Shown piece after piece: positions 1 to 64,000 of a DNA stretch of 64,000 nucleotides (positions are counted from its first letter, which is position 1; the number at the start of each line of letters is the position of its first letter). The notes beneath the pieces are model-generated. The model worked only from the letters and a program-made list of their open reading frames with translations. It was not told the DNA's origin and ran no database searches. Origin of the DNA: Roseithermus sacchariphilus. Lineage in GTDB: Bacteria; Bacteroidota; Rhodothermia; Rhodothermales; MEBIC09517. The position numbers and the translations under genes are program-made. The stretch spans positions 3,768,449 through 3,832,448 of the forward strand of contig CP030158.1 of assembly GCA_003285105.1 (NCBI GenBank), given 5' to 3'.

Positions 1-610
1 AGGATTCCTCCCAGCGGGAGCGGGCCTGCCGCGTGATGCGGATGCCGGCGATCTGGTCGGACGGCAGCGGGGGGATGTTGACGTTGAGCAGGATGCCCGG
101 CGGCAACCCGCGCCGGAGCACCTGTTCGGCGATGAACCGGGCCACACGGCCGGCCGGCTCAAAGTCGCCCCCCTGCCATTGACACAGGGAAAACGCCACG
201 GCGTCGATGCCCAGGATGGACGCCTCCGTCGCCGCGCTGACCGTCCCGGAGTAGATGATGTTGACGGCCGTATTCGGCCCCTGGTTGATGCCGCTGACGA
301 CGAGGTCCGGCCGGCGCGGCAGGAGTTGATTGACCGCCAGCTTGACACAGTCGGCCGGCGTGCCGCTGACGCTGTAGGCCCGGACCTCGCCCGAGGGGAC
401 GGAAAAGGCCCAGGGATGCGCCCGGACCGGGTCTCTGACGGTGATGGCATGACCGACGGCACTCTGCTCCGAGGCAGGGGCAACGACGAACAGCTCGCCC
501 AGGCCGTCGAGCGCGGCGGCCAGCGCGGCAATGCCGGGCGCCGTGATGCCGTCGTCGTTGCAGATGAGGATGAGCGGCGCTGTGGCCGCTCCGTTGCGGG
601 TATCGCTCAC
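1..610 (-). CDS. surE: 5'/3'-nucleotidase SurE, 3' end cut by window edge
   Basis: SurE is a metal-dependent phosphatase that dephosphorylates nucleoside monophosphates. The N-terminus carries the family metal motif ICNDDG followed by ITAPGI, then [14 protein letters not shown] and [10 protein letters not shown], which supply the conserved Ser/Asn metal ligands. The product begins at a GTG giving SDTRNGA; no in-frame ATG lies at a better position, and an AGGAA sits somewhat far upstream. About 203 codons are visible of the usual 250 or so; the C-terminus lies outside the window. It follows panB on the same strand with a gap of about 96 bp, so it is probably the last visible gene of that transcript. 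Confidence 0.93.
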
Positions 611-706
611 GCAGATCGCTGGGTTTCCTGAAGGGGAAGCGATTCGAGAAAAGGGGCGGGATCACCTGCCCGGCTCCGGCCCCACGCCGGGCGGGTTCCG
701 CCGCGT

Positions 707-1540
707 TCAGTAGCTCTCGTCGGGGCCGGGGAACTGCCGCGTCCGCACGTCCCGGATGTAGGCCTGTACGGCGTCGGTGATCGTGTCGGCCAGATGGGCG
801 TAGTGCCGGACGAAGCGGGGGTTGAAGTCCGTCGTCAGCCCCAGGGCATCGTGCGTCACCAGCACCTGCCCGTCGCAATGCGGCCCGGCCCCGATCCCGA
901 TGGTCGGAATGCGAACAGACGCCGTGACCTGCTGCGCCAGCTGTGCCGGGATCTTCTCCAGGACGATGGCAAAACACCCCGCCTGTTCCAGCCGCACGGC
1001 ATCCCGGGCCAGCTCCTCCGCCTCCTGCTCCTCGCGGGCGCGCACCTTGTACGTCCCGAACTTGTAAATGCTCTGCGGCGTCAGACCCAGGTGTCCCATC
1101 ACCGGGATGCCGGCCGTGATGATCCGCTCGATCATGGGCACGATGGGCCGGCCGCCCTCGAGCTTGACCGCATGGGCACCGGCTTCCTTCATCACCCGGA
1201 TGGCCGACACCAGCGCCTTCTTCGAGTTGCCCTGATAGGAGCCGAAGGGAAGATCCACTACGACCAGCGCCCGGCGCACGGCCCGCACCACACACTGGGC
1301 ATGATAGATCATGTGCTCCAGCGTGATCGGCAACGTCGTCTCGTGCCCGGCCATCACGTTCGAGGCGGAATCTCCCACGAGAAGCACATCCACCCCGGCC
1401 TGGTCCAGGATCCGCGCCGAGGTGTAGTCATACGCCGTCAGCATCGCGATGGGCGTCTGCTCGGCCTTCATCTGCTGCAGCGTTTGCGTCGTGACACGCC
1501 GGGCGTTCTGGACGGCGGACGAGCGGATCTGCGTGCTCAT
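707..1540 (-). CDS. panB: 3-methyl-2-oxobutanoate hydroxymethyltransferase
   Basis: PanB transfers a hydroxymethyl group from 5,10-methylenetetrahydrofolate to alpha-ketoisovalerate to give ketopantoate, the first committed step of pantothenate/CoA synthesis, in the cytoplasm. The 277-residue length is a little above the usual 260-265. Visible motifs: [10 protein letters not shown], the metal-binding Asp57 in LLVGDSASN, Asp96 in [16 protein letters not shown] (Glu128) and the probable catalytic Glu195 in VLEKIPA, with spacing that matches E. coli Asp45/Asp84/Glu114/Glu181. The start is an ATG; a TATCTTCT promoter-like box lies about 63 bp upstream. It is followed by surE. Confidence 0.96.
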
Positions 1541-1602
1541 GGGGCAATCGTTCCCCTACGATCATTCGTGCTACGGGCGGGGACAGCCATCGGCTGGCTC
1601 GG

Positions 1603-1610
1603 AGAAGATA
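1603..1610 (-). promoter_or_regulatory. TAnCTT-type -7 box upstream of panB
   Basis: Read on the minus strand this is TATCTTCT, close to the Bacteroidota -7 consensus TAnnTTTG. No clear TTG is seen at the -33 position. The assignment rests on similarity to other boxes in the window (14797, 15821, 35048, 51755) and is weak on its own. Confidence 0.3.
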
Positions 1611-1735
1611 CGGGATACCCCGGACCGACGATGTGATGGTTTGAGGAAGTGATACGCCGCAGCACGTATCCGTTCCGACCCGAAGCAGCCGGCAAGAGGA
1701 CATGGAGATCCCCGGAACGACCGGAGCGCCGGGCT

Positions 1736-1972
1736 TCAGGCGGCCATCGGCATGCCGCGACGCTGCATCTCCGCGGCGATGCGTTCCACGCGGTGTTCGA
1801 TCTCGTCGAGGCGGTGCTGCATGTGGCGGCGTTTCGGGCCGGAGGCATGATCCAGCAGCGCCCGCACGGTGGCTCGCGTGTGTTGCTGCTCCAGATAGAC
1901 GGCCCGCAGCTGCCGGTCGGGCAGCAACGTCAGGTGGCACATCCACACGTCGGGTTCATGCACGAGCGACAT
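1736..1972 (-). CDS. small hypothetical protein, helical, charged C-terminus
   Basis: A 78-residue product not recognised as any family. The start chosen is the ATG giving MSLVHEPDVW because GAGG lies 5-6 nt upstream; the frame stays open further upstream but that part reads as low-complexity Arg/Gly/Pro without a good start. The second half (from HTRATVRALL to the end) is predicted by eye to be amphipathic helix rich in Arg, Glu and His. It lies between panB and a tiny membrane-peptide gene on the same strand. It could be a cytoplasmic regulator or not a gene at all; codon positions look coding-like. Confidence 0.45.
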   Translation of the reverse strand: MSLVHEPDVWMCHLTLLPDRQLRAVYLEQQHTRATVRALLDHASGPKRRHMQHRLDEIEHRVERIAAEMQRRGMPMAA

Positions 1973-2139
1973 CAGGACCTCGTCGAGTCTGGGCCGATGC
2001 GGGGTAACGAGAAAGGGGCCGGGGGTGCCCTGCAAGATCCCTCCCGGGATCCGGGCACGGCCCCGAGAACGGGCGCATCCTTCCCTGCGCCGCACACGCA
2101 CCCGCCGGGTTTCTCCGGCGCATGGCCCGTTCTCCTTCG

Positions 2140-2259
2140 TCAGATGAAGAGGGGCGTCACAGGCGGCTCGGGGCGGCGGCGGGAGGCTTTGCGCGCGCCA
2201 AACAGCAGCATACCGAAGACAACAGCCGTGCCAAAGACCCAGTGTACGGTGGAACCCAT
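2140..2259 (-). CDS. 39-residue single-span membrane peptide
   Basis: Opens with MGSTVHWVFGTAVVFGMLLF and continues into a positively charged KASRRRPEPP tail, so it looks like one transmembrane helix with an Arg-rich cytoplasmic C-terminus (N-out by the positive-inside rule). The start is an ATG with a weak purine-rich GGGAAA upstream. No family is recognised. It sits just beyond the terminator of the bamA-skp operon on the same strand. The membrane-helix pattern in an otherwise Arg/Pro/Gly-rich background is the main support. Confidence 0.5.
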   Translation of the reverse strand: MGSTVHWVFGTAVVFGMLLFGARKASRRRPEPPVTPLFI

Positions 2260-2398
2260 GGTGTTTCCCGATTCGTTGGTGGCATACCATCTCCGGCCGC
2301 CTCACGTTCAGGGCCACGCCGGAACCGCTTCCATCGGCGTAGAAGGGGAGCGATACTCAGTCTATCGGGCTGCGATGAGACGGGCTTAAGCGCCCCAC

Positions 2399-2434
2399 AA
2401 AAAAAAGGGCGCGCCGTGACCGACGCGCCCTTTT
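2399..2434 (-). terminator. Rho-independent terminator of the dxr-skp run
   Basis: A perfect 7-bp stem GGGCGCG/CGCGCCC (2407-2413 and 2424-2430) is flanked by A8 on one side and T4 on the other. On the minus strand it ends in U8, placing a strong terminator just after the second skp gene. No plus-strand gene ends here. Confidence 0.9.
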
Positions 2435-2458
2435 CCGGCCGATGAGGGAGGTCGCAGA

Positions 2459-3022
2459 TCAGTTCGACGGGTTGGCCGCCGCCGTCTCCTCGTCCACCTC
2501 GATGCCGAGTTTCATCGCCACGGCCCGGGTGATGTCGACGATGCGATCCGGGTTGATGTAGAGGATGCCCTGGCCGCGGAGCACGATGTCCAGGCCCTGC
2601 TCCTCGGCCACCTCCTCGATGGCCGTCTGCACGCGCTCCAGGAGCGGCCGCATGAGTTCGGCCTCCCGGTTTGCCAGTTGCTGTTCGGCCTGAGCGGCGG
2701 ACTGCTGAATCTCGCCCTGCAGTTGCAGAAGCTCCTGCTCCCGCTCCTGCCGCCGCTCCGGAGACAGCAACGCCTGCTGCTTCTGGTAGCGGTCCAGCTT
2801 CTCCTGGTAGTCCTGCATGGAAGTCTGGAGGCCCTGCTGCATGTTCTGCGCCTCGGTCTGCAGTTGCTGCTGGATCTGGCGATACTCCTCCATGTTGAGG
2901 ATCAGCAGTTCGTGGTCGGTGAACCCGACCTTGAGCGCCTGCGCGTGAGCCACGCGCGCCGGGACGACCAGGCTGAGCAGAACCAGTACGGCCAGGACGG
3001 CGCCAGTCATTCGATGAGTCAT
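2459..3022 (-). CDS. OmpH/Skp family periplasmic chaperone, copy 2
   Basis: A 187-residue exported protein. Residues 1-28 are a signal peptide (hydrophobic LAVLVLLSLVV then AHAQ). The mature part has the OmpH layout: short beta start (LKVGFTDHELLILN), a long Gln/Glu-rich coiled-coil hairpin, and a C-terminal return (IEEVAEEQGLDIVL, then ILYINPDRIVDIT). Family role: a trimeric jellyfish-shaped chaperone that holds unfolded outer-membrane proteins in the periplasm for BamA. It directly follows a paralogous copy and bamA, and ends at a strong terminator. The start ATG gives MTHRMTG; an open frame continues upstream but is not coding-like. Confidence 0.93.
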   Translation of the reverse strand: MTHRMTGAVLAVLVLLSLVVPARVAHAQALKVGFTDHELLILNMEEYRQIQQQLQTEAQNMQQGLQTSMQDYQEKLDRYQKQQALLSPERRQEREQELLQLQGEIQQSAAQAEQQLANREAELMRPLLERVQTAIEEVAEEQGLDIVLRGQGILYINPDRIVDITRAVAMKLGIEVDEETAAANPSN

Positions 3023-3101
3023 ATGAGGGTACCTGTGTGCGTTGTCGTGAACATCCGATGGTTGGAAACAGGGACGGGAGGCGCGAACGAACGACACCCG
3101 T

Positions 3102-3662
3102 TCAGGATCCGCCCCGTCCGGACGTCGATTCAAGGTCGATGCCAAGTTCTTCCAGCACGAGGTCGCTGAGGTCGTACTGCTCACGGGCGAAGAGGAAGAC
3201 GAAGTCGCCGCTCTTGTCGAACACGAAGTCGTATCCTTCGGACGTGGCGACCTCCTCGATGGCGGCCAGCACGCGCTCCTGGATAGGCCGCATGAGGCGC
3301 TCCTGTTCCCGGAACAGCTCACCCTCCGGCCCGAAGTAGCGCATGCGCAGGCGCTCGGCTTCGTCTTCGGCCTGCACGATCTCTTCGCGCTTGCGCTGCC
3401 GCTCTTCGTTCGTATAGAGCAGTTCCCGGGCCTGATACTCCCGGAACATCTCCTCCACCTCACGCTGCCGCTCCTCCACCTCGGCCTGCCACTCCTGCGC
3501 CATCCGGTCGAGCTGCTGCTCCACCGTGGCATACTCCGGCAGGCGGCTCAGGATGTACTCCGAATCGACGTAGCCCACTTTCTGCTGCGCCCGGGCCGGC
3601 AGGACCAGACCCAGCAGGAGGACGACCGCTCCGAGGAGGGTCCGGGTTCGTGTCGTGTGCAT
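3102..3662 (-). CDS. OmpH/Skp family periplasmic chaperone, copy 1
   Basis: A 186-residue exported protein with a signal peptide ending PARAQ. The mature chain starts QKVGYVDSEYILSRLPEY, a typical OmpH opening, then a long Glu/Arg-rich coiled coil and the C-terminal segment VATSEGYDFVFDKSG. It differs from copy 2 mainly in composition: acidic/Arg-rich arms versus Gln-rich arms. The start ATG is preceded by AAGGAG at 8 nt, a good ribosome site. It lies between bamA and the second copy, so both are likely translated with BamA. Confidence 0.94.
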   Translation of the reverse strand: MHTTRTRTLLGAVVLLLGLVLPARAQQKVGYVDSEYILSRLPEYATVEQQLDRMAQEWQAEVEERQREVEEMFREYQARELLYTNEERQRKREEIVQAEDEAERLRMRYFGPEGELFREQERLMRPIQERVLAAIEEVATSEGYDFVFDKSGDFVFLFAREQYDLSDLVLEELGIDLESTSGRGGS

Positions 3663-3759
3663 GGCGTGTGCTCCTTCAAAGGATGGCCGAGACCCCCACG
3701 GGAGCCCCGGCCCGGTGTATCGAATCGTGGATGTGCTGCCCGGAAAACAGGGCAACGGC

Positions 3760-6270
3760 TCACTGCCCGAAGCCCTGCCCGAGCGAGAACTGGAAGAGCC
3801 ACCGCTTCGACCCGTCATGGCGCGAGGAGACGGGATCGAAGGAATCGAAGTTGTAGCCGTAGCTCAACTCGATCATGCCCAGGATCGGCAGGAACAGGCG
3901 CGCGCCCACGCCGGCGGCCCGGTAGAGCTTCGTGGGGTCGTACGTGCTGAAGCTGTCCCACGTGTTGGCGGCATCGACGAACAGATACGGCGCCGCCGAT
4001 ACCTGGGGCGACTGGATGGCCACCCAGCGCAGTTCAGCGCCGTACTTGTTCAGGATCGTCCCGCCCTCGGGGTCCCCCTCTCGCCGCGGGCCGATGGCCC
4101 GGGCCGGATAGCCCCGCATGTAGACGATGTCGCTCCCGAAGAAGTAGTAGAAGCCCTGCGTCTCGAACGGCGAGCCGCCCACGTAGAACCGCTGGAAACG
4201 CACCTCCTCACCCGTGAGCGAGCCGATGTAGCCATAGTCACTGGTGATGCCGAGGGACACCTTCGGGACGATGGGCACGTTCCAGTTGGTCTTGAACCGC
4301 CACTTGTGGTACTGGATGAAGTCGGCCACGGGCGGCGCCACCTCGAGCGTCAGTTGCACCTGAGAGCCGCTGCTGGGAAACATCGGGTTGTCCAGCGAAT
4401 TGCGCGAGAGCGTCTGCTGGAAGGTGACCTCCTGGCTGACCCCCTGCGGCAGGAACGGGTCCCAGTCGCGGTTGCTGAAGTACTGGTAGCGCAGGCCCGT
4501 CGAGCTGTTGAACATGTCGTCCGGCCACTTCAGCCGCTGCTCGTAGAAGATCCGGGCCGAGCTGGTGATGAAGCGCCCGGTGCTGGTCACCGTGGAGAGG
4601 TAGGTGTACGGGTTGCGACTGATGCGCGAGTGCGAGAGCGAGAAGCCCACGGGCGTCGGCCGGCCCCGGAACCACGGCTCGGTGAACGAGAGCGAGTAGC
4701 TCTGGTAGTAACGGCCGTTCGTCTGAATGCCGAGCGAGAGCTTCTGCCCGTCGCCCGACGGGATGGGCCGCCACGCGCCTTTCTTGAAGAAGTTCTGGAT
4801 GGAGACGTTGTTGAACCCGAAGCGCAGCATCAGAATCAACCCGAAGCGCCCCCAGGTGCCGGAGAGCTCGAGCTGGTCGCTCCCGACCTCCTCCACCGTG
4901 TAGCTGAGGTCGACCACCTTGCGCTGCTCATCGATGTTGATCCCCGGCCCGTCGGCCAGCGACTCCTGGCTGAAGTAGCTGAGCTGCATCAACCGGCGGA
5001 TCGATTCCTGGATGGCATCGCGGCTGAAGGTCTGCCCGGGGATCGTGTAGAGCTCGCGCCGGATGACGTGCTCCTTCGTCTTCTCATTGCCGGCAATCGA
5101 GACCGTCCCGAAGTCGTAGACGTCCCCTTCGAACACGTCGAAGTAGAGATCCAGCGAATCCCCTTCGACCACCTGGATCTGCGGCTGGGCGTTGAACCGC
5201 ATGTAGCCGCGGTTCATGTAGAGGCTGGCCACGTCCGAGCTGCGGCGGTTGCCGTACAGGTTTTCCTGCAACCGCGAGGCGTTGTAGACGTCCCCCTTCT
5301 GGAACCCGAGCGACTGCGTCAGCACGTGGTCCGGATACACCGTGTTGCCTTCCCACTCGATGTTGCGGATGTGGTACTTCGGCCCCTCGTGCACGGTGAG
5401 TTCCACGACGACCTCGGGCTCGCCGTCCTCCACCAGATAGATGGAGTCACGAACGATCTGGGCGTCGTAGTACCCGTTGTTGTTGTAGAACTGGAGGAGC
5501 TTCTGCAGGTCCTCCTCGTAGGCCTGCTCCTTGAAGGTCTCCTTCTTCCAGAAGCGCCACCAGCGGTCCTCCTTCGTCTCCTTCAGCTGCTTGCGCAGCT
5601 TGCGCTCGGAAACGGTCTCGTTGCCCCGGATGACGATGTCGCCCACTTCCACGCGCGGGCCCCGGTCGATCTTGAACGTCAGATCGACGCTGTTGTCCTC
5701 GTTGACCGTGCGCTCGACGTCGACGCGGGTGAGCAGGTAGCCTTTCTCCTCGTAAAAGTCGCGGATGATCTGTTCAGCCCGCTCGATGTCGCTGACCCGG
5801 ACGGGCATGCGTTTGATGAGGGGCACTTCTTTCTGGAGGTCCTTGCGATGGCTCTTTTTGATGCCGGTGAAGGTGTAATCCCGGAGTTTGGGCACCTCGG
5901 TGACGCGGATGGCGAGAAACACCCCTTCTCCGGCCCGCTGCTCCTCGACGATCTTGACGTCGTCGAAAAGGCCGAGCTTGTAGATGTTACGGATCGCCTC
6001 GCCGAGGGCAGGGTCGCCGGGGACGAGGATGCGCTGCCCCACGGCCAGGCCGCTGCTCTGCAGCACGTAGGTGCGCGTGTTCTCGTTCTCCACGCCCTCG
6101 ACGCTGATCCCGAGGATCTCCAGTTCCTGCGGCGGCTGCTCGTACGGACCCGCCGTGTTGCTCACGACCGGCGGCATCACCTGGGCGGCGGCCGATCCCA
6201 CGACCAGCAAACTGCCCAGCAGACTGCCCAGCAGACAGCATCCGACGGCTATTACGACTCGAAATGGCAT
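3760..6270 (-). CDS. bamA: Outer-membrane protein assembly factor BamA (Omp85)
   Basis: An 836-residue Omp85 protein that folds and inserts beta-barrels into the outer membrane. It has a signal peptide (residues about 1-29, ending SAAAQ), then repeated POTRA domains from about residue 48 to 440, and a C-terminal 16-strand barrel. The conserved loop-6 motif reads YMRGYPARA near residue 717 (family VRGF/Y). The C-terminus is aromatic-rich (WLFQFSLGQGFGQ), close to the usual terminal Phe signature. It sits between uppS and the skp pair, the order seen in many Gram-negatives. Confidence 0.97.
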   Translation of the reverse strand: MPFRVVIAVGCCLLGSLLGSLLVVGSAAAQVMPPVVSNTAGPYEQPPQELEILGISVEGVENENTRTYVLQSSGLAVGQRILVPGDPALGEAIRNIYKLGLFDDVKIVEEQRAGEGVFLAIRVTEVPKLRDYTFTGIKKSHRKDLQKEVPLIKRMPVRVSDIERAEQIIRDFYEEKGYLLTRVDVERTVNEDNSVDLTFKIDRGPRVEVGDIVIRGNETVSERKLRKQLKETKEDRWWRFWKKETFKEQAYEEDLQKLLQFYNNNGYYDAQIVRDSIYLVEDGEPEVVVELTVHEGPKYHIRNIEWEGNTVYPDHVLTQSLGFQKGDVYNASRLQENLYGNRRSSDVASLYMNRGYMRFNAQPQIQVVEGDSLDLYFDVFEGDVYDFGTVSIAGNEKTKEHVIRRELYTIPGQTFSRDAIQESIRRLMQLSYFSQESLADGPGINIDEQRKVVDLSYTVEEVGSDQLELSGTWGRFGLILMLRFGFNNVSIQNFFKKGAWRPIPSGDGQKLSLGIQTNGRYYQSYSLSFTEPWFRGRPTPVGFSLSHSRISRNPYTYLSTVTSTGRFITSSARIFYEQRLKWPDDMFNSSTGLRYQYFSNRDWDPFLPQGVSQEVTFQQTLSRNSLDNPMFPSSGSQVQLTLEVAPPVADFIQYHKWRFKTNWNVPIVPKVSLGITSDYGYIGSLTGEEVRFQRFYVGGSPFETQGFYYFFGSDIVYMRGYPARAIGPRREGDPEGGTILNKYGAELRWVAIQSPQVSAAPYLFVDAANTWDSFSTYDPTKLYRAAGVGARLFLPILGMIELSYGYNFDSFDPVSSRHDGSKRWLFQFSLGQGFGQ

Positions 6271-6484
6271 GTATGGGGAACGACGGTTGAAAACGAGAGG
6301 TGGTGGGGTGCCCGTCTAAACTGTGTGGGTCCGGGCGGGGTTTCGGGCATCGGGGGCGAAACGCGGCCCCTGACACGCCGGTACGCTGTCTCCAACGAAC
6401 GGCGGCCGCGTCTTATTGTGGCCCCGGGGCATGGGGGGTCGGGCACCGAAGGCATCGGCTCCCGGCCGTCCGTGCACGAAGGCC

Positions 6485-7306
6485 TCAGGCCTCGACCCGC
6501 CCGAAGCGCCGGTCCCGCTCCTGGAAGCTGCGGATGGCCTCGTAGAGCTGGGCGCGCCGGAAGGCCGGCCAGTACTCGTCCGTGACGTACAGCTCGGTGT
6601 AGGCGATCTGCCAGAGCAGGAAGTTGGAGATACGCTGCTCTCCCCCCGTGCGGATGAGCAGGTCCGGGTCGGGCATACCGGCCGTCGCGAGCGCCGCGGC
6701 AAACACGTCTTCGCCGATGTCCTCCACCGCCAGCCGCCCTTCCTGCACCGCGCGGGCAAGACGGCGCACGGCCTGAAGGATTTCCCAGCGACCGCTGTAG
6801 GACAGCGCCAGGCTCAGCACCAGCCCGGTGTTCGCCGCCGTGGCCTCGATCGTTGCCTGCAGGGCGGTCTGACAGGGACCGGGGAGTTGCTGCACGTCCC
6901 CCAGCACCCGCAACTGGATGTTGTTCCGCAGGAGGGTTTCGCGTTCCCGCTCGATGGAGTGGACGAGCAGGCTCATCAGCGCGTTGACCTCCTCCGGCGG
7001 CCGTTGCCAGTTCTCCGTGCTGAAGGTGTACAACGTCAGGTACGGCACCCCCAGCTGGGCACAGGCTTCCGTGATGTCCCGCACGGATTCGACGCCTTCG
7101 TGATGGCCCACGACGCGGCTTTTCCCCCGCTCCCGCGCCCAGCGCCCGTTGCCGTCCATGATGATGGCAATGTGCGCGGGCAACGCCCCGCGCTGCTTCA
7201 ACGCCGCCTGCGCCGCGTGGTCGGTGGCCTCGGGCGCCGTGATCGTGGTCGGAACGTCCTGCACCGCCTCGTACGTCGATGGGTTTGCGGAGTCGGGAAA
7301 GCGCAA
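6485..7306 (-). CDS. uppS: Isoprenyl transferase (undecaprenyl diphosphate synthase)
   Basis: Adds isopentenyl units in cis to farnesyl diphosphate, giving the C55 carrier lipid for peptidoglycan and O-antigen. The signature HIAIIMDGNGRWA lies at residues 45-57, with catalytic Asp51, and is followed by RVVGHHEG, TLYTFSTENW and the C-terminal LLIRTGGEQRISNFLLWQ. The length of 273 exceeds the usual 240-255 because of an N-terminal extension of about 40 residues rich in Thr/Ala; a start further downstream is possible but no internal ATG lies before the catalytic motif. It is flanked by rseP and bamA. Confidence 0.96.
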   Translation of the reverse strand: MRFPDSANPSTYEAVQDVPTTITAPEATDHAAQAALKQRGALPAHIAIIMDGNGRWARERGKSRVVGHHEGVESVRDITEACAQLGVPYLTLYTFSTENWQRPPEEVNALMSLLVHSIERERETLLRNNIQLRVLGDVQQLPGPCQTALQATIEATAANTGLVLSLALSYSGRWEILQAVRRLARAVQEGRLAVEDIGEDVFAAALATAGMPDPDLLIRTGGEQRISNFLLWQIAYTELYVTDEYWPAFRRAQLYEAIRSFQERDRRFGRVEA

Positions 7307-7372
7307 CAGCCAGGCAACATAGGCGCCTCACCACGGAGGCGCAATTGAAAAGCCCGTGAGAAACGGCGTCCG

Positions 7373-8785
7373 TCAGAGCCGCAGGATGTCGTTGAAGATC
7401 AGGAACGTCATGAACGCCAGCAACAGGATCATGCCGATCTGTTGCATGGCCATGCGGACGCGGAGCGAGGGCTCGCGGCGGGTGATCCCCTCATAGAGCA
7501 GAAAGACGAGGTGCCCTCCGTCGAGCGCCGGGATCGGGAGGATGTTGACGATGGCCAGCGTGATCGACAGCATCGCCACGATGAACCAGAAGCTGCGGGC
7601 GCCGGCTTCGGCGGCCTGCTTCGTCACCTGCGCCACCATGATCGGGCCGCCCAGGTTCTCGCGCAGGTTCTCGCGTCCGCTGAAGACCCGCCCCAGGCTC
7701 ACCGCCGTCGCCCTCGTGTTGACCCACGTATCCACCAGCCCGGCCCGGATGGCCTCCCCGAGGCTGTAGTCCTTGTGCCGCACGCCAAACTCCTGCGCCA
7801 GCATGGCCTCGTCCGGCGCCGTGACGCCCAGCAGATACCGGTCCTCCGGGTCGTAATACTGCGGGACGACCTCCGCCTCATAGATCGTCACCCCGGCCCT
7901 GCGGGCCACCACCTGCGCCGTCGTCGTCGCCTGCTGCACGAGCGAATCCGGGCGCTCCCAGCGGATCGTCACCGGCGTACGGCCGACCCGCTGGATCATC
8001 TCGGTCATCTGCTGCCAGAACTGCACCGGCTCCTCCCCGATGCGCACCACACGGTCCCAGCGTTGCAGGCCGGCTTCCTCGGCCGCCGAGCCCGGCATCA
8101 CCCCGCCGACCAGGCTGGGGCTGAAGGAGATGCCCAGCGACCCCTGCGAGCGGTTCAACTGGGTGATGATGTCATCCGGCCCCTGGAACGTGATCGTCTC
8201 GCCGTTGCGCTCCACCGTGATCGTGAACGGATCGGCCAGCAGCGCCTGCACGTCGAGCAGATCGCTGAAGCGCTCGGGGCGGGTGCCGCTGACGGCCACG
8301 ATGCGGTCCCCCGTGCGCAGCCCCATCTCGTAGGCGAGCGACCCCTCTTCCACATACACCGCGCGGACGTTCTCCGCCGGGATGTAGGACTCGCCGTAGA
8401 CGTACTTCAGCCCGATGAAGATGAAGCAGGCCAGCAGCACGTTGAAGACGACGCCCGCCGTGATGACGACGATGCGTTGCCAGACCGGCTTCGAGCGGAA
8501 TTCCCAGGGCTGGGGCTCGCTGGCTTCGAACTCCGCGTCCATGCTCTCGTCCACCATTCCCGCAATCTTGACGTATCCGCCGAGCGGCGTGGCGCCGATC
8601 ACGTATTCCGTCTCCCCGATCTTTTTGCCGAAGATGCGGGGCGGGAAGCCGATGGAGAATCGGTCGACGCGCATGCCGAAGAGCTTGGCGAACAGGAAGT
8701 GCCCCATCTCGTGCACGAACACGAGGATGGTGATGGCCAGCAAGACCCAGAAGGCGTAGGCAAGGATGTCGGTCAGGGCGTCCAT
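7373..8785 (-). CDS. rseP: Site-2 intramembrane zinc protease RseP
   Basis: A 470-residue M50 family protease of the inner membrane. The zinc motif HEMGH lies at residues 25-29 in the first membrane segment, and the third ligand is in LDGGH (Asp422) near the C-terminus. Between them are two PDZ-like domains (around residues 125-210 and 215-300). The family cleaves anti-sigma factors and leftover signal peptides. It sits in the dxr-rseP-uppS-bamA order. No anti-sigma gene is linked to it here, though an ECF sigma gene lies 42 kb away. Confidence 0.96.
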   Translation of the reverse strand: MDALTDILAYAFWVLLAITILVFVHEMGHFLFAKLFGMRVDRFSIGFPPRIFGKKIGETEYVIGATPLGGYVKIAGMVDESMDAEFEASEPQPWEFRSKPVWQRIVVITAGVVFNVLLACFIFIGLKYVYGESYIPAENVRAVYVEEGSLAYEMGLRTGDRIVAVSGTRPERFSDLLDVQALLADPFTITVERNGETITFQGPDDIITQLNRSQGSLGISFSPSLVGGVMPGSAAEEAGLQRWDRVVRIGEEPVQFWQQMTEMIQRVGRTPVTIRWERPDSLVQQATTTAQVVARRAGVTIYEAEVVPQYYDPEDRYLLGVTAPDEAMLAQEFGVRHKDYSLGEAIRAGLVDTWVNTRATAVSLGRVFSGRENLRENLGGPIMVAQVTKQAAEAGARSFWFIVAMLSITLAIVNILPIPALDGGHLVFLLYEGITRREPSLRVRMAMQQIGMILLLAFMTFLIFNDILRL

Positions 8786-8897
8786 GCGGGCAACGTGGAG
8801 TGGAAACGGCGGGTCGCTCGCGGCCGGGCGAGGCGCGTGGCCCCGGTGGCCCGGCGATCATCGTGCCGGAGACGGGATATCGGAAAGAATGCCGCCT

Positions 8898-10121
8898 TCA
8901 ATAGGTGGCGGTGCGGCGGAGTTCCTGCCCGCGCTCCCGCACGTACCGCCGCGTTTCCGCATCGGTTTCAATGAGCGTGGCGAGCGAAGGTTGCGGCTCG
9001 GCGGTGCTCCGGGCTTCCAGCGCCGCTTCGATCAGGCGGGGGATGTCGATGAACCGGATGCGCTCTTCCAGGAAGAGGGCCACGGCCTGTTCGTTGGCGG
9101 CGTTGAGCACCGCCGGGGCCGTCCCGCCGTGCGCCAGCGCCTCGAAGGCCAGCCGCAGCGCCGGAAACTTCCCGACGTCCGGCGGCTCGAAGTCGAGGCA
9201 TCGCAGCGCTGCCCAGTCGATCCGCTCGTGCGGGGCGGGCCAGCGAGCGGGGTAGCTGAGGGCATACTGAATGGGCACCTTCATGTCCGGCACGCCCAGT
9301 TGCGCCTTCGTCGAGCCGTCCTGAAACGTGACGAGCGAGTGGATGATCGACTGCGGATGGACGAGCACCCGGAGCCGATCCGCCGGGACGTCGAACAGCC
9401 AGTGCGCCTCGATGACCTCCAGCCCCTTGTTCATCATCGTCGCGGAGTCGACGGTGATCTTGGCGCCCATCGACCAGTTCGGGTGTTGCAGGGCTTCGTC
9501 GCGGGTGATGGCGGCAAACGTCGAAGCCGGCCGCGTGCGGAACGGCCCGCCGGACGCCGTCAGGATCAGCTCCTCGATGGCGTGTACCGGCTCGCCGACG
9601 AGGCATTGCAGGATGGCCGAGTGCTCGCTGTCGACCGGGATCAGCCTTCCGCGATGGCGGCGCAGGTGCTCCCGCACGAGGGCGCCGGCCACCACGAGCG
9701 TCTCCTTGTTGGCCAGCGCGATGAGCTTCCCCGCCTCGATGGCGGCCAGCACCGGCGGCAACCCCGCCGCGCCCACGATGGCCGCCATCACCACGTCGAC
9801 CTCCGGCAGCGTGGCGGCCTCGCACAGCCCGTCGGTGCCCCGCAGCACCCGGATGCCGGTACCCGCCAGCGCGGCCCGCACCTGCGCCCAGGCCGCCTCG
9901 TCCTCGACCACCACACACGCCGGCCGGAAGGCCCGTGCCTGCGCGATGAGCCGCTCGGCGCTGCGCCCGGCCGTCAGGGCCTGCACACGGAACGCCTCGG
10001 GAAAGAGCCGCACGACCTCCAGCGTCTGGGTGCCGATGGAGCCCGTGGATCCGAGCACGGCCAGCCCGCGGGGGCCGTCACTCGGTGGCGGAATGCGAAA
10101 ATGATCGGGGAGCATGAGCAA
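8898..10121 (-). CDS. dxr: 1-deoxy-D-xylulose-5-phosphate reductoisomerase
   Basis: Converts DXP to MEP with NADPH, the committed step of the non-mevalonate isoprenoid pathway. The NADPH-binding loop GSTGSIG is at residues 24-30. The metal-site stretch VDSEHSAILQCL and the downstream NKGLEVIEAHWLF are present, and the length of 407 is normal. It heads the envelope run, which fits its role in supplying precursors to UppS. The ATG start gives MLMLPDHF; a second Met two residues on is equally possible. It is divergent from the TPR gene across a 237-bp gap. Confidence 0.97.
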   Translation of the reverse strand: MLMLPDHFRIPPPSDGPRGLAVLGSTGSIGTQTLEVVRLFPEAFRVQALTAGRSAERLIAQARAFRPACVVVEDEAAWAQVRAALAGTGIRVLRGTDGLCEAATLPEVDVVMAAIVGAAGLPPVLAAIEAGKLIALANKETLVVAGALVREHLRRHRGRLIPVDSEHSAILQCLVGEPVHAIEELILTASGGPFRTRPASTFAAITRDEALQHPNWSMGAKITVDSATMMNKGLEVIEAHWLFDVPADRLRVLVHPQSIIHSLVTFQDGSTKAQLGVPDMKVPIQYALSYPARWPAPHERIDWAALRCLDFEPPDVGKFPALRLAFEALAHGGTAPAVLNAANEQAVALFLEERIRFIDIPRLIEAALEARSTAEPQPSLATLIETDAETRRYVRERGQELRRTATY

Positions 10122-10358
10122 TCGGGTTGGCGCCGGACAGCCGGAGGGAGCGAGGCGGCGGGCTGCCTAACGGATGAGCGGCCGTTTTGCTTCCGCAGGG
10201 CGGCTTCTCGGCGCCCGTACGTTCCCGGCGCCCCGCCGGATCCGGGCGGCGACCCGGTGCGCCGGCCCCCGTGCGCCGGCCCGGCGGACCGGCTGAAACT
10301 TCCCCCGTCACGCCGCCATATCACCCCCTGTTCGCCGACGCCTCCGATCTCTACGCCC

Positions 10359-12260
10359 ATGCCGCAACGCACCGCGCGTCACGCGCCGCCCGCGCCCCCG
10401 CGGGCTTTCCTGCTGCGGGCCGCCCTCCTCGTCCTCCTCGTCCTGTGCCCGGCCGCCGGCGAGGCGGCCGCCCAGGCCGTCGACAGCACCCTGGTCATGC
10501 GCTTCCGCCTGGCCGACTCCTTCTTCCGCGCGGGCCAGTTCGACCGCGCCATCACGCTGCTCGAAGACCTCTACGCCGCCAGCCCGGAGACCTACGCCTT
10601 CTACGACAAGCTGAAGGAGGCCTACGAGTCCGTCAAGCGCTACGACGACGCCATCGCCCTGGTCGACGGCCGGCTGGCGCAGGGCAACAGCCCCGTCCTG
10701 CTCGCCGAGAAGGCCCGCCTCCAGTATCTGCAGGGCGATGAAGAAACGGCCTTCGGCACCTGGGACGCCGCCATCGCCGCCGCCCCGGACAACCGCAACA
10801 CCTACCGGATCGTCTATCAGTCGCTGTTCCAGGTACGCCTGTTCGACCGGGCCATCGACGTGCTGGAGCGGGGACGGGCGGCGCTCGGAGAGGACGAGCT
10901 GTTTCAGAACGACCTGGCTTACCTCTACAACCTCACCGGCGCGCACGAGCGGGCCATGGAGGAATACATCGCGCTGCTGGGCGACGACGAACGCAAGCTG
11001 AGCTTCGTGCGCAGCCGCCTCGGCCGCTTCATCGAACAGGAGGATGCCCTGCAGGCCAGCATCGCCGCCGCGGAGCGTGCCGTGCGCCGGGACCCGCTGA
11101 ACCGGGCCTTCCGCGAGCTGGCGGCCTGGCTGTACATGGAAGCCGGGCGCTACCAGGACGCCCTCAACGCCCACCGGGCCATCGACCGCCTGGAGCAGGA
11201 GAACGGACGGGTGCTGTTCCTCTTTGCCCGCCAGGCCGCCGATGCCGGTGCCTACGACGCTGCCCTGCAGGCGTATCAGGAGATCCTCCAACGCTATCCC
11301 GACGCCCCCACGGCCCCGGAAGCACGCCTCGGGCTGGGCGAGATGCACGAGCGCCGGGGACACGACACCCGCGAGCAGGCCTTCGACGCCGAGGGCCGCC
11401 GCATCCCGGCCCCCCACTTCGACAACGCGCTGGCCGCCTACCGGCAGTTCCTGCAGGACTATCCGGGCCATCCCCTTGCCCCCGTCGTGCTCCTCCGCAT
11501 CGGCGAGCTGCAGCTCAACGTCTTCTTTGACCTCGACCAGGCCGAAGCCACCCTGCGCGAGGTCGTCACCCGGTTCCCGGGCAGCGACGCCGTCGACCAG
11601 GCCGAGTACGACCTCGGGCGGATCGCGCTGCTGCGGGGGGACCTGGATGCGGCCCGCCTGGCGCTGGCCCGGCTGGAGGAGCGGCTCCGCACGGGCGAGC
11701 TGGCCGAGCGCGCCCGCTACGAACTCGCCCTCATCCACCTCTACCGGGGCGAGTGGGAATCCGCCCGTACGCTGGCCGATGCGATGGAGGAAAACACCTC
11801 CACGGACGTAGCCAACGACGCCATCGAACTCAAAGTCCTGCTGATCGAAAACAAAGGGCCGGACTCGCTGAACACACCCCTGCAGGGGTACGCCCACGCC
11901 CGGCTCCTCCTGCGCCAGCGCCGCACGCCGGAAGCCGTCGCCCTCCTGGACTCGCTCCTGAGCGCGCACGGCCAGCATGCCCTGGCCGACGACATCCGCT
12001 TCCTGCGCGCCTCTGCGCTGCGCACCCTGGGCCGCCCCGACGAGGCGCTGGCCGCCTTCGGCGAGATCCCGCTGATGCACCCGGACAGCTACCTGGCCGA
12101 CCGCAGCCTGTTCAGCTACGCCGAGATCCTCGAACAGGACCTCGGACGCCCCGAAGAGGCCATCGCGGCCTACACGCGCCTGCTGACGGTCTATCCCGGC
12201 TCGCTCCTCGCCCCCGAGGCCCGGCTCCGCATCCGCACCCTGCGGGGCGAGGGCGCCTGA
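10359..12260 (+). CDS. Exported TPR-repeat protein
   Basis: A 633-residue protein made almost entirely of tetratricopeptide-like helical pairs. Residues 1-40 form a signal peptide (Arg/Pro-rich n-region, LLRAALLVLLVL core, ending AAAQ). Repeats follow from about residue 46 to the end, with typical features such as FDRAITLLEDLY, YPDAPTAPEARLGLGE and YPGSLLAPEARLRI. The latter resemble the YbgF/BamD type of TPR, so a periplasmic scaffold is likely. The start ATG is chosen because the signal peptide begins there; the frame is open far upstream without coding character. The next gene starts 49 bp downstream. Confidence 0.9.
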   Translation: MPQRTARHAPPAPPRAFLLRAALLVLLVLCPAAGEAAAQAVDSTLVMRFRLADSFFRAGQFDRAITLLEDLYAASPETYAFYDKLKEAYESVKRYDDAIALVDGRLAQGNSPVLLAEKARLQYLQGDEETAFGTWDAAIAAAPDNRNTYRIVYQSLFQVRLFDRAIDVLERGRAALGEDELFQNDLAYLYNLTGAHERAMEEYIALLGDDERKLSFVRSRLGRFIEQEDALQASIAAAERAVRRDPLNRAFRELAAWLYMEAGRYQDALNAHRAIDRLEQENGRVLFLFARQAADAGAYDAALQAYQEILQRYPDAPTAPEARLGLGEMHERRGHDTREQAFDAEGRRIPAPHFDNALAAYRQFLQDYPGHPLAPVVLLRIGELQLNVFFDLDQAEATLREVVTRFPGSDAVDQAEYDLGRIALLRGDLDAARLALARLEERLRTGELAERARYELALIHLYRGEWESARTLADAMEENTSTDVANDAIELKVLLIENKGPDSLNTPLQGYAHARLLLRQRRTPEAVALLDSLLSAHGQHALADDIRFLRASALRTLGRPDEALAAFGEIPLMHPDSYLADRSLFSYAEILEQDLGRPEEAIAAYTRLLTVYPGSLLAPEARLRIRTLRGEGA

Positions 12261-12309
12261 GCCCGCCCGGCCCCACCCCGCTCCATCGCCCCCAGACCCC
12301 TTCCCCGCC

Positions 12310-13575
12310 ATGCTTCGCCGCCTCCTCACGCTGCTGGGACTGATCGGCCTGTGCGCCCTGCCGGTGCGCGGCCAGGACGTGCTCATCCCCATGGATGCCC
12401 GGCAGACCAACCACCTCAAGGCCTACGGCATCGCGTACTGGGTCCTCACGCAGGGAGCCGACGTGGACTGGCTGCTCAACTACCGGGGCGGCAGCTTCCT
12501 CGTGACCGCCTTCCCCGAACTGGAACAGGAACTGCGCATCCGCGGCGTCTACTACGAAACCCTCAACGGCGCACAGACGGCCCAGGTCATCGCCTCGGTC
12601 GAGGCCGAGGACAGCAACACCGCCGTCGTCCGCCTGGAGAAAGCCCCCCGCATCGCCGTCTATGCCCCCGACCAGACCCTGCCCTGGGACGATGCCGTGC
12701 TCCTGGCGCTGACCTACGCCGAGGTGCCCTACGACATGATCTACGACGATGACGTCCTCGACGGCAAGCTGAGCGAGTATGACTGGCTGCACCTGCACCA
12801 CGAGGACTTCACCGGGCAGTACGGCAAGTTCCTCACCTACCGCTCCACCCCCTGGTTCATCGAACAGCAACGACAGGCCGAAGCCTCCGCCCGCAAGTTC
12901 GGCTTCCGCAAGGTAAGCCAGCTGAAGCTGGCCGTCGCCCAGACCATCCGCGAGTACGTCGCCCGTGGCGGCTTCCTCTTCGCCATGTGCTCCGGCACGG
13001 ATACCTTCGACATCGCCCTGGCCGCCGCCAACACCGACATCGTCCCGGCCGACTACGACGGCGACCCGGTCGACCCGGACGCCCTCAACAAGCTCGACTA
13101 CGGGCAGAGCCTGGCCTTCACCGGCTTCCGCCCCAGCTTCAACCCGTACGAATACGAGCACTCGGACATCGACGTCGGCCCCCCGCCGCCGCAGCTCCGC
13201 AACCCGGCCGTCGACTACTTCACCCTGTTCGAGTTCAGCGCGAAGTGGGACCCCGTACCGACCATGCTGACGCAGAACCACGTCGCCACGATCAAGGGCT
13301 TCATCGGGCAGACGACGGCCTTCCGCAAGACGCTGATCAAGGAGAACGTGGTCGTGCTGGCCGAGGCCCCCGGCCGCAGCGAGGTGAAGTACCTGCATGG
13401 CGCCTACGGCGAGGGCACCTTCACCTTTTACGCCGGGCACGACCCGGAAGACTACCAGCACTACGTGGGCGACCCGCCGACCGACCTCAACCTGCACAAG
13501 AACTCGCCCGGCTACCGGCTCATCCTGAACAACATCCTCTTTCCGGCCGCGAAAAAGAAAAAGCAAAAGACGTGA
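12310..13575 (+). CDS. Secreted protein with a glutamine-amidotransferase-like fold (often labelled asparagine synthetase B)
   Basis: 421 residues with a signal peptide ending RGQ. The mature protein begins DVLIPMDARQTNHLKAYG, a hallmark of a Bacteroidota family that databases often call asparagine synthetase B, from recollection. I see neither the Cys2 N-terminal glutaminase nor the ATP-binding SGGxDS loop of true AsnB. The middle (RIAVYAPDQTLPWDDAVLLA to FLFAMCSGTDTFD) has the alternating pattern of a class I GATase/ThuA-like Rossmann fold, with Cys in AMCSGTD at an elbow-like position. The tail is Lys-rich (KKKKQKT). It likely shares a transcript with the TPR gene. Confidence 0.8.
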   Translation: MLRRLLTLLGLIGLCALPVRGQDVLIPMDARQTNHLKAYGIAYWVLTQGADVDWLLNYRGGSFLVTAFPELEQELRIRGVYYETLNGAQTAQVIASVEAEDSNTAVVRLEKAPRIAVYAPDQTLPWDDAVLLALTYAEVPYDMIYDDDVLDGKLSEYDWLHLHHEDFTGQYGKFLTYRSTPWFIEQQRQAEASARKFGFRKVSQLKLAVAQTIREYVARGGFLFAMCSGTDTFDIALAAANTDIVPADYDGDPVDPDALNKLDYGQSLAFTGFRPSFNPYEYEHSDIDVGPPPPQLRNPAVDYFTLFEFSAKWDPVPTMLTQNHVATIKGFIGQTTAFRKTLIKENVVVLAEAPGRSEVKYLHGAYGEGTFTFYAGHDPEDYQHYVGDPPTDLNLHKNSPGYRLILNNILFPAAKKKKQKT

Positions 13576-13658
13576 ATTGTCGGGCCGTCCGGGTACGGCC
13601 TCGCCGTGCGGGCGTAGAAGGGCGCTCACGGGCCTGCTGACTCATCTCCCCTCGACCC

Positions 13659-14198
13659 ATGTCCCCCGACGCACGCAAGACCGTACGCCGCTCGCGCTGT
13701 GTGATGACGGAGATCATCCTCCCGAACGACACGAACAACCTGGGCAACATGATGGGCGGGCGCCTGCTGTATCTGATGGACAAGGCGGCGGCCATCTCCG
13801 CCCTGCGCCACGCCAACCGCACGTGCGTGACGGCATCGGTCGACTCCGTCGAGTTCCAGTCACCGATTCGCCAGGGGGAGGTCGTGGTGATCGAGAGCCA
13901 GGTCAACCGCGTCTTTCGCACGTCGATGGAAGTGGAGTTGAACGTGTGGGCCGAGGACACCCGCGCGCAGACGCGCCGCATCTGCAACCGCGCCTTCTAC
14001 ACGTTCGTGGCCGTCGACGACGAGGCGCGGCCGGTGCCGGCGCCGCCGATCTTCCCGGAGACGCCGGAGGAGCACGAACGCTACGAGGCGGCCGCCCGCC
14101 GGCGTGAGTTGCGCCTGATGCTGGCCGGACGGCTCAAGCTCCAGGACGTCGAACACCTCCGCGACGACCTGCTGGAGCTGGTCCGTCAGCGCGGTTGA
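13659..14198 (+). CDS. Acyl-CoA thioesterase, hotdog fold
   Basis: A 179-residue hotdog thioesterase of the YciA/BACH type, which hydrolyses acyl-CoA to free acid and CoA in the cytoplasm. Visible motifs: NDTNNLGNMMGG with the catalytic Asn/Asp region, LLYLMDKAAAISALRHA and the strand ASVDSVEFQSPIRQGEVV. The C-terminal 40 residues form a charged helix seen in many family members. The ATG gives MSPDARKTVRR. The substrate chain length cannot be read from the sequence. It is followed 18 bp later by the small outer-membrane protein gene. Confidence 0.9.
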   Translation: MSPDARKTVRRSRCVMTEIILPNDTNNLGNMMGGRLLYLMDKAAAISALRHANRTCVTASVDSVEFQSPIRQGEVVVIESQVNRVFRTSMEVELNVWAEDTRAQTRRICNRAFYTFVAVDDEARPVPAPPIFPETPEEHERYEAAARRRELRLMLAGRLKLQDVEHLRDDLLELVRQRG

Positions 14199-14216
14199 TC
14201 GGCCGGCGGACGTGCC

Positions 14217-14714
14217 ATGAATCGACCCAATGCGGTGTCGTGGCGCAGGGGGCTCGCCGGATGGCTGCTGGCCGGACTGCTGGCGGGACTGTTGGTGGCG
14301 ACCCTGCCGGTGCGGCTACACGCGCAGGAGCCCCCCGGACGCCTCGCGCTGGGCCTGCAGGTGGGCGACCCCGCCGGCATCCTGCTGAAAGTACACCGCC
14401 ACCCCACGCGGGCGTACACGCTGCTGGCTTCGTGGGATTTCGACGCGGCCGCATCGGTGCACCTCCACCGGGTCCGTGAGATTCCGTTCGACCGCTCCCC
14501 CCTGCGGCTCCTCGCCGGTCCCGGGGTGTTCACGGGACGATCGTTTCGGGGGGATGGAGCCTGGCGGCTGGGGGCGGGGGCCCTGCTCGGGGCCGGCTTC
14601 TACCGCCATCGCTTCGAGGTGGCCCTCCAGCTCACCCCGCGACTGCGGCTCCTCCCCGACCGGGAGCTGATACCCGGCTACGGCATCGGGGTGCGCTATT
14701 TCCTCACCCCCTGA
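14217..14714 (+). CDS. Small outer-membrane beta-barrel-like protein
   Basis: 165 residues, family not recognised. Residues 1-36 are a signal peptide (double Arg n-region, GWLLAGLLAGLLVATL core, ending LHAQ). The mature part alternates hydrophobic and polar residues in short strands (LALGLQVGDPAGILLKVH, AYTLLASWDFDA, GAGALLGAGFYRHRFEVALQ) and ends GIGVRYFLTP, close to the terminal aromatic signature of small barrels. An 8-stranded OmpA/OmpX-like barrel is the likeliest fold. It appears to be co-transcribed with the thioesterase gene. Confidence 0.75.
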   Translation: MNRPNAVSWRRGLAGWLLAGLLAGLLVATLPVRLHAQEPPGRLALGLQVGDPAGILLKVHRHPTRAYTLLASWDFDAAASVHLHRVREIPFDRSPLRLLAGPGVFTGRSFRGDGAWRLGAGALLGAGFYRHRFEVALQLTPRLRLLPDRELIPGYGIGVRYFLTP

Positions 14715-14759
14715 AAGGCCACCCCCGGCACGACGGCCGATCCACCCCGCGCCGGCGCC

Positions 14760-14786
14760 ATGGCTTCTGCCCTATGGCTTCTGCCC
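14760..14786. repeat. Two-copy 14-bp tandem repeat
   Basis: The unit ATGGCTTCTGCCCT occurs once in full and again minus its last base. It lies directly upstream of a promoter-like box before the RmlD-like gene, so it could affect promoter spacing. No function is known. Confidence 0.5.
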
Positions 14787-14796
14787 CGGGAAGCCG

Positions 14797-14804
14797 TATC
14801 TTGG
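14797..14804 (+). promoter_or_regulatory. TAnCTTG-type -7 box upstream of the RmlD-like gene
   Basis: TATCTTGG lies about 59 bp before the start codon and resembles the Bacteroidota TAnnTTTG box. No convincing -33 TTG is seen. Assigned by similarity to other boxes in the window. Confidence 0.35.
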
Positions 14805-14862
14805 GCGCGTCCCCCTCCCCCCACCTGACCGTCTGCCCTCACACCCCGGCTGCCTCGCCCTC

Positions 14863-15789
14863 ATGCTGTACACCCGCGTCCTCATCACCGGAGCCAACGG
14901 CCTCGTCGGGCAAGAGCTGGTGGCCCTGCTGAGCCGGTTCCCCGAGTACGACGTCCTGGCGACGGGCCGGGATGCGGCGCCGCGGTTCGTGGAGGGCTCC
15001 TGCGGGTACGTCCCGCTCGACGTCACCGACGCGGCCGCCGTCCGGCGGCTCTTTCAGGACTTCACGCCGACGGCCGTGATCAACTGCGCCGCGATGACGC
15101 AGGTGGATCGCTGCGAGGAGGAGCGTGCCGCCTGCTGGCGCGTCAACGTCGAGGCCGTCGAGACGCTGGCGAGTTGCTGCCGCACCTTCGGCAGCCGCCT
15201 CATCCAGATCTCCACCGACTTCGTCTTCAACGGCCAGGCCGGCCCCTACCGCGAGCAGGACCGCCCCGACCCGGTCAACTTCTACGGCCGCTCCAAGCTG
15301 GCCGCCGAGAACGCCGCCCGGGACGCCGGCCCCGATCGCTGGACCATCGTGCGGCCCGTGCTCGTCTACGGGACCGGCCACCGCCTCAGCCGCTCGAACA
15401 TCGCCCTGTGGGTCATCGACCAGCTCGGCAAAGGAAGGCCCATCCACGTGGTGACGGACCAGTGGCGCACGCCGACCTACGCCCCCGACCTCGCCCAGGG
15501 CATCGAGCGCGTGCTCCGCTATCGTAAACACGGGATCTACCACCTCTCCGGGCGCGAGATGCTGTCGGTCTATGACTTCGCCCGGCGCATCGCCGAGGTC
15601 TTCGACCTCAACCCGGCGCTGATCCATCCCACGGACCGATCCCGGTTCCGGGAGCCGGCCGAGCGCCCGCCGACCACCGGCCTGATCATCCTGAAAGCCG
15701 AGACCGAACTGGGCTACAAGCCACGGCCGCTGTCGGAGGCGCTGCGCCACCTCGGCGCCCGGCTGGGCCTGCCCGTCAGCACTTCCTGA
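14863..15789 (+). CDS. SDR-family sugar-nucleotide reductase, RmlD-like
   Basis: A 308-residue extended short-chain dehydrogenase resembling dTDP-4-dehydrorhamnose reductase, which makes dTDP-L-rhamnose with NAD(P)H. The nucleotide-binding motif GANGLVG is near residue 10, NCAAMTQVDRCEE matches the RmlD pattern, STDFVFNG carries the catalytic Ser/Thr, and YGRSK is the YxxxK motif. Other rhamnose genes are not adjacent, so the substrate is inferred only from family resemblance. The C-terminal half (HLSGREMLSVYDFA) is the substrate domain. A promoter box precedes it. Confidence 0.88.
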   Translation: MLYTRVLITGANGLVGQELVALLSRFPEYDVLATGRDAAPRFVEGSCGYVPLDVTDAAAVRRLFQDFTPTAVINCAAMTQVDRCEEERAACWRVNVEAVETLASCCRTFGSRLIQISTDFVFNGQAGPYREQDRPDPVNFYGRSKLAAENAARDAGPDRWTIVRPVLVYGTGHRLSRSNIALWVIDQLGKGRPIHVVTDQWRTPTYAPDLAQGIERVLRYRKHGIYHLSGREMLSVYDFARRIAEVFDLNPALIHPTDRSRFREPAERPPTTGLIILKAETELGYKPRPLSEALRHLGARLGLPVSTS

Positions 15790-15820
15790 TTTTTTCGCCT
15801 CGCCCCTCCCTCCGCGTCGT

Positions 15821-15828
15821 TACCTTTC
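15821..15828 (+). promoter_or_regulatory. TAnCTTT-type -7 box upstream of serS
   Basis: TACCTTTC about 42 bp before serS resembles TAnnTTTG. A run of T at 15790-15795 lies about 25 bp upstream and might serve as the -33 region or the tail of the previous transcript. Confidence 0.35.
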
Positions 15829-15870
15829 GGGCTCTGAAGACGGACCCCGTGCTCCCACCCGTTCCCCGGT

Positions 15871-17151
15871 ATGCTCGACCTCCAACTGATTCGCGACCAC
15901 CCGGACCGCGTCCGCCAGGCCATGCGGGACAAAGGCCTGCCCGATGACGGGTTGATCGACCAGATCCTCGCCCTCGACACCGACCGCCGCCAGACCCTGA
16001 CCGACCTGCACGAGGCGCAGGCCCGCTCGAAGACCGTCTCCCGTGAGATCGGGATGCTGATGCGCGAGGGCAAGCGGGACGAGGCACAGGCCCGGATCGA
16101 CGAGACGGGCCAGCTGAAGGAGCGCATCAAGACGCTGGAGGAACGGGCCCGCCAGATCGAGGAGCGGCTGCACCGGCTCTTGCTGGACGTCCCCAACCTC
16201 CCGCACCCGAGCGTGCCCGTCGGCCATTCGCCGGCGGACAACCGGGTCGTTCATGAGACGGCGGAGAAGCCCGCCTTCGACTTCGAGCCGCGGCCCCACT
16301 GGGAGCTGCTGGCCCGGCATCACCTGGTCGACTTCGAGCGGGGAGCCAAGGTCACCGGCGCGGGCTTCCCGTTTTACGTCGGCCCCGGGGCCCGGCTGCA
16401 ACGGGCGCTGATCAACTTCTTCCTCGACCTGGCCGTCCGCGAGGGGGGATATCAGGAGATGCAACCGCCCATCGTGGTCAACGCGGCCAGCGCCACCGGC
16501 ACGGGGCAACTCCCGGACAAGGAGGATCTGATGTACGAGATCCCCCGGGACGGCCTCTATGCCATCCCCACGGCCGAGGTCCCGGTGACCAACTACGTCC
16601 GCGACGAGATCCTGGACGAGGCCGCGCTCCCGATGAAGTTCTGTGCCTACACGCCCTGCTTCCGCCGGGAGGCCGGCTCGTACGGCAAAGACGTCCGCGG
16701 CCTCAACCGCCTCCATCAGTTCGACAAGGTGGAGCTGGTGCAGATCGTCCATCCCGAGCGAAGCTACGAGGCCCTCGAAGCCCTGCGCGAGGATGCCGAG
16801 CGGGCGCTGACCCGCCTCGGCCTGCCCTACCGCCGGCTGCTCATGTGCACGGGCGACATGGGCTTCACCCAGGCCAAGAAGTATGACCTGGAGGTCTGGA
16901 GCGCCGGCCAGCAGCGCTGGCTGGAGGTCTCGTCGATCTCCAACTTCGAGGCCTTCCAGGCCCGCCGCATGGGGATTCGCTTCCGCCCGGCCGACGGCGG
17001 TAAGCCGCAGTTCGTGCACACGCTCAACGGCAGCGGGCTGGCCCTGCCGCGCGTGGTGGCGGCGCTGCTGGAGAACAACCAGCAGGCCGACGGCCGCATC
17101 CGTATCCCCGAGGCGCTGCGCCCCTACACCGGCTTCGACACGATCGGCTGA
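15871..17151 (+). CDS. serS: Seryl-tRNA synthetase
   Basis: A class II aminoacyl-tRNA synthetase of 426 residues, the usual size, charging tRNA-Ser and tRNA-Sec. Residues 1-100 form the long antiparallel coiled-coil arm that holds the tRNA variable loop. The catalytic domain follows, with motif 2 around CFRREAGSYGKDVRGLNRLHQFDKVE and motif 3 near the C-terminus (LNGSGLALPRVVAALLENNQ). The ATG gives MLDLQLIRDHPD, the standard SerS start. It is probably transcribed alone from its own promoter box. Confidence 0.98.
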   Translation: MLDLQLIRDHPDRVRQAMRDKGLPDDGLIDQILALDTDRRQTLTDLHEAQARSKTVSREIGMLMREGKRDEAQARIDETGQLKERIKTLEERARQIEERLHRLLLDVPNLPHPSVPVGHSPADNRVVHETAEKPAFDFEPRPHWELLARHHLVDFERGAKVTGAGFPFYVGPGARLQRALINFFLDLAVREGGYQEMQPPIVVNAASATGTGQLPDKEDLMYEIPRDGLYAIPTAEVPVTNYVRDEILDEAALPMKFCAYTPCFRREAGSYGKDVRGLNRLHQFDKVELVQIVHPERSYEALEALREDAERALTRLGLPYRRLLMCTGDMGFTQAKKYDLEVWSAGQQRWLEVSSISNFEAFQARRMGIRFRPADGGKPQFVHTLNGSGLALPRVVAALLENNQQADGRIRIPEALRPYTGFDTIG

Positions 17152-17185
17152 GGCGACCGCGGTCCGTCGTTTTCGGCTGCTGGCT

Positions 17186-17237
17186 GCGGGCTGCTGGCTC
17201 ACAGCTAACAGCTCATAGCCCACAGCCAGCAGCCCGC
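17186..17237. repeat. Intergenic hairpin with 14-bp perfect arms (family site 1)
   Basis: GCGGGCTGCTGGCT (17186-17199) is the exact reverse complement of AGCCAGCAGCCCGC (17224-17237), and pairing continues imperfectly into the loop. It lies downstream of serS and lacks a T tract, so it is an atypical terminator or a dispersed palindromic element. Related GCTG/CAGC-rich hairpins occur at 23201 and 59418. Confidence 0.7.
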
Positions 17238-17437
17238 CCTCTCGACCAACACCTTTCTCCCGAGTTTCATTACGAGACGTAACCGCACCGCCGCCTCGCG
17301 TCGTGGTGCGGGCGCCCTTCTCGGCCTCTCCGGCGCCCTCGGTTCGCTTCTGAGCCGGTGAGAGGCTGGAAGGCATACCCTTTGACGCCGTGCCGGGCTC
17401 ACCGAGCCGTTTCTCCTGAGCAACCTGGCACCGGCGC

Positions 17438-19084
17438 ATGGATCGACGACGCTTTCTCCGCCTCGCCCCCCCTCGCGGCGCGACGGCACCGGCCTCCACG
17501 AGCGGCGCGGCCGCTCGCGCCGCCGCCGCACTGGCGACCTACGAACAGCCCCTGAGCCGCACCGAGGCCCGGCACCTGGTCACCCGCCTCGAGTTCGGGG
17601 CACGCCTCCGGCGCGTCAACGGCTTCATCGGCATGACGCCGACCGAAGCGGTGGACACCATCCTGCAAGAAGCCGAGGACAACGCCCTCCCCGAACCGCC
17701 CCGCTGGTACAAAGACAAACGCCCCGGCGACACCGAGGACCTCTACGGGATGCAGCGCGACTGGCTCTACCGCATGCGCGAGCAGGGCTTCATCGAGCGC
17801 ATCACGCTGTTCTGGCACAACCACCTGGTCATCCAGCACAACAAGACGGGCATCGTCCCCTACCACGTCTACACCTATTACAAGCTGCTGCGCACCTATG
17901 CCCTGGGCAACTTCAAGGAGCTGATCCGCCGCATCGGCATCGACCCGGCGATGCTCATCTACCTGGACGGCAACGGCAACCGTCGGCTCAACGACCAGAA
18001 GGGATCAAACGAAAACTACGCCCGCGAGCTGCTCGAGCTCTTCACGATGGGCATCACTGGGCCGGACGGCTCGCCGAACTACCTCGAAGAAGACAACGGC
18101 CCCAACGACGTCCGCCAGATCTCGCGGGTGCTCACCGGCTGGCAGGTCGAAGGCTTCGCCGCCCGGCCCAACCGGCTCTTCCACGACAGCGGCGACAAAC
18201 AGATCTTCGGGAAGACGTTCGCCGGCAGCGAGGACCCGCTCGACGAATACAACCGCTTCATCGACTTCCTCTTTGCCGAGCGCGGTCCCCAGATCGCCCA
18301 CTACATCTGCCGCAAGTTCTACGTCTTCTTCGTCGATCCCATCCCGGACGAAGCCTTCGTGGCCCAGCTGGCGCAGGTGTTCCTGGACCATGACTTCGAG
18401 ATCAAGCCGGTGCTGCGCACGCTCTTCCTCAGCCGGCGGTTCTACGAGCCCGGCCTCAGCGGCTGCCGCATCAAAAGCCCGGTGGATTTCCTGGTCGGCT
18501 TCCTCAACGAAACCGAGACCTCGCCCTCGCGCGAGGTGCTCGAATACTTCCGCCAGCAGCTCGAACCGGCCCGCCTGGCGATGGAGCTGTTCAACCCACC
18601 CAACGTGGCCGGCTGGCCCGGCCTCAACCCGCCGGACTCGTCCGGGGCGCCGGGCGACGAAACCTGGATCACGACGGGGCTGCTGCCGGAGCGCTGGAAC
18701 ATCCTCACGGACCTGATCACCGGCCAGGTGGACCCCGACGTGTTCGATCCGGTCAAGATCGCCATCCGCGTCTCGGACCCGAGCAACCCGTTTGCCATCG
18801 CAGAAGACCTGGCACAGGCAATGATGCCGGTCCCGCTGGAGTACACCAGCATCCGGGCCACGGACGAGCCCTTCGAGGGAGATATGATGATCCCGCCGCC
18901 GCAGGAGGTCCTGGACGACCCGACGCGCTCGACGCTCTCGAAGCTCCTGCTCAACGGGACGCCCTGGTACGACTGGCCCACCCTCAACGAAGAGGGCGTC
19001 GCCAACATCGACGGAGCGCGGACCCTGCTGCGCGAATACCTCGCCATGCTCAGCCGCGAGATGCCCGAGTACCAGCTGCACTGA
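17438..19084 (+). CDS. DUF1800 family protein
   Basis: 548 residues, clear DUF1800 features: RHLVTRLEFGARL near residue 45, LFWHNHLVIQHNK, DQKGSNENYARELLELFTMG and VRQISRVLTGWQV. The N-terminus reads MDRRRFLRLAPP, a short RR-type start with a weak hydrophobic part, so export is uncertain. The family has no settled biochemical function but is almost always encoded beside a DUF1501 protein, as here with an 82-bp gap. The pair is common in bacteria with large surface proteomes and is presumed to act outside the cytoplasm. Confidence 0.93.
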   Translation: MDRRRFLRLAPPRGATAPASTSGAAARAAAALATYEQPLSRTEARHLVTRLEFGARLRRVNGFIGMTPTEAVDTILQEAEDNALPEPPRWYKDKRPGDTEDLYGMQRDWLYRMREQGFIERITLFWHNHLVIQHNKTGIVPYHVYTYYKLLRTYALGNFKELIRRIGIDPAMLIYLDGNGNRRLNDQKGSNENYARELLELFTMGITGPDGSPNYLEEDNGPNDVRQISRVLTGWQVEGFAARPNRLFHDSGDKQIFGKTFAGSEDPLDEYNRFIDFLFAERGPQIAHYICRKFYVFFVDPIPDEAFVAQLAQVFLDHDFEIKPVLRTLFLSRRFYEPGLSGCRIKSPVDFLVGFLNETETSPSREVLEYFRQQLEPARLAMELFNPPNVAGWPGLNPPDSSGAPGDETWITTGLLPERWNILTDLITGQVDPDVFDPVKIAIRVSDPSNPFAIAEDLAQAMMPVPLEYTSIRATDEPFEGDMMIPPPQEVLDDPTRSTLSKLLLNGTPWYDWPTLNEEGVANIDGARTLLREYLAMLSREMPEYQLH

Positions 19085-19166
19085 CGCCATCGCACGGGCG
19101 GCCCTCCCTCCCCCGGCTCCGACGGCCGGAGCGCGCTTCTGTACCGACCTTCAACCCGCACCTGCC

Positions 19167-20918
19167 ATGCACGACGGCCACCACCATCACGACCATCCCG
19201 CGCACGAGGCAACCCCGCACGCGTGCGACCACCACGGCGACCACCACGGCGACCACCACGGCGACCACCACGGCGATCCCGACCGTCTGGAACTGGGCCG
19301 CCACGGCGCCCGCCTGGAAGACGGCCTGGACGCCCACGCCCGCGACCATGCCCGCTGGTCCCGCCGCGACTTCCTGCTGCGCATGGGTCTGGCCTCGGCC
19401 GGGGTGGGGTTCCTAATGAACGGCGTGCCCATGCAGGCCTTCGGCCACGCCCCGATCCTGCACGCCCTCAACGAAACCGGCACGGATCGCATCCTCGTGC
19501 TCATCCAGCTCAACGGCGGCAACGACGGCCTCAACACGATCGTCCCCTACGAGAACGACGAGTACTACCGCGTCCGCCCGACGATCGCCATCCCGAAGAG
19601 CGTGGCCATCCGGCTGGACGACGAGCACGGCATGCACCCGGCCATGCAGAGCCTGGCGCGGGTGTGGAACGACGGGGAAATGGCCGTGGTGCTCAACACG
19701 GGCTACCAGAGCTCCTCCCGCTCCCACTTCGCCGGCACGGTCAACTGGGCCACCGGCAGCGGGCGGGTGCCGGGCGGCTCCATGCAGGACTTCTCCACCG
19801 GCGTCTGGGGGCGCTTCCTGTCCCGGGAAGTCGACGCGCAGAAGGGAGCGCTGACCCACCCGCTGGCCGTGCGCATCGGCGGGCCGGTGTCGCTCTTCCA
19901 GAGCGCACGCGGCAACCTGGGCGTCAGCCTGGGCGACTCGCAGTTCATCGAGCAGATCGCCGAGCGCGGCTTCTACGACGCCGACGACGACCGCGTCAAG
20001 GACAAGCCCTTCGGCCGGCCGATGCTGTTCGTCCGCGAGGTCGCCAATGCCTCGCTCAAGTACGTCGCCTCGGTGCAGGAGGCTGCGCAGCGCGGCACCA
20101 ACCAGGTGGCCTACCCCAACACCGGCTTCGCCAGCAACCTGGCCGCCGCAGCCCGGCTGATCCGCGGCGGGCTCGGCTCCAACGTGATCTCCGTCTCCCG
20201 CGGCGGCTTCGACACGCACTCGATGCAGGGCGGCACCGAAGGCAACCACGCCAACATGTGGCGGGACATCAGCGATGCCGTCGCTGCCTTCCTGAACGAC
20301 CTCAAGCAGGACGGCCTGGACCGCCGGGTGCTGGTGATGACCTTCTCGGAGTTCGGCCGTACGCTCCAGGAAAACGGCTCGCGCGGCACGGACCACGGCG
20401 CCGGGGCCTCGATGATGCTCTTCGGCTCCGGCCTCAACGGCGGCGTCTACGGCACCCAGTCGGACCTCGTCACGCAGCTCTACGGCGGCGACCCCGAGCC
20501 GACGACCGACTTCCGCACGCTCTATGCCAGCCTCCTGCAGGACTGGTTCGGCCTTCCGGCCGGCGAGGTGGATGCCCTGCTGGGCGCCTCGTTCCCGCGC
20601 ATGAGCTTCGTCAACAGCCGCATCGGTGTCCACACCGAGGCCCCGCCCCTGCCCTCGGCCTTTGCGCTCGAGCCGAATTACCCGAACCCCTTCAATCCGA
20701 CGACGACCATCCGATACTCTCTGCGTGACGGAGGCCCGGTGAAGCTGGCCGTCTACGACCTGCAGGGCCGCCTGGTCCGCACGCTCGTGGACCGGCCCCA
20801 GGCGCCGGGCACGTACCACGTCACGTTCGACGCCGCCGGCCTGCCCAGCGGAAGGTACCTCTACCGGCTGGACACGCCGGGGGGCTCGGCCTCCCACACC
20901 ATGACACTCGTGAAGTAG
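19167..20918 (+). CDS. DUF1501 protein with His-rich N-terminus, Tat motif and T9SS sorting domain
   Basis: 583 residues. An unusual N-terminus of about 63 residues is rich in His and Asp, with four HHGD units encoded by a 12-bp DNA repeat. A twin-arginine motif follows (SRRDFLLRMG, then AGVGFLMNGVPM). The DUF1501 core shows ILVLIQLNGGNDGLNTIVPY, TMTFSEFGRTLQENGSRGTDHG-type segments (split here: FSEFGRTLQENG, RGTDHGAGASMM) and is related to the alkaline phosphatase/sulfatase fold. The last 85 residues are a T9SS type A sorting domain (NYPNPFNPTTTIRYSL, ending HTMTLVK). Function unknown; partner of the DUF1800 gene. If the Tat start is used, a shorter protein beginning after the His-rich segment is possible. 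Confidence 0.92.
   Translation: MHDGHHHHDHPAHEATPHACDHHGDHHGDHHGDHHGDPDRLELGRHGARLEDGLDAHARDHARWSRRDFLLRMGLASAGVGFLMNGVPMQAFGHAPILHALNETGTDRILVLIQLNGGNDGLNTIVPYENDEYYRVRPTIAIPKSVAIRLDDEHGMHPAMQSLARVWNDGEMAVVLNTGYQSSSRSHFAGTVNWATGSGRVPGGSMQDFSTGVWGRFLSREVDAQKGALTHPLAVRIGGPVSLFQSARGNLGVSLGDSQFIEQIAERGFYDADDDRVKDKPFGRPMLFVREVANASLKYVASVQEAAQRGTNQVAYPNTGFASNLAAAARLIRGGLGSNVISVSRGGFDTHSMQGGTEGNHANMWRDISDAVAAFLNDLKQDGLDRRVLVMTFSEFGRTLQENGSRGTDHGAGASMMLFGSGLNGGVYGTQSDLVTQLYGGDPEPTTDFRTLYASLLQDWFGLPAGEVDALLGASFPRMSFVNSRIGVHTEAPPLPSAFALEPNYPNPFNPTTTIRYSLRDGGPVKLAVYDLQGRLVRTLVDRPQAPGTYHVTFDAAGLPSGRYLYRLDTPGGSASHTMTLVK
19227..19274. repeat. Four 12-bp tandem repeats encoding HHG-D
   Basis: Four perfect copies of GACCACCACGGC inside the DUF1501 gene. 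Being a multiple of three, copy-number change would alter the length of the His/Asp-rich segment without frameshift. Confidence 0.9.
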
Positions 20919-20949
20919 CGCCTCCCACGGGTGCAGACCGCGCTCGCGC

Positions 20950-20993
20950 GCCGGGGCCGGGCTCCGATCCCGCAACCCATGCCCGGCCCCGGC
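20950..20993. terminator. GC-rich 13-bp hairpin after the DUF1501 gene
   Basis: GCCGGGGCCGGGC (20950-20962) pairs perfectly with GCCCGGCCCCGGC (20981-20993) across an 18-nt loop, 31 bp after the stop codon. There is no T tract, so it may be a Rho-aided or mRNA-stabilising hairpin rather than a classical terminator. Confidence 0.45.
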
Positions 20994-21061
20994 CCGAGCC
21001 GGGCGGCCGCTTCTTCGCCGCACTCCGTTCGGCCTTTCCGTCCAACAGCCTGCAACCCACC

Positions 21062-22090
21062 GTGAACCGACTCCGATTCCTGGCCCTTGCGGCCCTGCTG
21101 ATGACCGGCCTGACGGCCTGCGACTTCCTCGGCGGAGACGACGACGAGGCCGGCGCGTCCGGCCTCCTCTACCCCGTCCTCCTGGACGGCAAATGGGGGT
21201 ATATCAACGCCGAGGGACGTATCACCATCGTGCCCGAGTTCGACAATGCTCGCGACTTTTCGGAAGGGCTGGCGGCCGTCCAGGTCGGCGGGGTGTGGGG
21301 CTACGTCAACGACCGGGGGCAGCTCGTGGCACCGCCGCAGTACCAGGTGGCCGGGCGGTTCTCCGAGGGGCGGGCCTTCGTCCGCGGCACCGGCCTGGAA
21401 GACCTCTACGGCTACCTGGACACCGAGGGCAACCCGGTCATCCCGCCCGCCTTTGAACTGGCGCAGGCGTTCTCCGAAGGGCTGGCCGCCGTCCGCGTCG
21501 ACAGCCGGTGGGGCTACATCGACCGGCAGGGCAACATGGTCATCGAGCCGAAGTACAGCGACGCGCGTCCCTTCAGCGAGGGCCTGGCCGCCGTGGAGGG
21601 CCTCGAAGGCTGGATCTACATCGACACCGACGGCGCCGTCGCCATCAACCCGACCTTCACCATCGAGGCGGCCGGGGACTTCGTCGAGGGCGTGGCCCCC
21701 TATCTGACCAATGCGGGATGGGGCTACTTCGACAAGAACGGCAACGTGGTCGTGCCGCCGCGCTTCTCTGAAGCGGGGGCCTTCGCCGAGGGGCTGGCCG
21801 TCGTCAGCGAAGACGAGCGCTACAACTACATCAACAAGCGCGGCGACGTGGTGATCGCCTCTGAATTCAACGAGGCCCGCCCCTTCTCCGAGGGCATGGC
21901 CGCCATTCGCATCAACAGCAACTGGACGTACGTGAGCAAGAAAACCGGCCGGATTGCCGTGGACCGGGAGTTCAGCCGCGCCGAGGACTTCCAGGGCAGG
22001 CTGGCCCGCGTCTACCTGGGCACCGACGCCAACCGGCGCCTCGGGTACATCGACCGCACCGGTGCCTACGTCTGGTATCCCACCAACTGA
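21062..22090 (+). CDS. WG-repeat lipoprotein, copy 1
   Basis: 342 residues starting at GTG. Residues 1-20 are a lipoprotein signal with lipobox LTAC, followed by an acidic linker (GGDDDEAG). The mature part consists of about seven WG/KWG repeats of 40-50 residues, each with a pattern such as GKWGYINAEGRITIVPEF and F(S)EGLAAV. Repeats of this type are thought to form beta structures; no enzymatic function is known. It ends GAYVWYPTN, identical to the downstream paralogue. No strong ribosome site is visible at the GTG. Confidence 0.88.
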   Translation: MNRLRFLALAALLMTGLTACDFLGGDDDEAGASGLLYPVLLDGKWGYINAEGRITIVPEFDNARDFSEGLAAVQVGGVWGYVNDRGQLVAPPQYQVAGRFSEGRAFVRGTGLEDLYGYLDTEGNPVIPPAFELAQAFSEGLAAVRVDSRWGYIDRQGNMVIEPKYSDARPFSEGLAAVEGLEGWIYIDTDGAVAINPTFTIEAAGDFVEGVAPYLTNAGWGYFDKNGNVVVPPRFSEAGAFAEGLAVVSEDERYNYINKRGDVVIASEFNEARPFSEGMAAIRINSNWTYVSKKTGRIAVDREFSRAEDFQGRLARVYLGTDANRRLGYIDRTGAYVWYPTN

Positions 22091-22110
22091 GCCGACCCGA
22101 TCGCTGAACG

Positions 22111-23196
22111 ATGAACACCATGATCCCGACCCGTACCTGGCTCCCGGTGCTGCTGTGCACCCTGCTCGCCGCCCCGCTCGCCGGGTGCGACTTCCTGGGC
22201 GGCCTGACCGGAGCCGACGACGAAGACGTCGATACGGTCCGTCTCTACCCGGTCCAGCTCGACGGCGAGTGGGGCTACATCAACGAGAACGGCCGCATCA
22301 TGATCGAACCCCAGTACCAGTGGGCCGGCCCGTTCCGCGACGGCCGCGCGCACGTCTACGACAACTGGCGGCACGGCTTCATCGACGAAGCCGGCGAGTG
22401 GATCGTGGAGCCCCGTTTCCAGGACGCCCGTAGCTTCTCGGAAGGCCTGGCCGCCGTCAAGATGGACGGCCGCTGGGGGTATATCGACCGGAGCGGCTCC
22501 TTTGCCATCAACCCGCAATTCCGGGAGCCCGGCGACTTCTCCGAGGGCCGGGCCTTCGTCCGAGACGCCTCCTACGAATGGAATTACATCGACACCCGGG
22601 GCCAGATCATCCGCTCGGTCGACACGCCGGAGCTGACGGCGCCGGAGGAGCCGCACTTCTCGGCCGGGCTCGCCCTGATCCGGGACGAAGATCAAGAAGC
22701 CTACGGCTACATCGACCGCGAGGCGCGTCCGGTGATTCCTCTCCAGTATCCGGCCGCCCGGGCCTTCTCCGACGGCCTGGCCGCCGTCCGCATCAGTGAC
22801 CGCTGGGGGTATATCAACACCAACCGGGAAACCGTCATCAACCCCCGCTACATCGAGGCCGGCAACTTCCGCGAAGGCCTGGCGCCCGTCCGCGAGAACA
22901 CGAACACCTGGGGCTTCGCCGACAAGAACGGCCGCATGGTCATCGAGCCGCAATTCGACGAAGCCCGCAGCTTCTCGGAAGGCCTGGCCGCCGTGCAACT
23001 CTACGGGCTCTGGGGCTTCGTGGACAAGAACGGCCGCATGGTCGTGGAGCCGCAGTTCCAGGAGGTGGGCGACTTCGAGAAGGGCCTGGCCCTCATCCGC
23101 GTCGAACTCCCGGACCCCGAACGGGACGACCGCACCATCACGCGCTACGGCTACATCGACCGGGAAGGCGCCTACGTCTGGTATCCCACCAACTGA
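22111..23196 (+). CDS. WG-repeat lipoprotein, copy 2
   Basis: 361 residues with a lipoprotein signal (lipobox LAGC, then DFLGGLTGADDED). Eight or so WG repeats follow (GEWGYINENGRIMIEPQY, GRWGYIDRSG, GLWGFVDKNGRMVVEPQF). It begins 20 bp after copy 1 and shares its exact C-terminal nine residues, so the two arose by tandem duplication and then diverged. Both are expected to be anchored to a membrane facing the periplasm or cell surface. Confidence 0.9.
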   Translation: MNTMIPTRTWLPVLLCTLLAAPLAGCDFLGGLTGADDEDVDTVRLYPVQLDGEWGYINENGRIMIEPQYQWAGPFRDGRAHVYDNWRHGFIDEAGEWIVEPRFQDARSFSEGLAAVKMDGRWGYIDRSGSFAINPQFREPGDFSEGRAFVRDASYEWNYIDTRGQIIRSVDTPELTAPEEPHFSAGLALIRDEDQEAYGYIDREARPVIPLQYPAARAFSDGLAAVRISDRWGYINTNRETVINPRYIEAGNFREGLAPVRENTNTWGFADKNGRMVIEPQFDEARSFSEGLAAVQLYGLWGFVDKNGRMVVEPQFQEVGDFEKGLALIRVELPDPERDDRTITRYGYIDREGAYVWYPTN

Positions 23197-23200
23197 TGCC

Positions 23201-23256
23201 GTCAGCTTTCAGCGGTCAGCGGTCAGCTTTCAGACGTCAGCCGGCAGCCAGCTGCC
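23201..23256. repeat. TCAGC-rich intergenic repeat (family site 2)
   Basis: Contains GTCAGCTTTCAG twice (23201-23212 and 23222-23233) and the palindrome GGCAGC-CA-GCTGCC (23243-23256). It lies directly after the second WG gene, between convergent genes, and shares its vocabulary with the hairpins at 17186 and 59418. Confidence 0.6.
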
Positions 23257-23336
23257 ACCTGCGTGCCGGGAGGGCCGGGCCGCGCGAGAGGGATGCTCTG
23301 GCGCGTTGCCCGGCCCATCACCGGCCCATCACCGGC

Positions 23337-23702
23337 TCATCCCGCCGCGTCGGGGCGGGGAACGATGCCCACGCTCCGGAAGCGCACCACCTCGCGCGTA
23401 TCGTCGTCCCGCACGATCTCCAGCGTGCTCACGAATCCGTTGTCTTCCTCGACCACCCACACCTCGCGCGGGTGATAGACGAGGTGATCGACCCCGTCGA
23501 GGAGCACCTCCAGGGCTTCACTCCGGGGATCGTAGGCCACCCCGAGCGCGCGGACGAAGTCGGCGGCCACCTGATCGCCCAGGTCGGGCGAGATCACCTC
23601 GACCGTGGCCGCTTCCGGGTTGCCGTCTTTGAAGAACCGTTTGGTCAGCTCATCGAAGTAACGCGTCCACTCCTGACGCGGGATCTGACGTGTGGTTGAC
23701 AT
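23337..23702 (-). CDS. DUF5335 family protein
   Basis: 121 residues, cytoplasmic, no signal. The sequence opens STTRQIPRQEWTRYFDELTK and continues with EVISPDLGDQVAADF and HLVYHPREVWVVEEDNGF, matching the small DUF5335 family as I remember it. Proteins of this family are frequently linked to stress genes. It is the last gene of the minus-strand stress cassette, after the HdeD-like gene. Function unknown. Confidence 0.8.
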   Translation of the reverse strand: MSTTRQIPRQEWTRYFDELTKRFFKDGNPEAATVEVISPDLGDQVAADFVRALGVAYDPRSEALEVLLDGVDHLVYHPREVWVVEEDNGFVSTLEIVRDDDTREVVRFRSVGIVPRPDAAG

Positions 23703-23846
23703 GGCGTGTTCAGGGGTTGGGTGATGGATGATACGAACCGTTCATCAACACAGGCCGTTGCGACCTGCGTGAAGGGAGGACGCCCCCTCTGCCGCTCCGC
23801 GACACCTTCGCCTGGCGTGGGGCCGGCTGACGGCGTCCATCCCGTG

Positions 23847-24410
23847 TCAGAAGGTAGCGAAGGTCTCTTCGGCCCAGCGCTCCATCTTGCGCAGCTTGAA
23901 GGCCAGCGCGGCCAGCGTGAGGCCGTAGACGATGGCCCAGAGCCCGACGAGCCACGCCAGCGCCAGCAATCCGGCAGACGGCAGGACGACCAGCAGGACG
24001 CCAAACACGACGGACAAGAGCCCGCCCAGGCCCAGCAGCCACTCGCCCTCGATGTCGCGGCGCAGGCGCACGGCCAGGATGATTTCGATGACACCGGTGA
24101 GGATGGCCCAGGCCGCTACCAGGGCCAGCAGCACCAGGGCGGTGATCTCGGGCCAGGCGACGGCCAGGACCGCCGCGACGACGCCAAGCACCCCCTGCAG
24201 CAGCAGCAACCACCACCGGCGGGTGCCCGACCGGTACCGGATCGCCGCCCAGACGGCGACGAGGCCGCTCAGCAACGCGAAGGCGGCAAACAGGCCCACC
24301 AGGACGGCCAGGGACAGAGCCGGCCACACCAGCGCGGCCACCCCGAAGAGCAGCGCGAGCACCCCTCGGACGAGGAGCCACTTCCAGGATCGGGTATACA
24401 GGAGAATCAT
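23847..24410 (-). CDS. HdeD-like acid-resistance membrane protein
   Basis: 187 residues with six predicted membrane segments arranged as three pairs: WKWLLVRGVLALLFGVAALV, LAVLVGLFAAFALLSGLVAV, WWLLLLQGVLGVVAAVLAV and so on. The recurrent 'G-x-LxxxxGxxxL' spacing is typical of HdeD (DUF308). HdeD contributes to acid resistance at high cell density in E. coli; the molecular function is unknown. It lies between the universal stress protein and DUF5335 genes. Confidence 0.88.
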   Translation of the reverse strand: MILLYTRSWKWLLVRGVLALLFGVAALVWPALSLAVLVGLFAAFALLSGLVAVWAAIRYRSGTRRWWLLLLQGVLGVVAAVLAVAWPEITALVLLALVAAWAILTGVIEIILAVRLRRDIEGEWLLGLGGLLSVVFGVLLVVLPSAGLLALAWLVGLWAIVYGLTLAALAFKLRKMERWAEETFATF

Positions 24411-24461
24411 GATCGCAGGGATTCGATGGTTTGAGGAAGATGCAGGAGTGAAGTAGCCCGC

Positions 24462-25409
24462 TCACGCGTCCGCCGGCGAAGGAGGATCGGGCTGGTACGG
24501 GAAGACGACGACCGGACCATCGGCCCGGCGCAGCACCTTTTCGAGGACACTCCCCGGACCGGCCCGCTCGCTGCGTTCCCGGCGCGTGCGGGCCAGCGCG
24601 AGGAGGTCGCCCGGCTCGGTGGCCGCCACGAGTTCGCGGGCGACGTCCTCTCCCTCGCGGACGAGGAAGCGAGCCGGCACGTCGGGGCCGCCGGCGTTCT
24701 CGAAGAGTTGTTCGAGGGCCGCCGGCACACGGGCCACCAGGTCCGGGTCCGGAGCCACCGTCTCGATCATGAACAGCCCGGTGTCGTAAGTGACGACCAT
24801 GTGGCGATGTTCGGCCACGTGGAGCAGCGTCAGCGGCACGCCCAGGGCGGCCGCCCACGTCCGGGCCGGCTGCACCGCCTGCTCGGCGGCCGGGGAAAAG
24901 TCCTCGGCCAGCACCAGGCGGCGCACCGCCGGCGGCGAGGCCCCGGCCGTCGACTCGGGCGCCGGGACGACCACGACGGGGCGGTCCGACCGCCGCACCA
25001 GCGCTTCCGTCGTGCTTCCGACGCGCCGCCGCCGGAGCAGGCCACGGTGCCGGTTGCGCCCCACCACGAACGGCCCCGCCTCGTCCAGCGAACCGGCCAG
25101 CCGTAGCAACGCCTCCGCCACCGGACCCCGCTTGAGCACGACCGGTTCGACTTCGACGCCGTCGAGGTCGTGGCGGCGCAGGGCTTCGGCCAGCAGCTCT
25201 CCGACGACGTCCTCGGGGGTGGCGCCCAGGGCCCGGGCTTCAGGGGTATACCGGAGCGGACTCAGCGGCCCCGTCTCGAACGGCTCGATGACATGGACCA
25301 GGCGAAGCCGCCCGGCACCCCGCCGCGCAAACTCCAGCCCGCAGGCCAGCGCCCGATCGGCCGCCTCGGAAAAGTCGGTGGGGACGATGACCGTATCGAA
25401 GGGATGCAT
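24462..25409 (-). CDS. Universal stress protein, two-domain
   Basis: 315 residues made of two UspA domains. The first (residues 1-152) starts FDTVIVPTDFSEAADRAL and contains a well-kept ATP-binding motif, VGRNRHRGLLRRRRVGSTT (G-2x-G-9x-G-S/T). The second (about 160-310) starts RRLVLAEDFSPAAEQAV and has a degenerate version (ALARTRRERSERAGPGSV), so only the first is expected to bind ATP well. Cytoplasmic; sits between grpE and the HdeD-like gene. Confidence 0.93.
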   Translation of the reverse strand: MHPFDTVIVPTDFSEAADRALACGLEFARRGAGRLRLVHVIEPFETGPLSPLRYTPEARALGATPEDVVGELLAEALRRHDLDGVEVEPVVLKRGPVAEALLRLAGSLDEAGPFVVGRNRHRGLLRRRRVGSTTEALVRRSDRPVVVVPAPESTAGASPPAVRRLVLAEDFSPAAEQAVQPARTWAAALGVPLTLLHVAEHRHMVVTYDTGLFMIETVAPDPDLVARVPAALEQLFENAGGPDVPARFLVREGEDVARELVAATEPGDLLALARTRRERSERAGPGSVLEKVLRRADGPVVVFPYQPDPPSPADA

Positions 25410-25446
25410 CGTTCGTTACCTCAGGCGAGAGACGGAGACATCGGAT

Positions 25447-26013
25447 TTACGAGGCGACGACGACCTTCGCGTGACGCAGGATGCGGTCGCCCATGCGATA
25501 GCCTTTCTTCACCTCCGAGAGCACCGTACCGGCCGGCACCCCCTCGGGAGCCGGCTGTTGCATCACCGCCTCGTGCTCCTCCACGTCAAACGGTTTTCCG
25601 ACGGCCTCGATCGGCTCCACGCCCAGCTGCCGGAGGGCCTCGGCAAACTTGTGATGGATGAGTTCGACCCCCCGCTGGAGCGACTCCTGATTCGATGACG
25701 GAGACGCCCCCGCCGCCGAGGTATCATCCTGTTGCCGGACGGATTCCAGCGCCCGCGTCACATCGTCATAGAGGTCCAGGAGGAGGTCCAGCATCTGCTG
25801 TCGGCCGGCCGCCACGAGCGATTCCCGCTCCTGAGCCGCCCGCCGGCGGAAGTTCTGGAAGTCCGCCGCCGTGCGCAGGAGCTGCTGCCGGACGGCATCC
25901 AGATCCGCCTGCAGTTGCTCGACGGTGACCTCGGCCCCGTCCCCGTCCACGGTGGTAGAGGCCTGTTCATCGGGAGCACCCGATTGCGGGCCACGCACAT
26001 CAGATTCCATCAT
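25447..26013 (-). CDS. grpE: Nucleotide exchange factor GrpE
   Basis: 188 residues, the usual size. The N-terminal 40 residues are acidic and disordered, then a long coiled coil (VEQLQADLDAVRQQLLRTAA, DFQNFRRRAAQERE) and the C-terminal beta domain (PFDVEEHEAVMQQPAPEG, GTVLSEVKKGYRMGDRILRH). GrpE releases ADP from DnaK. It follows the DnaJ-like gene read in the opposite order along the strand: dnaJ-like is upstream. No dnaK lies in the window. Tandem ATG at the start; the first is chosen. Confidence 0.97.
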   Translation of the reverse strand: MMESDVRGPQSGAPDEQASTTVDGDGAEVTVEQLQADLDAVRQQLLRTAADFQNFRRRAAQERESLVAAGRQQMLDLLLDLYDDVTRALESVRQQDDTSAAGASPSSNQESLQRGVELIHHKFAEALRQLGVEPIEAVGKPFDVEEHEAVMQQPAPEGVPAGTVLSEVKKGYRMGDRILRHAKVVVAS

Positions 26014-26082
26014 AATCGTCTATCGAATTCGGTTGAGAGTGAATCAGGGTAACACGGTCGCGGACACAGGCCGGCGAGGCGA

Positions 26083-27063
26083 TCAGAGCACCCCGTGGGT
26101 CCGGGCCCAGTCGCGCAGGGCCGTACGGGCTTCCTCGCTCAGGTCGCGCGGCACGTCGACGACGATCCGCACGAGCAGGTCGCCTTTGCCCTTGTCGGTT
26201 TCGACGCCCTGGCCGCGCAGCCGCAGCACATCGCCCGGCTGGGTGCCCGCAGGGATGTTGAGCCGCACCTTCTTGCCGTAGGCGTTTTCGATGCGGCGCG
26301 AGGTTCCGAGCATGGCTTCCACGGCGTTGATATGCTCGGTCACGTGCAGGTCATCGCCCTCGCGGCGGAAGCGGGGATGCGGCTCCACCTCGAAGGTGAT
26401 GTAGAGGTCCCCGCGGCGGCCATCCGTACCGGGCTGGCCGCGGCCACGCAGGCGCACCTTCAGGCCGGGACGCACGCCGCGGGGGACGTCGATGCGCACC
26501 GTCTCGCCCGTTGGCAGCGTCACCGTGCGTTTACCGCCCTGGAGCGCCTCGTCGAAGCTCAGCCGGAGTGTGGCTTCCACGTCGCGACCCGGCGTGCGGC
26601 CGGACCGCCGCCGCCCCCGCGACGCGAACGGGTCGGACCGCCGGGGCTCGCGCTCGCCGAAGAGGCTGCTGAAGAGGTCACCGATCCCCCCGAAGCCGTC
26701 CTCGTCGCCGAAGATGAAGCCGGCATCGGGGCCGGACCCGGCCGTCTCGACCCGCACGTAGGTGCCGTCCGGGGCTCGGTAGAAGCGCGCCCCGCCTTCC
26801 CGACCGGCTCCGCTGAAGCCGGAGAAGGGGCTCCCGGCGAACGGGTCCTTTCGCTGCCGGTCGTACTCCGCACGGCGCTGAGCATCGCCGAGTACGTCGT
26901 AGGCCTCCTGCACCTCCTTGAAGCGCTCCTCAGCCTCCGGATTGTCCGGGTTGCGGTCCGGGTGATATTGCCGGGCCAGCTTCCGGTAGGCCTTCTTGAT
27001 CTCCGCCTCCGAGGCGTCCTCGCTCAGGCCCAGCACCTTGTAATAGTCTTTGATGGCCGGCAT
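26083..27063 (-). CDS. DnaJ/CbpA-type co-chaperone without zinc finger
   Basis: 326 residues. The J domain occupies residues 5-70 with HPD in RQYHPDRNPDN. A Gly/Phe-rich linker follows (FSGFSGAGREGG), then the substrate-binding C-terminal domains (GRDVEATLRLSFDEALQGGK, VDVPRDLSEEARTAL). The four CxxCxGxG zinc repeats of classical DnaJ are absent, so it is class II (CbpA-like). It stimulates DnaK ATPase. It precedes grpE with a 69-bp gap, implying co-transcription. Confidence 0.95.
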   Translation of the reverse strand: MPAIKDYYKVLGLSEDASEAEIKKAYRKLARQYHPDRNPDNPEAEERFKEVQEAYDVLGDAQRRAEYDRQRKDPFAGSPFSGFSGAGREGGARFYRAPDGTYVRVETAGSGPDAGFIFGDEDGFGGIGDLFSSLFGEREPRRSDPFASRGRRRSGRTPGRDVEATLRLSFDEALQGGKRTVTLPTGETVRIDVPRGVRPGLKVRLRGRGQPGTDGRRGDLYITFEVEPHPRFRREGDDLHVTEHINAVEAMLGTSRRIENAYGKKVRLNIPAGTQPGDVLRLRGQGVETDKGKGDLLVRIVVDVPRDLSEEARTALRDWARTHGVL

Positions 27064-27149
27064 ATGATTCGTTGCTAATGGGTGAATAGCGTCGTGGAAG
27101 GCCTGCGTGGCGGGGCGCGTCCGGCCCGTCGGGCGGCCCGCATTCGGGC

Positions 27150-27186
27150 AAAAAGAACCCCCGCCCAGCTACGCTGAACGGGGGCT
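27150..27186 (-). terminator. Rho-independent terminator after hsp20
   Basis: On the minus strand a CCCCCG/CGGGGG stem (27158-27163 and 27179-27184) with a 15-nt loop is followed by TTCTTTTT. It is about 70 bp past the Hsp20 stop, so dnaJ/grpE are probably transcribed separately. Confidence 0.8.
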
Positions 27187-27257
27187 CGCCCCTGGCGTAA
27201 CCGGGGCTGCGCTCAGCATGACGAGCCGTCAACGACCCGCTTACGCACGGCCGGTCG

Positions 27258-27698
27258 TCACGAGATCTCGATCCGACGCGGCCGGGTTTCTTCCCGCTTC
27301 GGCACCTCGATGGTGAGGACGCCGTCTTTCATGTGGGCCTTGACCTTCTGCGTGTCGCTGGCCTGCGGCAGCGTGAAGCTGCGGAAGAACCGCCCGTAGG
27401 AGCGCTCCACACGGTGGAGGTTCTCCTTCTTCTCTTCGTGCTCGGACTTCCGCTCGCCGCTCACGGTCAGCGTGTCGTCACGCAGCTCGATGGTGATGTC
27501 TTTCTTCGAGAGCCCCGGCATGTCCATGCGCAGGACGTAGTGGTCATCCGTCTCGGAAATGTCGGTGCGCGGAGCCCACAGGGCCGTCATCTGCTCGCCG
27601 TCCTCGGTGCGGAGCAGATCATCGAAGATCCGGTCGATCTCACGACGCAGGCTGGTGAAGGCCGGCATCGTGGGGGTATAACGCATCAGGCTGCTCAT
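27258..27698 (-). CDS. Small heat-shock protein Hsp20
   Basis: 146 residues with an alpha-crystallin domain. The N-terminal arm (RREIDRIFDDLLR) is followed by the crystallin core (ISETDDHYVLRMDMPGLSKK, DITIELRDDTLTVSGERK) and the C-terminal I-x-I anchor (IEI in RRIEIS). It holds unfolding proteins in an ATP-independent way. The ATG giving MSSLMRY was chosen because it has an almost ideal AAAGGAGGTGA ribosome site; an open frame extends eight codons upstream through that site. Confidence 0.97.
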   Translation of the reverse strand: MSSLMRYTPTMPAFTSLRREIDRIFDDLLRTEDGEQMTALWAPRTDISETDDHYVLRMDMPGLSKKDITIELRDDTLTVSGERKSEHEEKKENLHRVERSYGRFFRSFTLPQASDTQKVKAHMKDGVLTIEVPKREETRPRRIEIS

Positions 27699-27704
27699 AT
27701 CGTT

Positions 27705-27766
27705 CACCTCCTTTCTCACTGGTTTTCGCTTCGGTTCGAAGGGTGTTCAGCGGGGATGATCCCGCT
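27705..27766 (-). promoter_or_regulatory. Structured leader of hsp20, possible RNA thermometer
   Basis: In the minus-strand transcript an AGCGGG/CCCGCT hairpin (27749-27766) is followed by CACCCTTC (27738-27745), which could pair with the ribosome site GAAAGGAGGTG (27705-27715) with a bulge. A competing CTTCG/CGAAG mini-hairpin lies between. Thermometers are common in hsp20 leaders; here it is inference only. Confidence 0.3.
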
Positions 27767-28000
27767 CAGAGGCTCGTCTTCCGAACCCCTGTTCGCCCGT
27801 TCATTTTCTCAGAAAGTGTGCCATGCGGCCCGTTCGGGTGAGATCCCGTCAGCATGGCACGGTTCGCCCGGATGGGCTGCAAATCTGTCGAGGCCCCGCC
27901 GCCGGCGCCTGTCCATCCGGCAGGGAAGGCCTGCTCATGTTGCAGACCGCCGCCGTCCCGCCTCTGACACCTTTTCGCCGCACGATGCCAGGGACGAGGG
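27767..28000. other. Intergenic stretch between hsp20 and the lipid-kinase gene
   Basis: Together with the hsp20 leader this makes about 300 bp without a gene. It must contain the hsp20 promoter. I see no convincing promoter box, no CIRCE-type (TTAGCACTC-N9-GAGTGCTAA) operator and no coding frame with protein-like composition. Confidence 0.5.
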
Positions 28001-28933
28001 TCAGCGGAGGTCCGCTCCGGCCGGCAGGATGAAGGGCAATGCGCCGGGCCGGATGCCGAAGCGAAACGCCCGCCCCCGCAGCGGCTCACCGTCCAGGTTG
28101 ATCTGCAACGCCGCCTCGGCCTCGACCGTCAGCGACGGGACCTGCCGGTAAACCACCGGCTCCTGGTCGCCCGGTGCAGCCCCGGGCCGGCGGAGCAAAC
28201 CGTCGAGCAGGCGAAACAGGTCGAGAGGCGGCAGGTCCGGGACGACCAGCACATCGAGCAGACCATCGTCGAGGCGGGCGCGTGGGCAGACCCGGAAGCC
28301 GCCGCCGGCCTGCCGGCCGTTGCCCACGGCAAGGGCGTAGAGCGCGCCTTCCCAGGTCAGGTCCGGGGCGGTGAGCCGCACGGGGAGCGCCTGGATGTTC
28401 TTCACGTGCGCCAGGCCGGTGAGCAGGTAGGCGGCGCGGCCCAGCAGATGCTTGCGCTCGGGGGGCGTCTGGGCGGTGACCTCGGCTCCGAAGCCGCCGC
28501 TGGCGACGTTGATGAACCAGCGCCCGCCGTCGCGCCCCACATCCCCGTCGATCCGGCCGACATCGATGGGGCGAGGCGCTCCCTCGGTGATGTGGTAGAG
28601 GGCCGTCAGGGGGTCCGTGCCTGCCAGCCCCCAGGCCGCAGCGAAGTCGTTGGCCGTCCCGAGCGGGATGACGCCGACGGCGCAGGCCGCCTCACCTCCG
28701 GCCAGGACGCCGTTGACGACCTCGTGCAGCGTCCCGTCTCCCCCGGCCGCCGCGACGACATCCGCCCCCGCCCGGGCCACCTCGGCGGCATAGCGTTCGG
28801 CATCGCCGCCCTCCCACGTCACCCGCACCACCACCTCGTGACCGGCCGCCCGGACGTCCTCCACGGCCTGATGCAGGCCGGCATGCCCGGCATGCCGCCC
28901 GTTGACCACCAGACCGATCTTCCGTTTCTTCAT
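28001..28933 (-). CDS. YegS/BmrU-type lipid kinase
   Basis: 310 residues from the ATG giving MKKRKIGLVVNG. The ATP-binding diacylglycerol-kinase motif GGDGTLHEVVNG is near residue 64, followed by VIPLGTANDFA (the G-T-x-N-D-F signature) and the C-terminal catalytic NLDGEPL. The family phosphorylates lipids such as diacylglycerol or phosphatidylglycerol at the membrane. A longer frame upstream adds 19 residues without a better start. It is the first gene of the minus-strand stress block and diverges from ftsH. Confidence 0.92.
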   Translation of the reverse strand: MKKRKIGLVVNGRHAGHAGLHQAVEDVRAAGHEVVVRVTWEGGDAERYAAEVARAGADVVAAAGGDGTLHEVVNGVLAGGEAACAVGVIPLGTANDFAAAWGLAGTDPLTALYHITEGAPRPIDVGRIDGDVGRDGGRWFINVASGGFGAEVTAQTPPERKHLLGRAAYLLTGLAHVKNIQALPVRLTAPDLTWEGALYALAVGNGRQAGGGFRVCPRARLDDGLLDVLVVPDLPPLDLFRLLDGLLRRPGAAPGDQEPVVYRQVPSLTVEAEAALQINLDGEPLRGRAFRFGIRPGALPFILPAGADLR

Positions 28934-29058
28934 CGTCCCATGGCAGAAAACCCGGAGCCCCTCGTCTGCGTTGGTACGCGGGGGCTCCACGCGGCGGCGC
29001 CGAACCGTACGGCCCGCCGGATCACGATACCGTTCACGCGCATCAGAAAACAGGCTGC

Positions 29059-31020
<1,962 letters not shown>

Positions 31021-31036
31021 GCGGATCTCTGCTCCC

Positions 31037-31065
31037 CCGGCGCTCGTTCACGCCCCGGTTTTTTT
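31037..31065 (+). terminator. Possible terminator after ftsH
   Basis: CCGGCG (31037-31042) can pair with CGCC..GG (31051-31058) with a two-base bulge, followed by T7. The stem is short, so partial read-through into the next gene (40 bp on) is likely. Confidence 0.4.
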
Positions 31066-31104
31066 CTTTCACCCGATTCATGTCAACCCGACGGATCTGA
31101 TCTC

Positions 31105-32265
31105 ATGATGACCTGGATAGATGCACTGATCGACCAACTGGACCGGGTCGATGCGCCGGTCCTCTCTCTGTACCTGGACGTCAACCCGGCCCATGCCGAC
31201 AACCTGAAGGAAGGCTACCGCATTCGCACCGAAAACGCGCTGAAGTCGGCCGGCGCACCCCGGGCGCTCCTCGACGCGATCCTGGCGCATTTCACGGGCG
31301 ACCCTCCGCACCGCCGCGGGCGCACGCTGGTGCTCTTCGCCACCGAGGACCCGGACGCCCTCTTCGAGGTCCACTATCTCCAGGTGGACCTGCCGCTGAC
31401 CGCGGAGGGGGATCGCGTCATCGCGCGCTGGGGGGCTCCCTACGTGGCTCCGCTGCTCCTGGCACGCGACGACTACGAACGCTATGCCGTGGTCTACATG
31501 GACCGGACGCGCTGGCGGTACTACGAGGTCTACCTGGGCGAGATCGCCGAAGTGCAGGAGGCCTTTCTGGACCTGGACACCGAGGCGTGGCGGCGGATGA
31601 CCGAGCCGACGGCCGGCTCTCCGGCCCTTCCGGCTGCCGGAGGCGGACAGGACCTCTACGAGGCCCGCGTCGAGGCCTGGGTGCATCGCTTCTACAAGGA
31701 CACCGCGGCCCTGCTGGAAAAGGCCCTGGCGGCCCGGGATACGCAGCGCCTGATCCTGTGCGGCCCCGAGGAGCCCCGCATCGCCTTCGAAAAGGTGCTG
31801 CCCCGATCGGTTCAGGACAAGGTGGTGGCGCGTCTACCCGGCCTGCCGCATCCCGATGCGTCACCGGCCCAGGTGCTGGCCCACGTCGAGGACGCCATCG
31901 AGGCGGCGGAACGGGCCGGTGAGATGGCCCTGCTGGAGCGCATCCGGGAGCGGGGCGTTCGGGGCCTGGCCGACGTGCTGACGGCCCTGCAGGGCGGGCG
32001 CCTCTTCACGGTGGCCGTACCGTGGTCGTTCGAGGCGCTCGCCAGGACGGTCTACCGCTGCCCCGTGACGGGCTTCGTGGGGGCGGATGAGGCCACGATA
32101 GAGGCCGTCTGCCCGCCGGGCTCGTCGCCGCAGCCGGTTCGTCTGGACGACGTGCTGCCGGAGCTGGCCCTGTCCCGCGGCACCCGCCTCGAATTCGTCC
32201 GTGGCGAGGCCGCGCGATGGCTCACCGAGGAGATGGGCGGCATCGCCGGCCTCCGCCGCTGGTGA
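31105..32265 (+). CDS. Bacterial eRF1-like (baeRF/VLRF1-type) protein with GGQ motif
   Basis: 386 residues, cytoplasmic. The N-terminal domain begins VLSLYLDVNPAHADN, typical of bacterial archaeo-eukaryotic release-factor-like proteins. The central eRF1 domain 2-like region (about residues 125-255) contains YYEVYLGEIAEVQEAFLD and, in the expected loop, GGQ at residues 180-182 followed by a helix DLYEARVEAWVHRFYKDTAA. The last third matches the pelota/L7Ae-like domain. In eRF1 and Vms1/VLRF1 this loop releases the peptide from tRNA. Function in bacteria is not established; a ribosome-rescue or rRNA/tRNA role is inferred. Next to ftsH. Confidence 0.8.
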   Translation: MMTWIDALIDQLDRVDAPVLSLYLDVNPAHADNLKEGYRIRTENALKSAGAPRALLDAILAHFTGDPPHRRGRTLVLFATEDPDALFEVHYLQVDLPLTAEGDRVIARWGAPYVAPLLLARDDYERYAVVYMDRTRWRYYEVYLGEIAEVQEAFLDLDTEAWRRMTEPTAGSPALPAAGGGQDLYEARVEAWVHRFYKDTAALLEKALAARDTQRLILCGPEEPRIAFEKVLPRSVQDKVVARLPGLPHPDASPAQVLAHVEDAIEAAERAGEMALLERIRERGVRGLADVLTALQGGRLFTVAVPWSFEALARTVYRCPVTGFVGADEATIEAVCPPGSSPQPVRLDDVLPELALSRGTRLEFVRGEAARWLTEEMGGIAGLRRW

Positions 32266-32334
32266 GCCCCCTCCTTCCCGGGGCCGCCCGCCCTCCCGCC
32301 ATGCCGCAACCCGCCATGCCTTCTGGTTGATCTC

Positions 32335-32756
32335 ATGCCCTCCCATCGCCGACTCCCCCTGCTGTCGTTCCTGCTGATCGTCGCCCTCGCCTCCGGATGC
32401 GGCCTCTTTGGCGGCGAAGACGAGGAGCCGCCGGCCGAGGTGGTCATCGAAGATCTGGAGGTGGGCACGGCCCCGCCGCCGCGCCGGGCCAGACGCTGAC
32501 GGTGCACTACGTGGGACGGCTGGAGAACGGCACCACGTTCGACTCCTCGCGGGATCGGGACCAGCCGTTCACCTTCGTGCTGGGGGATCCGCGGCTCATC
32601 CAGGGCTGGAACGACGGCATCGTGGGCATGCGGGAGGGCGGCCTCCGTCGCATCACCATCCCACCCGCACTCGGCTACGGCGCCCGCGGCTCCGGCTCCA
32701 TCCCGCCCAACGCCACCCTTATCTTCGAGATCGAGTTGCTGGACGTAGCGGACTGA
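32335..32756 (+). pseudogene. FKBP-type peptidyl-prolyl isomerase lipoprotein, frameshifted
   Basis: The first frame encodes a lipoprotein signal with lipobox ASGC, then GLFGGEDEEPPAEVVIEDLE and VGT, before running into a stop at 32497-32499. The continuation is found in another frame: GPAAAPGQTLTVHYVGRLEN through YGARGSGSIPPNATLIFEIE, a complete FKBP domain (about 90 residues) ending at 32754-32756. One base is missing in the GC-rich run near 32467-32480; adding one G restores VGTGPAAAPGQ, the normal FKBP consensus. It is either a true frameshift or a sequencing error. An internal start in the second frame would give an untargeted FKBP. FKBPs speed proline isomerisation during folding. Confidence 0.85.
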
Positions 32757-32844
32757 GCGGCTGCACCCCGGTGCGCGGATCCTCGCCGCCGACCGCATCG
32801 TTGGACGGGAGGCCTCGTCGCCCTCGCCTCCGAGACGCGCCCCC

Positions 32845-33855
32845 ATGCACACCCACGGCCACCACCACAGCCACCACCACGGCCACCATCACGGCCACCA
32901 CCACGGCGCTGACGGCACCGACGTCAGCGAGCGGAGGCTGCTCCTCTCCGTCCTGCTGAACCTGGTCATCACCGTAGCCGAGGTCATCGGCGGGCTCGTC
33001 TCGGGCAGCCTGGCCCTGCTCTCCGACGCGGTGCACAACTTCGGCGACACCGCCTCGCTGGGCATCAGCCTGGTCGCCCGGCGCATCGGACGGCGCGGCC
33101 CCACCCCGGCCAAGACCTTCGGCTACCGACGGGCCGAGGTCATCGGCGCCTTCATCAACCTCGTGGCGCTGGTCTTCATCGGGCTGTTCCTCGTCAAGGA
33201 AGCCGTCGAGCGCCTCCTGGATCCGCAGCCGGTCGACGGGCCGGTGATGCTGATCGTCGCCACCATCGGGCTGCTGGCCAACCTGGTCACCGCACTCCTG
33301 CTGTTCCGCCACCGCGAGGGGAGCCTGAACATCCGCAGCGCCTTCCTGCACATCGTCACCGACGCCGTCTCCTCCGTGGGCGTCGTAGCCGGCGGTGTGC
33401 TGATCCTGCTCTACGACATCCGGTGGATCGACCCGGCCCTGACCCTGGTCATGGCCCTCTACATCCTCTACCACGGGATCGTCATGCTGCGGCAGACCAT
33501 CGACATCCTGATGGAGGGCACCCCGGCCGAGATCGACCTGGATGCCATCGTGGAGGCAGTGCAGGCCTTGCCGGCCGTGCGCGACCTGCACCACCTGCAC
33601 GTCTGGCACCTGGACGAAACCCACTACGCGCTCGAAGCGCACGTCGTCATCGACCGGGCGGACCTGGCGGAGATGGAGGGGATCAAGCGGTGCATCAAGC
33701 AGACGCTCCACGACTCGTTTCACATCGCGCATGCGACCCTGGAGTTCGAGTTCGACCCCTGCCGTCGAGCAGGGTCCGTGGGGTGTGGGCCGGACCGCCA
33801 CGCGGACCACCGGGGGGTGCTTGGTCCGGGAGTAAAAGCTTCTGAAGCCCCCTGA
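32845..33855 (+). CDS. Cation diffusion facilitator (zinc-type) transporter
   Basis: 336 residues with six predicted membrane helices. A His-rich N-terminus (about 14 His in the first 20 residues) probably buffers metal. Helix 2 carries the HxxxD metal site in DAVHNFGD (His64, Asp68) and helix 5 the partner HIVTD. A cytoplasmic dimerisation domain follows (VQALPAVRDLHHLHVWHLDE). The family exports Zn2+ or Cd2+ in exchange for protons. The C-terminal 30 residues (from CRRAGSVGCG) are atypical. It converges with the Smr gene. Confidence 0.95.
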   Translation: MHTHGHHHSHHHGHHHGHHHGADGTDVSERRLLLSVLLNLVITVAEVIGGLVSGSLALLSDAVHNFGDTASLGISLVARRIGRRGPTPAKTFGYRRAEVIGAFINLVALVFIGLFLVKEAVERLLDPQPVDGPVMLIVATIGLLANLVTALLLFRHREGSLNIRSAFLHIVTDAVSSVGVVAGGVLILLYDIRWIDPALTLVMALYILYHGIVMLRQTIDILMEGTPAEIDLDAIVEAVQALPAVRDLHHLHVWHLDETHYALEAHVVIDRADLAEMEGIKRCIKQTLHDSFHIAHATLEFEFDPCRRAGSVGCGPDRHADHRGVLGPGVKASEAP

Positions 33856-33876
33856 CGTCCCGGCTCCGGGGCGTCA
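33853..33876. terminator. Shared hairpin between convergent CDF and Smr genes
   Basis: TGACG-T-CCCGG pairs with CCGGG-G-CGTCA around a 2-nt centre. The stem spans both stop codons (TGA of the transporter, TCA read as TGA of the Smr gene). There is no T tract, so it may act as a bidirectional barrier. Confidence 0.45.
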
Positions 33877-34167
33877 CGGCACGAGGTGGGCGATGGTGGC
33901 GCCCCAGCTGCTCGCATCCTCGTACGCCAGATGGTACGATGCCACGAGCGGCAGCCCCTCCAGCACGCGATGCACCCGCCGGCGCAGCACACCGCGCCCC
34001 TTGCCATGGATGATGCGCACCCGCCGTAGCCCCTGTGCGTGGCACGCCCGCACGTATTCGGCCACCAGATCCTCTATCTCCGCCGGATCGAACGCGTGCA
34101 GATCGAGCACACCGTCGAGCGGGTATCGTACCGGCTCCATGCGCGTCGTGCGCCTCCGGCGCGTCAT
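33874..34167 (-). CDS. Smr domain protein
   Basis: 97 residues consisting essentially of one Smr domain: LDLHAFDPAEIEDLVAEYV, then the signature RIIHGKGRGVLRRRV. The domain occurs at the MutS2 C-terminus and in small proteins, and has nicking-nuclease or RNA-cleaving activity in studied members. Its ATG overlaps the stop of the upstream methyltransferase gene by four bases (ATGA), so the two are translationally coupled. Confidence 0.9.
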   Translation of the reverse strand: MTRRRRTTRMEPVRYPLDGVLDLHAFDPAEIEDLVAEYVRACHAQGLRRVRIIHGKGRGVLRRRVHRVLEGLPLVASYHLAYEDASSWGATIAHLVP

Positions 34168-34928
34168 TCTTCCGGGATCGGCTTTTCGAAGACCATGAAG
34201 TGCTGCTGCGGCAGGAAATCCTTCGTCGTCCGCCAGACCAGCCCCACGGCCTCCATCTCACGGCGGGCCTGCGCCACCGTCATCTTGTGCAGCGGCTTGA
34301 TGGGCACGGTCGGATCTTCCCCGCGGTATTCGACGAGGACGACCAGCCCCCCCGGTTTCAGCGCCTCCACGATGCGTGTCATCATCTCGTGCGGAAACGA
34401 AAACTCGTGGTAGGCATCCACCATGAGCGCGACGTCGAGCGAGGCCCGGGGCAGATTCGGATCCGTCTCCGTACCGCGAACGGGGACGATGTTGGTCAGG
34501 CCGCGCTCGGCGATGCGCTCCCGGATGATGTCCAGCATTTCGTCCTGGATGTCGACGGCATAGACCAGGCCATGGGGCACCCGCTCGGCGATGCGGAAGG
34601 TGAAGTAGCCGGTGCCGGCCCCGATGTCCGCCACGACGTCGGCCGGAGACAGGGCCAGCGCCCGCACGACGCGGTCGGGGAATTCCTCGGTTTCGCGGGA
34701 GGGGCGTTCCAGCCAGGACACCCCCCGGTGCCCCATCACCTGAGCGATCTCACGGCCCATGTAATACTTCCCCGTGCCATCCTCGCTGCGGGAACCGAAG
34801 GTATAGACCCCGGCCGGCGTCGTGGGCGCGTCCGCCGGGCGGCAGGCCGGGCCGGCCGGCGCCGTCAGCAGCACCAGCAGGAGCCCCCGGACAAGCCATC
34901 CGTTTCCTATCCACCTGGGTCTCTGCAT
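34164..34928 (-). CDS. Exported class I SAM-dependent methyltransferase-like protein
   Basis: 254 residues. The N-terminus has a signal (WLVRGLLLVLLTAP) followed by a Cys in GPAC; this is not a canonical lipobox, but a lipoprotein or secreted form is likely. Residues about 85-200 form the methyltransferase Rossmann fold with motif I VADIGAGTGYFTF, motif II VYAVDIQDEM and VALMVDAYHEF. A similar exported family is found in Bacteroidota. Where SAM would come from outside the cytoplasm is unclear. It is coupled to the Smr gene by a 4-bp overlap. Confidence 0.85.
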   Translation of the reverse strand: MQRPRWIGNGWLVRGLLLVLLTAPAGPACRPADAPTTPAGVYTFGSRSEDGTGKYYMGREIAQVMGHRGVSWLERPSRETEEFPDRVVRALALSPADVVADIGAGTGYFTFRIAERVPHGLVYAVDIQDEMLDIIRERIAERGLTNIVPVRGTETDPNLPRASLDVALMVDAYHEFSFPHEMMTRIVEALKPGGLVVLVEYRGEDPTVPIKPLHKMTVAQARREMEAVGLVWRTTKDFLPQQHFMVFEKPIPEE

Positions 34929-35047
34929 GGGTCGATCCGTTGGTCCTTCAACAGGTTTTCGCGGACCCCGACGCCGTTCCGGCGGTTAGCCCGACGCCCT
35001 GATACAGGGCACCCCGAAATTCGCTTTAAGTTCGCCCCTGTCACCCC

Positions 35048-35054
35048 TATCTTG
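35048..35054 (+). promoter_or_regulatory. TATCTTG box upstream of the surface-protein operon
   Basis: TATCTTG about 150 bp before the first gene of the 35-48 kb operon, preceded by an AT-rich TTTAAG about 15 bp upstream. It resembles other boxes in the window. The long leader contains no clear gene. Confidence 0.35.
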
Positions 35055-35203
35055 CCGGCGGCGGGTCCTGCCGGGCGGGCCACGGGTGACATCTCCGTGA
35101 TCCGATGCGTTCCGGGCACTCTTAAAGAAATGGTATTCCGGCACAGGTGGGCCATGCGTAGATTCGGTACCGGCGCCCTGCGGCTTTTGTTTTTGAAGCA
35201 TTC

Positions 35204-37384
35204 ATGAAGCATCTGCTCTCCCTTCTGCTCCTGACGGCCCTCCTCTGCGGATCGGCTTTTTCCCAGGGAGCCTCGTTCGAGGAGGCCGTCGTGGACGTGG
35301 GCAACATCGGCCTGACGATCACGAACGCGGGGTTCATCGGGAGAGCAAACGTGCGCAACAACCCGACGGGGCCACCGTCGATGGAATACCCGCTCGACTC
35401 GGGCGTGGAGCATCTGTTCGAGTCCGGCCTCTGGGTGGGCGCGCGCCGCAGCGACGGGGTGACGACCGTCCGCACCGGCGCCGTCACGGCCGCCGGCGGC
35501 TACCGACCCGGGGCCACGGGCTACGAGTTCGCCCAGACGGCGCCCATCCTGGAGCGCTCCTCCCTCCCCACCTCCGCCGTCTTCACCCGCAGCGCCGTCA
35601 GCCATCAGGACTACCTGACCGCTTTCGTCGACACGGCCACCGTGCTGCCGGGCACCTCCATCCAGATGCCCGACCCACAGGGTCGCCTCGGGATGGCCGT
35701 CGAACTCGAAACGTTCGCCTGGAATTTCCCCTTCACCGAGTACTTCGTCATCCTCAACTGGAAGATCGTCAACATCAGCGAGGCCGCCTGGGAGGACGTG
35801 TACGTGGGCATGTACCACGACCTGGTGGTGCGCAATGTGAACACGACGACGGACGCCGGGGGGGCCTTCTTCAACAAGGGAGGGCTCGGCTTCCTGGACA
35901 GCCTGTATGCCTCGTATGCCTTCAATGCAGGCGGCACCGAGGAAACCCTCAACACGTACGGCGCGATGGCCTTCCTCGGCGCCGAGTGGGAGGACCCGGC
36001 CACGGGCCGAACCCGTTTCTTTCACCCCAACGTAGCAGCCACCTACGAGGCCGAAGGATTGCCCCGTCCTCAGGTGAACCCCCGCTGGTGGCTCTTCTCC
36101 GGCGGGACCGACGAACTCGGGCGTCCCTCCACGGACGAGGAACGTTACCGTCGCATGGCCACGCCCTACCCCAACCCGGCCTCGTTCGAGAACCCAGCCG
36201 ACTTCGAAGCGGCCCGTGCAGCCTGGTTCGAACGCCTGCGTACCGACGGACAGAATTCGGCCGGCAACTGGATCGGCCTGACGCCCGTTGGTCCCGTGCC
36301 GCGCGTCGAGCCCGGCGACACGCTCACGGTCACCTTTGCCGTCGTCGCCGCCCTCAAGCCGGAGGCGTTCCAGGGGCAGGCGGGCAAGCCCATCGACACG
36401 CCCGAGAGCCGCGGCCTGCTGGAAAACAACGTGCGCTGGGCGCAACGTACCTATGCCGGGGAAGACAACAACTTCAACGGCGAACTCGACCCCGGCGAGG
36501 ACGTCAACGGCAACGGGGTGCTGGATCGCTACCTCATCCCCGAGCCACCCTCTTCCCCGAACGTCCGTGTCGTTTTTGAGGATGCCATCGATCCCCAGAC
36601 GGGGCAGCAGGACACGAAGGCGATCCTTTACTGGGACCGGGCTGCCGAGTTCTCGAGGGACCCCGTCACCGGCACGCTGGACTTCGAAGGCTACCGCATC
36701 TACCGGAGCAACCCCGGCGACGACCGCACCGGCAACATCCTCGACCGCGCCACGCTCATCGCCCAGTACGACCGGCCCGGCAACCGCACCGGGTTCAACA
36801 ACGGCTTCGCCGAGATCGCGCTGAACGAACCCGTCACCTTCCCCGGTGACTCGACTGAGTACTGGTACCGATTCGAGGCGGACGACCTCCTCCCCGGATG
36901 GCAATACCTCTTCATCGTCACCGCCTTTGACGAGGGTGACCCCGACGCCGGCCTCCCGTCCTTCGAGTCGTCCCGGACGGCCACGGCCACCCGCGTCTTC
37001 CCGGGGACCCCGCCCGACGACGACGGCGACCGCCGCGTAGGCGTCTATCCCAACCCGTACCGCGTCAGCGCCGCCTGGGACGGGGGCACCAACCGCACCC
37101 GTCGGCTCAACTTCTACAACCTCCCGCCCCGGGCCGAGATACGCATCTACTCGCTCGCCGGCGAAATCGTCAAAACGCTGTACCACGAGGCGGACACGTA
37201 CCGCGGCGACATCCGGTGGTACGACAATTTCAGCGCCGAAAACCGGATCCTTCCCGGTGGGGAGCACGCCTGGGACATCCTCTCCGAAAACGGCCTCAAC
37301 CTGGCCTCCGGACTCTACCTGTTCACCGTCAAGAACCTGGACACCGGCGACACCCAGCAGGGTAAGTTTGCCATCATCAAGTAA
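35204..37384 (+). CDS. Large secreted surface protein with Ca-binding-like loops
   Basis: 726 residues with a signal peptide (KHLLSLLLLTALLCGSAFSQ). No catalytic family is recognised. Around residues 420-440 two EF-hand-like loops stand in tandem, DNNFNGELD and DVNGNGVLD. A fibronectin-III-like segment follows (LYWDRAAEF to YLFIVTAFDEG). The end (VGVYPNPYR, RIYSLAGEIVKTL, LASGLYLFTVK, QQGKFAIIK) is a FlgD-like/T9SS-type sorting domain. It is first in a seven-gene run with a 50-bp gap to the next gene. A surface or secreted location is likely; function inferred only from the neighbours. Confidence 0.85.
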   Translation: MKHLLSLLLLTALLCGSAFSQGASFEEAVVDVGNIGLTITNAGFIGRANVRNNPTGPPSMEYPLDSGVEHLFESGLWVGARRSDGVTTVRTGAVTAAGGYRPGATGYEFAQTAPILERSSLPTSAVFTRSAVSHQDYLTAFVDTATVLPGTSIQMPDPQGRLGMAVELETFAWNFPFTEYFVILNWKIVNISEAAWEDVYVGMYHDLVVRNVNTTTDAGGAFFNKGGLGFLDSLYASYAFNAGGTEETLNTYGAMAFLGAEWEDPATGRTRFFHPNVAATYEAEGLPRPQVNPRWWLFSGGTDELGRPSTDEERYRRMATPYPNPASFENPADFEAARAAWFERLRTDGQNSAGNWIGLTPVGPVPRVEPGDTLTVTFAVVAALKPEAFQGQAGKPIDTPESRGLLENNVRWAQRTYAGEDNNFNGELDPGEDVNGNGVLDRYLIPEPPSSPNVRVVFEDAIDPQTGQQDTKAILYWDRAAEFSRDPVTGTLDFEGYRIYRSNPGDDRTGNILDRATLIAQYDRPGNRTGFNNGFAEIALNEPVTFPGDSTEYWYRFEADDLLPGWQYLFIVTAFDEGDPDAGLPSFESSRTATATRVFPGTPPDDDGDRRVGVYPNPYRVSAAWDGGTNRTRRLNFYNLPPRAEIRIYSLAGEIVKTLYHEADTYRGDIRWYDNFSAENRILPGGEHAWDILSENGLNLASGLYLFTVKNLDTGDTQQGKFAIIK

Positions 37385-37434
37385 GCCCTCGGGGGACTTC
37401 ATGCCCCCTTTCCCTCACCAACACGGAGTGAACC

Positions 37435-39618
37435 ATGAGACGAACCCTTACCACCCTTTTCGTCCTGCTCCTGCTGCTGGCCCCGGCGGCCAGCGCCCAG
37501 GACGCCGTGGACGTGACCGTGCGCGAGATCAACGCGATCCCGGAGGCCAACATCAATGCCGTGATCGCGCTGGGCACCGCCCTCACGGGAGACGACATCA
37601 CCGCCAACATCCGCTCGCCCTATGCCGGCCAGAAGGTGCGCTTCACGGCCGTGGTGCTGGCCGAGCCGAACAAGTCTGGCCTCTCGAGCATCAGCAGCGA
37701 CGGCGTCAACCCCAGCCGTGTCCACTATTTCGTCCGTGATACCTCGGCCGCCTCGATGGGACCCGCCGGCATGGACATCCAGATCGTGGACGGAGACTAC
37801 CAGACCACGGGCTCTCTCAGTCTATTCAAAGGAGACGTCGTGACCATCACGGGCGACGTCACCTACTTCGGCACGGGCCTGCAGATCACGCCGGAGACGA
37901 TTGAATTGCGAGGCGTTTACACCGACCTCGGACTGCCTGCGGATCTCATTGACCCGGTGCCGGTCACGGTCGACCAGATCAACCAGAACCTCGGATCGGG
38001 TGGAGATTTTCAGATCCAGGCCAACTGGGCCAACTTCAGCAGCCTGCACCAGCAGTACGTTCGCATCGAGAATGCGGTGGTCTGGCGCTCGCCCAACCGC
38101 ACGGACGACCGTCCCAACTGGGCCGTCATCCAGAACAACGTCCTGCTCCAGAATGACGACATGTCGATCCGCTACCGGAACGACCGGGCCAACTACCCGG
38201 ACACGTTCGACAAGCGGGAGACGCCGTTCGAGGCCCCGCCGCAGGGCGCGACGGTGACGGTACAGGGCTTTGCGCTCCTGCGCAGCGGCTTTGATATAGG
38301 AGGTGATGCTGACGGCACCATCGGGGCGCCGTCAATTGGGATGCTCAAAATCGTGCCCTGGGAGGACGAAGACCTCGTCATCACGGCCGCGCCGAAGGTG
38401 GTCATCGAGAGCGTCGCCGGACCGGACACCGTGCCGGGCGAAGGCCCCATCCCGGTGACCGTCACCTTCAGCGGCGACCCGGCCAATATCACCTCCGTCA
38501 ATCTGATCTACGAAACCTCGGCGGGCGGCGGAGCACAGAGCGTCGCCATGAGCAGCACGGACGGCGGGAACGCCTACACCGGCGAGATCCCGACGCAGCC
38601 CGATGGGACGTTCGTCACCTATTACGTCGAGGCATCGGATGCGGATGGGGTCGTCTATGCTTCCGAGCCCATGCAGATGACGCGCGTCCTCTACGACGGC
38701 ATCGACGAGATCGCCGACATCCAGGAAACCATCGACGGTGGCCCCGGTGACAGCCCCTTCGCCGGCCTGACGACCGACATGGACCTGACCGTGACCGTCC
38801 AGAGCTCCCCGGGCACCTCCGGCATCGTGGCCGTCCAGGACGACGCAGCCCTGGGACCGTGGTCGGGCATCCTCATCACCGGTGAGGGCACGGCCACGCT
38901 GAACCCGGGCGACGTCATCCGCATCACGAGCGGCACGGTCGCCGAGAACTTCGGGGTGACCGAGATCCAGGACGTGACGTTCGAGACGGTGTCCACGGGA
39001 GGCGCACCGCTCGGCTACAAGACCGTCACGACCGACGTGCTGCAGGATGCCGACATTGCCGAAGCGCACGAGGGCATGCTCCTGCGGTTCGAGGACGTGC
39101 TCATCACCTCGATCGAGAGCTTTGGCGAGTGGACGTTCTCGTCGGACGGCACCGAGGAGAACGCCGTCTTCGCCGACGACGCCTCCAGCGCCATCCCGAG
39201 CAACTTCAACGCGACGGCCATCGCCGTGGGTGAGGTGCGGGACTTCATCCAGGGCATCTGGTGGTACTCCTTCGGCGCCTACAAGCTCGTCCCCGAGACG
39301 ACGGCCGACGTCGGCGTGGTGACGAACGTGAGCGTGGACGAGAACGAGGTGCCCGCCCACTTCGCGCTGAAGCAGAACTACCCCAACCCCTTCAATCCGG
39401 TCACGACCATCGAGTACAGCATCCCGGCCGTGGAGCAGGTGAAGCTGAGCGTGTTCGACGTCCTGGGCCGCGAGGTCGCCGTCCTGGTCGACGGCAGCCA
39501 GACGCCGGGGGCCTACACGGTCACCTTCGACGCCTCCTCCCTGCCGAGCGGGCTGTACCTCTACCGCCTCGAAGCCGGCGGCCAGAGCATCGTCCGCTCG
39601 ATGATGTTGCTGAAGTGA
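37435..39618 (+). CDS. Secreted OB-fold-like protein with T9SS sorting domain
   Basis: 727 residues with signal peptide ending ASAQ and a good GGAG ribosome site. Residues about 65-165 (KVRFTAVVLAEPNKSGL, then GDVVTITGDVTYFGTGLQI) and about 455-570 (LTVTVQSSPG, NPGDVIRITSGTVAENFGVT, EGMLLRFEDVLITS) look like OB folds of the type found in extracellular nucleases (YhcR/NucH-like). An Ig-like segment separates them. The last 85 residues are a T9SS type A domain (NYPNPFNPVTTIEYSI, ending RSMMLLK). No nuclease active site is visible in this protein; it may bind nucleic acid or another polyanion at the surface. Confidence 0.85.
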   Translation: MRRTLTTLFVLLLLLAPAASAQDAVDVTVREINAIPEANINAVIALGTALTGDDITANIRSPYAGQKVRFTAVVLAEPNKSGLSSISSDGVNPSRVHYFVRDTSAASMGPAGMDIQIVDGDYQTTGSLSLFKGDVVTITGDVTYFGTGLQITPETIELRGVYTDLGLPADLIDPVPVTVDQINQNLGSGGDFQIQANWANFSSLHQQYVRIENAVVWRSPNRTDDRPNWAVIQNNVLLQNDDMSIRYRNDRANYPDTFDKRETPFEAPPQGATVTVQGFALLRSGFDIGGDADGTIGAPSIGMLKIVPWEDEDLVITAAPKVVIESVAGPDTVPGEGPIPVTVTFSGDPANITSVNLIYETSAGGGAQSVAMSSTDGGNAYTGEIPTQPDGTFVTYYVEASDADGVVYASEPMQMTRVLYDGIDEIADIQETIDGGPGDSPFAGLTTDMDLTVTVQSSPGTSGIVAVQDDAALGPWSGILITGEGTATLNPGDVIRITSGTVAENFGVTEIQDVTFETVSTGGAPLGYKTVTTDVLQDADIAEAHEGMLLRFEDVLITSIESFGEWTFSSDGTEENAVFADDASSAIPSNFNATAIAVGEVRDFIQGIWWYSFGAYKLVPETTADVGVVTNVSVDENEVPAHFALKQNYPNPFNPVTTIEYSIPAVEQVKLSVFDVLGREVAVLVDGSQTPGAYTVTFDASSLPSGLYLYRLEAGGQSIVRSMMLLK

Positions 39619-39702
39619 TCCGGTGATTCGTCCTACGGGATGCCGCGGGTGGGGCGTGCTCGTTCCGGGCCGCCCCACCCCGCATCACGTAACTCCATTC
39701 CC

Positions 39703-41334
39703 ATGCACCGTCTTTCCCCCTTCTTGCTCCGGCTTGCCGGTATGGCCGGGCTGAGCCTCGTCGTGCTCTGGGCCGGATGCGATGCCGCCATCACCGGCAC
39801 CCCGTTCGAGAACCGGCCTCCCGACACGGCCCTGAGCGTGCGGGATTCGTCGCTCGTGGATAACCTCGCCGACGCGAATCGCCTGACGAGCACCGTATAC
39901 ATTTCCTGGACGGGTACCGACCCGGACGGGTTCGTGGCCTCCTACGAACTTCGTTATTACCCTTCGGACGAGCGCCCCGCCCCCGACGAGGGCTGGTCCG
40001 CCACGACGCGCACGGACTCGCTCGTGCTGTTGCCCATCCCCCGTGGCGAGCGCACCGCCGACGTCACGTTCGAGGTGCGTGCCATCGACAACGAGGGCGC
40101 CCGTGACCCGGACCCCGCCCGCACCGTCTTTCCCATACAAAATGCGCCGCCCACCCTCTCGCTGAATCCCTTCGATCTGCCGCCGGACACCACCTTCACC
40201 GTGGTCTCCTTCGCCTGGACGGCCCGCGACCCCGAAGGTCCGGACAACCTGGACCGCATCGAAATCAGCCTCAACGACAGCACGTCGTTCGTGGCCCTCT
40301 CCGCTGACGTCGACTTCATCACGCTCATCGGCGACGTCGACCGCAACGACCCGAGCCAGACCGAGGCGACGGCACGTATCTTCGCCGGACGCGCCTTCCA
40401 GTCCACGGGCCTGACCGTGCCCGGCCTGCGCCTCGACGCCGACAACACGTTCTACGTGCGGGTCGTGGATCAGACCGACACAACGAGCACGCTACAACGC
40501 GTGACCTGGTACGTCAAGAAGCCCACGAGCGAGGTGCTCTATGTGAACGACTACCGCAAGGCGACGGCCCCCACGGTGCAGGCGTATCACCTGGCCCTCC
40601 TGCGGGACTACCTCCCCGCCGGCATGAGCATCGACACGTGGGACCTCTCGCAGCCGTATGCCACCGGCTCCTCCGGCAACACGCCCCGCTCGGATGCCCT
40701 CCCGGGCGAGGCCGAGCCGACGCTCCGTGAAACGCTCCTGCTCTTCAAGTACATCTACTGGGTGACGACCAACGCCACGAACCGCATCCAGGGCAACAAC
40801 CTGCCGCTGGCCGCCACCGTCATGGACGCGTTCTTCGAAAACGGCGGCAAGCTGATGGTCCACACGCCGATCACGTTGCCCACCAACCCCGAGGATAACC
40901 TGGGCAACCCGGCCATCCTGCTACTGCCGCTCAACGACCTGACGGCCCTGCCCGACTCCATCGGGCGCCTCGAACTCGGTGTCGGCGCCGCCATCGATCC
41001 GATCGAGCCCGTACCGGGACCGGATGTGACGCTGCCGCCGCTCGTCTCGCAGCGGTTCTTCATCAACGAACTGCCATTCGACGCCGAGAGTGCCAACATC
41101 ATCCCGCTCTATGAGGGAGCATACCGGTACCGCACCCAGCGCGGTAGCCGCGGCGAGTGGCCCGGCCCCAGCACCGTGGCGTCGATCAGCGCCGACCGCC
41201 GGGTGGGCCTCTTCGCCCTGCCCATGGTCAACGAGCAGACGGGTGAGCCGCTGCTCTTGAGCACGGACGGGGACCCCGAGGCTCCACGACGGGCCATTCA
41301 TCTGATCCTGGAGAGCCTCGGCTTCCCCCGCTGA
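39703..41334 (+). CDS. Lipoprotein with Fn3-like domains
   Basis: 543 residues with lipobox LWAGC. Two fibronectin-III/Ig-like domains occupy about residues 40-250 (VYISWTGTDPDGFVASYELR, FAWTARDPEGPDNLDRIEI). The second half starts SEVLYVNDYRKA and has a Rossmann-like alternation with MDAFFENGGKLMVHTP, similar to GATase/ThuA-like domains. No catalytic residues are recognised. It lies 14 bp before the TonB-dependent receptor gene, so it may be an accessory surface lipoprotein, in the position a SusD-like protein would take, though it is not SusD. Confidence 0.8.
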   Translation: MHRLSPFLLRLAGMAGLSLVVLWAGCDAAITGTPFENRPPDTALSVRDSSLVDNLADANRLTSTVYISWTGTDPDGFVASYELRYYPSDERPAPDEGWSATTRTDSLVLLPIPRGERTADVTFEVRAIDNEGARDPDPARTVFPIQNAPPTLSLNPFDLPPDTTFTVVSFAWTARDPEGPDNLDRIEISLNDSTSFVALSADVDFITLIGDVDRNDPSQTEATARIFAGRAFQSTGLTVPGLRLDADNTFYVRVVDQTDTTSTLQRVTWYVKKPTSEVLYVNDYRKATAPTVQAYHLALLRDYLPAGMSIDTWDLSQPYATGSSGNTPRSDALPGEAEPTLRETLLLFKYIYWVTTNATNRIQGNNLPLAATVMDAFFENGGKLMVHTPITLPTNPEDNLGNPAILLLPLNDLTALPDSIGRLELGVGAAIDPIEPVPGPDVTLPPLVSQRFFINELPFDAESANIIPLYEGAYRYRTQRGSRGEWPGPSTVASISADRRVGLFALPMVNEQTGEPLLLSTDGDPEAPRRAIHLILESLGFPR

Positions 41335-41348
41335 GCCCGGATGCCGCG

Positions 41349-44270
41349 ATGCGTACGATCCACTACGTTTCCATGCGCCTGTTTGCCTTTCTCCTCCTGA
41401 CCTGCGTTTGCGTGGGATCGGTCCTCGGCCAGGGCCGCATCGCCGGTACCGTGCGTGACGCCACGACGGGCGAGCCGCTCATCGGGGTCAACGTGATCGT
41501 CGTCGGCACCTCCAATGGCGCCGCCACCGACCTCGACGGCCGCTACGTCATCGAAAACCTCCGCCCCGGCGAGTACGCCGTCCGGGTTTCCTACATCAGT
41601 TTCGAGACGAAACTGTTCACCGGCATCACCGTCCGGGACGGCGAAACGACCCGGCTCGACGTGGAGCTGCAAGAGGCGGTGTTGTCTACCGACGAGGAAA
41701 TCGTCATCGTCGGTGAAAAGCCTCTGCTGGACGTGGAACAATCCTCCAGCGCCTACACCATCGGCAGGGAGCAACTGGAAAGCGCCCCCTTGCGCAACGT
41801 GCAGGAGGTCGTAGCTACCCAGGTCGGCGTCGTCCGCGATCCGACGGGCCTCTACATCCGCGGGGGGCGTGCCAACGAGACCGGCTTCATCGTCGACGGC
41901 GTATCGGCCAAGGACCCCCTGGCCGGCACCGGCTTCGGTCTCGACATGGGATCGAATGCCTTCTCCGAAGTGGAAGTGACCACGGGCGGCCTCGGCGCCG
42001 AAGTGGGCGATGCCACCAGCGGCGTCGTTTCCGTCGAGACGCAAACCGGCGGCGACACCTTCGCGGGCTTCTTTTCCCACAAGCGCGACCACCTCGGCTT
42101 CAACGAAGACGCCGCCTCCACATTCAACGAAGAGATCTATGAACTCAACCTGGGCGGCCCGATCATCCGCGGCAAACTGCGCTTTTTCCTCTCCGGCCAG
42201 GTTCAGCTGTCGGACGGTTTCACGCGGCAGGTGGCCACGCCGGAGCAGGTGCGTTCCTCGCTGATCGGCACCGACTTTTTCTCCCCCCGCACGGGCAACC
42301 GCTGGAATGGCCTGACCAAGCTCACCTATGACCTCCGGCCCGGCATGCGGGTGCAGGCCTCCTACCAGCGCTCGCTGACCATCAACCAGAACACCCGCAT
42401 GCTTCAGGTGACCGGCAACGAAGCCGTCATCCAGCCGGGCTTCCAGTATGCCTTCATCCTGCAACCGGACAACGCCAACACGTACGCGCACGACAACATC
42501 ATCAGCTATCTGAAGTGGTCGCACGTGCTCAACGAACGCTCGTTCTACGACGTGCAGGTGAGTCGCCTCTTTACGAAGCTGCGGGCCGATGCCAACGGAC
42601 GCCCCTGGCGCCCCCGGAACGTGGACACCGAACTCGACCCGGAGAGCATCGTCACCTACCCGGCCAACCTCTTCGTCGACGAGAACGGCAACCCGACCGA
42701 CCCGAATGCGCTGTTCGTGCTCCCCGGTCCCGGCCTGATCAACAACGGCGGCATCGCCACGCGCTTCCACGACCACTTCGCCGAAGAGATCACGCTGCGC
42801 GCCTCCTACACGCGGTTCTCGGCGGACAAGAACAACCGCCTCAACGTCGGCTTCGAGGCCAAGTTCAATGACTACCAGTGGATCGACATCATTCGCCCCT
42901 GGGTGGGAGCCCCGATTGGTGGTGAAGAGGGCACGAGCACGGGCCGCCTCGGCGAGAGTTCGGACATCTGGCGCGTCAAGCCCCGGCGCGGCGCGGTCTT
43001 CGGCACCTATCAGATCCGATACCGCGGCCTGATCGCCAACCTGGGCACCCGCCTGGAGTACTGGGCCCCCGGCCGCTACGTCGACCGCCTCGTCGACGAC
43101 CCGCTGGCGCCCATCCTCGACGGCGTCCGTGACTCGTACCGGGACAACACCGTCAAACTGTTCGGCCTGCGCTACAAGCTGCGCCTCTTGCCCCGCCTGC
43201 GCGTCTCCTTCCCCATCCAGGAAAACCGCGTCCTCTTCTTCAACTACGGCCACGCGACCCAGCTACCCCATCCGACGTTCGTCTACACCGGCCTCGATCC
43301 GTTCTTCCAGGACCGCTCCTTCTTCGCCGACCTGGGCAACCCCGACCTCAACCCCGAGGTCGACATCTCCTACGAGCTGGGCCTGCGCAACCAGTTCTCG
43401 ACCAACGACGTGCTCAACGTCACGTTCTTCTGGCGGGACAAGTTCGACTTCATCACCGTCGAGAACGTGGTCGTGAAGGACCCGACCGGCCGCGATGTGA
43501 CGCGGGCCTTCCGCGTCAACGGCGACTTCGCGCGGGTGCGCGGGGTGGAGGTGAGCTACCTCAAACGCATCGGCGACTGGTTCCTGGGGCAACTCTCGGG
43601 GTCGTTCTCCCGCGCCACAGGCCTCAGCTCGACCAACAACGATGCGCTGCAGGACTTCCTGGCCAACGGTGACATCGAGAACACCTTCGAAACGCCGCTG
43701 GCCTGGGACCGCCCGCTCGACCTGAAGGCCAGCGTCACCTTCACGCACGACCGCGCCCAGCCCTGGCTGGGCCTGCCGGGCCTGAACCGCTTCCGGCTAT
43801 ACGTGTCCTCCACCTTCCGCAGCGGGCAGCGCTACACGCCGGCCGTGTTCCGGGGGCGCGAGGTCAACCCCTTCACCGGCGAGGCCGACTGGCGTCCGAT
43901 CTACGAGATCGAGACCGATCCCCGTGCCCGCTTCTCAGAGATCGGCGAACCCTGGTGGTGGTTCGACCTGAACCTCCAGCGCTCGGTCGCCTTCGCCGGC
44001 ACCGACCTGGTCTTTTCGATCGAGGTGACGAACCTGTTCAACCAGAAGAACAGCGTCATCGTCAACCCCGTCACCGGGAAGGCGTACCCGGACGTCGACC
44101 CCGAGACGACCGATTTCACGCAGCTGCGGGACAACCCCGACTTCGACGTGACCACCGGCACGCGCGACCCGCGCTATGAGGACCCGGAGACGAGCGGCCT
44201 GCCGCCGTTCAACCCGGCCCGCTTCCTGCCCCAGCGCCACATCATGGTCGGGGTGTCGTTCCGGTTCTGA
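41349..44270 (+). CDS. TonB-dependent outer-membrane receptor
   Basis: 973 residues. A signal peptide (ending SVLGQ) is followed by a carboxypeptidase-like regulatory domain (GRIAGTVRDATTGEPLIGVN, residues about 30-115), a plug domain (VQEVVATQVGVVRDPTGLYI, RGGRANETGFIVDGV) and a 22-strand barrel ending in HIMVGVSFRF with a terminal Phe. Such receptors import large or scarce substrates using TonB/ExbBD energy. No SusD partner is adjacent; a lipoprotein precedes and a PorV-like protein follows. The substrate is unknown; nucleic-acid products are inferred from the locus. Confidence 0.94.
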   Translation: MRTIHYVSMRLFAFLLLTCVCVGSVLGQGRIAGTVRDATTGEPLIGVNVIVVGTSNGAATDLDGRYVIENLRPGEYAVRVSYISFETKLFTGITVRDGETTRLDVELQEAVLSTDEEIVIVGEKPLLDVEQSSSAYTIGREQLESAPLRNVQEVVATQVGVVRDPTGLYIRGGRANETGFIVDGVSAKDPLAGTGFGLDMGSNAFSEVEVTTGGLGAEVGDATSGVVSVETQTGGDTFAGFFSHKRDHLGFNEDAASTFNEEIYELNLGGPIIRGKLRFFLSGQVQLSDGFTRQVATPEQVRSSLIGTDFFSPRTGNRWNGLTKLTYDLRPGMRVQASYQRSLTINQNTRMLQVTGNEAVIQPGFQYAFILQPDNANTYAHDNIISYLKWSHVLNERSFYDVQVSRLFTKLRADANGRPWRPRNVDTELDPESIVTYPANLFVDENGNPTDPNALFVLPGPGLINNGGIATRFHDHFAEEITLRASYTRFSADKNNRLNVGFEAKFNDYQWIDIIRPWVGAPIGGEEGTSTGRLGESSDIWRVKPRRGAVFGTYQIRYRGLIANLGTRLEYWAPGRYVDRLVDDPLAPILDGVRDSYRDNTVKLFGLRYKLRLLPRLRVSFPIQENRVLFFNYGHATQLPHPTFVYTGLDPFFQDRSFFADLGNPDLNPEVDISYELGLRNQFSTNDVLNVTFFWRDKFDFITVENVVVKDPTGRDVTRAFRVNGDFARVRGVEVSYLKRIGDWFLGQLSGSFSRATGLSSTNNDALQDFLANGDIENTFETPLAWDRPLDLKASVTFTHDRAQPWLGLPGLNRFRLYVSSTFRSGQRYTPAVFRGREVNPFTGEADWRPIYEIETDPRARFSEIGEPWWWFDLNLQRSVAFAGTDLVFSIEVTNLFNQKNSVIVNPVTGKAYPDVDPETTDFTQLRDNPDFDVTTGTRDPRYEDPETSGLPPFNPARFLPQRHIMVGVSFRF

Positions 44271-44289
44271 GCCTGATGAAAACAATCTG

Positions 44290-45360
44290 ATGCATCCGTT
44301 CCACCCCATACGACGGGCACCGCGGCAGCGTGGCGAGATACCGGTCCGCCGGCACCATACGCTCCTGCTGGTGCTGTGGCTGGGTGCCCTGTGGCTGCCG
44401 GCGTCCGCCCCGGCCCAGGTGCTGCCCTCCTTTGGCGGCGACCGGGCGGGGACGTCCGGCTTCCAGTTCCTCAAGATCGCTTCCGACGCGCGCGGCGCGG
44501 CCCTGGGCGAGACGGTCGTGGCCGCGGCCTTCGACGCCAGCGCCCTGTTCTGGAACCCGGCGCTGGCCGCCCAGCTCGACGGCCTCCACGCCGGCCTGCA
44601 CCACACCGCCTACTTCGTCGACGTATCGCTCGATCTGCTGGCCGTGACGTACCACCTTCCGGGTCCCGGCCTGACCCTGGGCGCCAGCCTCCAGACCCTC
44701 GACTCGGGGAAGATGGACGTGACGACCGAGTTCGAACCCTTTGGTACCGGCGAACAGTTTCGCCTGATTGACATGGCCACCGGCCTGACGCTGGCCCAGC
44801 GCCTGACCGACCTGTTCAGCTATGGCGTCACGGGCAAGTACGTGCGCGAGAGCGTCGCGGGCCTGACCACGTCGACCCTGGTGTTTGACCTTGGCATCTT
44901 CTATCGCATCGGCGACACAGGGGCTCAGATGGCCGTCGCCATTCGCAACTTCGGTTTCGATGCCCGCCCGGAAGGCTCACTTCGTCGACCCGTCATCAAC
45001 CAACCCCCTGAGGCCGTCGAAACCGAGTTCGAAGCCATGACTCCACCCACGACGTTCCTCTTCGGCCTTACCTACGACGTCTTGCACGACGATGCGCGGA
45101 ATGACTTGCTCGTCTCGTTGCAACTGAATAACCCGAACGACAACGCGGAAAACTGGAACGTGGGGGTCGAATACGTGTGGCAGCAGCGTCTGGCGATGCG
45201 AACCGGCTACCGGTTCGGCGTGGAGGAATACACGATGCCCGGTCTCGGACTGGGACTCTACCTCCCTCTGCCCGGGCCCGACCTGCGCTTCGATTATGGC
45301 TTCAACCGCCTCGACCGCCTCGGTGCCATCCACCGCATCGGCCTCAACCTGAGTCTCTGA
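44290..45360 (+). CDS. PorV/PorQ family outer-membrane protein
   Basis: 356 residues with a signal peptide ending APAQ. The mature start GTSGFQFLKIASDARGAALG followed by ALFWNPALAAQ is the hallmark of the PorV/PorQ (UPF0164) FadL-like family. PorV shuttles T9SS cargo from the translocon to the attachment complex; family members outside the main T9SS set may serve particular cargo. The ATG giving MHPFHPIRR was chosen over an out-of-character upstream extension. It is 19 bp after the TonB receptor gene and next to T9SS-tailed proteins, which fits the role. Confidence 0.87.
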   Translation: MHPFHPIRRAPRQRGEIPVRRHHTLLLVLWLGALWLPASAPAQVLPSFGGDRAGTSGFQFLKIASDARGAALGETVVAAAFDASALFWNPALAAQLDGLHAGLHHTAYFVDVSLDLLAVTYHLPGPGLTLGASLQTLDSGKMDVTTEFEPFGTGEQFRLIDMATGLTLAQRLTDLFSYGVTGKYVRESVAGLTTSTLVFDLGIFYRIGDTGAQMAVAIRNFGFDARPEGSLRRPVINQPPEAVETEFEAMTPPTTFLFGLTYDVLHDDARNDLLVSLQLNNPNDNAENWNVGVEYVWQQRLAMRTGYRFGVEEYTMPGLGLGLYLPLPGPDLRFDYGFNRLDRLGAIHRIGLNLSL

Positions 45361-45383
45361 CCGGTGCCCTCCGGTATGTACCT

Positions 45384-46664
45384 ATGATGTTGTCTCCTCC
45401 CCGACTTACGGCCGTTGTCCTCCTGGTCGCTGCGTTGCTTGGCACAGGTTGCGACGACCTCCTCGGCACGAAATCAGACGAGACGAGCCGCGAGATCTTC
45501 GAGGCCGGACGGGCCGACCCGGATGTCCTCAAGGAGGTCGAATACGTACCGCTGTTTCCCTTCTTTACGCAGGGCGGTGACGGAACCACGCTACAGGCTC
45601 CCACCGATGTCTATGCCGGCTATGATGAACTGCTCTACATCACCGATGCACGGGGCCTGCACGTGCTCGACCGTGCCGGCCGACCTGCCACGTTCCTCCC
45701 CATCGATGGCGGCGCCACGTCCGTCACGCAGGATCGACGCTTCCACGTCTATGTCACGGCCCGGCGTGACACCACGCTCAACGGCCGCACCTGGAACCTC
45801 CCCGTCATCCTCCACTACGACGGCCTCACCACGGGCTCGCCCCGCCTCGTCGACATCATCTGGCATCCCTTCGACGATGACTCTCGCCGCTTCAACCGGC
45901 CCGATCCCATCGAAACGGATGAGCAGGTCGAGTTCACCGGCGTGGGCGTTCTGGCAAACAACCACATCCTGGTGACCCGGCGCGGTCCCGTAAACGATGT
46001 TACGTCGGTCATCCTCCCCCACAACACCGTGCTCGAGTTCTCCCCCGCCGGGGTCAACGTGCAGACCATCGTGGCGCTGAGCCCGACGGTACCGAGCCTG
46101 CGGAGCGCCGTCAACCCTACCGACATCATCACGTTCGTCCAACCCCCGCAACGTGCATTCTACCCGCTGGAGAAGAACTTCATCCTGGCCCAATCCCCCT
46201 ATCCAAACGGCGAACCCACATCGGGCACCCGGGACAGCCTCCGCTTTGCTGTCCTTTCGATTCAGGCCGTCGAAACACCGGACGGCATCGAATACCGGCC
46301 CGACACGGAGAAGCTCCAGGTGGCGGCCAACCCGGACCGGGGTGACCGTTTTCTCTACGACGAATTCCGGTTCGAGAATCCGACCGACCTGATGTTTGCA
46401 GCCGATGGAACGAACTACCTGTTCGTGACGGATGCAGGCAAAGACAGCCTGTTCGTCTTCACCGCCCAGGGCATCGAAGGGGTGGCGCCCCCACCGGGGG
46501 CTACCTCTACACGCCCGGTCGTGGTCTCCTTCGGCGGTACCGGAGCAGGCGCCCTGCAGTTCAACAACCCCCAGGGCGTTGCCTACTTCCAGCGCATCGT
46601 CTACGTCGCCGATACCGGCAACAACCGGATCTCGCGCTTCCGGCTCAACACCGACTTCGAATAA
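45384..46664 (+). CDS. NHL/beta-propeller-like lipoprotein
   Basis: 426 residues with lipobox LGTGC in a short signal. The C-terminal part has NHL-type features, such as FENPTDLMFAADGTNYLFVTDAG and FNNPQGVAYFQRIVYVADTGNNRISRF, suggesting a beta propeller; the middle part has weaker repeats (DVYAGYDELLYITDARGLHV). No enzyme motif. Two adjacent ATGs mark the start; the first is used. It lies between the PorV-like gene and the nuclease gene, so it is probably a surface lipoprotein of the same system. Confidence 0.8.
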   Translation: MMLSPPRLTAVVLLVAALLGTGCDDLLGTKSDETSREIFEAGRADPDVLKEVEYVPLFPFFTQGGDGTTLQAPTDVYAGYDELLYITDARGLHVLDRAGRPATFLPIDGGATSVTQDRRFHVYVTARRDTTLNGRTWNLPVILHYDGLTTGSPRLVDIIWHPFDDDSRRFNRPDPIETDEQVEFTGVGVLANNHILVTRRGPVNDVTSVILPHNTVLEFSPAGVNVQTIVALSPTVPSLRSAVNPTDIITFVQPPQRAFYPLEKNFILAQSPYPNGEPTSGTRDSLRFAVLSIQAVETPDGIEYRPDTEKLQVAANPDRGDRFLYDEFRFENPTDLMFAADGTNYLFVTDAGKDSLFVFTAQGIEGVAPPPGATSTRPVVVSFGGTGAGALQFNNPQGVAYFQRIVYVADTGNNRISRFRLNTDFE

Positions 46665-46711
46665 CATCCCCGCCGTTGGCTTCCTTCTCCGCACTCCCCA
46701 CCCCCCACCCC

Positions 46712-47899
46712 GTGCCTCGCTGCTGCGCGCTCCTGCTGGCCGGGCTGCTGATCTCGTCCGCCGCAGCCCAGACCGTGCCCACCCTGGGCACCGAGCATAC
46801 CCTGGACGTCGCCACCTGGAACATCGAATGGTTCGGGGACCCGTCCAACGGCCCAGATGACGATGCACAGCAGTTCGAGCGCGTCAAAGCCGTGATCCAG
46901 CAGTCCGGCATCGACCTGTGGGCCGTGCAGGAAATCGCCGACGCGGACGACTTCGATCGGCTGCTCGATGAACTGGGCAGCGACTTTGCCGGCGTCCTGG
47001 CGACCAACAGCGGCCAGCAACGCATCGGGTTCATCTACGACACCCGCACCGTCCAGCTCAACGGATCGCCCCAGCACATCCTGGAATCCTTCGACTACGA
47101 CTTCGCCGGCCGCCCGCCCCTGCAGATCAGCACGCGGATCACCCTGCCGGATACGACCGTCACGGTGCTCTTCATCACGGTGCACATGAAGGCATTCTCG
47201 GACCGCACCTCCTACGAACGCCGGCAGAGTGCCTCGTCTCGACTGAAAAACCGCCTGGACTTCCTCCACCCGGCAGACCGGGTCGTGGTCCTGGGTGATT
47301 TCAACGACGAACTCGGACGCTCGACCTACCTCGGGCTCCCCTCGCCCTACCAGAACTTCCTCGACGACCCCGACGACTACTACTTCGCCAGCCTCCCGCT
47401 GGACGCGCAGGATCTGGGCACTTACTGCTCCTCCGACGCCTGTTCCGGAAGCACGCTGGACCACATCCTGATCACGGATGAGATGCTCCCCCCCCTGGTA
47501 GATGGCGCCGCTGACCGCTTCCTCGCCCTCACCTCGGTGTTCTCAGCCTATAGCTCGACGACGTCCGATCATCTGCCGGTGTACGCACGCTTCGATTTCA
47601 CCCGCGCCACGTCGGTCACCCCGCCGGCCGTCGTTTCGGCCTCGCCCACTCTGACGGCCTATCCCAATCCGTTCACCGACGTTCTCACCCTCCGCTATCA
47701 CCTCGATCGCCCCGAGGCGGGGCGCGTCGCGATCTACGACCTGCTGGGCCGTACCGTCTGGCAGGATGCGTTCGCAGTAGATCCGGAACCGACCCGGACC
47801 GTGACGATCCCCACCGGCACCTGGGCACCGGGCGTCTACGTGGTGCGGGTCACGTCCGGCACGGACGTGCACAGCCGGCTCGTCACCCGGGTCCGCTGA
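46712..47899 (+). CDS. Secreted endonuclease/exonuclease/phosphatase family protein with T9SS-like tail
   Basis: 395 residues from GTG (a TTG 36 bp upstream is an alternative). A signal peptide ends SAAAQ. The EEP fold retains all catalytic motifs: VATWNIEWFG (Asn37), LWAVQEIADADD (Glu74), ITVHMKAF (His158), VVVLGDFNDELG (Asp196, Asn198), LDHIL, and TSDHLPV (Asp286, His287). The NIEWFG form is common in secreted nucleases of the NucH/ExeM type. Residues about 320-395 form a T9SS-like sorting domain (TAYPNPFTDVLTLRYHL). It is predicted to cut DNA/RNA or phosphoesters at the cell surface. It is last in the seven-gene run. Confidence 0.9.
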   Translation: MPRCCALLLAGLLISSAAAQTVPTLGTEHTLDVATWNIEWFGDPSNGPDDDAQQFERVKAVIQQSGIDLWAVQEIADADDFDRLLDELGSDFAGVLATNSGQQRIGFIYDTRTVQLNGSPQHILESFDYDFAGRPPLQISTRITLPDTTVTVLFITVHMKAFSDRTSYERRQSASSRLKNRLDFLHPADRVVVLGDFNDELGRSTYLGLPSPYQNFLDDPDDYYFASLPLDAQDLGTYCSSDACSGSTLDHILITDEMLPPLVDGAADRFLALTSVFSAYSSTTSDHLPVYARFDFTRATSVTPPAVVSASPTLTAYPNPFTDVLTLRYHLDRPEAGRVAIYDLLGRTVWQDAFAVDPEPTRTVTIPTGTWAPGVYVVRVTSGTDVHSRLVTRVR

Positions 47900-47939
47900 G
47901 CATCCGCACCCGGGCGACCCCGCCGGCCCTCGAACCGGC

Positions 47940-48134
47940 TCAGTTGCTACGCGCCGTGGCGCCGTACTCCAGCCAGAGGACCACGCCGTAGAGGGTCTGC
48001 CCGAACGGCGATCCGGCTTCCTGATACGCGCCGATGAGGGCGTAATAACTCTCGCGCGACAACAACACGATCCGGCGAAGCAGCGGGTCGGCCGTGTTCT
48101 TCAAACGATGGGACACGGAACGAAGGGGACTCAA
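47940..48134 (-). CDS. Small hypothetical protein
   Basis: 64 residues from a TTG; a GTG seven codons in (VSHRLKN) is an alternative start. Composition looks protein-like, with SYYALIGAYQEAG and TLYGVVLWLEYGATA forming a probable helix or membrane-proximal segment. No family recognised. It converges with the nuclease gene and follows a lipoprotein gene on the same strand. Confidence 0.45.
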   Translation of the reverse strand: MSPLRSVSHRLKNTADPLLRRIVLLSRESYYALIGAYQEAGSPFGQTLYGVVLWLEYGATARSN

Positions 48135-48231
48135 TGGAACGGCAGATCACAAACCGGGATGCTTCCCGGCTCCTGTATCGGCGCCTGCCGTTCGATCTGT
48201 AGCCCCCGGCGTCCGGCCTGCCTCCACCCGG

Positions 48232-48744
48232 TCAGTCCGTCAGGTTGAAATAGGCACGGACGGCTTCGTAATCCGAGAAGTCGACAGCCGCCTTCGCCGC
48301 CGGGAAGCCATCGATGATGACGGCTTTGATCTCCCGATCCGGCTGATTCTCCAGGGGGATGTCCGCCGTCGAAGCCTCGTAGAACACCTCCAGGAAGCGG
48401 TCGTCGTAGCCATAGCCCAGGGTGATGGTATAATCGACGGCCGGGAGGTCCGGCGACTCATCGGCGAAGGTGTAGGGCATGGCCGTCCAGGTCCCCTGTT
48501 CGCGGAAGTAGAGCAACACGGCGCCGTCGTCCACCACCGACGGCGTGATCGCCGGCACCTCGTACCCGACCGAGGCCACGGGTCCGCTGATGGTGGCGTC
48601 ATCCATCGTGAAGAGGAAGGTCAGCGAAAAGACGTTGGCATTTCCGGGAGGGCCGGGAGGACCTACGGGGCCTTCGGCGCAGGCCGAAAGGAGAAGCATC
48701 GCGCCGAGCAGCGCCGGGAGCATGGGGCGAACGAAGCGGGTCAT
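48232..48744 (-). CDS. Lipoprotein with short collagen-like segment
   Basis: 170 residues. The lipobox LSAC is followed by AEGPVGPPGPPGNANVF, a short Gly-x-Pro collagen-like stretch, then a beta-rich domain (LTFLFTMDDATISG, AVDYTITLGYGYDDRFLEVF) and a C-terminal DFSDYEAVRAYFNLTD. The pattern is common among Bacteroidota lipoproteins with unknown function. The ATG giving MTRFVRPM was chosen because the signal starts there. Confidence 0.8.
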   Translation of the reverse strand: MTRFVRPMLPALLGAMLLLSACAEGPVGPPGPPGNANVFSLTFLFTMDDATISGPVASVGYEVPAITPSVVDDGAVLLYFREQGTWTAMPYTFADESPDLPAVDYTITLGYGYDDRFLEVFYEASTADIPLENQPDREIKAVIIDGFPAAKAAVDFSDYEAVRAYFNLTD

Positions 48745-48968
48745 GGGAACCACCGGTTGAGAACGAGGACACGACGGACTCACGACTTCAGCGCCGCGAG
48801 GTGTCTTCCGACGAGCATCCACGGCCGGGCATGGCAAACCTCAGGCCGGAACGGCACTCCTCCGCAGGAGCCGCCCGACGGGCCTGATGACGCCGATGAA
48901 GGGCCCACCTACTGTCTACCCGGTTGGACGGCCTGCCGTCTACCGTCCGCAATCAGAGATTGCCCCGT

Positions 48969-50045
48969 CTACTCGTCCCGGTAGATGTAGACGCGCACCG
49001 TGCCCGAGGCATCCACGACCCCCCGATACATGCCAGGCGTGTTGAACGGCATGGCGACGTGTCCTTCCCGGTCGAGGGCGATGACGCCGCCCGTCCCTCC
49101 GGCCGCCCCGAGCTTTTCCAGGATGACGTGGTCGGCGGCTTCCTGCAACGAGCGCCCCCCGTAGGCCATCAGGGCGGCGATGTCGTGCGCCACCACCCCC
49201 CGGATGAAGTACTCCCCGTGCCCCGTGGCCGACACCGCACAGGTCGCATTGTCAGCATACGTGCCGGCGCCGATGATGGGCGAATCGCCGACCCGGCCCC
49301 AGCGCTTGTTCGTCATGCCCCCCGTGGACGTGCCGGCAGCCAGGTTGCCCTGCCGGTCGAGGGCCACGGCGCCCACCGTCCCGAACTTGTGCACGGGTTC
49401 CATCGCATCGCCTGCCGGCACGGCGGGCGCGTGCAGCGCGCCCGTGGCGGACCCGGCCTGCTGTGCGGCTTCGAGTTGCTGCCGGCGGCGCTCCGTGTGG
49501 AAATACGTGTTGGGTACCATCTCCATGCCCTGCTCGCGGGCGAAGACTTCCGCCCCGTCGCCCACCAGCATCACATGCGGCGAGGCCTCCATCACCCGCC
49601 GCGCCAGCGTGATCGGGTGGCGCACGTGCCGCACACCCGCCACGGCTCCGGCGTTGTGCGTGGCGCCGTCCATGATCGAAGCATCCAGCTCCACGATGCC
49701 GTCGTTCGTGAAAACCGCCCCCCTTCCCGCATTGAACAGCGGGGAGTCCTCCAGCACCCGGAGCGTGGCCTCGACGGCGTCCAGGCTCCGGCCCCCCTCG
49801 TTCAGCACCGCGTATCCCACCCGGAGCGCCTCGGCCAGCTCCGCCCGGTAGGCGGCTTCCAGCTCAGGCGTCATGTTCTCACGCAGGATCGTCCCGGCGC
49901 CTCCGTGTACCACCAGGGTGATCGGATAGGCCCCATCGGCCTGGGCCAGGGCACCGCAGGGCAGCAGCGCGCTCAACGGCACACAGACGGCCAGCAACCG
50001 CATGAGCCACCGCTTCCGCGGCGTGCGGGAGGTCAACGTACGCAT
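48969..50045 (-). CDS. Isoaspartyl peptidase/L-asparaginase (Ntn hydrolase)
   Basis: 358 residues, exported, with a signal ending LAQ (residues about 12-35). The plant-type asparaginase fold is shown by LVVHGGAGTI, NAGRGAVFTNDGIVELDASI and the autocleavage site GTVGAVALD, where Thr223 becomes the N-terminal nucleophile of the beta subunit. GTSTGGMTNK and GDSPIIGAGTYADN follow. It removes isoaspartyl residues or hydrolyses asparagine, here in the periplasm or outside. It diverges from the ECF sigma gene. Confidence 0.93.
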   Translation of the reverse strand: MRTLTSRTPRKRWLMRLLAVCVPLSALLPCGALAQADGAYPITLVVHGGAGTILRENMTPELEAAYRAELAEALRVGYAVLNEGGRSLDAVEATLRVLEDSPLFNAGRGAVFTNDGIVELDASIMDGATHNAGAVAGVRHVRHPITLARRVMEASPHVMLVGDGAEVFAREQGMEMVPNTYFHTERRRQQLEAAQQAGSATGALHAPAVPAGDAMEPVHKFGTVGAVALDRQGNLAAGTSTGGMTNKRWGRVGDSPIIGAGTYADNATCAVSATGHGEYFIRGVVAHDIAALMAYGGRSLQEAADHVILEKLGAAGGTGGVIALDREGHVAMPFNTPGMYRGVVDASGTVRVYIYRDE

Positions 50046-50356
50046 GGATCGAAGAGGTTGGCGGGAGAAGTAAGAAGATTTCGGAAGAAATGACAGGACA
50101 CGCTCAGGCCCCCTGCAAGAACCCAAATAATTGGGTACATTTACCCATTCGTCAGGCCGGCGCGCTCATCCGGCGATCGGAAGCCCCCGACCGTACCGGC
50201 CCCGACGGCCCTGCCGTCTGCGCGATACCGGTCCCGACGCCCTTGCCGGATCGTTACGACGCGGCAGGTTTCGTTTCCATACAATAAAAGGGTGGGGAAA
50301 CTCGTTATAAAGAGGCGACAAGCCCCTTTGTTTCGCTAACCATCGAAAGGTTCACT
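50046..50356. other. Divergent regulatory region between the asparaginase and ECF sigma genes
   Basis: 311 bp without a gene. It holds the nested inverted repeats at 50121-50147, an AT-rich TACAAT (50280-50285) that could be a -10 box, and GGGGAAAC near 50295, which resembles ECF-type -35 elements and might allow autoregulation. No other coding frame looks real. Confidence 0.45.
50121..50147. promoter_or_regulatory. Nested inverted repeats, operator-like
   Basis: ACCCAA-ATAA-TTGGGT (50121-50136) overlaps TGGGTA-CATT-TACCCA (50132-50147). The shared middle arm can pair with either flank. AT-rich spacing and the position between divergent genes suggest an operator for a dimeric regulator. Confidence 0.5.
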
Positions 50357-51013
50357 GTGAGCTATACATCCACCATCTTCGTTCGGACCCAGAAGCAACA
50401 CGTGAAGGCGCAAGACCGGACGGAAGCGCTCCAGCAGATGAGCGACGAAGATCTGATGGAGCAGTTTCAGGCCGGTACGGTCGAGGCCTTCAACATCCTG
50501 GTCGACCGCTACTCCGAGCGGCTGACGCACTACCTGTATGGCTTCCTGGGCGACATGAAGCGGTGTGAGGACCTGCTGCAGGAGACATTCCTCCGGGTCT
50601 ACCGCAACCGCCACTCGTACCAGCGGATCGCCAAGTTCTCGACCTGGCTCTATACCATCGCCGGGAACCTGGCCCGCTCGGAATACCGCAAGCGCAAGCG
50701 CCGCCGGATGTACTCCATCCAGTCGGTCAACCGCGACGACGAGGAGTACGAGATGGAGATCCCGGATGAGTCGTTCTCTCCGGATCGCTATGCCGAGAGC
50801 ACGATCCAGGATCAGTACATCCAGAACGCGCTGAAGCAGATCCCGGAGAGCTTCCGAGAGGTCGTCATCCTGCGGGACGTGCAGCAACTGGCCTACGAGG
50901 AGATCGCGCAGATCACCGGCCTGCCCATGGGCACGGTGAAGAGCCGCATCAACCGGGGCCGGACGAAGCTGCAGTCGCTGCTGAAGGACGTCTATCAGGT
51001 GCAGCAGTCCTGA
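50357..51013 (+). CDS. ECF-type RNA polymerase sigma factor
   Basis: 218 residues from GTG, with AAAGG 6 nt upstream. An N-terminal extension of about 28 residues precedes region 2 (DLMEQFQAGTVEAFNILVDR, LLQETFLRVYRNRHSYQ). An acidic linker (DDEEYEMEIPDE) leads to region 4 (AYEEIAQITGLPMGTVKSRI, NRGRTKLQSLL). No anti-sigma gene is adjacent; a strong terminator follows within 25 bp, so it is a single-gene unit. Target genes are unknown. Confidence 0.95.
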   Translation: MSYTSTIFVRTQKQHVKAQDRTEALQQMSDEDLMEQFQAGTVEAFNILVDRYSERLTHYLYGFLGDMKRCEDLLQETFLRVYRNRHSYQRIAKFSTWLYTIAGNLARSEYRKRKRRRMYSIQSVNRDDEEYEMEIPDESFSPDRYAESTIQDQYIQNALKQIPESFREVVILRDVQQLAYEEIAQITGLPMGTVKSRINRGRTKLQSLLKDVYQVQQS

Positions 51014-51035
51014 CCCGCATCCCCCCCGAACACGC

Positions 51036-51075
51036 AAAAGCCCGGTCGTGCAAGGCAGCACGACCGGGCTTTTTT
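51036..51075 (+). terminator. Strong terminator after the sigma factor gene
   Basis: A 12-bp perfect stem GCCCGGTCGTGC/GCACGACCGGGC (51040-51051 and 51058-51069) with loop AAGGCA, followed by T6 and preceded by A4. It also works for the minus strand (small peptide gene). Confidence 0.95.
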
Positions 51076-51121
51076 CATGCGGGACGAATCGCTCCCGAAC
51101 CGGCAACCTCGGCCGGAACGG

Positions 51122-51214
51122 TTAGCCCAGCTGGCTCAGCAGCACCAGAACGGCCACGACACCGAGCAGGATGCCCAGGGCCAGCAGGAGCTCTTTGCGG
51201 CGTTTGCGGTTCAT
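51122..51214 (-). CDS. 30-residue single-span membrane peptide
   Basis: Starts MNRKRRKELLLALG and continues ILLGVVAVLVLLSQLG, i.e. a basic N-terminus and one membrane helix with the N-terminus inside. No good ribosome site is seen. It ends before the bidirectional terminator, which would serve it on this strand. No family recognised. Confidence 0.5.
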   Translation of the reverse strand: MNRKRRKELLLALGILLGVVAVLVLLSQLG

Positions 51215-51329
51215 CGGATCGCGGGGGGCGTTTAAAATTGAGGTGAATCGTGCCCTAATAGTTTACACCCCCGCGGATTTCAATCAAGCCGCGACCGAAG
51301 TTGCGTCGTGCCCGCTGTGTTCGGAGCGA

Positions 51330-51650
51330 TCAGGCCGGGAGGTTCAGCCGCTCGATCTCGGTCTCGCAACGCTCGATCAGATCCTCGCACTTGTCCAGAT
51401 CATCGAGCAGCCAGGCCGCATAGGCGGCCAGGAGCGATGCCCGGGCCCGGAAGTAGCGCTGCTGCACCGGGTCGGACGAAAGCGAGAACCCGAACTCTTT
51501 GAGCGATTCGCTGTTGAGCCGAAGCGCGCCCAGCTTGCGCTTGAACGACTGGAGCGGCAGGCACTCTACGACTTTCTTGCGTACGTCCTGCGCGTTGAGC
51601 TGATCGGTCAGCTGAAAGATGTGGCCGAGGAGCGTCTGGTGGGTGGTCAT
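51330..51650 (-). CDS. Hypothetical helical protein
   Basis: 106 residues, cytoplasmic, no signal. It is rich in Leu, Arg and Glu and looks all-helical (LGHIFQLTDQLNAQDVRKKV, AAWLLDDLDKCEDLIERCE). The family is not recognised. ATG start with a GAGG upstream at a somewhat long distance. Monocistronic, diverges from uxaC. Confidence 0.7.
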   Translation of the reverse strand: MTTHQTLLGHIFQLTDQLNAQDVRKKVVECLPLQSFKRKLGALRLNSESLKEFGFSLSSDPVQQRYFRARASLLAAYAAWLLDDLDKCEDLIERCETEIERLNLPA

Positions 51651-51754
51651 AGGGTAGCCTCGGATGGGGGTGGGGTGGGACGGGTACGAATGTCACCCGT
51701 ATGTTAACAGGACCCGCCCGCCATCACCGCCTAAATCCTGCTCTAGCACCTGCG

Positions 51755-51762
51755 TATCTTTC
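51755..51762 (+). promoter_or_regulatory. TAnCTTT-type -7 box upstream of uxaC
   Basis: TATCTTTC resembles TAnnTTTG. It lies about 150 bp from the chosen ATG (or 81 bp from an alternative ATG at 51843). Confidence 0.35.
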
Positions 51763-51911
51763 GCCTCACCGGACACGCACTTATCGGCGCAGCACCCATG
51801 TAGTTTTTACGCACCATCCCACGCCCCTTTCGCGCACCTGACATGACAGGACGTTCGGGAGCGCGGAAGGGCTTTTCTGATCTCCACAGCCCCAAACCAC
51901 CGTCCCATCCC

Positions 51912-53345
51912 ATGGAACCCCTGGAACTGCATCCCGACCGCTTCTTCGACGCGGATCCCACGCACCGCCGCATCGCCCGCTCGCTCTACGAGGAGGTCCG
52001 AGATCTGCCCATCGTCGGGCCTCACGGCCACGTGGACCCGGGTCTGCTGGCCACCAACGCGCCGTTCCCGGAACCCGCCTCGCTCATCATCATCCCGGAC
52101 CATTACATCTTCCGCATGCTCTACTCGCGGGGGGTGCGGCTGGAGGACCTGGGCATCCCGCGGCTCGACGGACGCCCGGTGGAAACCAACCCGCGTACCA
52201 TCTGGCAGCGCTTCGCGGATCACTTCTACCTCTTTGCCGGCACCCCTACCGGCGCCTGGCTCAACCACGAGCTCTACCACGTCTTCGGCGTTCGGCACCG
52301 GCTGGACAGCGACTCGGCCATGTACATCTACGATCAGATCGCCGAGTGCCTGGCCTCGCCGGAGTTCCTGCCGCGCGCGCTGTTCGACCGCTTCAACATC
52401 GAGGTGCTCACTACGACGGACGCCGCCACGGCTTCGCTCGAGGAACACCGGGCCATCCAGGCCTCGGACTGGGGCGGCCGCGTCATCCCCTGCTTCCGGC
52501 CCGACGCGCTGTTCCGCATCGCCAGCCCGGACTGGCAGCAGGAGCTGGACGCCTTCGGCCGGATCAGCGGCCTCACGCTCGGCTCCTTCGACGCGTTCGT
52601 CTCCGCGCTGGAACAACGCCGCGCCTTCTTCCGCTCGATGGGCGCCGTCTCGACGGACCATGCCGTGCTGGAGCCCTACACCCACGCCCTCGCGCCGGAG
52701 GAGGCCGAGGCGCTCTATCAGAAAGCCCTGGCCGGCACCGCCACCCCTGCGGATCAACGGCTCTTCGAGGCGCACATGCTGATGGAGATGGCCCGGATGA
52801 GCGTGGAGGACGGCATGGTCATGCAGATTCACCCCGGCTCGTTCCGCAACCACAACCAGCAGATCTACCGGGATTTCGGCCCGGACAAAGGGGCGGACAT
52901 CCCCATCCGCACCGAGTTCACCCGCAACCTCTACGAACTCTGCAACGCCTACGGCTCCGAACCCAACTTTACGCTGGTGCTCTTTACGCTGGACGAGTCC
53001 ACGTACGCCCGCGAGCTGGCGCCCCTGGCCGGCCATTACCCGGCCCTGCGCCTGGGGCCGGCATGGTGGTTCTTCGACAGCATCGAAGGCATGACGCGCT
53101 ACCGCCGCCTGACGACCGAGACGGCCGGCATCTACAACACCGCCGGCTTCAACGACGACACGCGCGCTTTCCCCTCAATCCCGGCCCGGCACGACCTCTG
53201 CCGCCGCGTGGATGCCAACTACCTGGCCGACCTCGTCGCCCGCCACGTCATCGACCTCTCGGACGCCCGCAGGATGATCCGCGCCCTGTCGTACGACCTC
53301 GTACGGGAAACCTACCGGCTGGACCGGCAAGCGCAGCCGACATGA
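51912..53345 (+). CDS. uxaC: Glucuronate isomerase
   Basis: 477 residues, near the 470 of E. coli UxaC. It interconverts glucuronate and fructuronate (or galacturonate and tagaturonate), the first step of hexuronate breakdown. The amidohydrolase metal motif HGH is in GPHGHVDP (His38, His40), followed by IPDHYIFRMLYSRGV, MQIHPGSFRNHNQ and WWFFDSIEGMTRYR. An in-frame ATG at 51843 would add 23 residues with no family match. It converges with an amidohydrolase gene and forms a sugar-acid locus with the genes that follow. Confidence 0.93.
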   Translation: MEPLELHPDRFFDADPTHRRIARSLYEEVRDLPIVGPHGHVDPGLLATNAPFPEPASLIIIPDHYIFRMLYSRGVRLEDLGIPRLDGRPVETNPRTIWQRFADHFYLFAGTPTGAWLNHELYHVFGVRHRLDSDSAMYIYDQIAECLASPEFLPRALFDRFNIEVLTTTDAATASLEEHRAIQASDWGGRVIPCFRPDALFRIASPDWQQELDAFGRISGLTLGSFDAFVSALEQRRAFFRSMGAVSTDHAVLEPYTHALAPEEAEALYQKALAGTATPADQRLFEAHMLMEMARMSVEDGMVMQIHPGSFRNHNQQIYRDFGPDKGADIPIRTEFTRNLYELCNAYGSEPNFTLVLFTLDESTYARELAPLAGHYPALRLGPAWWFFDSIEGMTRYRRLTTETAGIYNTAGFNDDTRAFPSIPARHDLCRRVDANYLADLVARHVIDLSDARRMIRALSYDLVRETYRLDRQAQPT

Positions 53346-53352
53346 CCCGTTC

Positions 53353-54492
53353 CTACGACCCGCCGAACAGGGAAGCGTCCAGCCCCGGGATGATCCGCAG
53401 GGCGTTTTCGTAGTAGATCTTGCGGAGCACCTCGTCGGGCAGGTCCAGGCCGTAGAGCTTCCAGAAGGCGTGGCGCTTGCGGTAGTAGTCGAAGTACTCG
53501 TCGTCCGTCTCCAGCGTGCGGAAATAGACGTGGTACTCCGAGGGCTCGTAGGCGTCCTTGCCCATGAGCACGCGATCCTGGTAGCGGATCAGGAAGGCCC
53601 GGGCCGTCCGGGGCTGCCGGCCCAGTTCGGCCAGCACGGCGCCGAGTTCGGTGTACATGTTCGGCAGTTCGTCCAGCAGCGCCCCCAGGCGGCCGAGGTC
53701 GTTGCCGAGCCAGCTCAGGTGGGCGCTGATGAAGCGCGTGCCGGGGTGTTTGCGGATCACGTTCCAGTGCTCGGCCATGATCTGCTCCCAGGAGGGCTCC
53801 GGCGGGCGCTTGCGGCGCGGGCGCTCCTTGAGTTCGAGCCAGCGCTCGTTGAAGCGATCGTGCGGCTCCCAGAACGGGGCCGGGTCGCCGGTGTGGATGA
53901 GCACGGGGATGCCGAGCTCTCCGCAGAGGGCCCAGATCGGGTCGAGGCGCGGATCGTCCGTGGGCACCCGGTGGCCGTCCGGGTCGGTGACGTACATGCC
54001 CAGGTTCTTGAAGATTTTCAGCCCCTGCGCGCCGTGGCCTACGTCCTCGCGCAGCTGCGCCACGGTGCGCTCGGTCCAGCCCGGTTCGCCGAACCCGTCG
54101 AAGTCGATGTTGGCAAACTGAACGAAGCGGCCGGGGGCGTAGGCGTTCATGCGGTCGATGGCCGCCTTGAGCCGCTCCCCGCTGCCGCCGCTCAGGTTCA
54201 CCAGCACCGCCATATTCATGGCATCCATCTCCCGGACGAGATCGGCCAGCTCGGCCTCGGACATCTCGCCGGCCTGCCACCAGTGGCTGTGCACGTCCAC
54301 GAACGGGTATTTCGCCCGCGTCAGCCGCGTCTGCTTCACCACGAGCGTCGAACGCGGTTCGTAGTCCTCGAAGGACATCTCCTGCGCCCGCGCCTCCGAT
54401 CCCACGCCTCCGATCCCGAGCAGCAGCACCAGGCCGACCCGGCTCGCCCACCCGCGGCTCCGGCCCGGCCGCATCGTTTGCATCTCACCCAT
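53353..54492 (-). CDS. Exported amidohydrolase
   Basis: 379 residues with a signal peptide ending EARAQ. A TIM-barrel amidohydrolase (amidohydrolase_2) with HxH in VDVHSHWW (His68, His70), VLIHTGDPAPF, FISAHLSWLGNDLG and a terminal Asp in LMGKDAYEPSEY. Family members act as lactonases, decarboxylases or hydrolases; the substrate here is unknown. Its place beside UxaC and the GMC genes hints at a sugar lactone. Confidence 0.87.
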   Translation of the reverse strand: MGEMQTMRPGRSRGWASRVGLVLLLGIGGVGSEARAQEMSFEDYEPRSTLVVKQTRLTRAKYPFVDVHSHWWQAGEMSEAELADLVREMDAMNMAVLVNLSGGSGERLKAAIDRMNAYAPGRFVQFANIDFDGFGEPGWTERTVAQLREDVGHGAQGLKIFKNLGMYVTDPDGHRVPTDDPRLDPIWALCGELGIPVLIHTGDPAPFWEPHDRFNERWLELKERPRRKRPPEPSWEQIMAEHWNVIRKHPGTRFISAHLSWLGNDLGRLGALLDELPNMYTELGAVLAELGRQPRTARAFLIRYQDRVLMGKDAYEPSEYHVYFRTLETDDEYFDYYRKRHAFWKLYGLDLPDEVLRKIYYENALRIIPGLDASLFGGS

Positions 54493-54546
54493 AGCGTTAC
54501 CCTCCCCGATAGCCGGCCGTCCCCCGACCGGGTGCGCCCTGCGGCC

Positions 54547-55167
54547 TCAGCCGCCCCGGTAGATCCAGTCGTCGTAGCTGACGCCCAGCCGCTGGAGCAC
54601 CTCGGGCGGCGCCCCGGTCCATTCGTGGACGAACGTGTTGCCTTTGTACCCGAGGTCCTCCACCCCCATCTTGCTGGAGAAGAAGCCGCCAGCCGTCAGG
54701 TCCCGGAGCAGCGTGAAGAAGCGCACGCCGTGGCTGAAGCGCGGGTCCGCATCGTCCGGGTACGCGATGTCGTCCAGCACGGCGCGCTGCTGCGCACCGC
54801 GGCACTTCACGAACGGCTCCCCGAAGCGATCCCGGCATTCCAGATCGAGCCAGGCCAGGCCTCCCCGCATGGGGGTCTGCAGGGCCGGGCGGTCGACCAT
54901 CGTGAAGTCGATGAACTCGGGCACACCGGCGTCGGTGGCGCTGCCGGAGCGGTCGTCGGCGGGGATGATGTAGTCGACCAGCACGCGTAGCGTCTGCCAT
55001 TCATGCGGAGTGAAGAAGGCCGGCTCGAAGGCCTGGCCCGAGGCCCGGGCGGCGTCGGTCTTGTGCCGGAGGGCCTCCACGTCGGATTTCGTCCAGGACA
55101 GCCCGGCCCCGAGCGGAGCCATCGCCATCATCTTCAGGGTGTCGCGTCGGTTCATCGGACGGGTCAT
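54547..55167 (-). CDS. Gluconate 2-dehydrogenase subunit 3-like protein
   Basis: 206 residues. The start has a short Tat-type signal (MNRRDTLKMMAMAPLGAGLS); an ATG four codons upstream is also possible. The core (FFTPHEWQTLRVLVDYIIPA, GVPEFIDFTMVDRP) matches the small subunit of periplasmic GMC dehydrogenases, which helps export of the catalytic subunit that itself lacks a signal. It precedes the promoter-distal side of, and follows, the GMC gene with a 33-bp gap. No cytochrome c subunit is adjacent. Confidence 0.9.
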   Translation of the reverse strand: MTRPMNRRDTLKMMAMAPLGAGLSWTKSDVEALRHKTDAARASGQAFEPAFFTPHEWQTLRVLVDYIIPADDRSGSATDAGVPEFIDFTMVDRPALQTPMRGGLAWLDLECRDRFGEPFVKCRGAQQRAVLDDIAYPDDADPRFSHGVRFFTLLRDLTAGGFFSSKMGVEDLGYKGNTFVHEWTGAPPEVLQRLGVSYDDWIYRGG

Positions 55168-55200
55168 GCTCGATGGGTTTCACAACGGGAACGGCCGCGC

Positions 55201-56919
55201 TCAGAGGGAGCCGCGCTTGAGTTCCTCCGCGATGTAGTCGGACGTCCGCCACGCCAGGGCCAGGATCGTCCAGGTGGGGTTCTTGTGCGCCTGCGAGACG
55301 AACGGCCCGGCATCGGCCACGAACAGGTTTTTGACTTCGTGGGCCTGGCACATGGCGTTCAGCACCGACGTGCGCGGGTCGTTGCCCATGCGCGTCACCC
55401 CGACCTCGTGGATGATGCGCCCCGGCTTGAGCAGGCCGTAATCCTCCTCCGCCGTCGGCTCGGGGGTGAGCACCGTCCCGCCCATGGCCTCGATGATCTC
55501 GCGGAAGGTCTGCTGCATGTGCCGTGCCTGGCGGCGCTCGTGGTCGCTCCAGGTGACGTTGAAGCGCAAGACGGGGATGCCGTACTTGTCCACCACGTTC
55601 GGATCGATCTCGCAGTAGTTCTCCTTGCGGGCGATCATCTCCCCGCGGCCGGAGAAGCCGACGACGGAGCCCCAGAACCGGCGGTAGTCGTCCTTGAGGC
55701 GAGTCCCGTAGCCCCCGCCGCCGCGCGGGCGGTCGCCGACGAGGCCGTTGATGCGATGGATGCCGCTGCCGAAGCCGTAGCTCGGCATCCCGCGCCCGCC
55801 CCAGATCTCGATGTGGTAACCGCGCGGGAAGTCGAGCTTCGCCTTCTCCAGCCACCACGGGACGTAGACGTGCATGCCGCCGACGCCGTCCTCGTTGTAG
55901 ACCGGCAGGTCCATGAGCTGCGGGATGAACCCGGCCACGTCCAGCCCCGTCGAGTCCATCAGGTACTTGCCGACGGTTCCGCTGCCGTTGGCCAGGCCGT
56001 TCGGGAAGCGGGCCGAGGTCGAGTTGAGCAGCAACCGGGCCGACTCGCAGGCGCTGGCCGCCAGCACGACGACGCGGGCGCGCACCTGGTACTCCTGCAG
56101 ATCCTGCGTATTGACGTACGAGACGCCGGTCGCCAGCCCCTCGCGGTTCGTCAGCACCTCCCGGGCCATCGCATGCGCAATCACCTCCACGTTGCCGGTG
56201 GCCTTGGCCGGATCGAGCAGCACCGGCGGCGCGGCGAAGTTGGAGTTGGTCGTGCATCCGCGGCCACACTGGGAGCAGTAGTGGCAGGCCGGCCGGCCGT
56301 TGTGCGCTCGGGTGATGATCGACAGGCGAGACGGGATGATGGGGATGCCCAGCTTCCGGCAGGCCTTCGCCGCCGCCAGCTCGTACGCCCGCGGACGCGG
56401 CGGGGGCAGGAAGATGCCGTCGGGCTCGTTGTAGATGCCCTCGACGGAGCCGAAGATACCCACGAGCCGGTCGACGCGGTCGTAATACGGCTTCAGGTCG
56501 TCATAGCCGATGGGCCAGTCATCGCCCAGCCCGTCGATGCTACGGCGGCGGAAGTCGTCCGGGCCGAAGCGTAGCGAGATGCGGCCCCAGTGGTAGGTAC
56601 GCCCGCCCAGTTGCCGCGCGCGGAACCAGTCCCACTCGGTGCCGGGCGCCTTCGTGTACGGCTCCCCGTCAATCTCCCATCCGCCGATGCACGCATCGAA
56701 CTCACCGAAGGGCTTCTCCGGCGTGGACGCCCCCCGGCGAGGCGACTCATAGTTCCAGGTGAACATGTTGCCGTCTCGGGCCGGATACCATTCCGGCCCG
56801 GCTTCCAGCACGACGACCTTCGCACCCGCTTCGGCGAGCACCCTGGCAGCCATGCTGCCTCCGGCCCCGGAGCCGATGATACAGACGTCGTACGGTTCGT
56901 TTCGGCGAATGACTTGCAT
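55201..56919 (-). CDS. GMC family oxidoreductase (gluconate dehydrogenase-type)
   Basis: 572 residues with FAD-binding GSGAGG at residues 16-21 and no signal peptide, which fits hitch-hiker export with the Tat subunit. Other features: VVVLEAGPEW, QLGGRTYHWGRISLRF, HYCSQCGRGCTTNSN with a Cys cluster near residue 215, and the C-terminal QAHKNPTWTILAL with the catalytic His and Asn. It oxidises sugars or sugar acids with FAD. The ATG giving MQVIRRNEPYD was chosen; upstream codons lack family match. Confidence 0.92.
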   Translation of the reverse strand: MQVIRRNEPYDVCIIGSGAGGSMAARVLAEAGAKVVVLEAGPEWYPARDGNMFTWNYESPRRGASTPEKPFGEFDACIGGWEIDGEPYTKAPGTEWDWFRARQLGGRTYHWGRISLRFGPDDFRRRSIDGLGDDWPIGYDDLKPYYDRVDRLVGIFGSVEGIYNEPDGIFLPPPRPRAYELAAAKACRKLGIPIIPSRLSIITRAHNGRPACHYCSQCGRGCTTNSNFAAPPVLLDPAKATGNVEVIAHAMAREVLTNREGLATGVSYVNTQDLQEYQVRARVVVLAASACESARLLLNSTSARFPNGLANGSGTVGKYLMDSTGLDVAGFIPQLMDLPVYNEDGVGGMHVYVPWWLEKAKLDFPRGYHIEIWGGRGMPSYGFGSGIHRINGLVGDRPRGGGGYGTRLKDDYRRFWGSVVGFSGRGEMIARKENYCEIDPNVVDKYGIPVLRFNVTWSDHERRQARHMQQTFREIIEAMGGTVLTPEPTAEEDYGLLKPGRIIHEVGVTRMGNDPRTSVLNAMCQAHEVKNLFVADAGPFVSQAHKNPTWTILALAWRTSDYIAEELKRGSL

Positions 56920-57039
56920 GACGAAACAGCGGATGAAGGGTGGGGAGCCTGATCGAGCGCCAGGCGGTGACATCGTGAGAATGGCCCAAGGAAACGATCC
57001 GCCGCGCCAGGTGCAACCCCGTGGTTCAATTCGGAATTC
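56920..57039. other. Intergenic segment before the tandem repeat
   Basis: 120 bp that must hold the GMC operon promoter. No clear promoter box or coding frame is seen. Together with the repeat and its flank it makes a 474-bp stretch without a gene. Confidence 0.4.
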
Positions 57040-57279
57040 GAGCGATTCGGGGATCGAGCGATTCGGGGATCGAGCGATTCGGGGATCGAGCGATTCGGGG
57101 ATCGAGCGATTCGGGGATCGAGCGATTCGGGGATCGAGCGATTCGGGGATCGAGCGATTCGGGGATCGAGCGATTCGGGGATCGAGCGATTCGGGGATCG
57201 AGCGATTCGGGGATCGAGCGATTCGGGGATCGAGCGATTCGGGGATCGAGCGATTCGGGGATCGAGCGATTCGGGGATC
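57040..57279. repeat. Perfect 15 x 16-bp tandem repeat
   Basis: Fifteen identical copies of GAGCGATTCGGGGATC, 240 bp in all, with no spacer and no variant. The unit is not a multiple of three, so an open frame through it would have a 16-residue period; I judge this non-coding. It lies between divergent genes (GMC oxidoreductase and S9 peptidase), about 114 bp before the peptidase start. Confidence 0.98.
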
Positions 57280-57393
57280 GTCTTGCTTTCGTGGAGCCGG
57301 TGTCGGTGATTGGGCTCACGCGACGGAGGCCGAGACCGGGAAGCCGCTCCGCCCCTCCGACCTTCTCCCCCACCTCCTCCAACCCACATCCCG

Positions 57394-59418
57394 ATGCTGC
57401 GCCCCTCCGTGCTCCTCTTGCTGGGCTGCCTGCTCCTGCCGGCGGCGCCTTCTTCCGCGCAGGACGCCCCCCTCCCCCGCCCGCTCACCCTCGACGACGC
57501 CTTCGCGCTCCAGACGGTCGGCGACCCCCGCATCAGCCCCGACGAGCAGTGGGTCGCCTACACCATCCGAACGACCGACCTGGATGAAGACAAATCTGAA
57601 ACCCGGATCTGGATGGTGCCCCTGCGCGGAGGAGACCCGATTCCGATGACGATGGAAGGCGCCTCGGCCAGCACGCCCCGATGGAGCCCGGACGGCCGGT
57701 ACCTCTCCTTCCTGGCTGCGCGGGGCGGCAACACGACGCAGGTATGGGCCCTGAACCGGCTCGGCGGCGAGGCTCAGTCCCTCACCGACGTCAAACAGGG
57801 CGTGTCGGACTACGCCTGGTCGCCCGACGGCACGAGGCTCGCGCTGGTCATCAAGGATGCGGAGGAGGCCGAGGATGAAGACGAAAAGCCCCGGCCTTAC
57901 GTCATCGACCGGCTCCAGTTCAAGCGCGACTATGCCGGCTACCTGGACCGACGGCGCACCCACATCTATGTCTACGATCTCCAGGCCGATTCGCTCTGGC
58001 AGGTCACCTCGGGCGATTATGACGACCGAGACCCCGTCTGGAGTCCCGACGGCACCCGCATCGCCTTCGTGAGCAACCGCACCGAGGAACCGGACGCCAA
58101 CGACAACACCGACCTCTGGATCGTACCGGCCGACGCGCCGGACCAGGGCGCCACGCTCCTGCAGGTGACCACCAACCCCGGCGCGGACCACAGCCCTGCC
58201 TGGAGCCCCGACGGTCGGTTCCTCACCTACGTCACCGTCACGCAGCCGGAGATCATCTGGTATGCGACCCGCCACCTGGCCGTGGCGCCGGTGCAGGGCG
58301 GCGACGCCCGGGTGCTGACGGCCGCGCTGGATCGCCACGTGAGCAACCCGCGCTTCGCCCCGGACGGCCGCTCCATCTTCTTCGAACTGGAGGACAGCGG
58401 CGAGGCGCACCTGGCACGGATCGACCCGGACGGGCGGAACCTGCGCCGGCCCATTCAGGGTGGCGTGAGCCTGCGTGCGTACGACGTCGGCCCCCGCGGC
58501 GCCGTCGTCGGGCTCATCAGCCGGCCCGACCTCCCGCACGAGCTGTTCCGGCTGGAAGGCGACACCCTACGGCAACTGACCTTCACCAACCAGCCGCTGC
58601 TCGACCGGCTCCGGCTGGCGGAGGTGCGCACCATCCACTTCCCCAGCCGCGACGGCACCGAGATCGAAGGGTTTCTGTACACCCCGCCCGGCTACGACCC
58701 GGCCCTGCGCTACCCGACCCTCCTGCGGATCCACGGCGGGCCGGTGTCCCAGTACGACGTCGCCTTCAACCTGGAAGCCCAGCTCTTCGCCGCGCACGGC
58801 TACGTGGTGGTGATGACCAACCCGCGCGGCTCCTCCGGCTACGGGCAGGCCTTCTCCCACGCCATCTGGGCCGACTGGGGGAACAAGGACTTCGAGGACG
58901 TGATGGCCGGGGTCGACTATGCCATCGAGCTGGGCGTTGCCGACCCGGACCGGCTCGGGGTCGGGGGATGGAGCTACGGCGGGATCCTGACGAACTATGT
59001 CATCACCAGGACCGATCGCTTCAAGGCGGCCATCACCGGGGCCAGCGAGGTCCTCTACCGCTCGAACTACGGCCACGATCACTACCAGCGGCAATGGGAA
59101 GCCGAACTGGGCCTACCCTGGCGCAACGCGGAGGCCTGGGAACGCATTTCCCCGTTCAACGCGGTGGAGAACATCACCACCCCCACGCTCATCATGGGCG
59201 GAGCGCTGGACTGGAACGTGCCGATCCTCAACTCGGAGCAACTCTACCAGGCCCTCCGGCGGCTCGGCCGGACGACCCGGCTCGTCGTCTACCCCGGTGA
59301 GCATCACGGCATCCGCCGGCCGTCGTTCCAGAAGGACCGCTGGGAGCGCTACCTGGCCTGGTACGACCACTACGTGAAGGGCACCGCGCCGACGGACCAG
59401 CCCGGCAGCGACGATTGA
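57394..59418 (+). CDS. S9 family prolyl oligopeptidase-type peptidase
   Basis: 674 residues with a signal peptide ending SSAQ. Residues about 40-390 form a WD40-like beta propeller with TolB-type repeats (TPRWSPDGRYLSFLA, DPVWSPDGTRIAFVSN, SPAWSPDGRFLTYV). The alpha/beta hydrolase domain has the triad Ser527 in GGWSYGG, Asp606 in GALDWNVP and His638 in GEHHGI. These enzymes cleave short peptides, as dipeptidyl or acylaminoacyl peptidases; location is periplasmic or surface. Chosen ATG starts the signal peptide. Confidence 0.94.
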   Translation: MLRPSVLLLLGCLLLPAAPSSAQDAPLPRPLTLDDAFALQTVGDPRISPDEQWVAYTIRTTDLDEDKSETRIWMVPLRGGDPIPMTMEGASASTPRWSPDGRYLSFLAARGGNTTQVWALNRLGGEAQSLTDVKQGVSDYAWSPDGTRLALVIKDAEEAEDEDEKPRPYVIDRLQFKRDYAGYLDRRRTHIYVYDLQADSLWQVTSGDYDDRDPVWSPDGTRIAFVSNRTEEPDANDNTDLWIVPADAPDQGATLLQVTTNPGADHSPAWSPDGRFLTYVTVTQPEIIWYATRHLAVAPVQGGDARVLTAALDRHVSNPRFAPDGRSIFFELEDSGEAHLARIDPDGRNLRRPIQGGVSLRAYDVGPRGAVVGLISRPDLPHELFRLEGDTLRQLTFTNQPLLDRLRLAEVRTIHFPSRDGTEIEGFLYTPPGYDPALRYPTLLRIHGGPVSQYDVAFNLEAQLFAAHGYVVVMTNPRGSSGYGQAFSHAIWADWGNKDFEDVMAGVDYAIELGVADPDRLGVGGWSYGGILTNYVITRTDRFKAAITGASEVLYRSNYGHDHYQRQWEAELGLPWRNAEAWERISPFNAVENITTPTLIMGGALDWNVPILNSEQLYQALRRLGRTTRLVVYPGEHHGIRRPSFQKDRWERYLAWYDHYVKGTAPTDQPGSDD

Positions 59419-59471
59419 GCGGTCAGCGGTCAGCCTTCAGAAACTTAGCTGACGGCTGACCGCTGACGGCT
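59418..59471. repeat. Intergenic hairpin with 23-nt arms (family site 3)
   Basis: Arms 59418-59440 and 59449-59471 match at 21 of 23 positions around the loop AAACTTAG. They are made of GGTCAGC words. It lies between convergent genes, overlapping the last base of the peptidase stop. Related to the elements at 17186 and 23201. Confidence 0.8.
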
Positions 59472-59478
59472 GGCTACT

Positions 59479-60072
59479 CTACTGCTTCGGAATCAGCATG
59501 ATGTGCGCCCAGGGCTTGCCCTCGTCCATGATCCAGGGGTCGCCGGGCGGGGCGCTGGTGGGCAGGCCGGTGCTCGCGGCCGTGGCGTAGGGCAGGTAGA
59601 CGACGTACCGCGTCGTGAGGCCTTCGACCTCGTTCGTCTCCGGGTTGAATCGGGCGATGTCCCCATCGGCCACGTACAGCATGGCGGCCTGCTCCGGCAT
59701 CGGGAGCGTACCGGCACGGGCCTCCTCCTCGCGGATGCGCATGATCTCGGCGCGAGACTTGCCCTCGGCCCGCAGCGCCCGGCCTCGCGCCATGAACGGC
59801 TCCAGCGATTCGTGATAGCAAGCGACATGGAACCGCTCATCGCCCGGCTCATCGGCCACGCAGACGAAGTCGTTCGTTCCCTCACGCAGCGTCACCAGGC
59901 GGCCGCGGCGGTCATAGCCCAGCACCGTGGCCTCGGCCCGGCGGTCGGGCGGGGCCGGTAGCACGGCCGTGGCGATCTGCTGTTCGGCGGTCATCTCCTG
60001 CCCCTGCGAACAGGATACGCCCGTCAGGGCGATGAGCAGGAGGCTCGCGGTGCGTTTCAGAGAGCGTGGCAT
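59479..60072 (-). CDS. Hypothetical lipoprotein
   Basis: 197 residues with lipobox TGVSC. The mature part includes ATVLGYDRRGRLVTLREGTN, DFVCVADEPGD, and YVVYLPYATAASTGLPTSAP. It has one further Cys pair (VCVAD, HVACYH) that could form a disulfide. No family recognised, though the layout recurs in other proteobacterial and Bacteroidota secreted proteins in my memory. It diverges from the DUF294 gene. Confidence 0.75.
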   Translation of the reverse strand: MPRSLKRTASLLLIALTGVSCSQGQEMTAEQQIATAVLPAPPDRRAEATVLGYDRRGRLVTLREGTNDFVCVADEPGDERFHVACYHESLEPFMARGRALRAEGKSRAEIMRIREEEARAGTLPMPEQAAMLYVADGDIARFNPETNEVEGLTTRYVVYLPYATAASTGLPTSAPPGDPWIMDEGKPWAHIMLIPKQ

Positions 60073-60229
60073 GGCCGGCCTTCCCGGGTGGTTCTGGATG
60101 CAGGATGCCGCAACATACTCCGGGGGGCACCTCCGGCGCAACCAGCCCTGCCGCGTGCCGGGGCCGCCGTTTCTTTGTTCATGCCCGGTGGTTATCCTCC
60201 CGGATCCCCCTCCCGCCTGCCTCTTGATC

Positions 60230-62095
60230 ATGGAACCGGATCTGCACGACCTCGAACTGCGTGATGTGGCCGCCTTCCTGGAGGCCGTCCCCCCGTTCGA
60301 CGCCCTGCCTCCGGCGGAGCGCCGCCGGGCCGTGCGCGCCCTCGAGATCACCTACGTCCGCCAGGGTCAGGTCATCCTCGAGATCGGCCACCCCAACGCG
60401 CACCTGGGCCTCATCCGCACGGGCGCCGTCGAACTGCGCGACGCCGAGCACACGCTGATCGGGCGGCTCGGGGAGGGCGAGTGCTTCGGCTACCCGTCGC
60501 TCCTGACCGGCGCTCCGGCCCGGCATCGGGTAACGGCGCTGGAGGACACGCTGCTCTACCTCCTCCCTGCGGCCTCCTTCCACGCGCTGCGCGCCGCCTC
60601 CGAGGACTTCGACCGGTTCTTCAGCCGGGCCCACGCCGAACGCATCCGGGCCGCCGTGCGCGACACCCCCTCTCCCACCGCCCTCACCCGGCCCGTACGC
60701 ACCCTCGTCCGCCGCGAACCCATCTGGGTGCCACCCGAGGCCACGCTGCACGAGGCCGCCCGCCGCATGACCGACGAGCGGGTGTCCTCCCTGCCCGTCC
60801 TGGACGACGGCCATCTGGCCGGCATCCTGACCGACCGCGACCTGCGTGCGCGCGGCCTCGCCTGCCGGACCCCGCCGGACACGCCCGTACGGGCCGTCAT
60901 GACGCCGAACCCGGTGACAATCGCGGCCGAGGCGCCGGCCGTCGAGGCGGTGCTGCTCATGAGCCGGCACAACATCCATCACCTGCCCGTGCTGGATCAC
61001 GGCCGGCTGCTGGGGATGATCACCTCGACCGACCTGCTGCGCCTGCACACCCTCAGCCCGATCCATCTCATCGGCGACGTGTGGAAGCAGCGGGATCTGG
61101 ACGGGCTGGCCGCCGTGTCCCGCCGGAGGCCGGAGCTGTTCCTCGCGCTGATGGAGGCCGGCCTGCCGGCGATGGACGTGGCCCGCGCGCTGACCTCGGT
61201 GACCGATGCGCTCACGCAGCGGCTGCTGGCGCTGGCCGAGGCAACGCTCGGGCCGCCGCCGGTGCCGTATGCCTGGGTGGCCTTCGGCTCACAGGCCCGC
61301 CAGGAGCAGACGCTCGCCACCGACCAGGACCACGGCCTGCTGCTCGGGGAAGGTGCCGAGGACCACCACGACGCGTACTTCGCCGCCCTGGCCGAGCAGG
61401 TCACGGACGGGCTGGCGGCGTGCGGGTATCCGCCCTGCCCGGGTGCGGTGATGGCCCGCACGCCACGCTGGCGGCAACCCCTGTCCCGGTGGCAGGCCCG
61501 CTTCACGACCTGGATCCAGGAACCCGACCCGCAGGCGCTGATGCATGCCGCCATCTTCTTCGACCCCCGGCACGTACACGGCACCCCCACGCTCCTGCCC
61601 GCCCTCCAGCACGCCTTCCTGGAGCAGACGGCGACCAACGGCATCTTCCTCGCCCACATGGCGGCTCAGGCTCTCGCCTTCGAGCCGCCGCTCGGCTTCT
61701 TCCGCCGGTTCGTGCTGGAGCGCAGCGGCGAGCATGCCCACACGTTCGACATCAAACACCGCGGGCTCGTCCCCATCGTCGACCTCGCGCGGATCCATGC
61801 CCTCGGAGCCGGCCTGCCCGCCGTGAACACCCGCGACCGTCTGGACGCCCTCTCCACCCATGGCGCGCTTGCCGCCTCGGACGCGCGTGACCTGCAGGAC
61901 GCGCTGGCGCTGCTCACCACGATCCGGCTCCAGCACCACGCCCGCCGGCTCCGCACCGGCCAGCCTCCCGACAACCACGTGGCCCCGGAATCGCTCTCGG
62001 GGCTGGAGCGCCGTTACCTGAAGGATGCCTTCACCCTCGTGCGGCAGCTCCAGTCCGCCCTGCAACAGCGGTTTCAGACCCGCCTCATCAGCTAG
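60230..62095 (+). CDS. cNMP-binding/CBS/DUF294 nucleotidyltransferase-like protein
   Basis: 621 residues. The N-terminal cyclic-nucleotide-binding domain (about 10-130: YVRQGQVILEIGHPNAHLGL) is followed by two CBS domains (about 160-275: ERVSSLPVLDDGHLAGILTD, HNIHHLPVLDHGRLLGMITS), a DUF294 nucleotidyltransferase-like domain near residue 353 (FGSQARQEQTLATDQDHG with GS and DxD) and a C-terminal helical domain. Similar proteins are thought to control acetyl-CoA synthetase or related enzymes by nucleotide binding. ATG chosen at MEPDLHD. The exonuclease gene starts immediately after its stop. Confidence 0.93.
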   Translation: MEPDLHDLELRDVAAFLEAVPPFDALPPAERRRAVRALEITYVRQGQVILEIGHPNAHLGLIRTGAVELRDAEHTLIGRLGEGECFGYPSLLTGAPARHRVTALEDTLLYLLPAASFHALRAASEDFDRFFSRAHAERIRAAVRDTPSPTALTRPVRTLVRREPIWVPPEATLHEAARRMTDERVSSLPVLDDGHLAGILTDRDLRARGLACRTPPDTPVRAVMTPNPVTIAAEAPAVEAVLLMSRHNIHHLPVLDHGRLLGMITSTDLLRLHTLSPIHLIGDVWKQRDLDGLAAVSRRRPELFLALMEAGLPAMDVARALTSVTDALTQRLLALAEATLGPPPVPYAWVAFGSQARQEQTLATDQDHGLLLGEGAEDHHDAYFAALAEQVTDGLAACGYPPCPGAVMARTPRWRQPLSRWQARFTTWIQEPDPQALMHAAIFFDPRHVHGTPTLLPALQHAFLEQTATNGIFLAHMAAQALAFEPPLGFFRRFVLERSGEHAHTFDIKHRGLVPIVDLARIHALGAGLPAVNTRDRLDALSTHGALAASDARDLQDALALLTTIRLQHHARRLRTGQPPDNHVAPESLSGLERRYLKDAFTLVRQLQSALQQRFQTRLIS

Positions 62096-62764
62096 ATGCG
62101 CCTCGCCCTCCAGCGGTGGTGGTACCGCCGGCGTCTGCCGCCCGGCCCCCTCCGCACGCTGCTCGAAGCCCCCCTGCCCGACCGCGCCCGCGTCGTCGCC
62201 GCCACCTCGTTCCTGGCCCTCGACCTGGAGACCACCGGGCTCGATGCCCGGACCGATCAGATCGTCAGCATCGGCAGCGTCCCCATCGTCGAGGGCCGCA
62301 TCCGGCTGGCCGAAGCCCGGTACCGGGTGCTGCGAATCGACGGCTCGGTGAACCACAGCGCCACCATCCACGGCCTGAGGGACCGGGACGTGCAGCACGG
62401 CGAGGCCCTGGAGGACGTGTTGCCCGGCCTGCTGAACCGGCTCACCGATGCGGTCCTCCTGGCCCATCACGCCCCCTTCGATCTCGGCTTCCTGAACGCC
62501 GCCTGCCGCCGGTGCTACGGCGCGCCGCTCCTCGTCCCCGTGGCGGATACGCTGACGCTGGCCCGCACCGCCCTGCACGTCCGGGGCGTGTCCGTTCCCA
62601 GGGGCGGGTTCCGCCTGGCCGCGCTGCGGGCGCGGTACGGTCTGCCTCCCCTGCAGGCGCATCACGCCCTGGCCGACGCCCTGGCCACCGCCGAGCTCTT
62701 CCTGGCCCTCGTCGCCCACCAGGGCGGCGCAGACCGCGTCCGGCTGCGCGACGTGCTGCGGTGA
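62096..62764 (+). CDS. DEDDh 3'-5' exonuclease (DnaQ/PolC-like)
   Basis: 222 residues. The exonuclease domain has all motifs: ALDLETTGLD (Asp43, Glu45), HHAPFDLGFL (Asp) and HHALADALATAELF (His, Asp). It degrades single-stranded DNA or RNA 3' ends. An Arg-rich N-terminal helix of 30 residues precedes the domain. ATG follows directly on the upstream TAG, so translation is coupled. DUF294-type proteins with a neighbouring DnaQ-like exonuclease are seen in other bacteria. Confidence 0.93.
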   Translation: MRLALQRWWYRRRLPPGPLRTLLEAPLPDRARVVAATSFLALDLETTGLDARTDQIVSIGSVPIVEGRIRLAEARYRVLRIDGSVNHSATIHGLRDRDVQHGEALEDVLPGLLNRLTDAVLLAHHAPFDLGFLNAACRRCYGAPLLVPVADTLTLARTALHVRGVSVPRGGFRLAALRARYGLPPLQAHHALADALATAELFLALVAHQGGADRVRLRDVLR

Positions 62765-62780
62765 CGAACGGCCTCGCACG

Positions 62781-62814
62781 AAAACGCCCGCAGACACGGG
62801 CGTGCTGCGGGCGT
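62781..62814 (-). terminator. Terminator between the exonuclease and YceI genes
   Basis: ACGCCCGCAG (62784-62793) pairs with CTGCGGGCGT (62805-62814). On the minus strand it ends in TTTTC, so it terminates the YceI gene; it may also stop the plus-strand transcript. Confidence 0.75.
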
Positions 62815-62868
62815 GGGATGAAAACCGGATCGACGCCGGGCGGGCAGACGCGTCGCCCGAGAGCGACG

Positions 62869-63462
62869 TCAGTTGGCCGTATCGGGCGTAGCCACCAGAT
62901 CGAAGTGGACCACGACGTCCTTGGCCACACGCCAGGCTCCGAACATGGCCACCGGCGGCTTGATGCCGTAGGCCGTCATGTCCAGCTCGTGGCTGCCCGT
63001 GAAGCGAAGGCTGCCGTCATCGGCCCGGGTGCCCTGCACCTGCATGGCGATTTCGTTCGTCACACCGTGCAGAGTCAGGTTACCGCGGGTGTCCAGCACG
63101 AAGCCGTCGCCGTCCCCGTTCGCCGGCACCGCCTCGATGAGCGTGTAGGTGATCTCCGGGAAGGCCTCGACTTCGAGCGCGTTGTGCATGTTCTTGTCCA
63201 TGATCACACTCTTGTCGCTCACCACCTGGTTTGCGGGGATGGTCACCTGAACCTGCTGGAGTACCGGCGTCTCCGCATCGGCCAGCGTCAGCGTCCCGGA
63301 GAGTTGCTTGGCATAGACCGTCCAGTCGCTTTTGTTGGACGTACCCTCGATCCGCATCGAGCTTTCCGGCGAGATCGTGTAGGTGGTCTGCGCCGACGCC
63401 GCGCCGATGAACAGGAACGTCATCAGAACGAGCCGGCCAGCGTGCGTGAGCATTTTCTTCAT
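62869..63462 (-). CDS. YceI family periplasmic protein
   Basis: 197 residues with a signal peptide ending ASAQ. The lipocalin-like YceI fold is shown by YTISPESSMRIEGTSNKSDW, VQVTIPANQVV, GNLTLHGVTNEIAMQVQG and ELDMTAYGIKPP. Known members bind polyisoprenoids or other amphiphiles. The ATG giving MKKMLTHAG is the signal start. Monocistronic, diverging from the oxidoreductase at the window end. Confidence 0.93.
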   Translation of the reverse strand: MKKMLTHAGRLVLMTFLFIGAASAQTTYTISPESSMRIEGTSNKSDWTVYAKQLSGTLTLADAETPVLQQVQVTIPANQVVSDKSVIMDKNMHNALEVEAFPEITYTLIEAVPANGDGDGFVLDTRGNLTLHGVTNEIAMQVQGTRADDGSLRFTGSHELDMTAYGIKPPVAMFGAWRVAKDVVVHFDLVATPDTAN

Positions 63463-63819
63463 GATCGAGCGAGCATCTGGCGAAACGAATGAACGTGGAG
63501 GAGGCGGGGCTGCGCCAGGACGCAGCAGCCTCGCCCGTCGGAACGACCCCTGAAGTACCGGCGGGCCGCCGTTTGGTTCGCCCCCCGGCCGATCCTCCGG
63601 GAGCCAGCATACGACGTGCGCGCGCGACGGGCTGTAAGGATTTCCCGGCACCCGATCCCATGCGATTGCCTACGGAAGCCTTTTCATCGTTGCAAGAAAT
63701 TTTATAATTGCGGAGTTTGGGACACTGGCAATCGACCCCGGCCACAGAGGCCCCGCCCCGGCGCCGGGTTGTTTGTACCATCACCGTTCAGCCCCCCTTA
63801 TTCAGCAGCAGGAAGCATC
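63463..63819. other. Intergenic region between yceI-like and oxidoreductase genes
   Basis: 357 bp without a gene. Apart from the promoter-like TATAAT at 63703-63708, I see no RNA gene, repeat or convincing small coding frame. Confidence 0.5.
63690..63718 (+). promoter_or_regulatory. AT-rich promoter upstream of the last gene
   Basis: The only strongly AT-rich stretch nearby: TTGCAAG at 63690 and TATAATTG at 63703-63710, close to both a sigma-70 -10 box and the Bacteroidota TAnnTTTG box. About 110 bp before the start codon. Confidence 0.55.
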
Positions 63820-64000
63820 ATGAAACACCGGAAGAAGATCACCCGAACGCCCGACCCCTCGCGCCGCGACTTCATCCGCAAGGGCGCCGTCGCCGCCACG
63901 GCCATGATTGCGGGCTGTTCGCCCAAGGCCGCCGAGCAGGTCGTGGACACGGCCAGCCGCACCGCCCCGGCGACGGGCGCCGTGCTCGGCGCCAACGACC
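63820..64000 (+). CDS. Tat-exported oxidoreductase, Gfo/Idh/MocA-type (5' part)
   Basis: The first 60 codons of a protein that runs off the window. A twin-arginine signal (SRRDFIRKGAVAATAMIAGC) is preceded by Lys/Arg residues and followed by a Cys, so a lipoprotein is possible. The visible end TGAVLGAND is the usual lead-in to the NAD(P)-binding domain of Tat-exported Gfo/Idh/MocA oxidoreductases, but the domain itself is not visible. An AGGAAG ribosome site lies 4 nt before the ATG. Confidence 0.75.
   Translation, partial: MKHRKKITRTPDPSRRDFIRKGAVAATAMIAGCSPKAAEQVVDTASRTAPATGAVLGAND

Follow-up and report, generated by a model that had tools for sequence, protein, structure and literature searches.

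The gene under study lies in a stretch of 64,000 nucleotides of the Roseithermus sacchariphilus genome (hereafter the window), where an intact open reading frame with an ATG start (31105-32265, plus strand) encodes a 386-residue protein assigned by PF18854 and NF052288 profile matches, PDB searches and structure comparison as a baeRF family 10, Balon/Msmeg1130-like protein. It lies 84 nt downstream of ftsH (29059-31020, plus strand; FtsH_ext, AAA and peptidase M41 domains) and is followed by genes for an FKBP-type peptidyl-prolyl isomerase (32397-32756, plus strand) and a cation efflux protein. A gene for a YegS-type kinase and a stress cluster run divergently from ftsH, the latter comprising, all on the minus strand, hsp20 (27258-27719), a dnaJ-type co-chaperone gene (26083-27063), grpE (25447-26013) and usp, encoding a universal stress protein (24462-25409). 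The linkage to ftsH noted at the outset is borne out, and it lies in a proteostasis and stress cluster, with usp, grpE, dnaJ and hsp20 close by. In genome G010, which carries the nearest orthologue retrieved (73% identity), ftsH also precedes the gene, and an ORF that reads as thioredoxin-like from its sequence, with no search behind the name, follows it. Scans between ftsH and the gene, covering promoters of the sigma-70 type only, returned neither a promoter resembling that type nor anything like a terminator, and the segment of 66 nt formed by the ftsH end and the gap has an unremarkable fold (z -1.44), so that co-transcription is no more than conceivable. The genome holds one PF18854 gene, one SmpB gene, two RF-1-domain genes and a single HPF/RaiA-domain gene, the last located at C1:3838964-3839251, near the gene but not adjacent to it, some 6.5 kb after the window ends.

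The protein is built of three domains, all encoded on the plus strand: an N-terminal domain (residues about 1-111, 31105-31437), bounded by the start of the PF18854 match; a middle domain with the aeRF1 domain-2 fold, covered by that match (residues 112-265, 31438-31899); and a C-terminal domain with the Pelota/eRF1 domain-3 fold, ending in GGIAGLRRW and delimited by alignment, PDB profile match and structure comparison (residues 266-386, 31900-32262). A sequence scan found no NIKS motif in the protein, the N-terminal domain included. Within the middle domain, a Gly/Ala-rich loop equivalent to the eRF1 GGQ loop (residues 170-183, 31612-31653) ends in the single GGQ of the protein (residues 180-182, 31642-31650; loop sequence GGGQD) and leads into a helix (residues 184-210, 31654-31734) that carries the conserved R188. 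The reading frame, the triplet, the Arg-bearing helix and the neighbouring ftsH are thus all present as originally predicted. The triplet alone is weak evidence, because GGQ is common in this GC-rich window, occurring in 21 of 83 stop-to-stop frames that run to 300 codons or more, and arises in 3.8% of 20,000 shuffles of the protein. The gene itself is real beyond chance, since 29 homologues, drawn from several phyla, align along its length.

The PF18854 match (baeRF family 10; E 4.8e-39, 134.3 bits against a gathering cut-off of 27.1) establishes family membership, and baeRF families 5, 2 and 12 also match, more weakly. The NCBIfam model of the MSMEG_1130-family ribosome hibernation factors, NF052288, aligns to residues 10-386 of 386, with scores far below the equivalog cut-offs both for this model (63.9 bits against 480) and for NF052289 (51.6 against 320); by sequence, the protein is a relative and not an equivalog of these two families. 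At E values up to 0.001, NF052288 and PF18854 each match all 30 members of A2, the homologue alignment on which our profile and the AlphaFold2 model are based, and the Rv2629, aRF1_eRF1 and AOC03_06830 hibernation-factor models match 23, 13 and 5 of them, respectively. Searched against the PDB, the A2 profile retrieved the Balon Msmeg1130 first (E 4.2e-24, profile positions 7-383), with eRF1s behind it (best E 3e-11). The profile was needed for this search: a single-sequence phmmer run gave one match at E 1.8, which is not useful. Assignment to VLRF1 was rejected, since the window protein drew no VLRF1 match at E values of 5 or lower, in a search whose HMMER filters drop most weak matches, and the loop reads GGGQD where GxuQ or GGxSQ is expected; acVLRF1 matched one of 30 clade members (E 6.7e-4). 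Assignment as a class-I release factor of the aeRF1/eRF1 type was rejected as well, given the lack of NIKS and the rarity of GGQ in the clade described below.

The AlphaFold2 model (mean pLDDT 89.2, pTM 0.82) gives the same picture. The six top Foldseek ranks are all Balon chains, as are the six top VIA-align 2 ranks, and the three-domain aeRF1-like fold is thus nearest to the solved Balons: VIA-align 2 aligned the model to Msmeg1130 (8v9l) with Z 26.6 and 3.8 Å over 347 residues, to the Psychrobacter urativorans Balon with Z 21.8 over 333 residues, to Rv2629 with Z 19.2, to eRF1 with Z 16.4 and an rmsd of 8.7 Å, and to Pelota chains with Z about 10. Identity to the solved Balons is just 16-22%. 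Fold and PF18854 membership together confirm an eRF1-like protein of a bacterial family, as originally predicted, and the description of this group as poorly studied is outdated, as the closest solved structures are those of Balon hibernation factors. Model confidence falls below pLDDT 50 at residues 170-180, and the GGQ stands at the end of this mostly disordered loop, just before helix 184-210, which is where an eRF1-type loop would place it; judged from the disorder in the model and not from its coordinates, the loop is probably exposed rather than buried. The shared superfamily fold, with its Pelota matches, also brings to mind a non-catalytic rescue factor of the Pelota/Dom34 kind, which would promote the splitting of stalled ribosomes with a GTPase partner. 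The proteostasis neighbours would suit such a role, and so would a catalytic Gln that is not conserved, as described for Dom34 (PMC6514570), but Balon chains are far nearer in both sequence and structure, making this an unlikely explanation.

Loop conservation was followed in 51 clade members, defined as sequences scoring above 200 bits against the A2 profile: 118 sequences were reduced to 76 by removing duplicates and contained entries, and 25 below 200 bits, belonging to other PF18854 lineages, were then dropped. The 51 rows omit some of the members found: of the 69 matches from the phylum to which a Thermus genome belongs, the best 30 became loci. A contiguous GGQ is found in the window protein and in none of the 50 other members (1/51). 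The catalytic-loop Gln, noted as well conserved in PF18854 (PMC6514570), is borne by the window protein but varies across the clade, the column holding Q in 21 members, T in 11, K in nine, R in four, P in two, and F, A, H or a gap once each. By contrast with this column, the following residue is D in 45/51, and the R188 position is R in 48/51 and K in 3/51. The closest orthologue carries GTGHD, and two others (37-39% identity) differ again. The Thermus clade (18 rows, six of them Thermus by name and the others placed in the same clade) has GGAGQ or GGADQ in 18/18 rows, including L058-L061, L069 and L072, and outside it Q is borne by the window protein, L076 and L119 (three of the 21). In a quick tree, built with the loop columns excluded, supported by SH-aLRT only and with several long branches flagged, four Trueperaceae/Truepera proteins, all with K, form the sister group of the pair made up of the window protein and its orthologue, which bears H (SH-aLRT 97), and at least four changes between Q and non-Q are needed. 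Because the nearest relatives carry H and K and at least four such changes occur, the window protein's Gln is most simply a recent and independent outcome, and descent of this Gln and the Thermus Gln from a common ancestor is unlikely. For the Thermus-clade Gln itself, selection or shared recent descent are both conceivable. The GGQ of the window protein is probably incidental, a chance result of drift in a Gly/Ala-rich loop. The catalytic GGQ announced as intact finds no support in the alignment of homologues: it is not kept in orthologues.

The clade is patchy, comprising two near genomes of the window's order, Thermus, Meiothermus, Trueperaceae and few others. PF18854 was found at E 1e-8 in 20/244 in the class, and matches to the window protein at E 1e-10 in 6/394 in the phylum; the A2 profile, at E 1e-60, matched 69/111 in the phylum of a Thermus genome, 1/194 in that of a cyanobacterial genome and 4/247 in that of a Bryobacteraceae genome. 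No paper dealing with this particular clade by title or abstract came up in our literature search. Ten reference proteins of the window genome were searched for at 34 homologue loci, whose flanks are of unequal length and among which L084 and L085 carry the same genes as L053 and L054. Twelve had a match (Hsp20 in nine, DnaJ in six, GrpE in four, FtsH in two), ten of them in Thermus or Meiothermus: Thermus locus L058 reads grpE, dnaJ, clpB, a ferritin-like gene, the homologue and hsp20, and in Meiothermus L063 a usp gene comes after the homologue. HPF matched at none of the 34 loci, and 22 had none of the ten proteins, among them Trueperaceae L055, which at the Pfam level nevertheless has lonB and two usp genes ahead of the homologue.

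These data bear on the function first proposed, an active peptidyl-tRNA hydrolase that would insert its GGQ into the peptidyl-transferase centre and free stalled nascent chains, with FtsH degrading the membrane products. Q182 does align with the catalytic position, ahead of the Arg-bearing helix, ftsH lies directly upstream both in the window and at the 73% orthologue, and family 10 has been proposed to hold active members (PMC6514570). Against this, the triplet is confined to one clade member, the 73% orthologue and the sister clade have H and K in its place, FtsH recurs at two loci only while the other neighbours are mostly not ftsH, and the genome already holds two RF-1-domain proteins and SmpB. 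A role in peptidyl-tRNA release or rescue is unsupported, and we regard it as improbable. Still more doubtful is the idea of a stress protein peculiar to its lineage, with the aeRF1 fold retained but its action on the ribosome lost: the patchy distribution and the divergent loop lengths would fit, but residues are conserved between phyla in all three domains, including the Asp and Arg close to the loop.

The reading that we consider likely is that the window protein is a stress factor of the Balon/Msmeg1130 type, within the baeRF-1 group, that occupies the ribosomal A site. Burroughs and Aravind (2019) defined baeRF-1, noted its linkage to HPF and singled out family 10 for its retained, well-conserved Gln and possibly active members (PMC6514570). 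Helena-Bueno et al. (2024) report that Balon binds the A site with EF-Tu, that Balon, Rv2629 and Msmeg1130 have neither NIKS nor GGQ, and that Balon genes often adjoin those of RaiA, Hsp20 and DnaK/DnaJ (PMC10901736), and an archaeal study separated Balon from aeRF1 by the absence of NIKS and GGQ (PMC13324472). The family, the fold, the stress-gene neighbours of the Balon-typical kind (Usp, GrpE, DnaJ, Hsp20 and FtsH) and the failure of relatives to conserve the catalytic Gln and Gly were observed directly; A-site binding, EF-Tu contact and hibernation are expected by analogy with Balon. That the genome encodes one HPF also fits this reading. Under stress, the window protein would enter the A site, its N-terminal domain expected at the decoding centre and its middle-domain loop near the peptidyl-transferase centre, where it would not hydrolyse peptidyl-tRNA, and its C-terminal domain would touch EF-Tu, keeping ribosomes idle and protected. 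Several observations speak against the Balon assignment, namely the scores below the NCBIfam cut-offs and the low identity to solved Balons, the Gln at the catalytic position together with its retention throughout the Thermus rows, the naming of PF18854 as a possibly active family (PMC6514570), and the non-adjacent HPF with 22 of the 34 loci free of the searched proteins. Least probable of all is a dual role in which, here and separately in Thermus, a Balon-type factor kept or regained a working Gln, releasing the chain, parking the ribosome and handing membrane products to FtsH.

A separate PF18854 paralogue was noticed at eight loci of the window's order (L013, L017, L018, L019, L020, L022, L023 and L032) and at L128 (genome G632, which shares its phylum with a Thermus genome). 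Its GGWSQKRY loop is invariant in 9/9 sequences and is followed by an Arg-rich helix, the two proteins scanned match acVLRF1 and eRF1 domain 2, and the L128 copy has a CxxC..CxxC pair in its C-domain. This paralogue is a much better candidate than the window protein for a bacterial peptidyl-tRNA hydrolase of the aeRF1 type. Seven genomes of the window's order (G011, G021, G032, G039, G046, G053 and G202) hold two PF18854 copies, and where such copies were aligned, a GGWSQ loop is present in one and missing from the other, which suggests a catalytic-like and a non-catalytic member within one cell.

Taken together, our results place the window protein and its patchy clade beside Balon, and show that one GGQ triplet does not by itself argue for release activity in a bacterial aeRF1-like protein. 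With VLRF1/Vms1, the window protein shares the aeRF1 superfamily (PMC6514570) and differs by the lack of a VLRF1 match at E values up to 5. It has the superfamily fold of aeRF1/eRF1, but lacks NIKS and a clade-conserved GGQ and is a much weaker structural match. Its middle domain is that of baeRF-1 family 10, although the GGWSQKRY loop of other PF18854 members is absent from its clade. The P. urativorans Balon (8rd8, 8rdv, 8rdw) is alike in fold and in the stress-gene context described for Balon genes (PMC10901736), and different in its 16% identity and in that RaiA is not adjacent to the window gene. Msmeg1130 (8v9j, 8v9l; NF052288) is set apart by an identity of about 21%, by a score of the window protein below the equivalog cut-off and by the latter's GGQ triplet and longer loop, but aligns over the full length, with the same order of three domains, a similar LRW C-terminus and, as reported for Msmeg1130 (PMC10901736), no NIKS.

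Follow-up and report, generated by a model that had tools for sequence, protein, structure and literature searches.

The window analysed here is a 64-kb stretch of DNA from a single-contig genome of 4.81 Mb, in which seven open reading frames, all on the forward strand, fill positions 35204–47899 (Table 1). When the likely starts are used the gaps between consecutive genes, from g1 to g7, are 50, 84, 14, 19, 23 and 11 bp, and the run is bordered on both sides by reverse-strand genes, one divergent and upstream (34164–34928) and one convergent and downstream (48232–48837). Terminator-like sites were not in excess of the number expected from shuffled sequence (10 found, 8.2 expected), and those on the forward strand within the operon all fell inside genes. 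This agrees with the preliminary description of the locus as seven same-strand genes with short gaps and no terminator between them, and its list of domains for the seven proteins also agreed with our profile searches, the tail of g1 being the one addition. Elsewhere in the window a DUF1501 protein (19167–20918) that ends in a T9SS tail of type A is another predicted surface or secreted protein.

Table 1. Genes of the operon and their predicted features (window coordinates).
Gene	Position	Strand	Predicted features
g1	35204..37384	+	Secreted protein; signal peptide; N domain resembling a beta-supersandwich; FN3 region; divergent T9SS tail of type A (~610-726); accompanies the receptor throughout
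g2	37435..39618	+	T9SS type A cargo; Ig domain 321-420; ExeM/NucH/DUF5689-type OB region 428-635; possible first OB 107-174
g3	39703..41334	+	Surface lipoprotein; FN3-like repeats; C-terminal region without fold match; specific to this operon type
g4	41349..44270	+	TonB-dependent receptor: CarboxypepD_reg, plug, beta barrel
g5	44290..45360	+	PorV/PorQ-family outer-membrane barrel; paralogue of a stand-alone PorV-like protein encoded elsewhere in the genome
g6	45384..46664	+	NHL-propeller lipoprotein (NHL repeats)
g7	46676..47899	+	EEP-family nuclease-like enzyme, T9SS type A tail; occupies the variable last slot

Domain content of the seven proteins

T9SS tails had been assigned at the outset to g2 and g7 and both were confirmed, with 45.7 bits for g2 against TIGR04183 and 39.8 bits for the type A tail of g7 (cut-off 23), while the divergent tail of g1 had been missed. 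The g1 protein gave no match to TIGR04183 or PF18962 when searched to an E value of 0.1, and so did not reach the type A cut-off model, but profile-profile comparison identified its tail as homologous to that of g2 (hhalign, 96.7%, E 4e-10) and the PorZ model also matched it (E 3.5e-5). The structure model of g1 (pLDDT 86) contained a beta-supersandwich-like N domain, an FN3 region and the tail, with PorZ among its structural matches. Weak structural matches of the N domain to YidC and to the N domains of sugar phosphorylases were also observed, and the g1 sequence had no significant match in the PDB.

The g5 protein was assigned to the PorV/PorQ family by NCBIfam PorV_fam (NF033709; 174 bits, cut-off 90), and with 71 of 250 bits for the PorV equivalog and 90 of 220 bits for the PorQ equivalog it is neither of these proper. 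For g3 a domain search returned a weak FN3 match, and FN3-like matches were the only ones found in the PDB. The two predicted lipoproteins, g3 and g6, held up, as the lipobox cysteine of each was invariant among homologues.

Two OB-fold regions had been proposed for g2. The C-terminal one was supported by a profile search of the PDB, in which residues 428–623 matched the N-terminal portion of an EEP-domain protein of solved structure (9sf8/9sf9, E 4e-11), and by the AlphaFold model (pLDDT 88.8), where the structure-prediction check suggested for this gene located an OB fold at residues 528–631 that superposes on an OB domain of Teb1 (Z 9.8, 3.1 Å, 93 residues). The N-terminal one, at about residues 107–174, was weakly indicated (E ~0.7). 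The g2 profile also matched the Ig domain of peptidylarginine deiminase (PPAD), to which residues ~321–420 of the model aligned with Z 12.3; whole-chain Foldseek matches were dominated by multi-Ig proteins and were rejected as a guide to the fold. Against the full ExeM/NucH model g2 scored 32.6 of 300 bits, over the OB part only, and with no nuclease domain it is not a member of that family; its orthologues scored up to 56 bits (L063). DUF5689 (PF18942) was not found in the window's g2 and scored above its cut-off in one orthologue (L050, 38.2 bits), and residues 447–629 of g2 aligned with a flavobacteria-like DUF5689 protein (hhalign, 87.5%, E 3.6e-6). The protein is strongly acidic, with a net charge of -60 and of -5 to -15 in the OB parts, which is unusual for an electrostatic DNA binder. 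One nearly doubled g2 (1318 aa, L045:4953-8906) gave two profile matches, which suggests an internal OB/Ig duplication.

The last protein, g7, falls within the EEP superfamily (PF03372, 46.4 bits, cut-off 24.5), and residues N49, E86, D208 and N210 together with the SDH motif at 297–299 were invariant in nine homologues, consistent with the EEP protein with complete catalytic motifs and T9SS-like tail first described. A search of the PDB matched the tail alone and found no solved relative of the catalytic domain.

Conservation of the six-gene order and its last slot

Of 198 genomes searched across the phylum, 60 contained a relative of g3, and these represent 41 of 102 genera. Among 42 neighbourhoods read with profiles derived from the window together with its relatives, the order g1-g2-g3-g4-g5-g6 was complete in 33 other loci, down to 23–40% identity, a count that includes two loci whose genes are split between frames (L040 and L047); beyond these, several loci were cut by contig ends and one was without g2. 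Besides the window's order, the six-gene loci were found in two more families of its class and in about ten families elsewhere in the phylum, so that the neighbourhood survey proposed earlier found the order of g1 to g6 kept. The g2 protein is among the fastest changing (to 25% identity) and g4 and g1 are the slowest. Within the class the operon occurs as one copy and shows strong conservation, although in some bacteria of the window's order and class it is missing or cannot be recognised, and no competence or phosphate gene common to the operon flanks was found among the annotated neighbours.

Of the two loci with split genes, L040 (a Rhodothermus MAG) has both g2 and g3 in two frames (6952-10838) and L047 has g2 alone (10498-12684), from either sequencing error in drafts or real decay. 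A second cassette was seen in L069, L072, L073 and L076, where a contig end cuts it in the last; it comprises a g2-like tail protein, a small gene, a distant g3-like gene, a receptor, one or two short tandem g1 copies and a PorV-family barrel.

The seven-gene unit originally proposed was not upheld, because the EEP gene is a lineage-specific addition to a core of six genes. An EEP enzyme follows g6 in the window's order and in L066, and in L039 it sits upstream of g1; EEP was rejected as a core part since it is missing or replaced outside the window's order. The last slot is taken in L060, L068 and L075 by a PLD-type enzyme that carries a T9SS tail and gives NucT-like matches; in L078 such an enzyme lies one gene farther on. 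In six members of family f11 the slot holds lipoproteins of the PF01663 phosphodiesterase/nucleotide pyrophosphatase type, two called by Pfam and four by 53–76% identity to those two. These last-slot enzymes mostly begin within 42 bp of g6. In many six-gene operons, chiefly those outside the class, the slot lacks an enzyme and ordinary unrelated genes stand there. The varied phosphodiester-bond enzyme families in one slot are the best evidence on the class of substrate.

The receptor, g1 and PorV-family trio

There are 13 PorV-family matches in the window's genome, eleven of which, g5 included, adjoin a TonB receptor and a g1-family protein; of the two left over, one is the best PorV match, which stands alone. 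The best PorV candidate and SprA are both encoded away from the operon. Two adjacent weak PorV-family matches (L088) were also seen in this genome outside any trio. Distance matrices for the trios of this one genome were strongly correlated for g1/g4 (r 0.87), g1/g5 (0.84) and g4/g5 (0.90), as well as for the g1 tail and g5 (0.80), with Mantel p values of 5e-5 for the whole partners and of 5e-5 to 1e-4 over all these pairs. Since these are paralogues of a single genome, shared speciation cannot produce the correlation, and the trio therefore duplicates and evolves as a unit. Of the 198 genomes, 114 encode proteins of the g1 family (76 of 102 genera). When 20 loci from 20 other genomes were selected on g1 alone, both a receptor and a barrel of the PorV family adjoined g1 in all 20, and most of these loci also had T9SS-tailed cargo next to them.

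A PorV paralogue paired with its own cargo had been suggested, and these data (r 0.84–0.90; 20 of 20 loci) support it as a barrel that travels with its CTD protein. The lipoprotein expected to be the receptor's standard partner did not prove to be so, because the protein that adjoins the receptors throughout is g1, which has a CTD but no lipobox. Given that g1 carries a divergent type-A tail, g5 may serve as an anchor dedicated to it, in the way that PorQ does for PorZ, and the simplest reading of our analysis is that g5 would be the dedicated barrel of g1, placing it over g4.

The ten further trios of the genome (L082-L087, L089-L092) mostly stand beside T9SS-tailed cargo (GHL10 hydrolases, an Amidase_2 enzyme, CBM_4_9 proteins), the cargo types, which differ from those of the window's operon, being glycoside hydrolase-like, amidase, carbohydrate-binding and FG-GAP, and these trios are likely uptake systems for other substrates. 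A literature search, mostly outside subscription papers, found no description of the receptor/g1/PorV trio, so that a surface module coupling a TonB importer to a PorV-like anchor of its own, in about eleven copies per genome, is apparently undescribed. It is built from known parts, and it is the more surprising part of the finding.

Relation to known systems and proposed function

PorV binds type A tails in the SprA translocon (PMC10994853), and PorZ retains its tail and binds PorQ, cognate PorV-like barrels having been suggested to protect tails from cleavage (PMC10202324). For type B tails the barrels are dedicated ones of the PorP/SprF kind; type A tails, by contrast, are all said to rely on one PorV (PMC12618676). 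The trio resembles the PorQ-PorZ and PorV-PorU pairs of the T9SS attachment complex in joining a PorV-family barrel to a CTD protein, but it is tied to a TonB receptor, occurs about eleven times per genome and has other N-terminal domains. Like the type B CTD/PorP-SprF shuttle pairs it encodes a CTD protein next to its own barrel, although here the tail is type-A-like and the barrel of the PorV/PorQ family. With SusCD (RagAB) the operon shares a TonB receptor with CarboxypepD_reg, a surface partner and secreted enzymes; it differs in that the partner is T9SS-tailed and no SusD was found among the seven proteins (SusD is present elsewhere in the genome), and with g4 far under the cut-off of the SusC model TIGR04056 (64 of 368 bits) it is not a SusCD system. 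An OB region combined with an EEP enzyme recalls the ExeM/NucH extracellular nucleases, except that the two lie here on separate proteins, g2 and g7.

We propose, with moderate confidence, that the operon builds a TonB-energised surface complex which binds and cuts extracellular nucleic acid and imports the products, or DNA, through g4. Gene order, domains, conservation, the co-evolution of g1, g4 and g5 and the identity of the last-slot enzymes are the observations from which we infer the physical complex, the retention of the tail, the substrate and the import. The OB cargo g2 and the last-slot enzyme (g7 here) would be exported by the T9SS and would then bind or cut the substrate. Exported by the same route, g1 would stay docked in the g5 barrel by its divergent tail, and g5 would hold it over the receptor much as PorQ does with PorZ. 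The surface lipoproteins g3 and g6 would belong to the same complex, and the cut products, or DNA itself, would pass through g4. Extracellular nucleic acid as the substrate is supported by the ExeM/NucH-type OB region of g2 and by the unrelated nuclease and phosphodiesterase families in the last slot. The surface machine for extracellular nucleic acid first put forward thus gains support from the OB region, the last-slot enzymes and the conserved order, as a putative function.

The live rival to nutrition is natural transformation, because two neighbouring genes of Riemerella anatipestifer, one for an outer-membrane protein with CarboxypepD_reg and one for a DUF5689 protein (RA0C_RS04915-RS04920), are essential for it (PMC8459023) and TonB mutants are impaired in it (PMC8383284). 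The operon would then be an outer-membrane DNA-uptake apparatus in which g2 binds double-stranded DNA, g4 and TonB pass it and ComEC takes over. The alignment of g2 with DUF5689 favours this, as do 13–14 flavobacteria-like genomes of the phylum, equated with Riemerella by domains and adjacency rather than by Riemerella sequences, in which the receptor/DUF5689 pair stands beside a divergently transcribed EEP gene, so that the parts list (receptor, OB protein, EEP) matches that of the window. However, no g1, PorV-family barrel or g3/g6-type lipoprotein was seen at that pair, which is a separate arrangement with receptors distant in sequence, and direct orthology of g4 with the flavobacterial transformation receptor was not supported, since other receptors in those genomes score higher; with the best matches of g4 lying elsewhere, the pair is a functional lead for the operon and not a membership. 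ComEC and DprA are present in the window's genome, but this says little because most control genomes encode them too, competence genes were not seen adjoining the operon, and secreted nucleases with a nucleotide phosphodiesterase suit feeding at least equally. Overall we regard transformation as unlikely, though as a serious alternative. In the flavobacteria-like loci themselves (L115-L132) the DUF5689 gene follows the CarboxypepD_reg receptor, and in most of them a divergent PF19580 EEP gene lies across the receptor from it; this gene may be a third, so far overlooked component of the transformation locus.

A general envelope or T9SS housekeeping complex, serving for example in cargo attachment and with the nucleases as incidental cargo, would account for the single copy and strong conservation in the class and for the PorV-family barrel and PorZ-like tail, but the patchy occurrence within the same order and class, the convergence of the last-slot enzymes on phosphodiester chemistry and the location of SprA and the best PorV candidate elsewhere make it improbable. 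The system might also import another ligand, such as phospholipid head groups or teichoic-acid-like or sugar-phosphate polymers: the EEP, PLD and NPP families all have members that act on lipids or other phosphodiesters, NPP-type enzymes can also cleave non-nucleotide phosphodiesters, and g1 has a sugar-enzyme-like beta-supersandwich. The OB/ExeM-NucH region and the NucT-type PLD matches favour nucleic acid, and we consider such ligands very unlikely.

On the reading that we prefer, a surface complex for extracellular nucleic acid, a broader view can be offered tentatively: members of the phylum outside the classic Bacteroidia may carry many receptor complexes in which a T9SS-secreted partner with its own PorV-family barrel replaces SusD, the window's being a conserved one for DNA/RNA capture and maybe an outer-membrane DNA importer. 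A trio present about eleven times in a genome, in which the PorV-family barrel evolves in step with a TonB receptor and a protein with a type-A-like tail, would revise the one-PorV view (PMC12618676), and it would give a second design for SusCD-type uptake. The operon names candidate genes for how DNA crosses the outer membrane in these bacteria.
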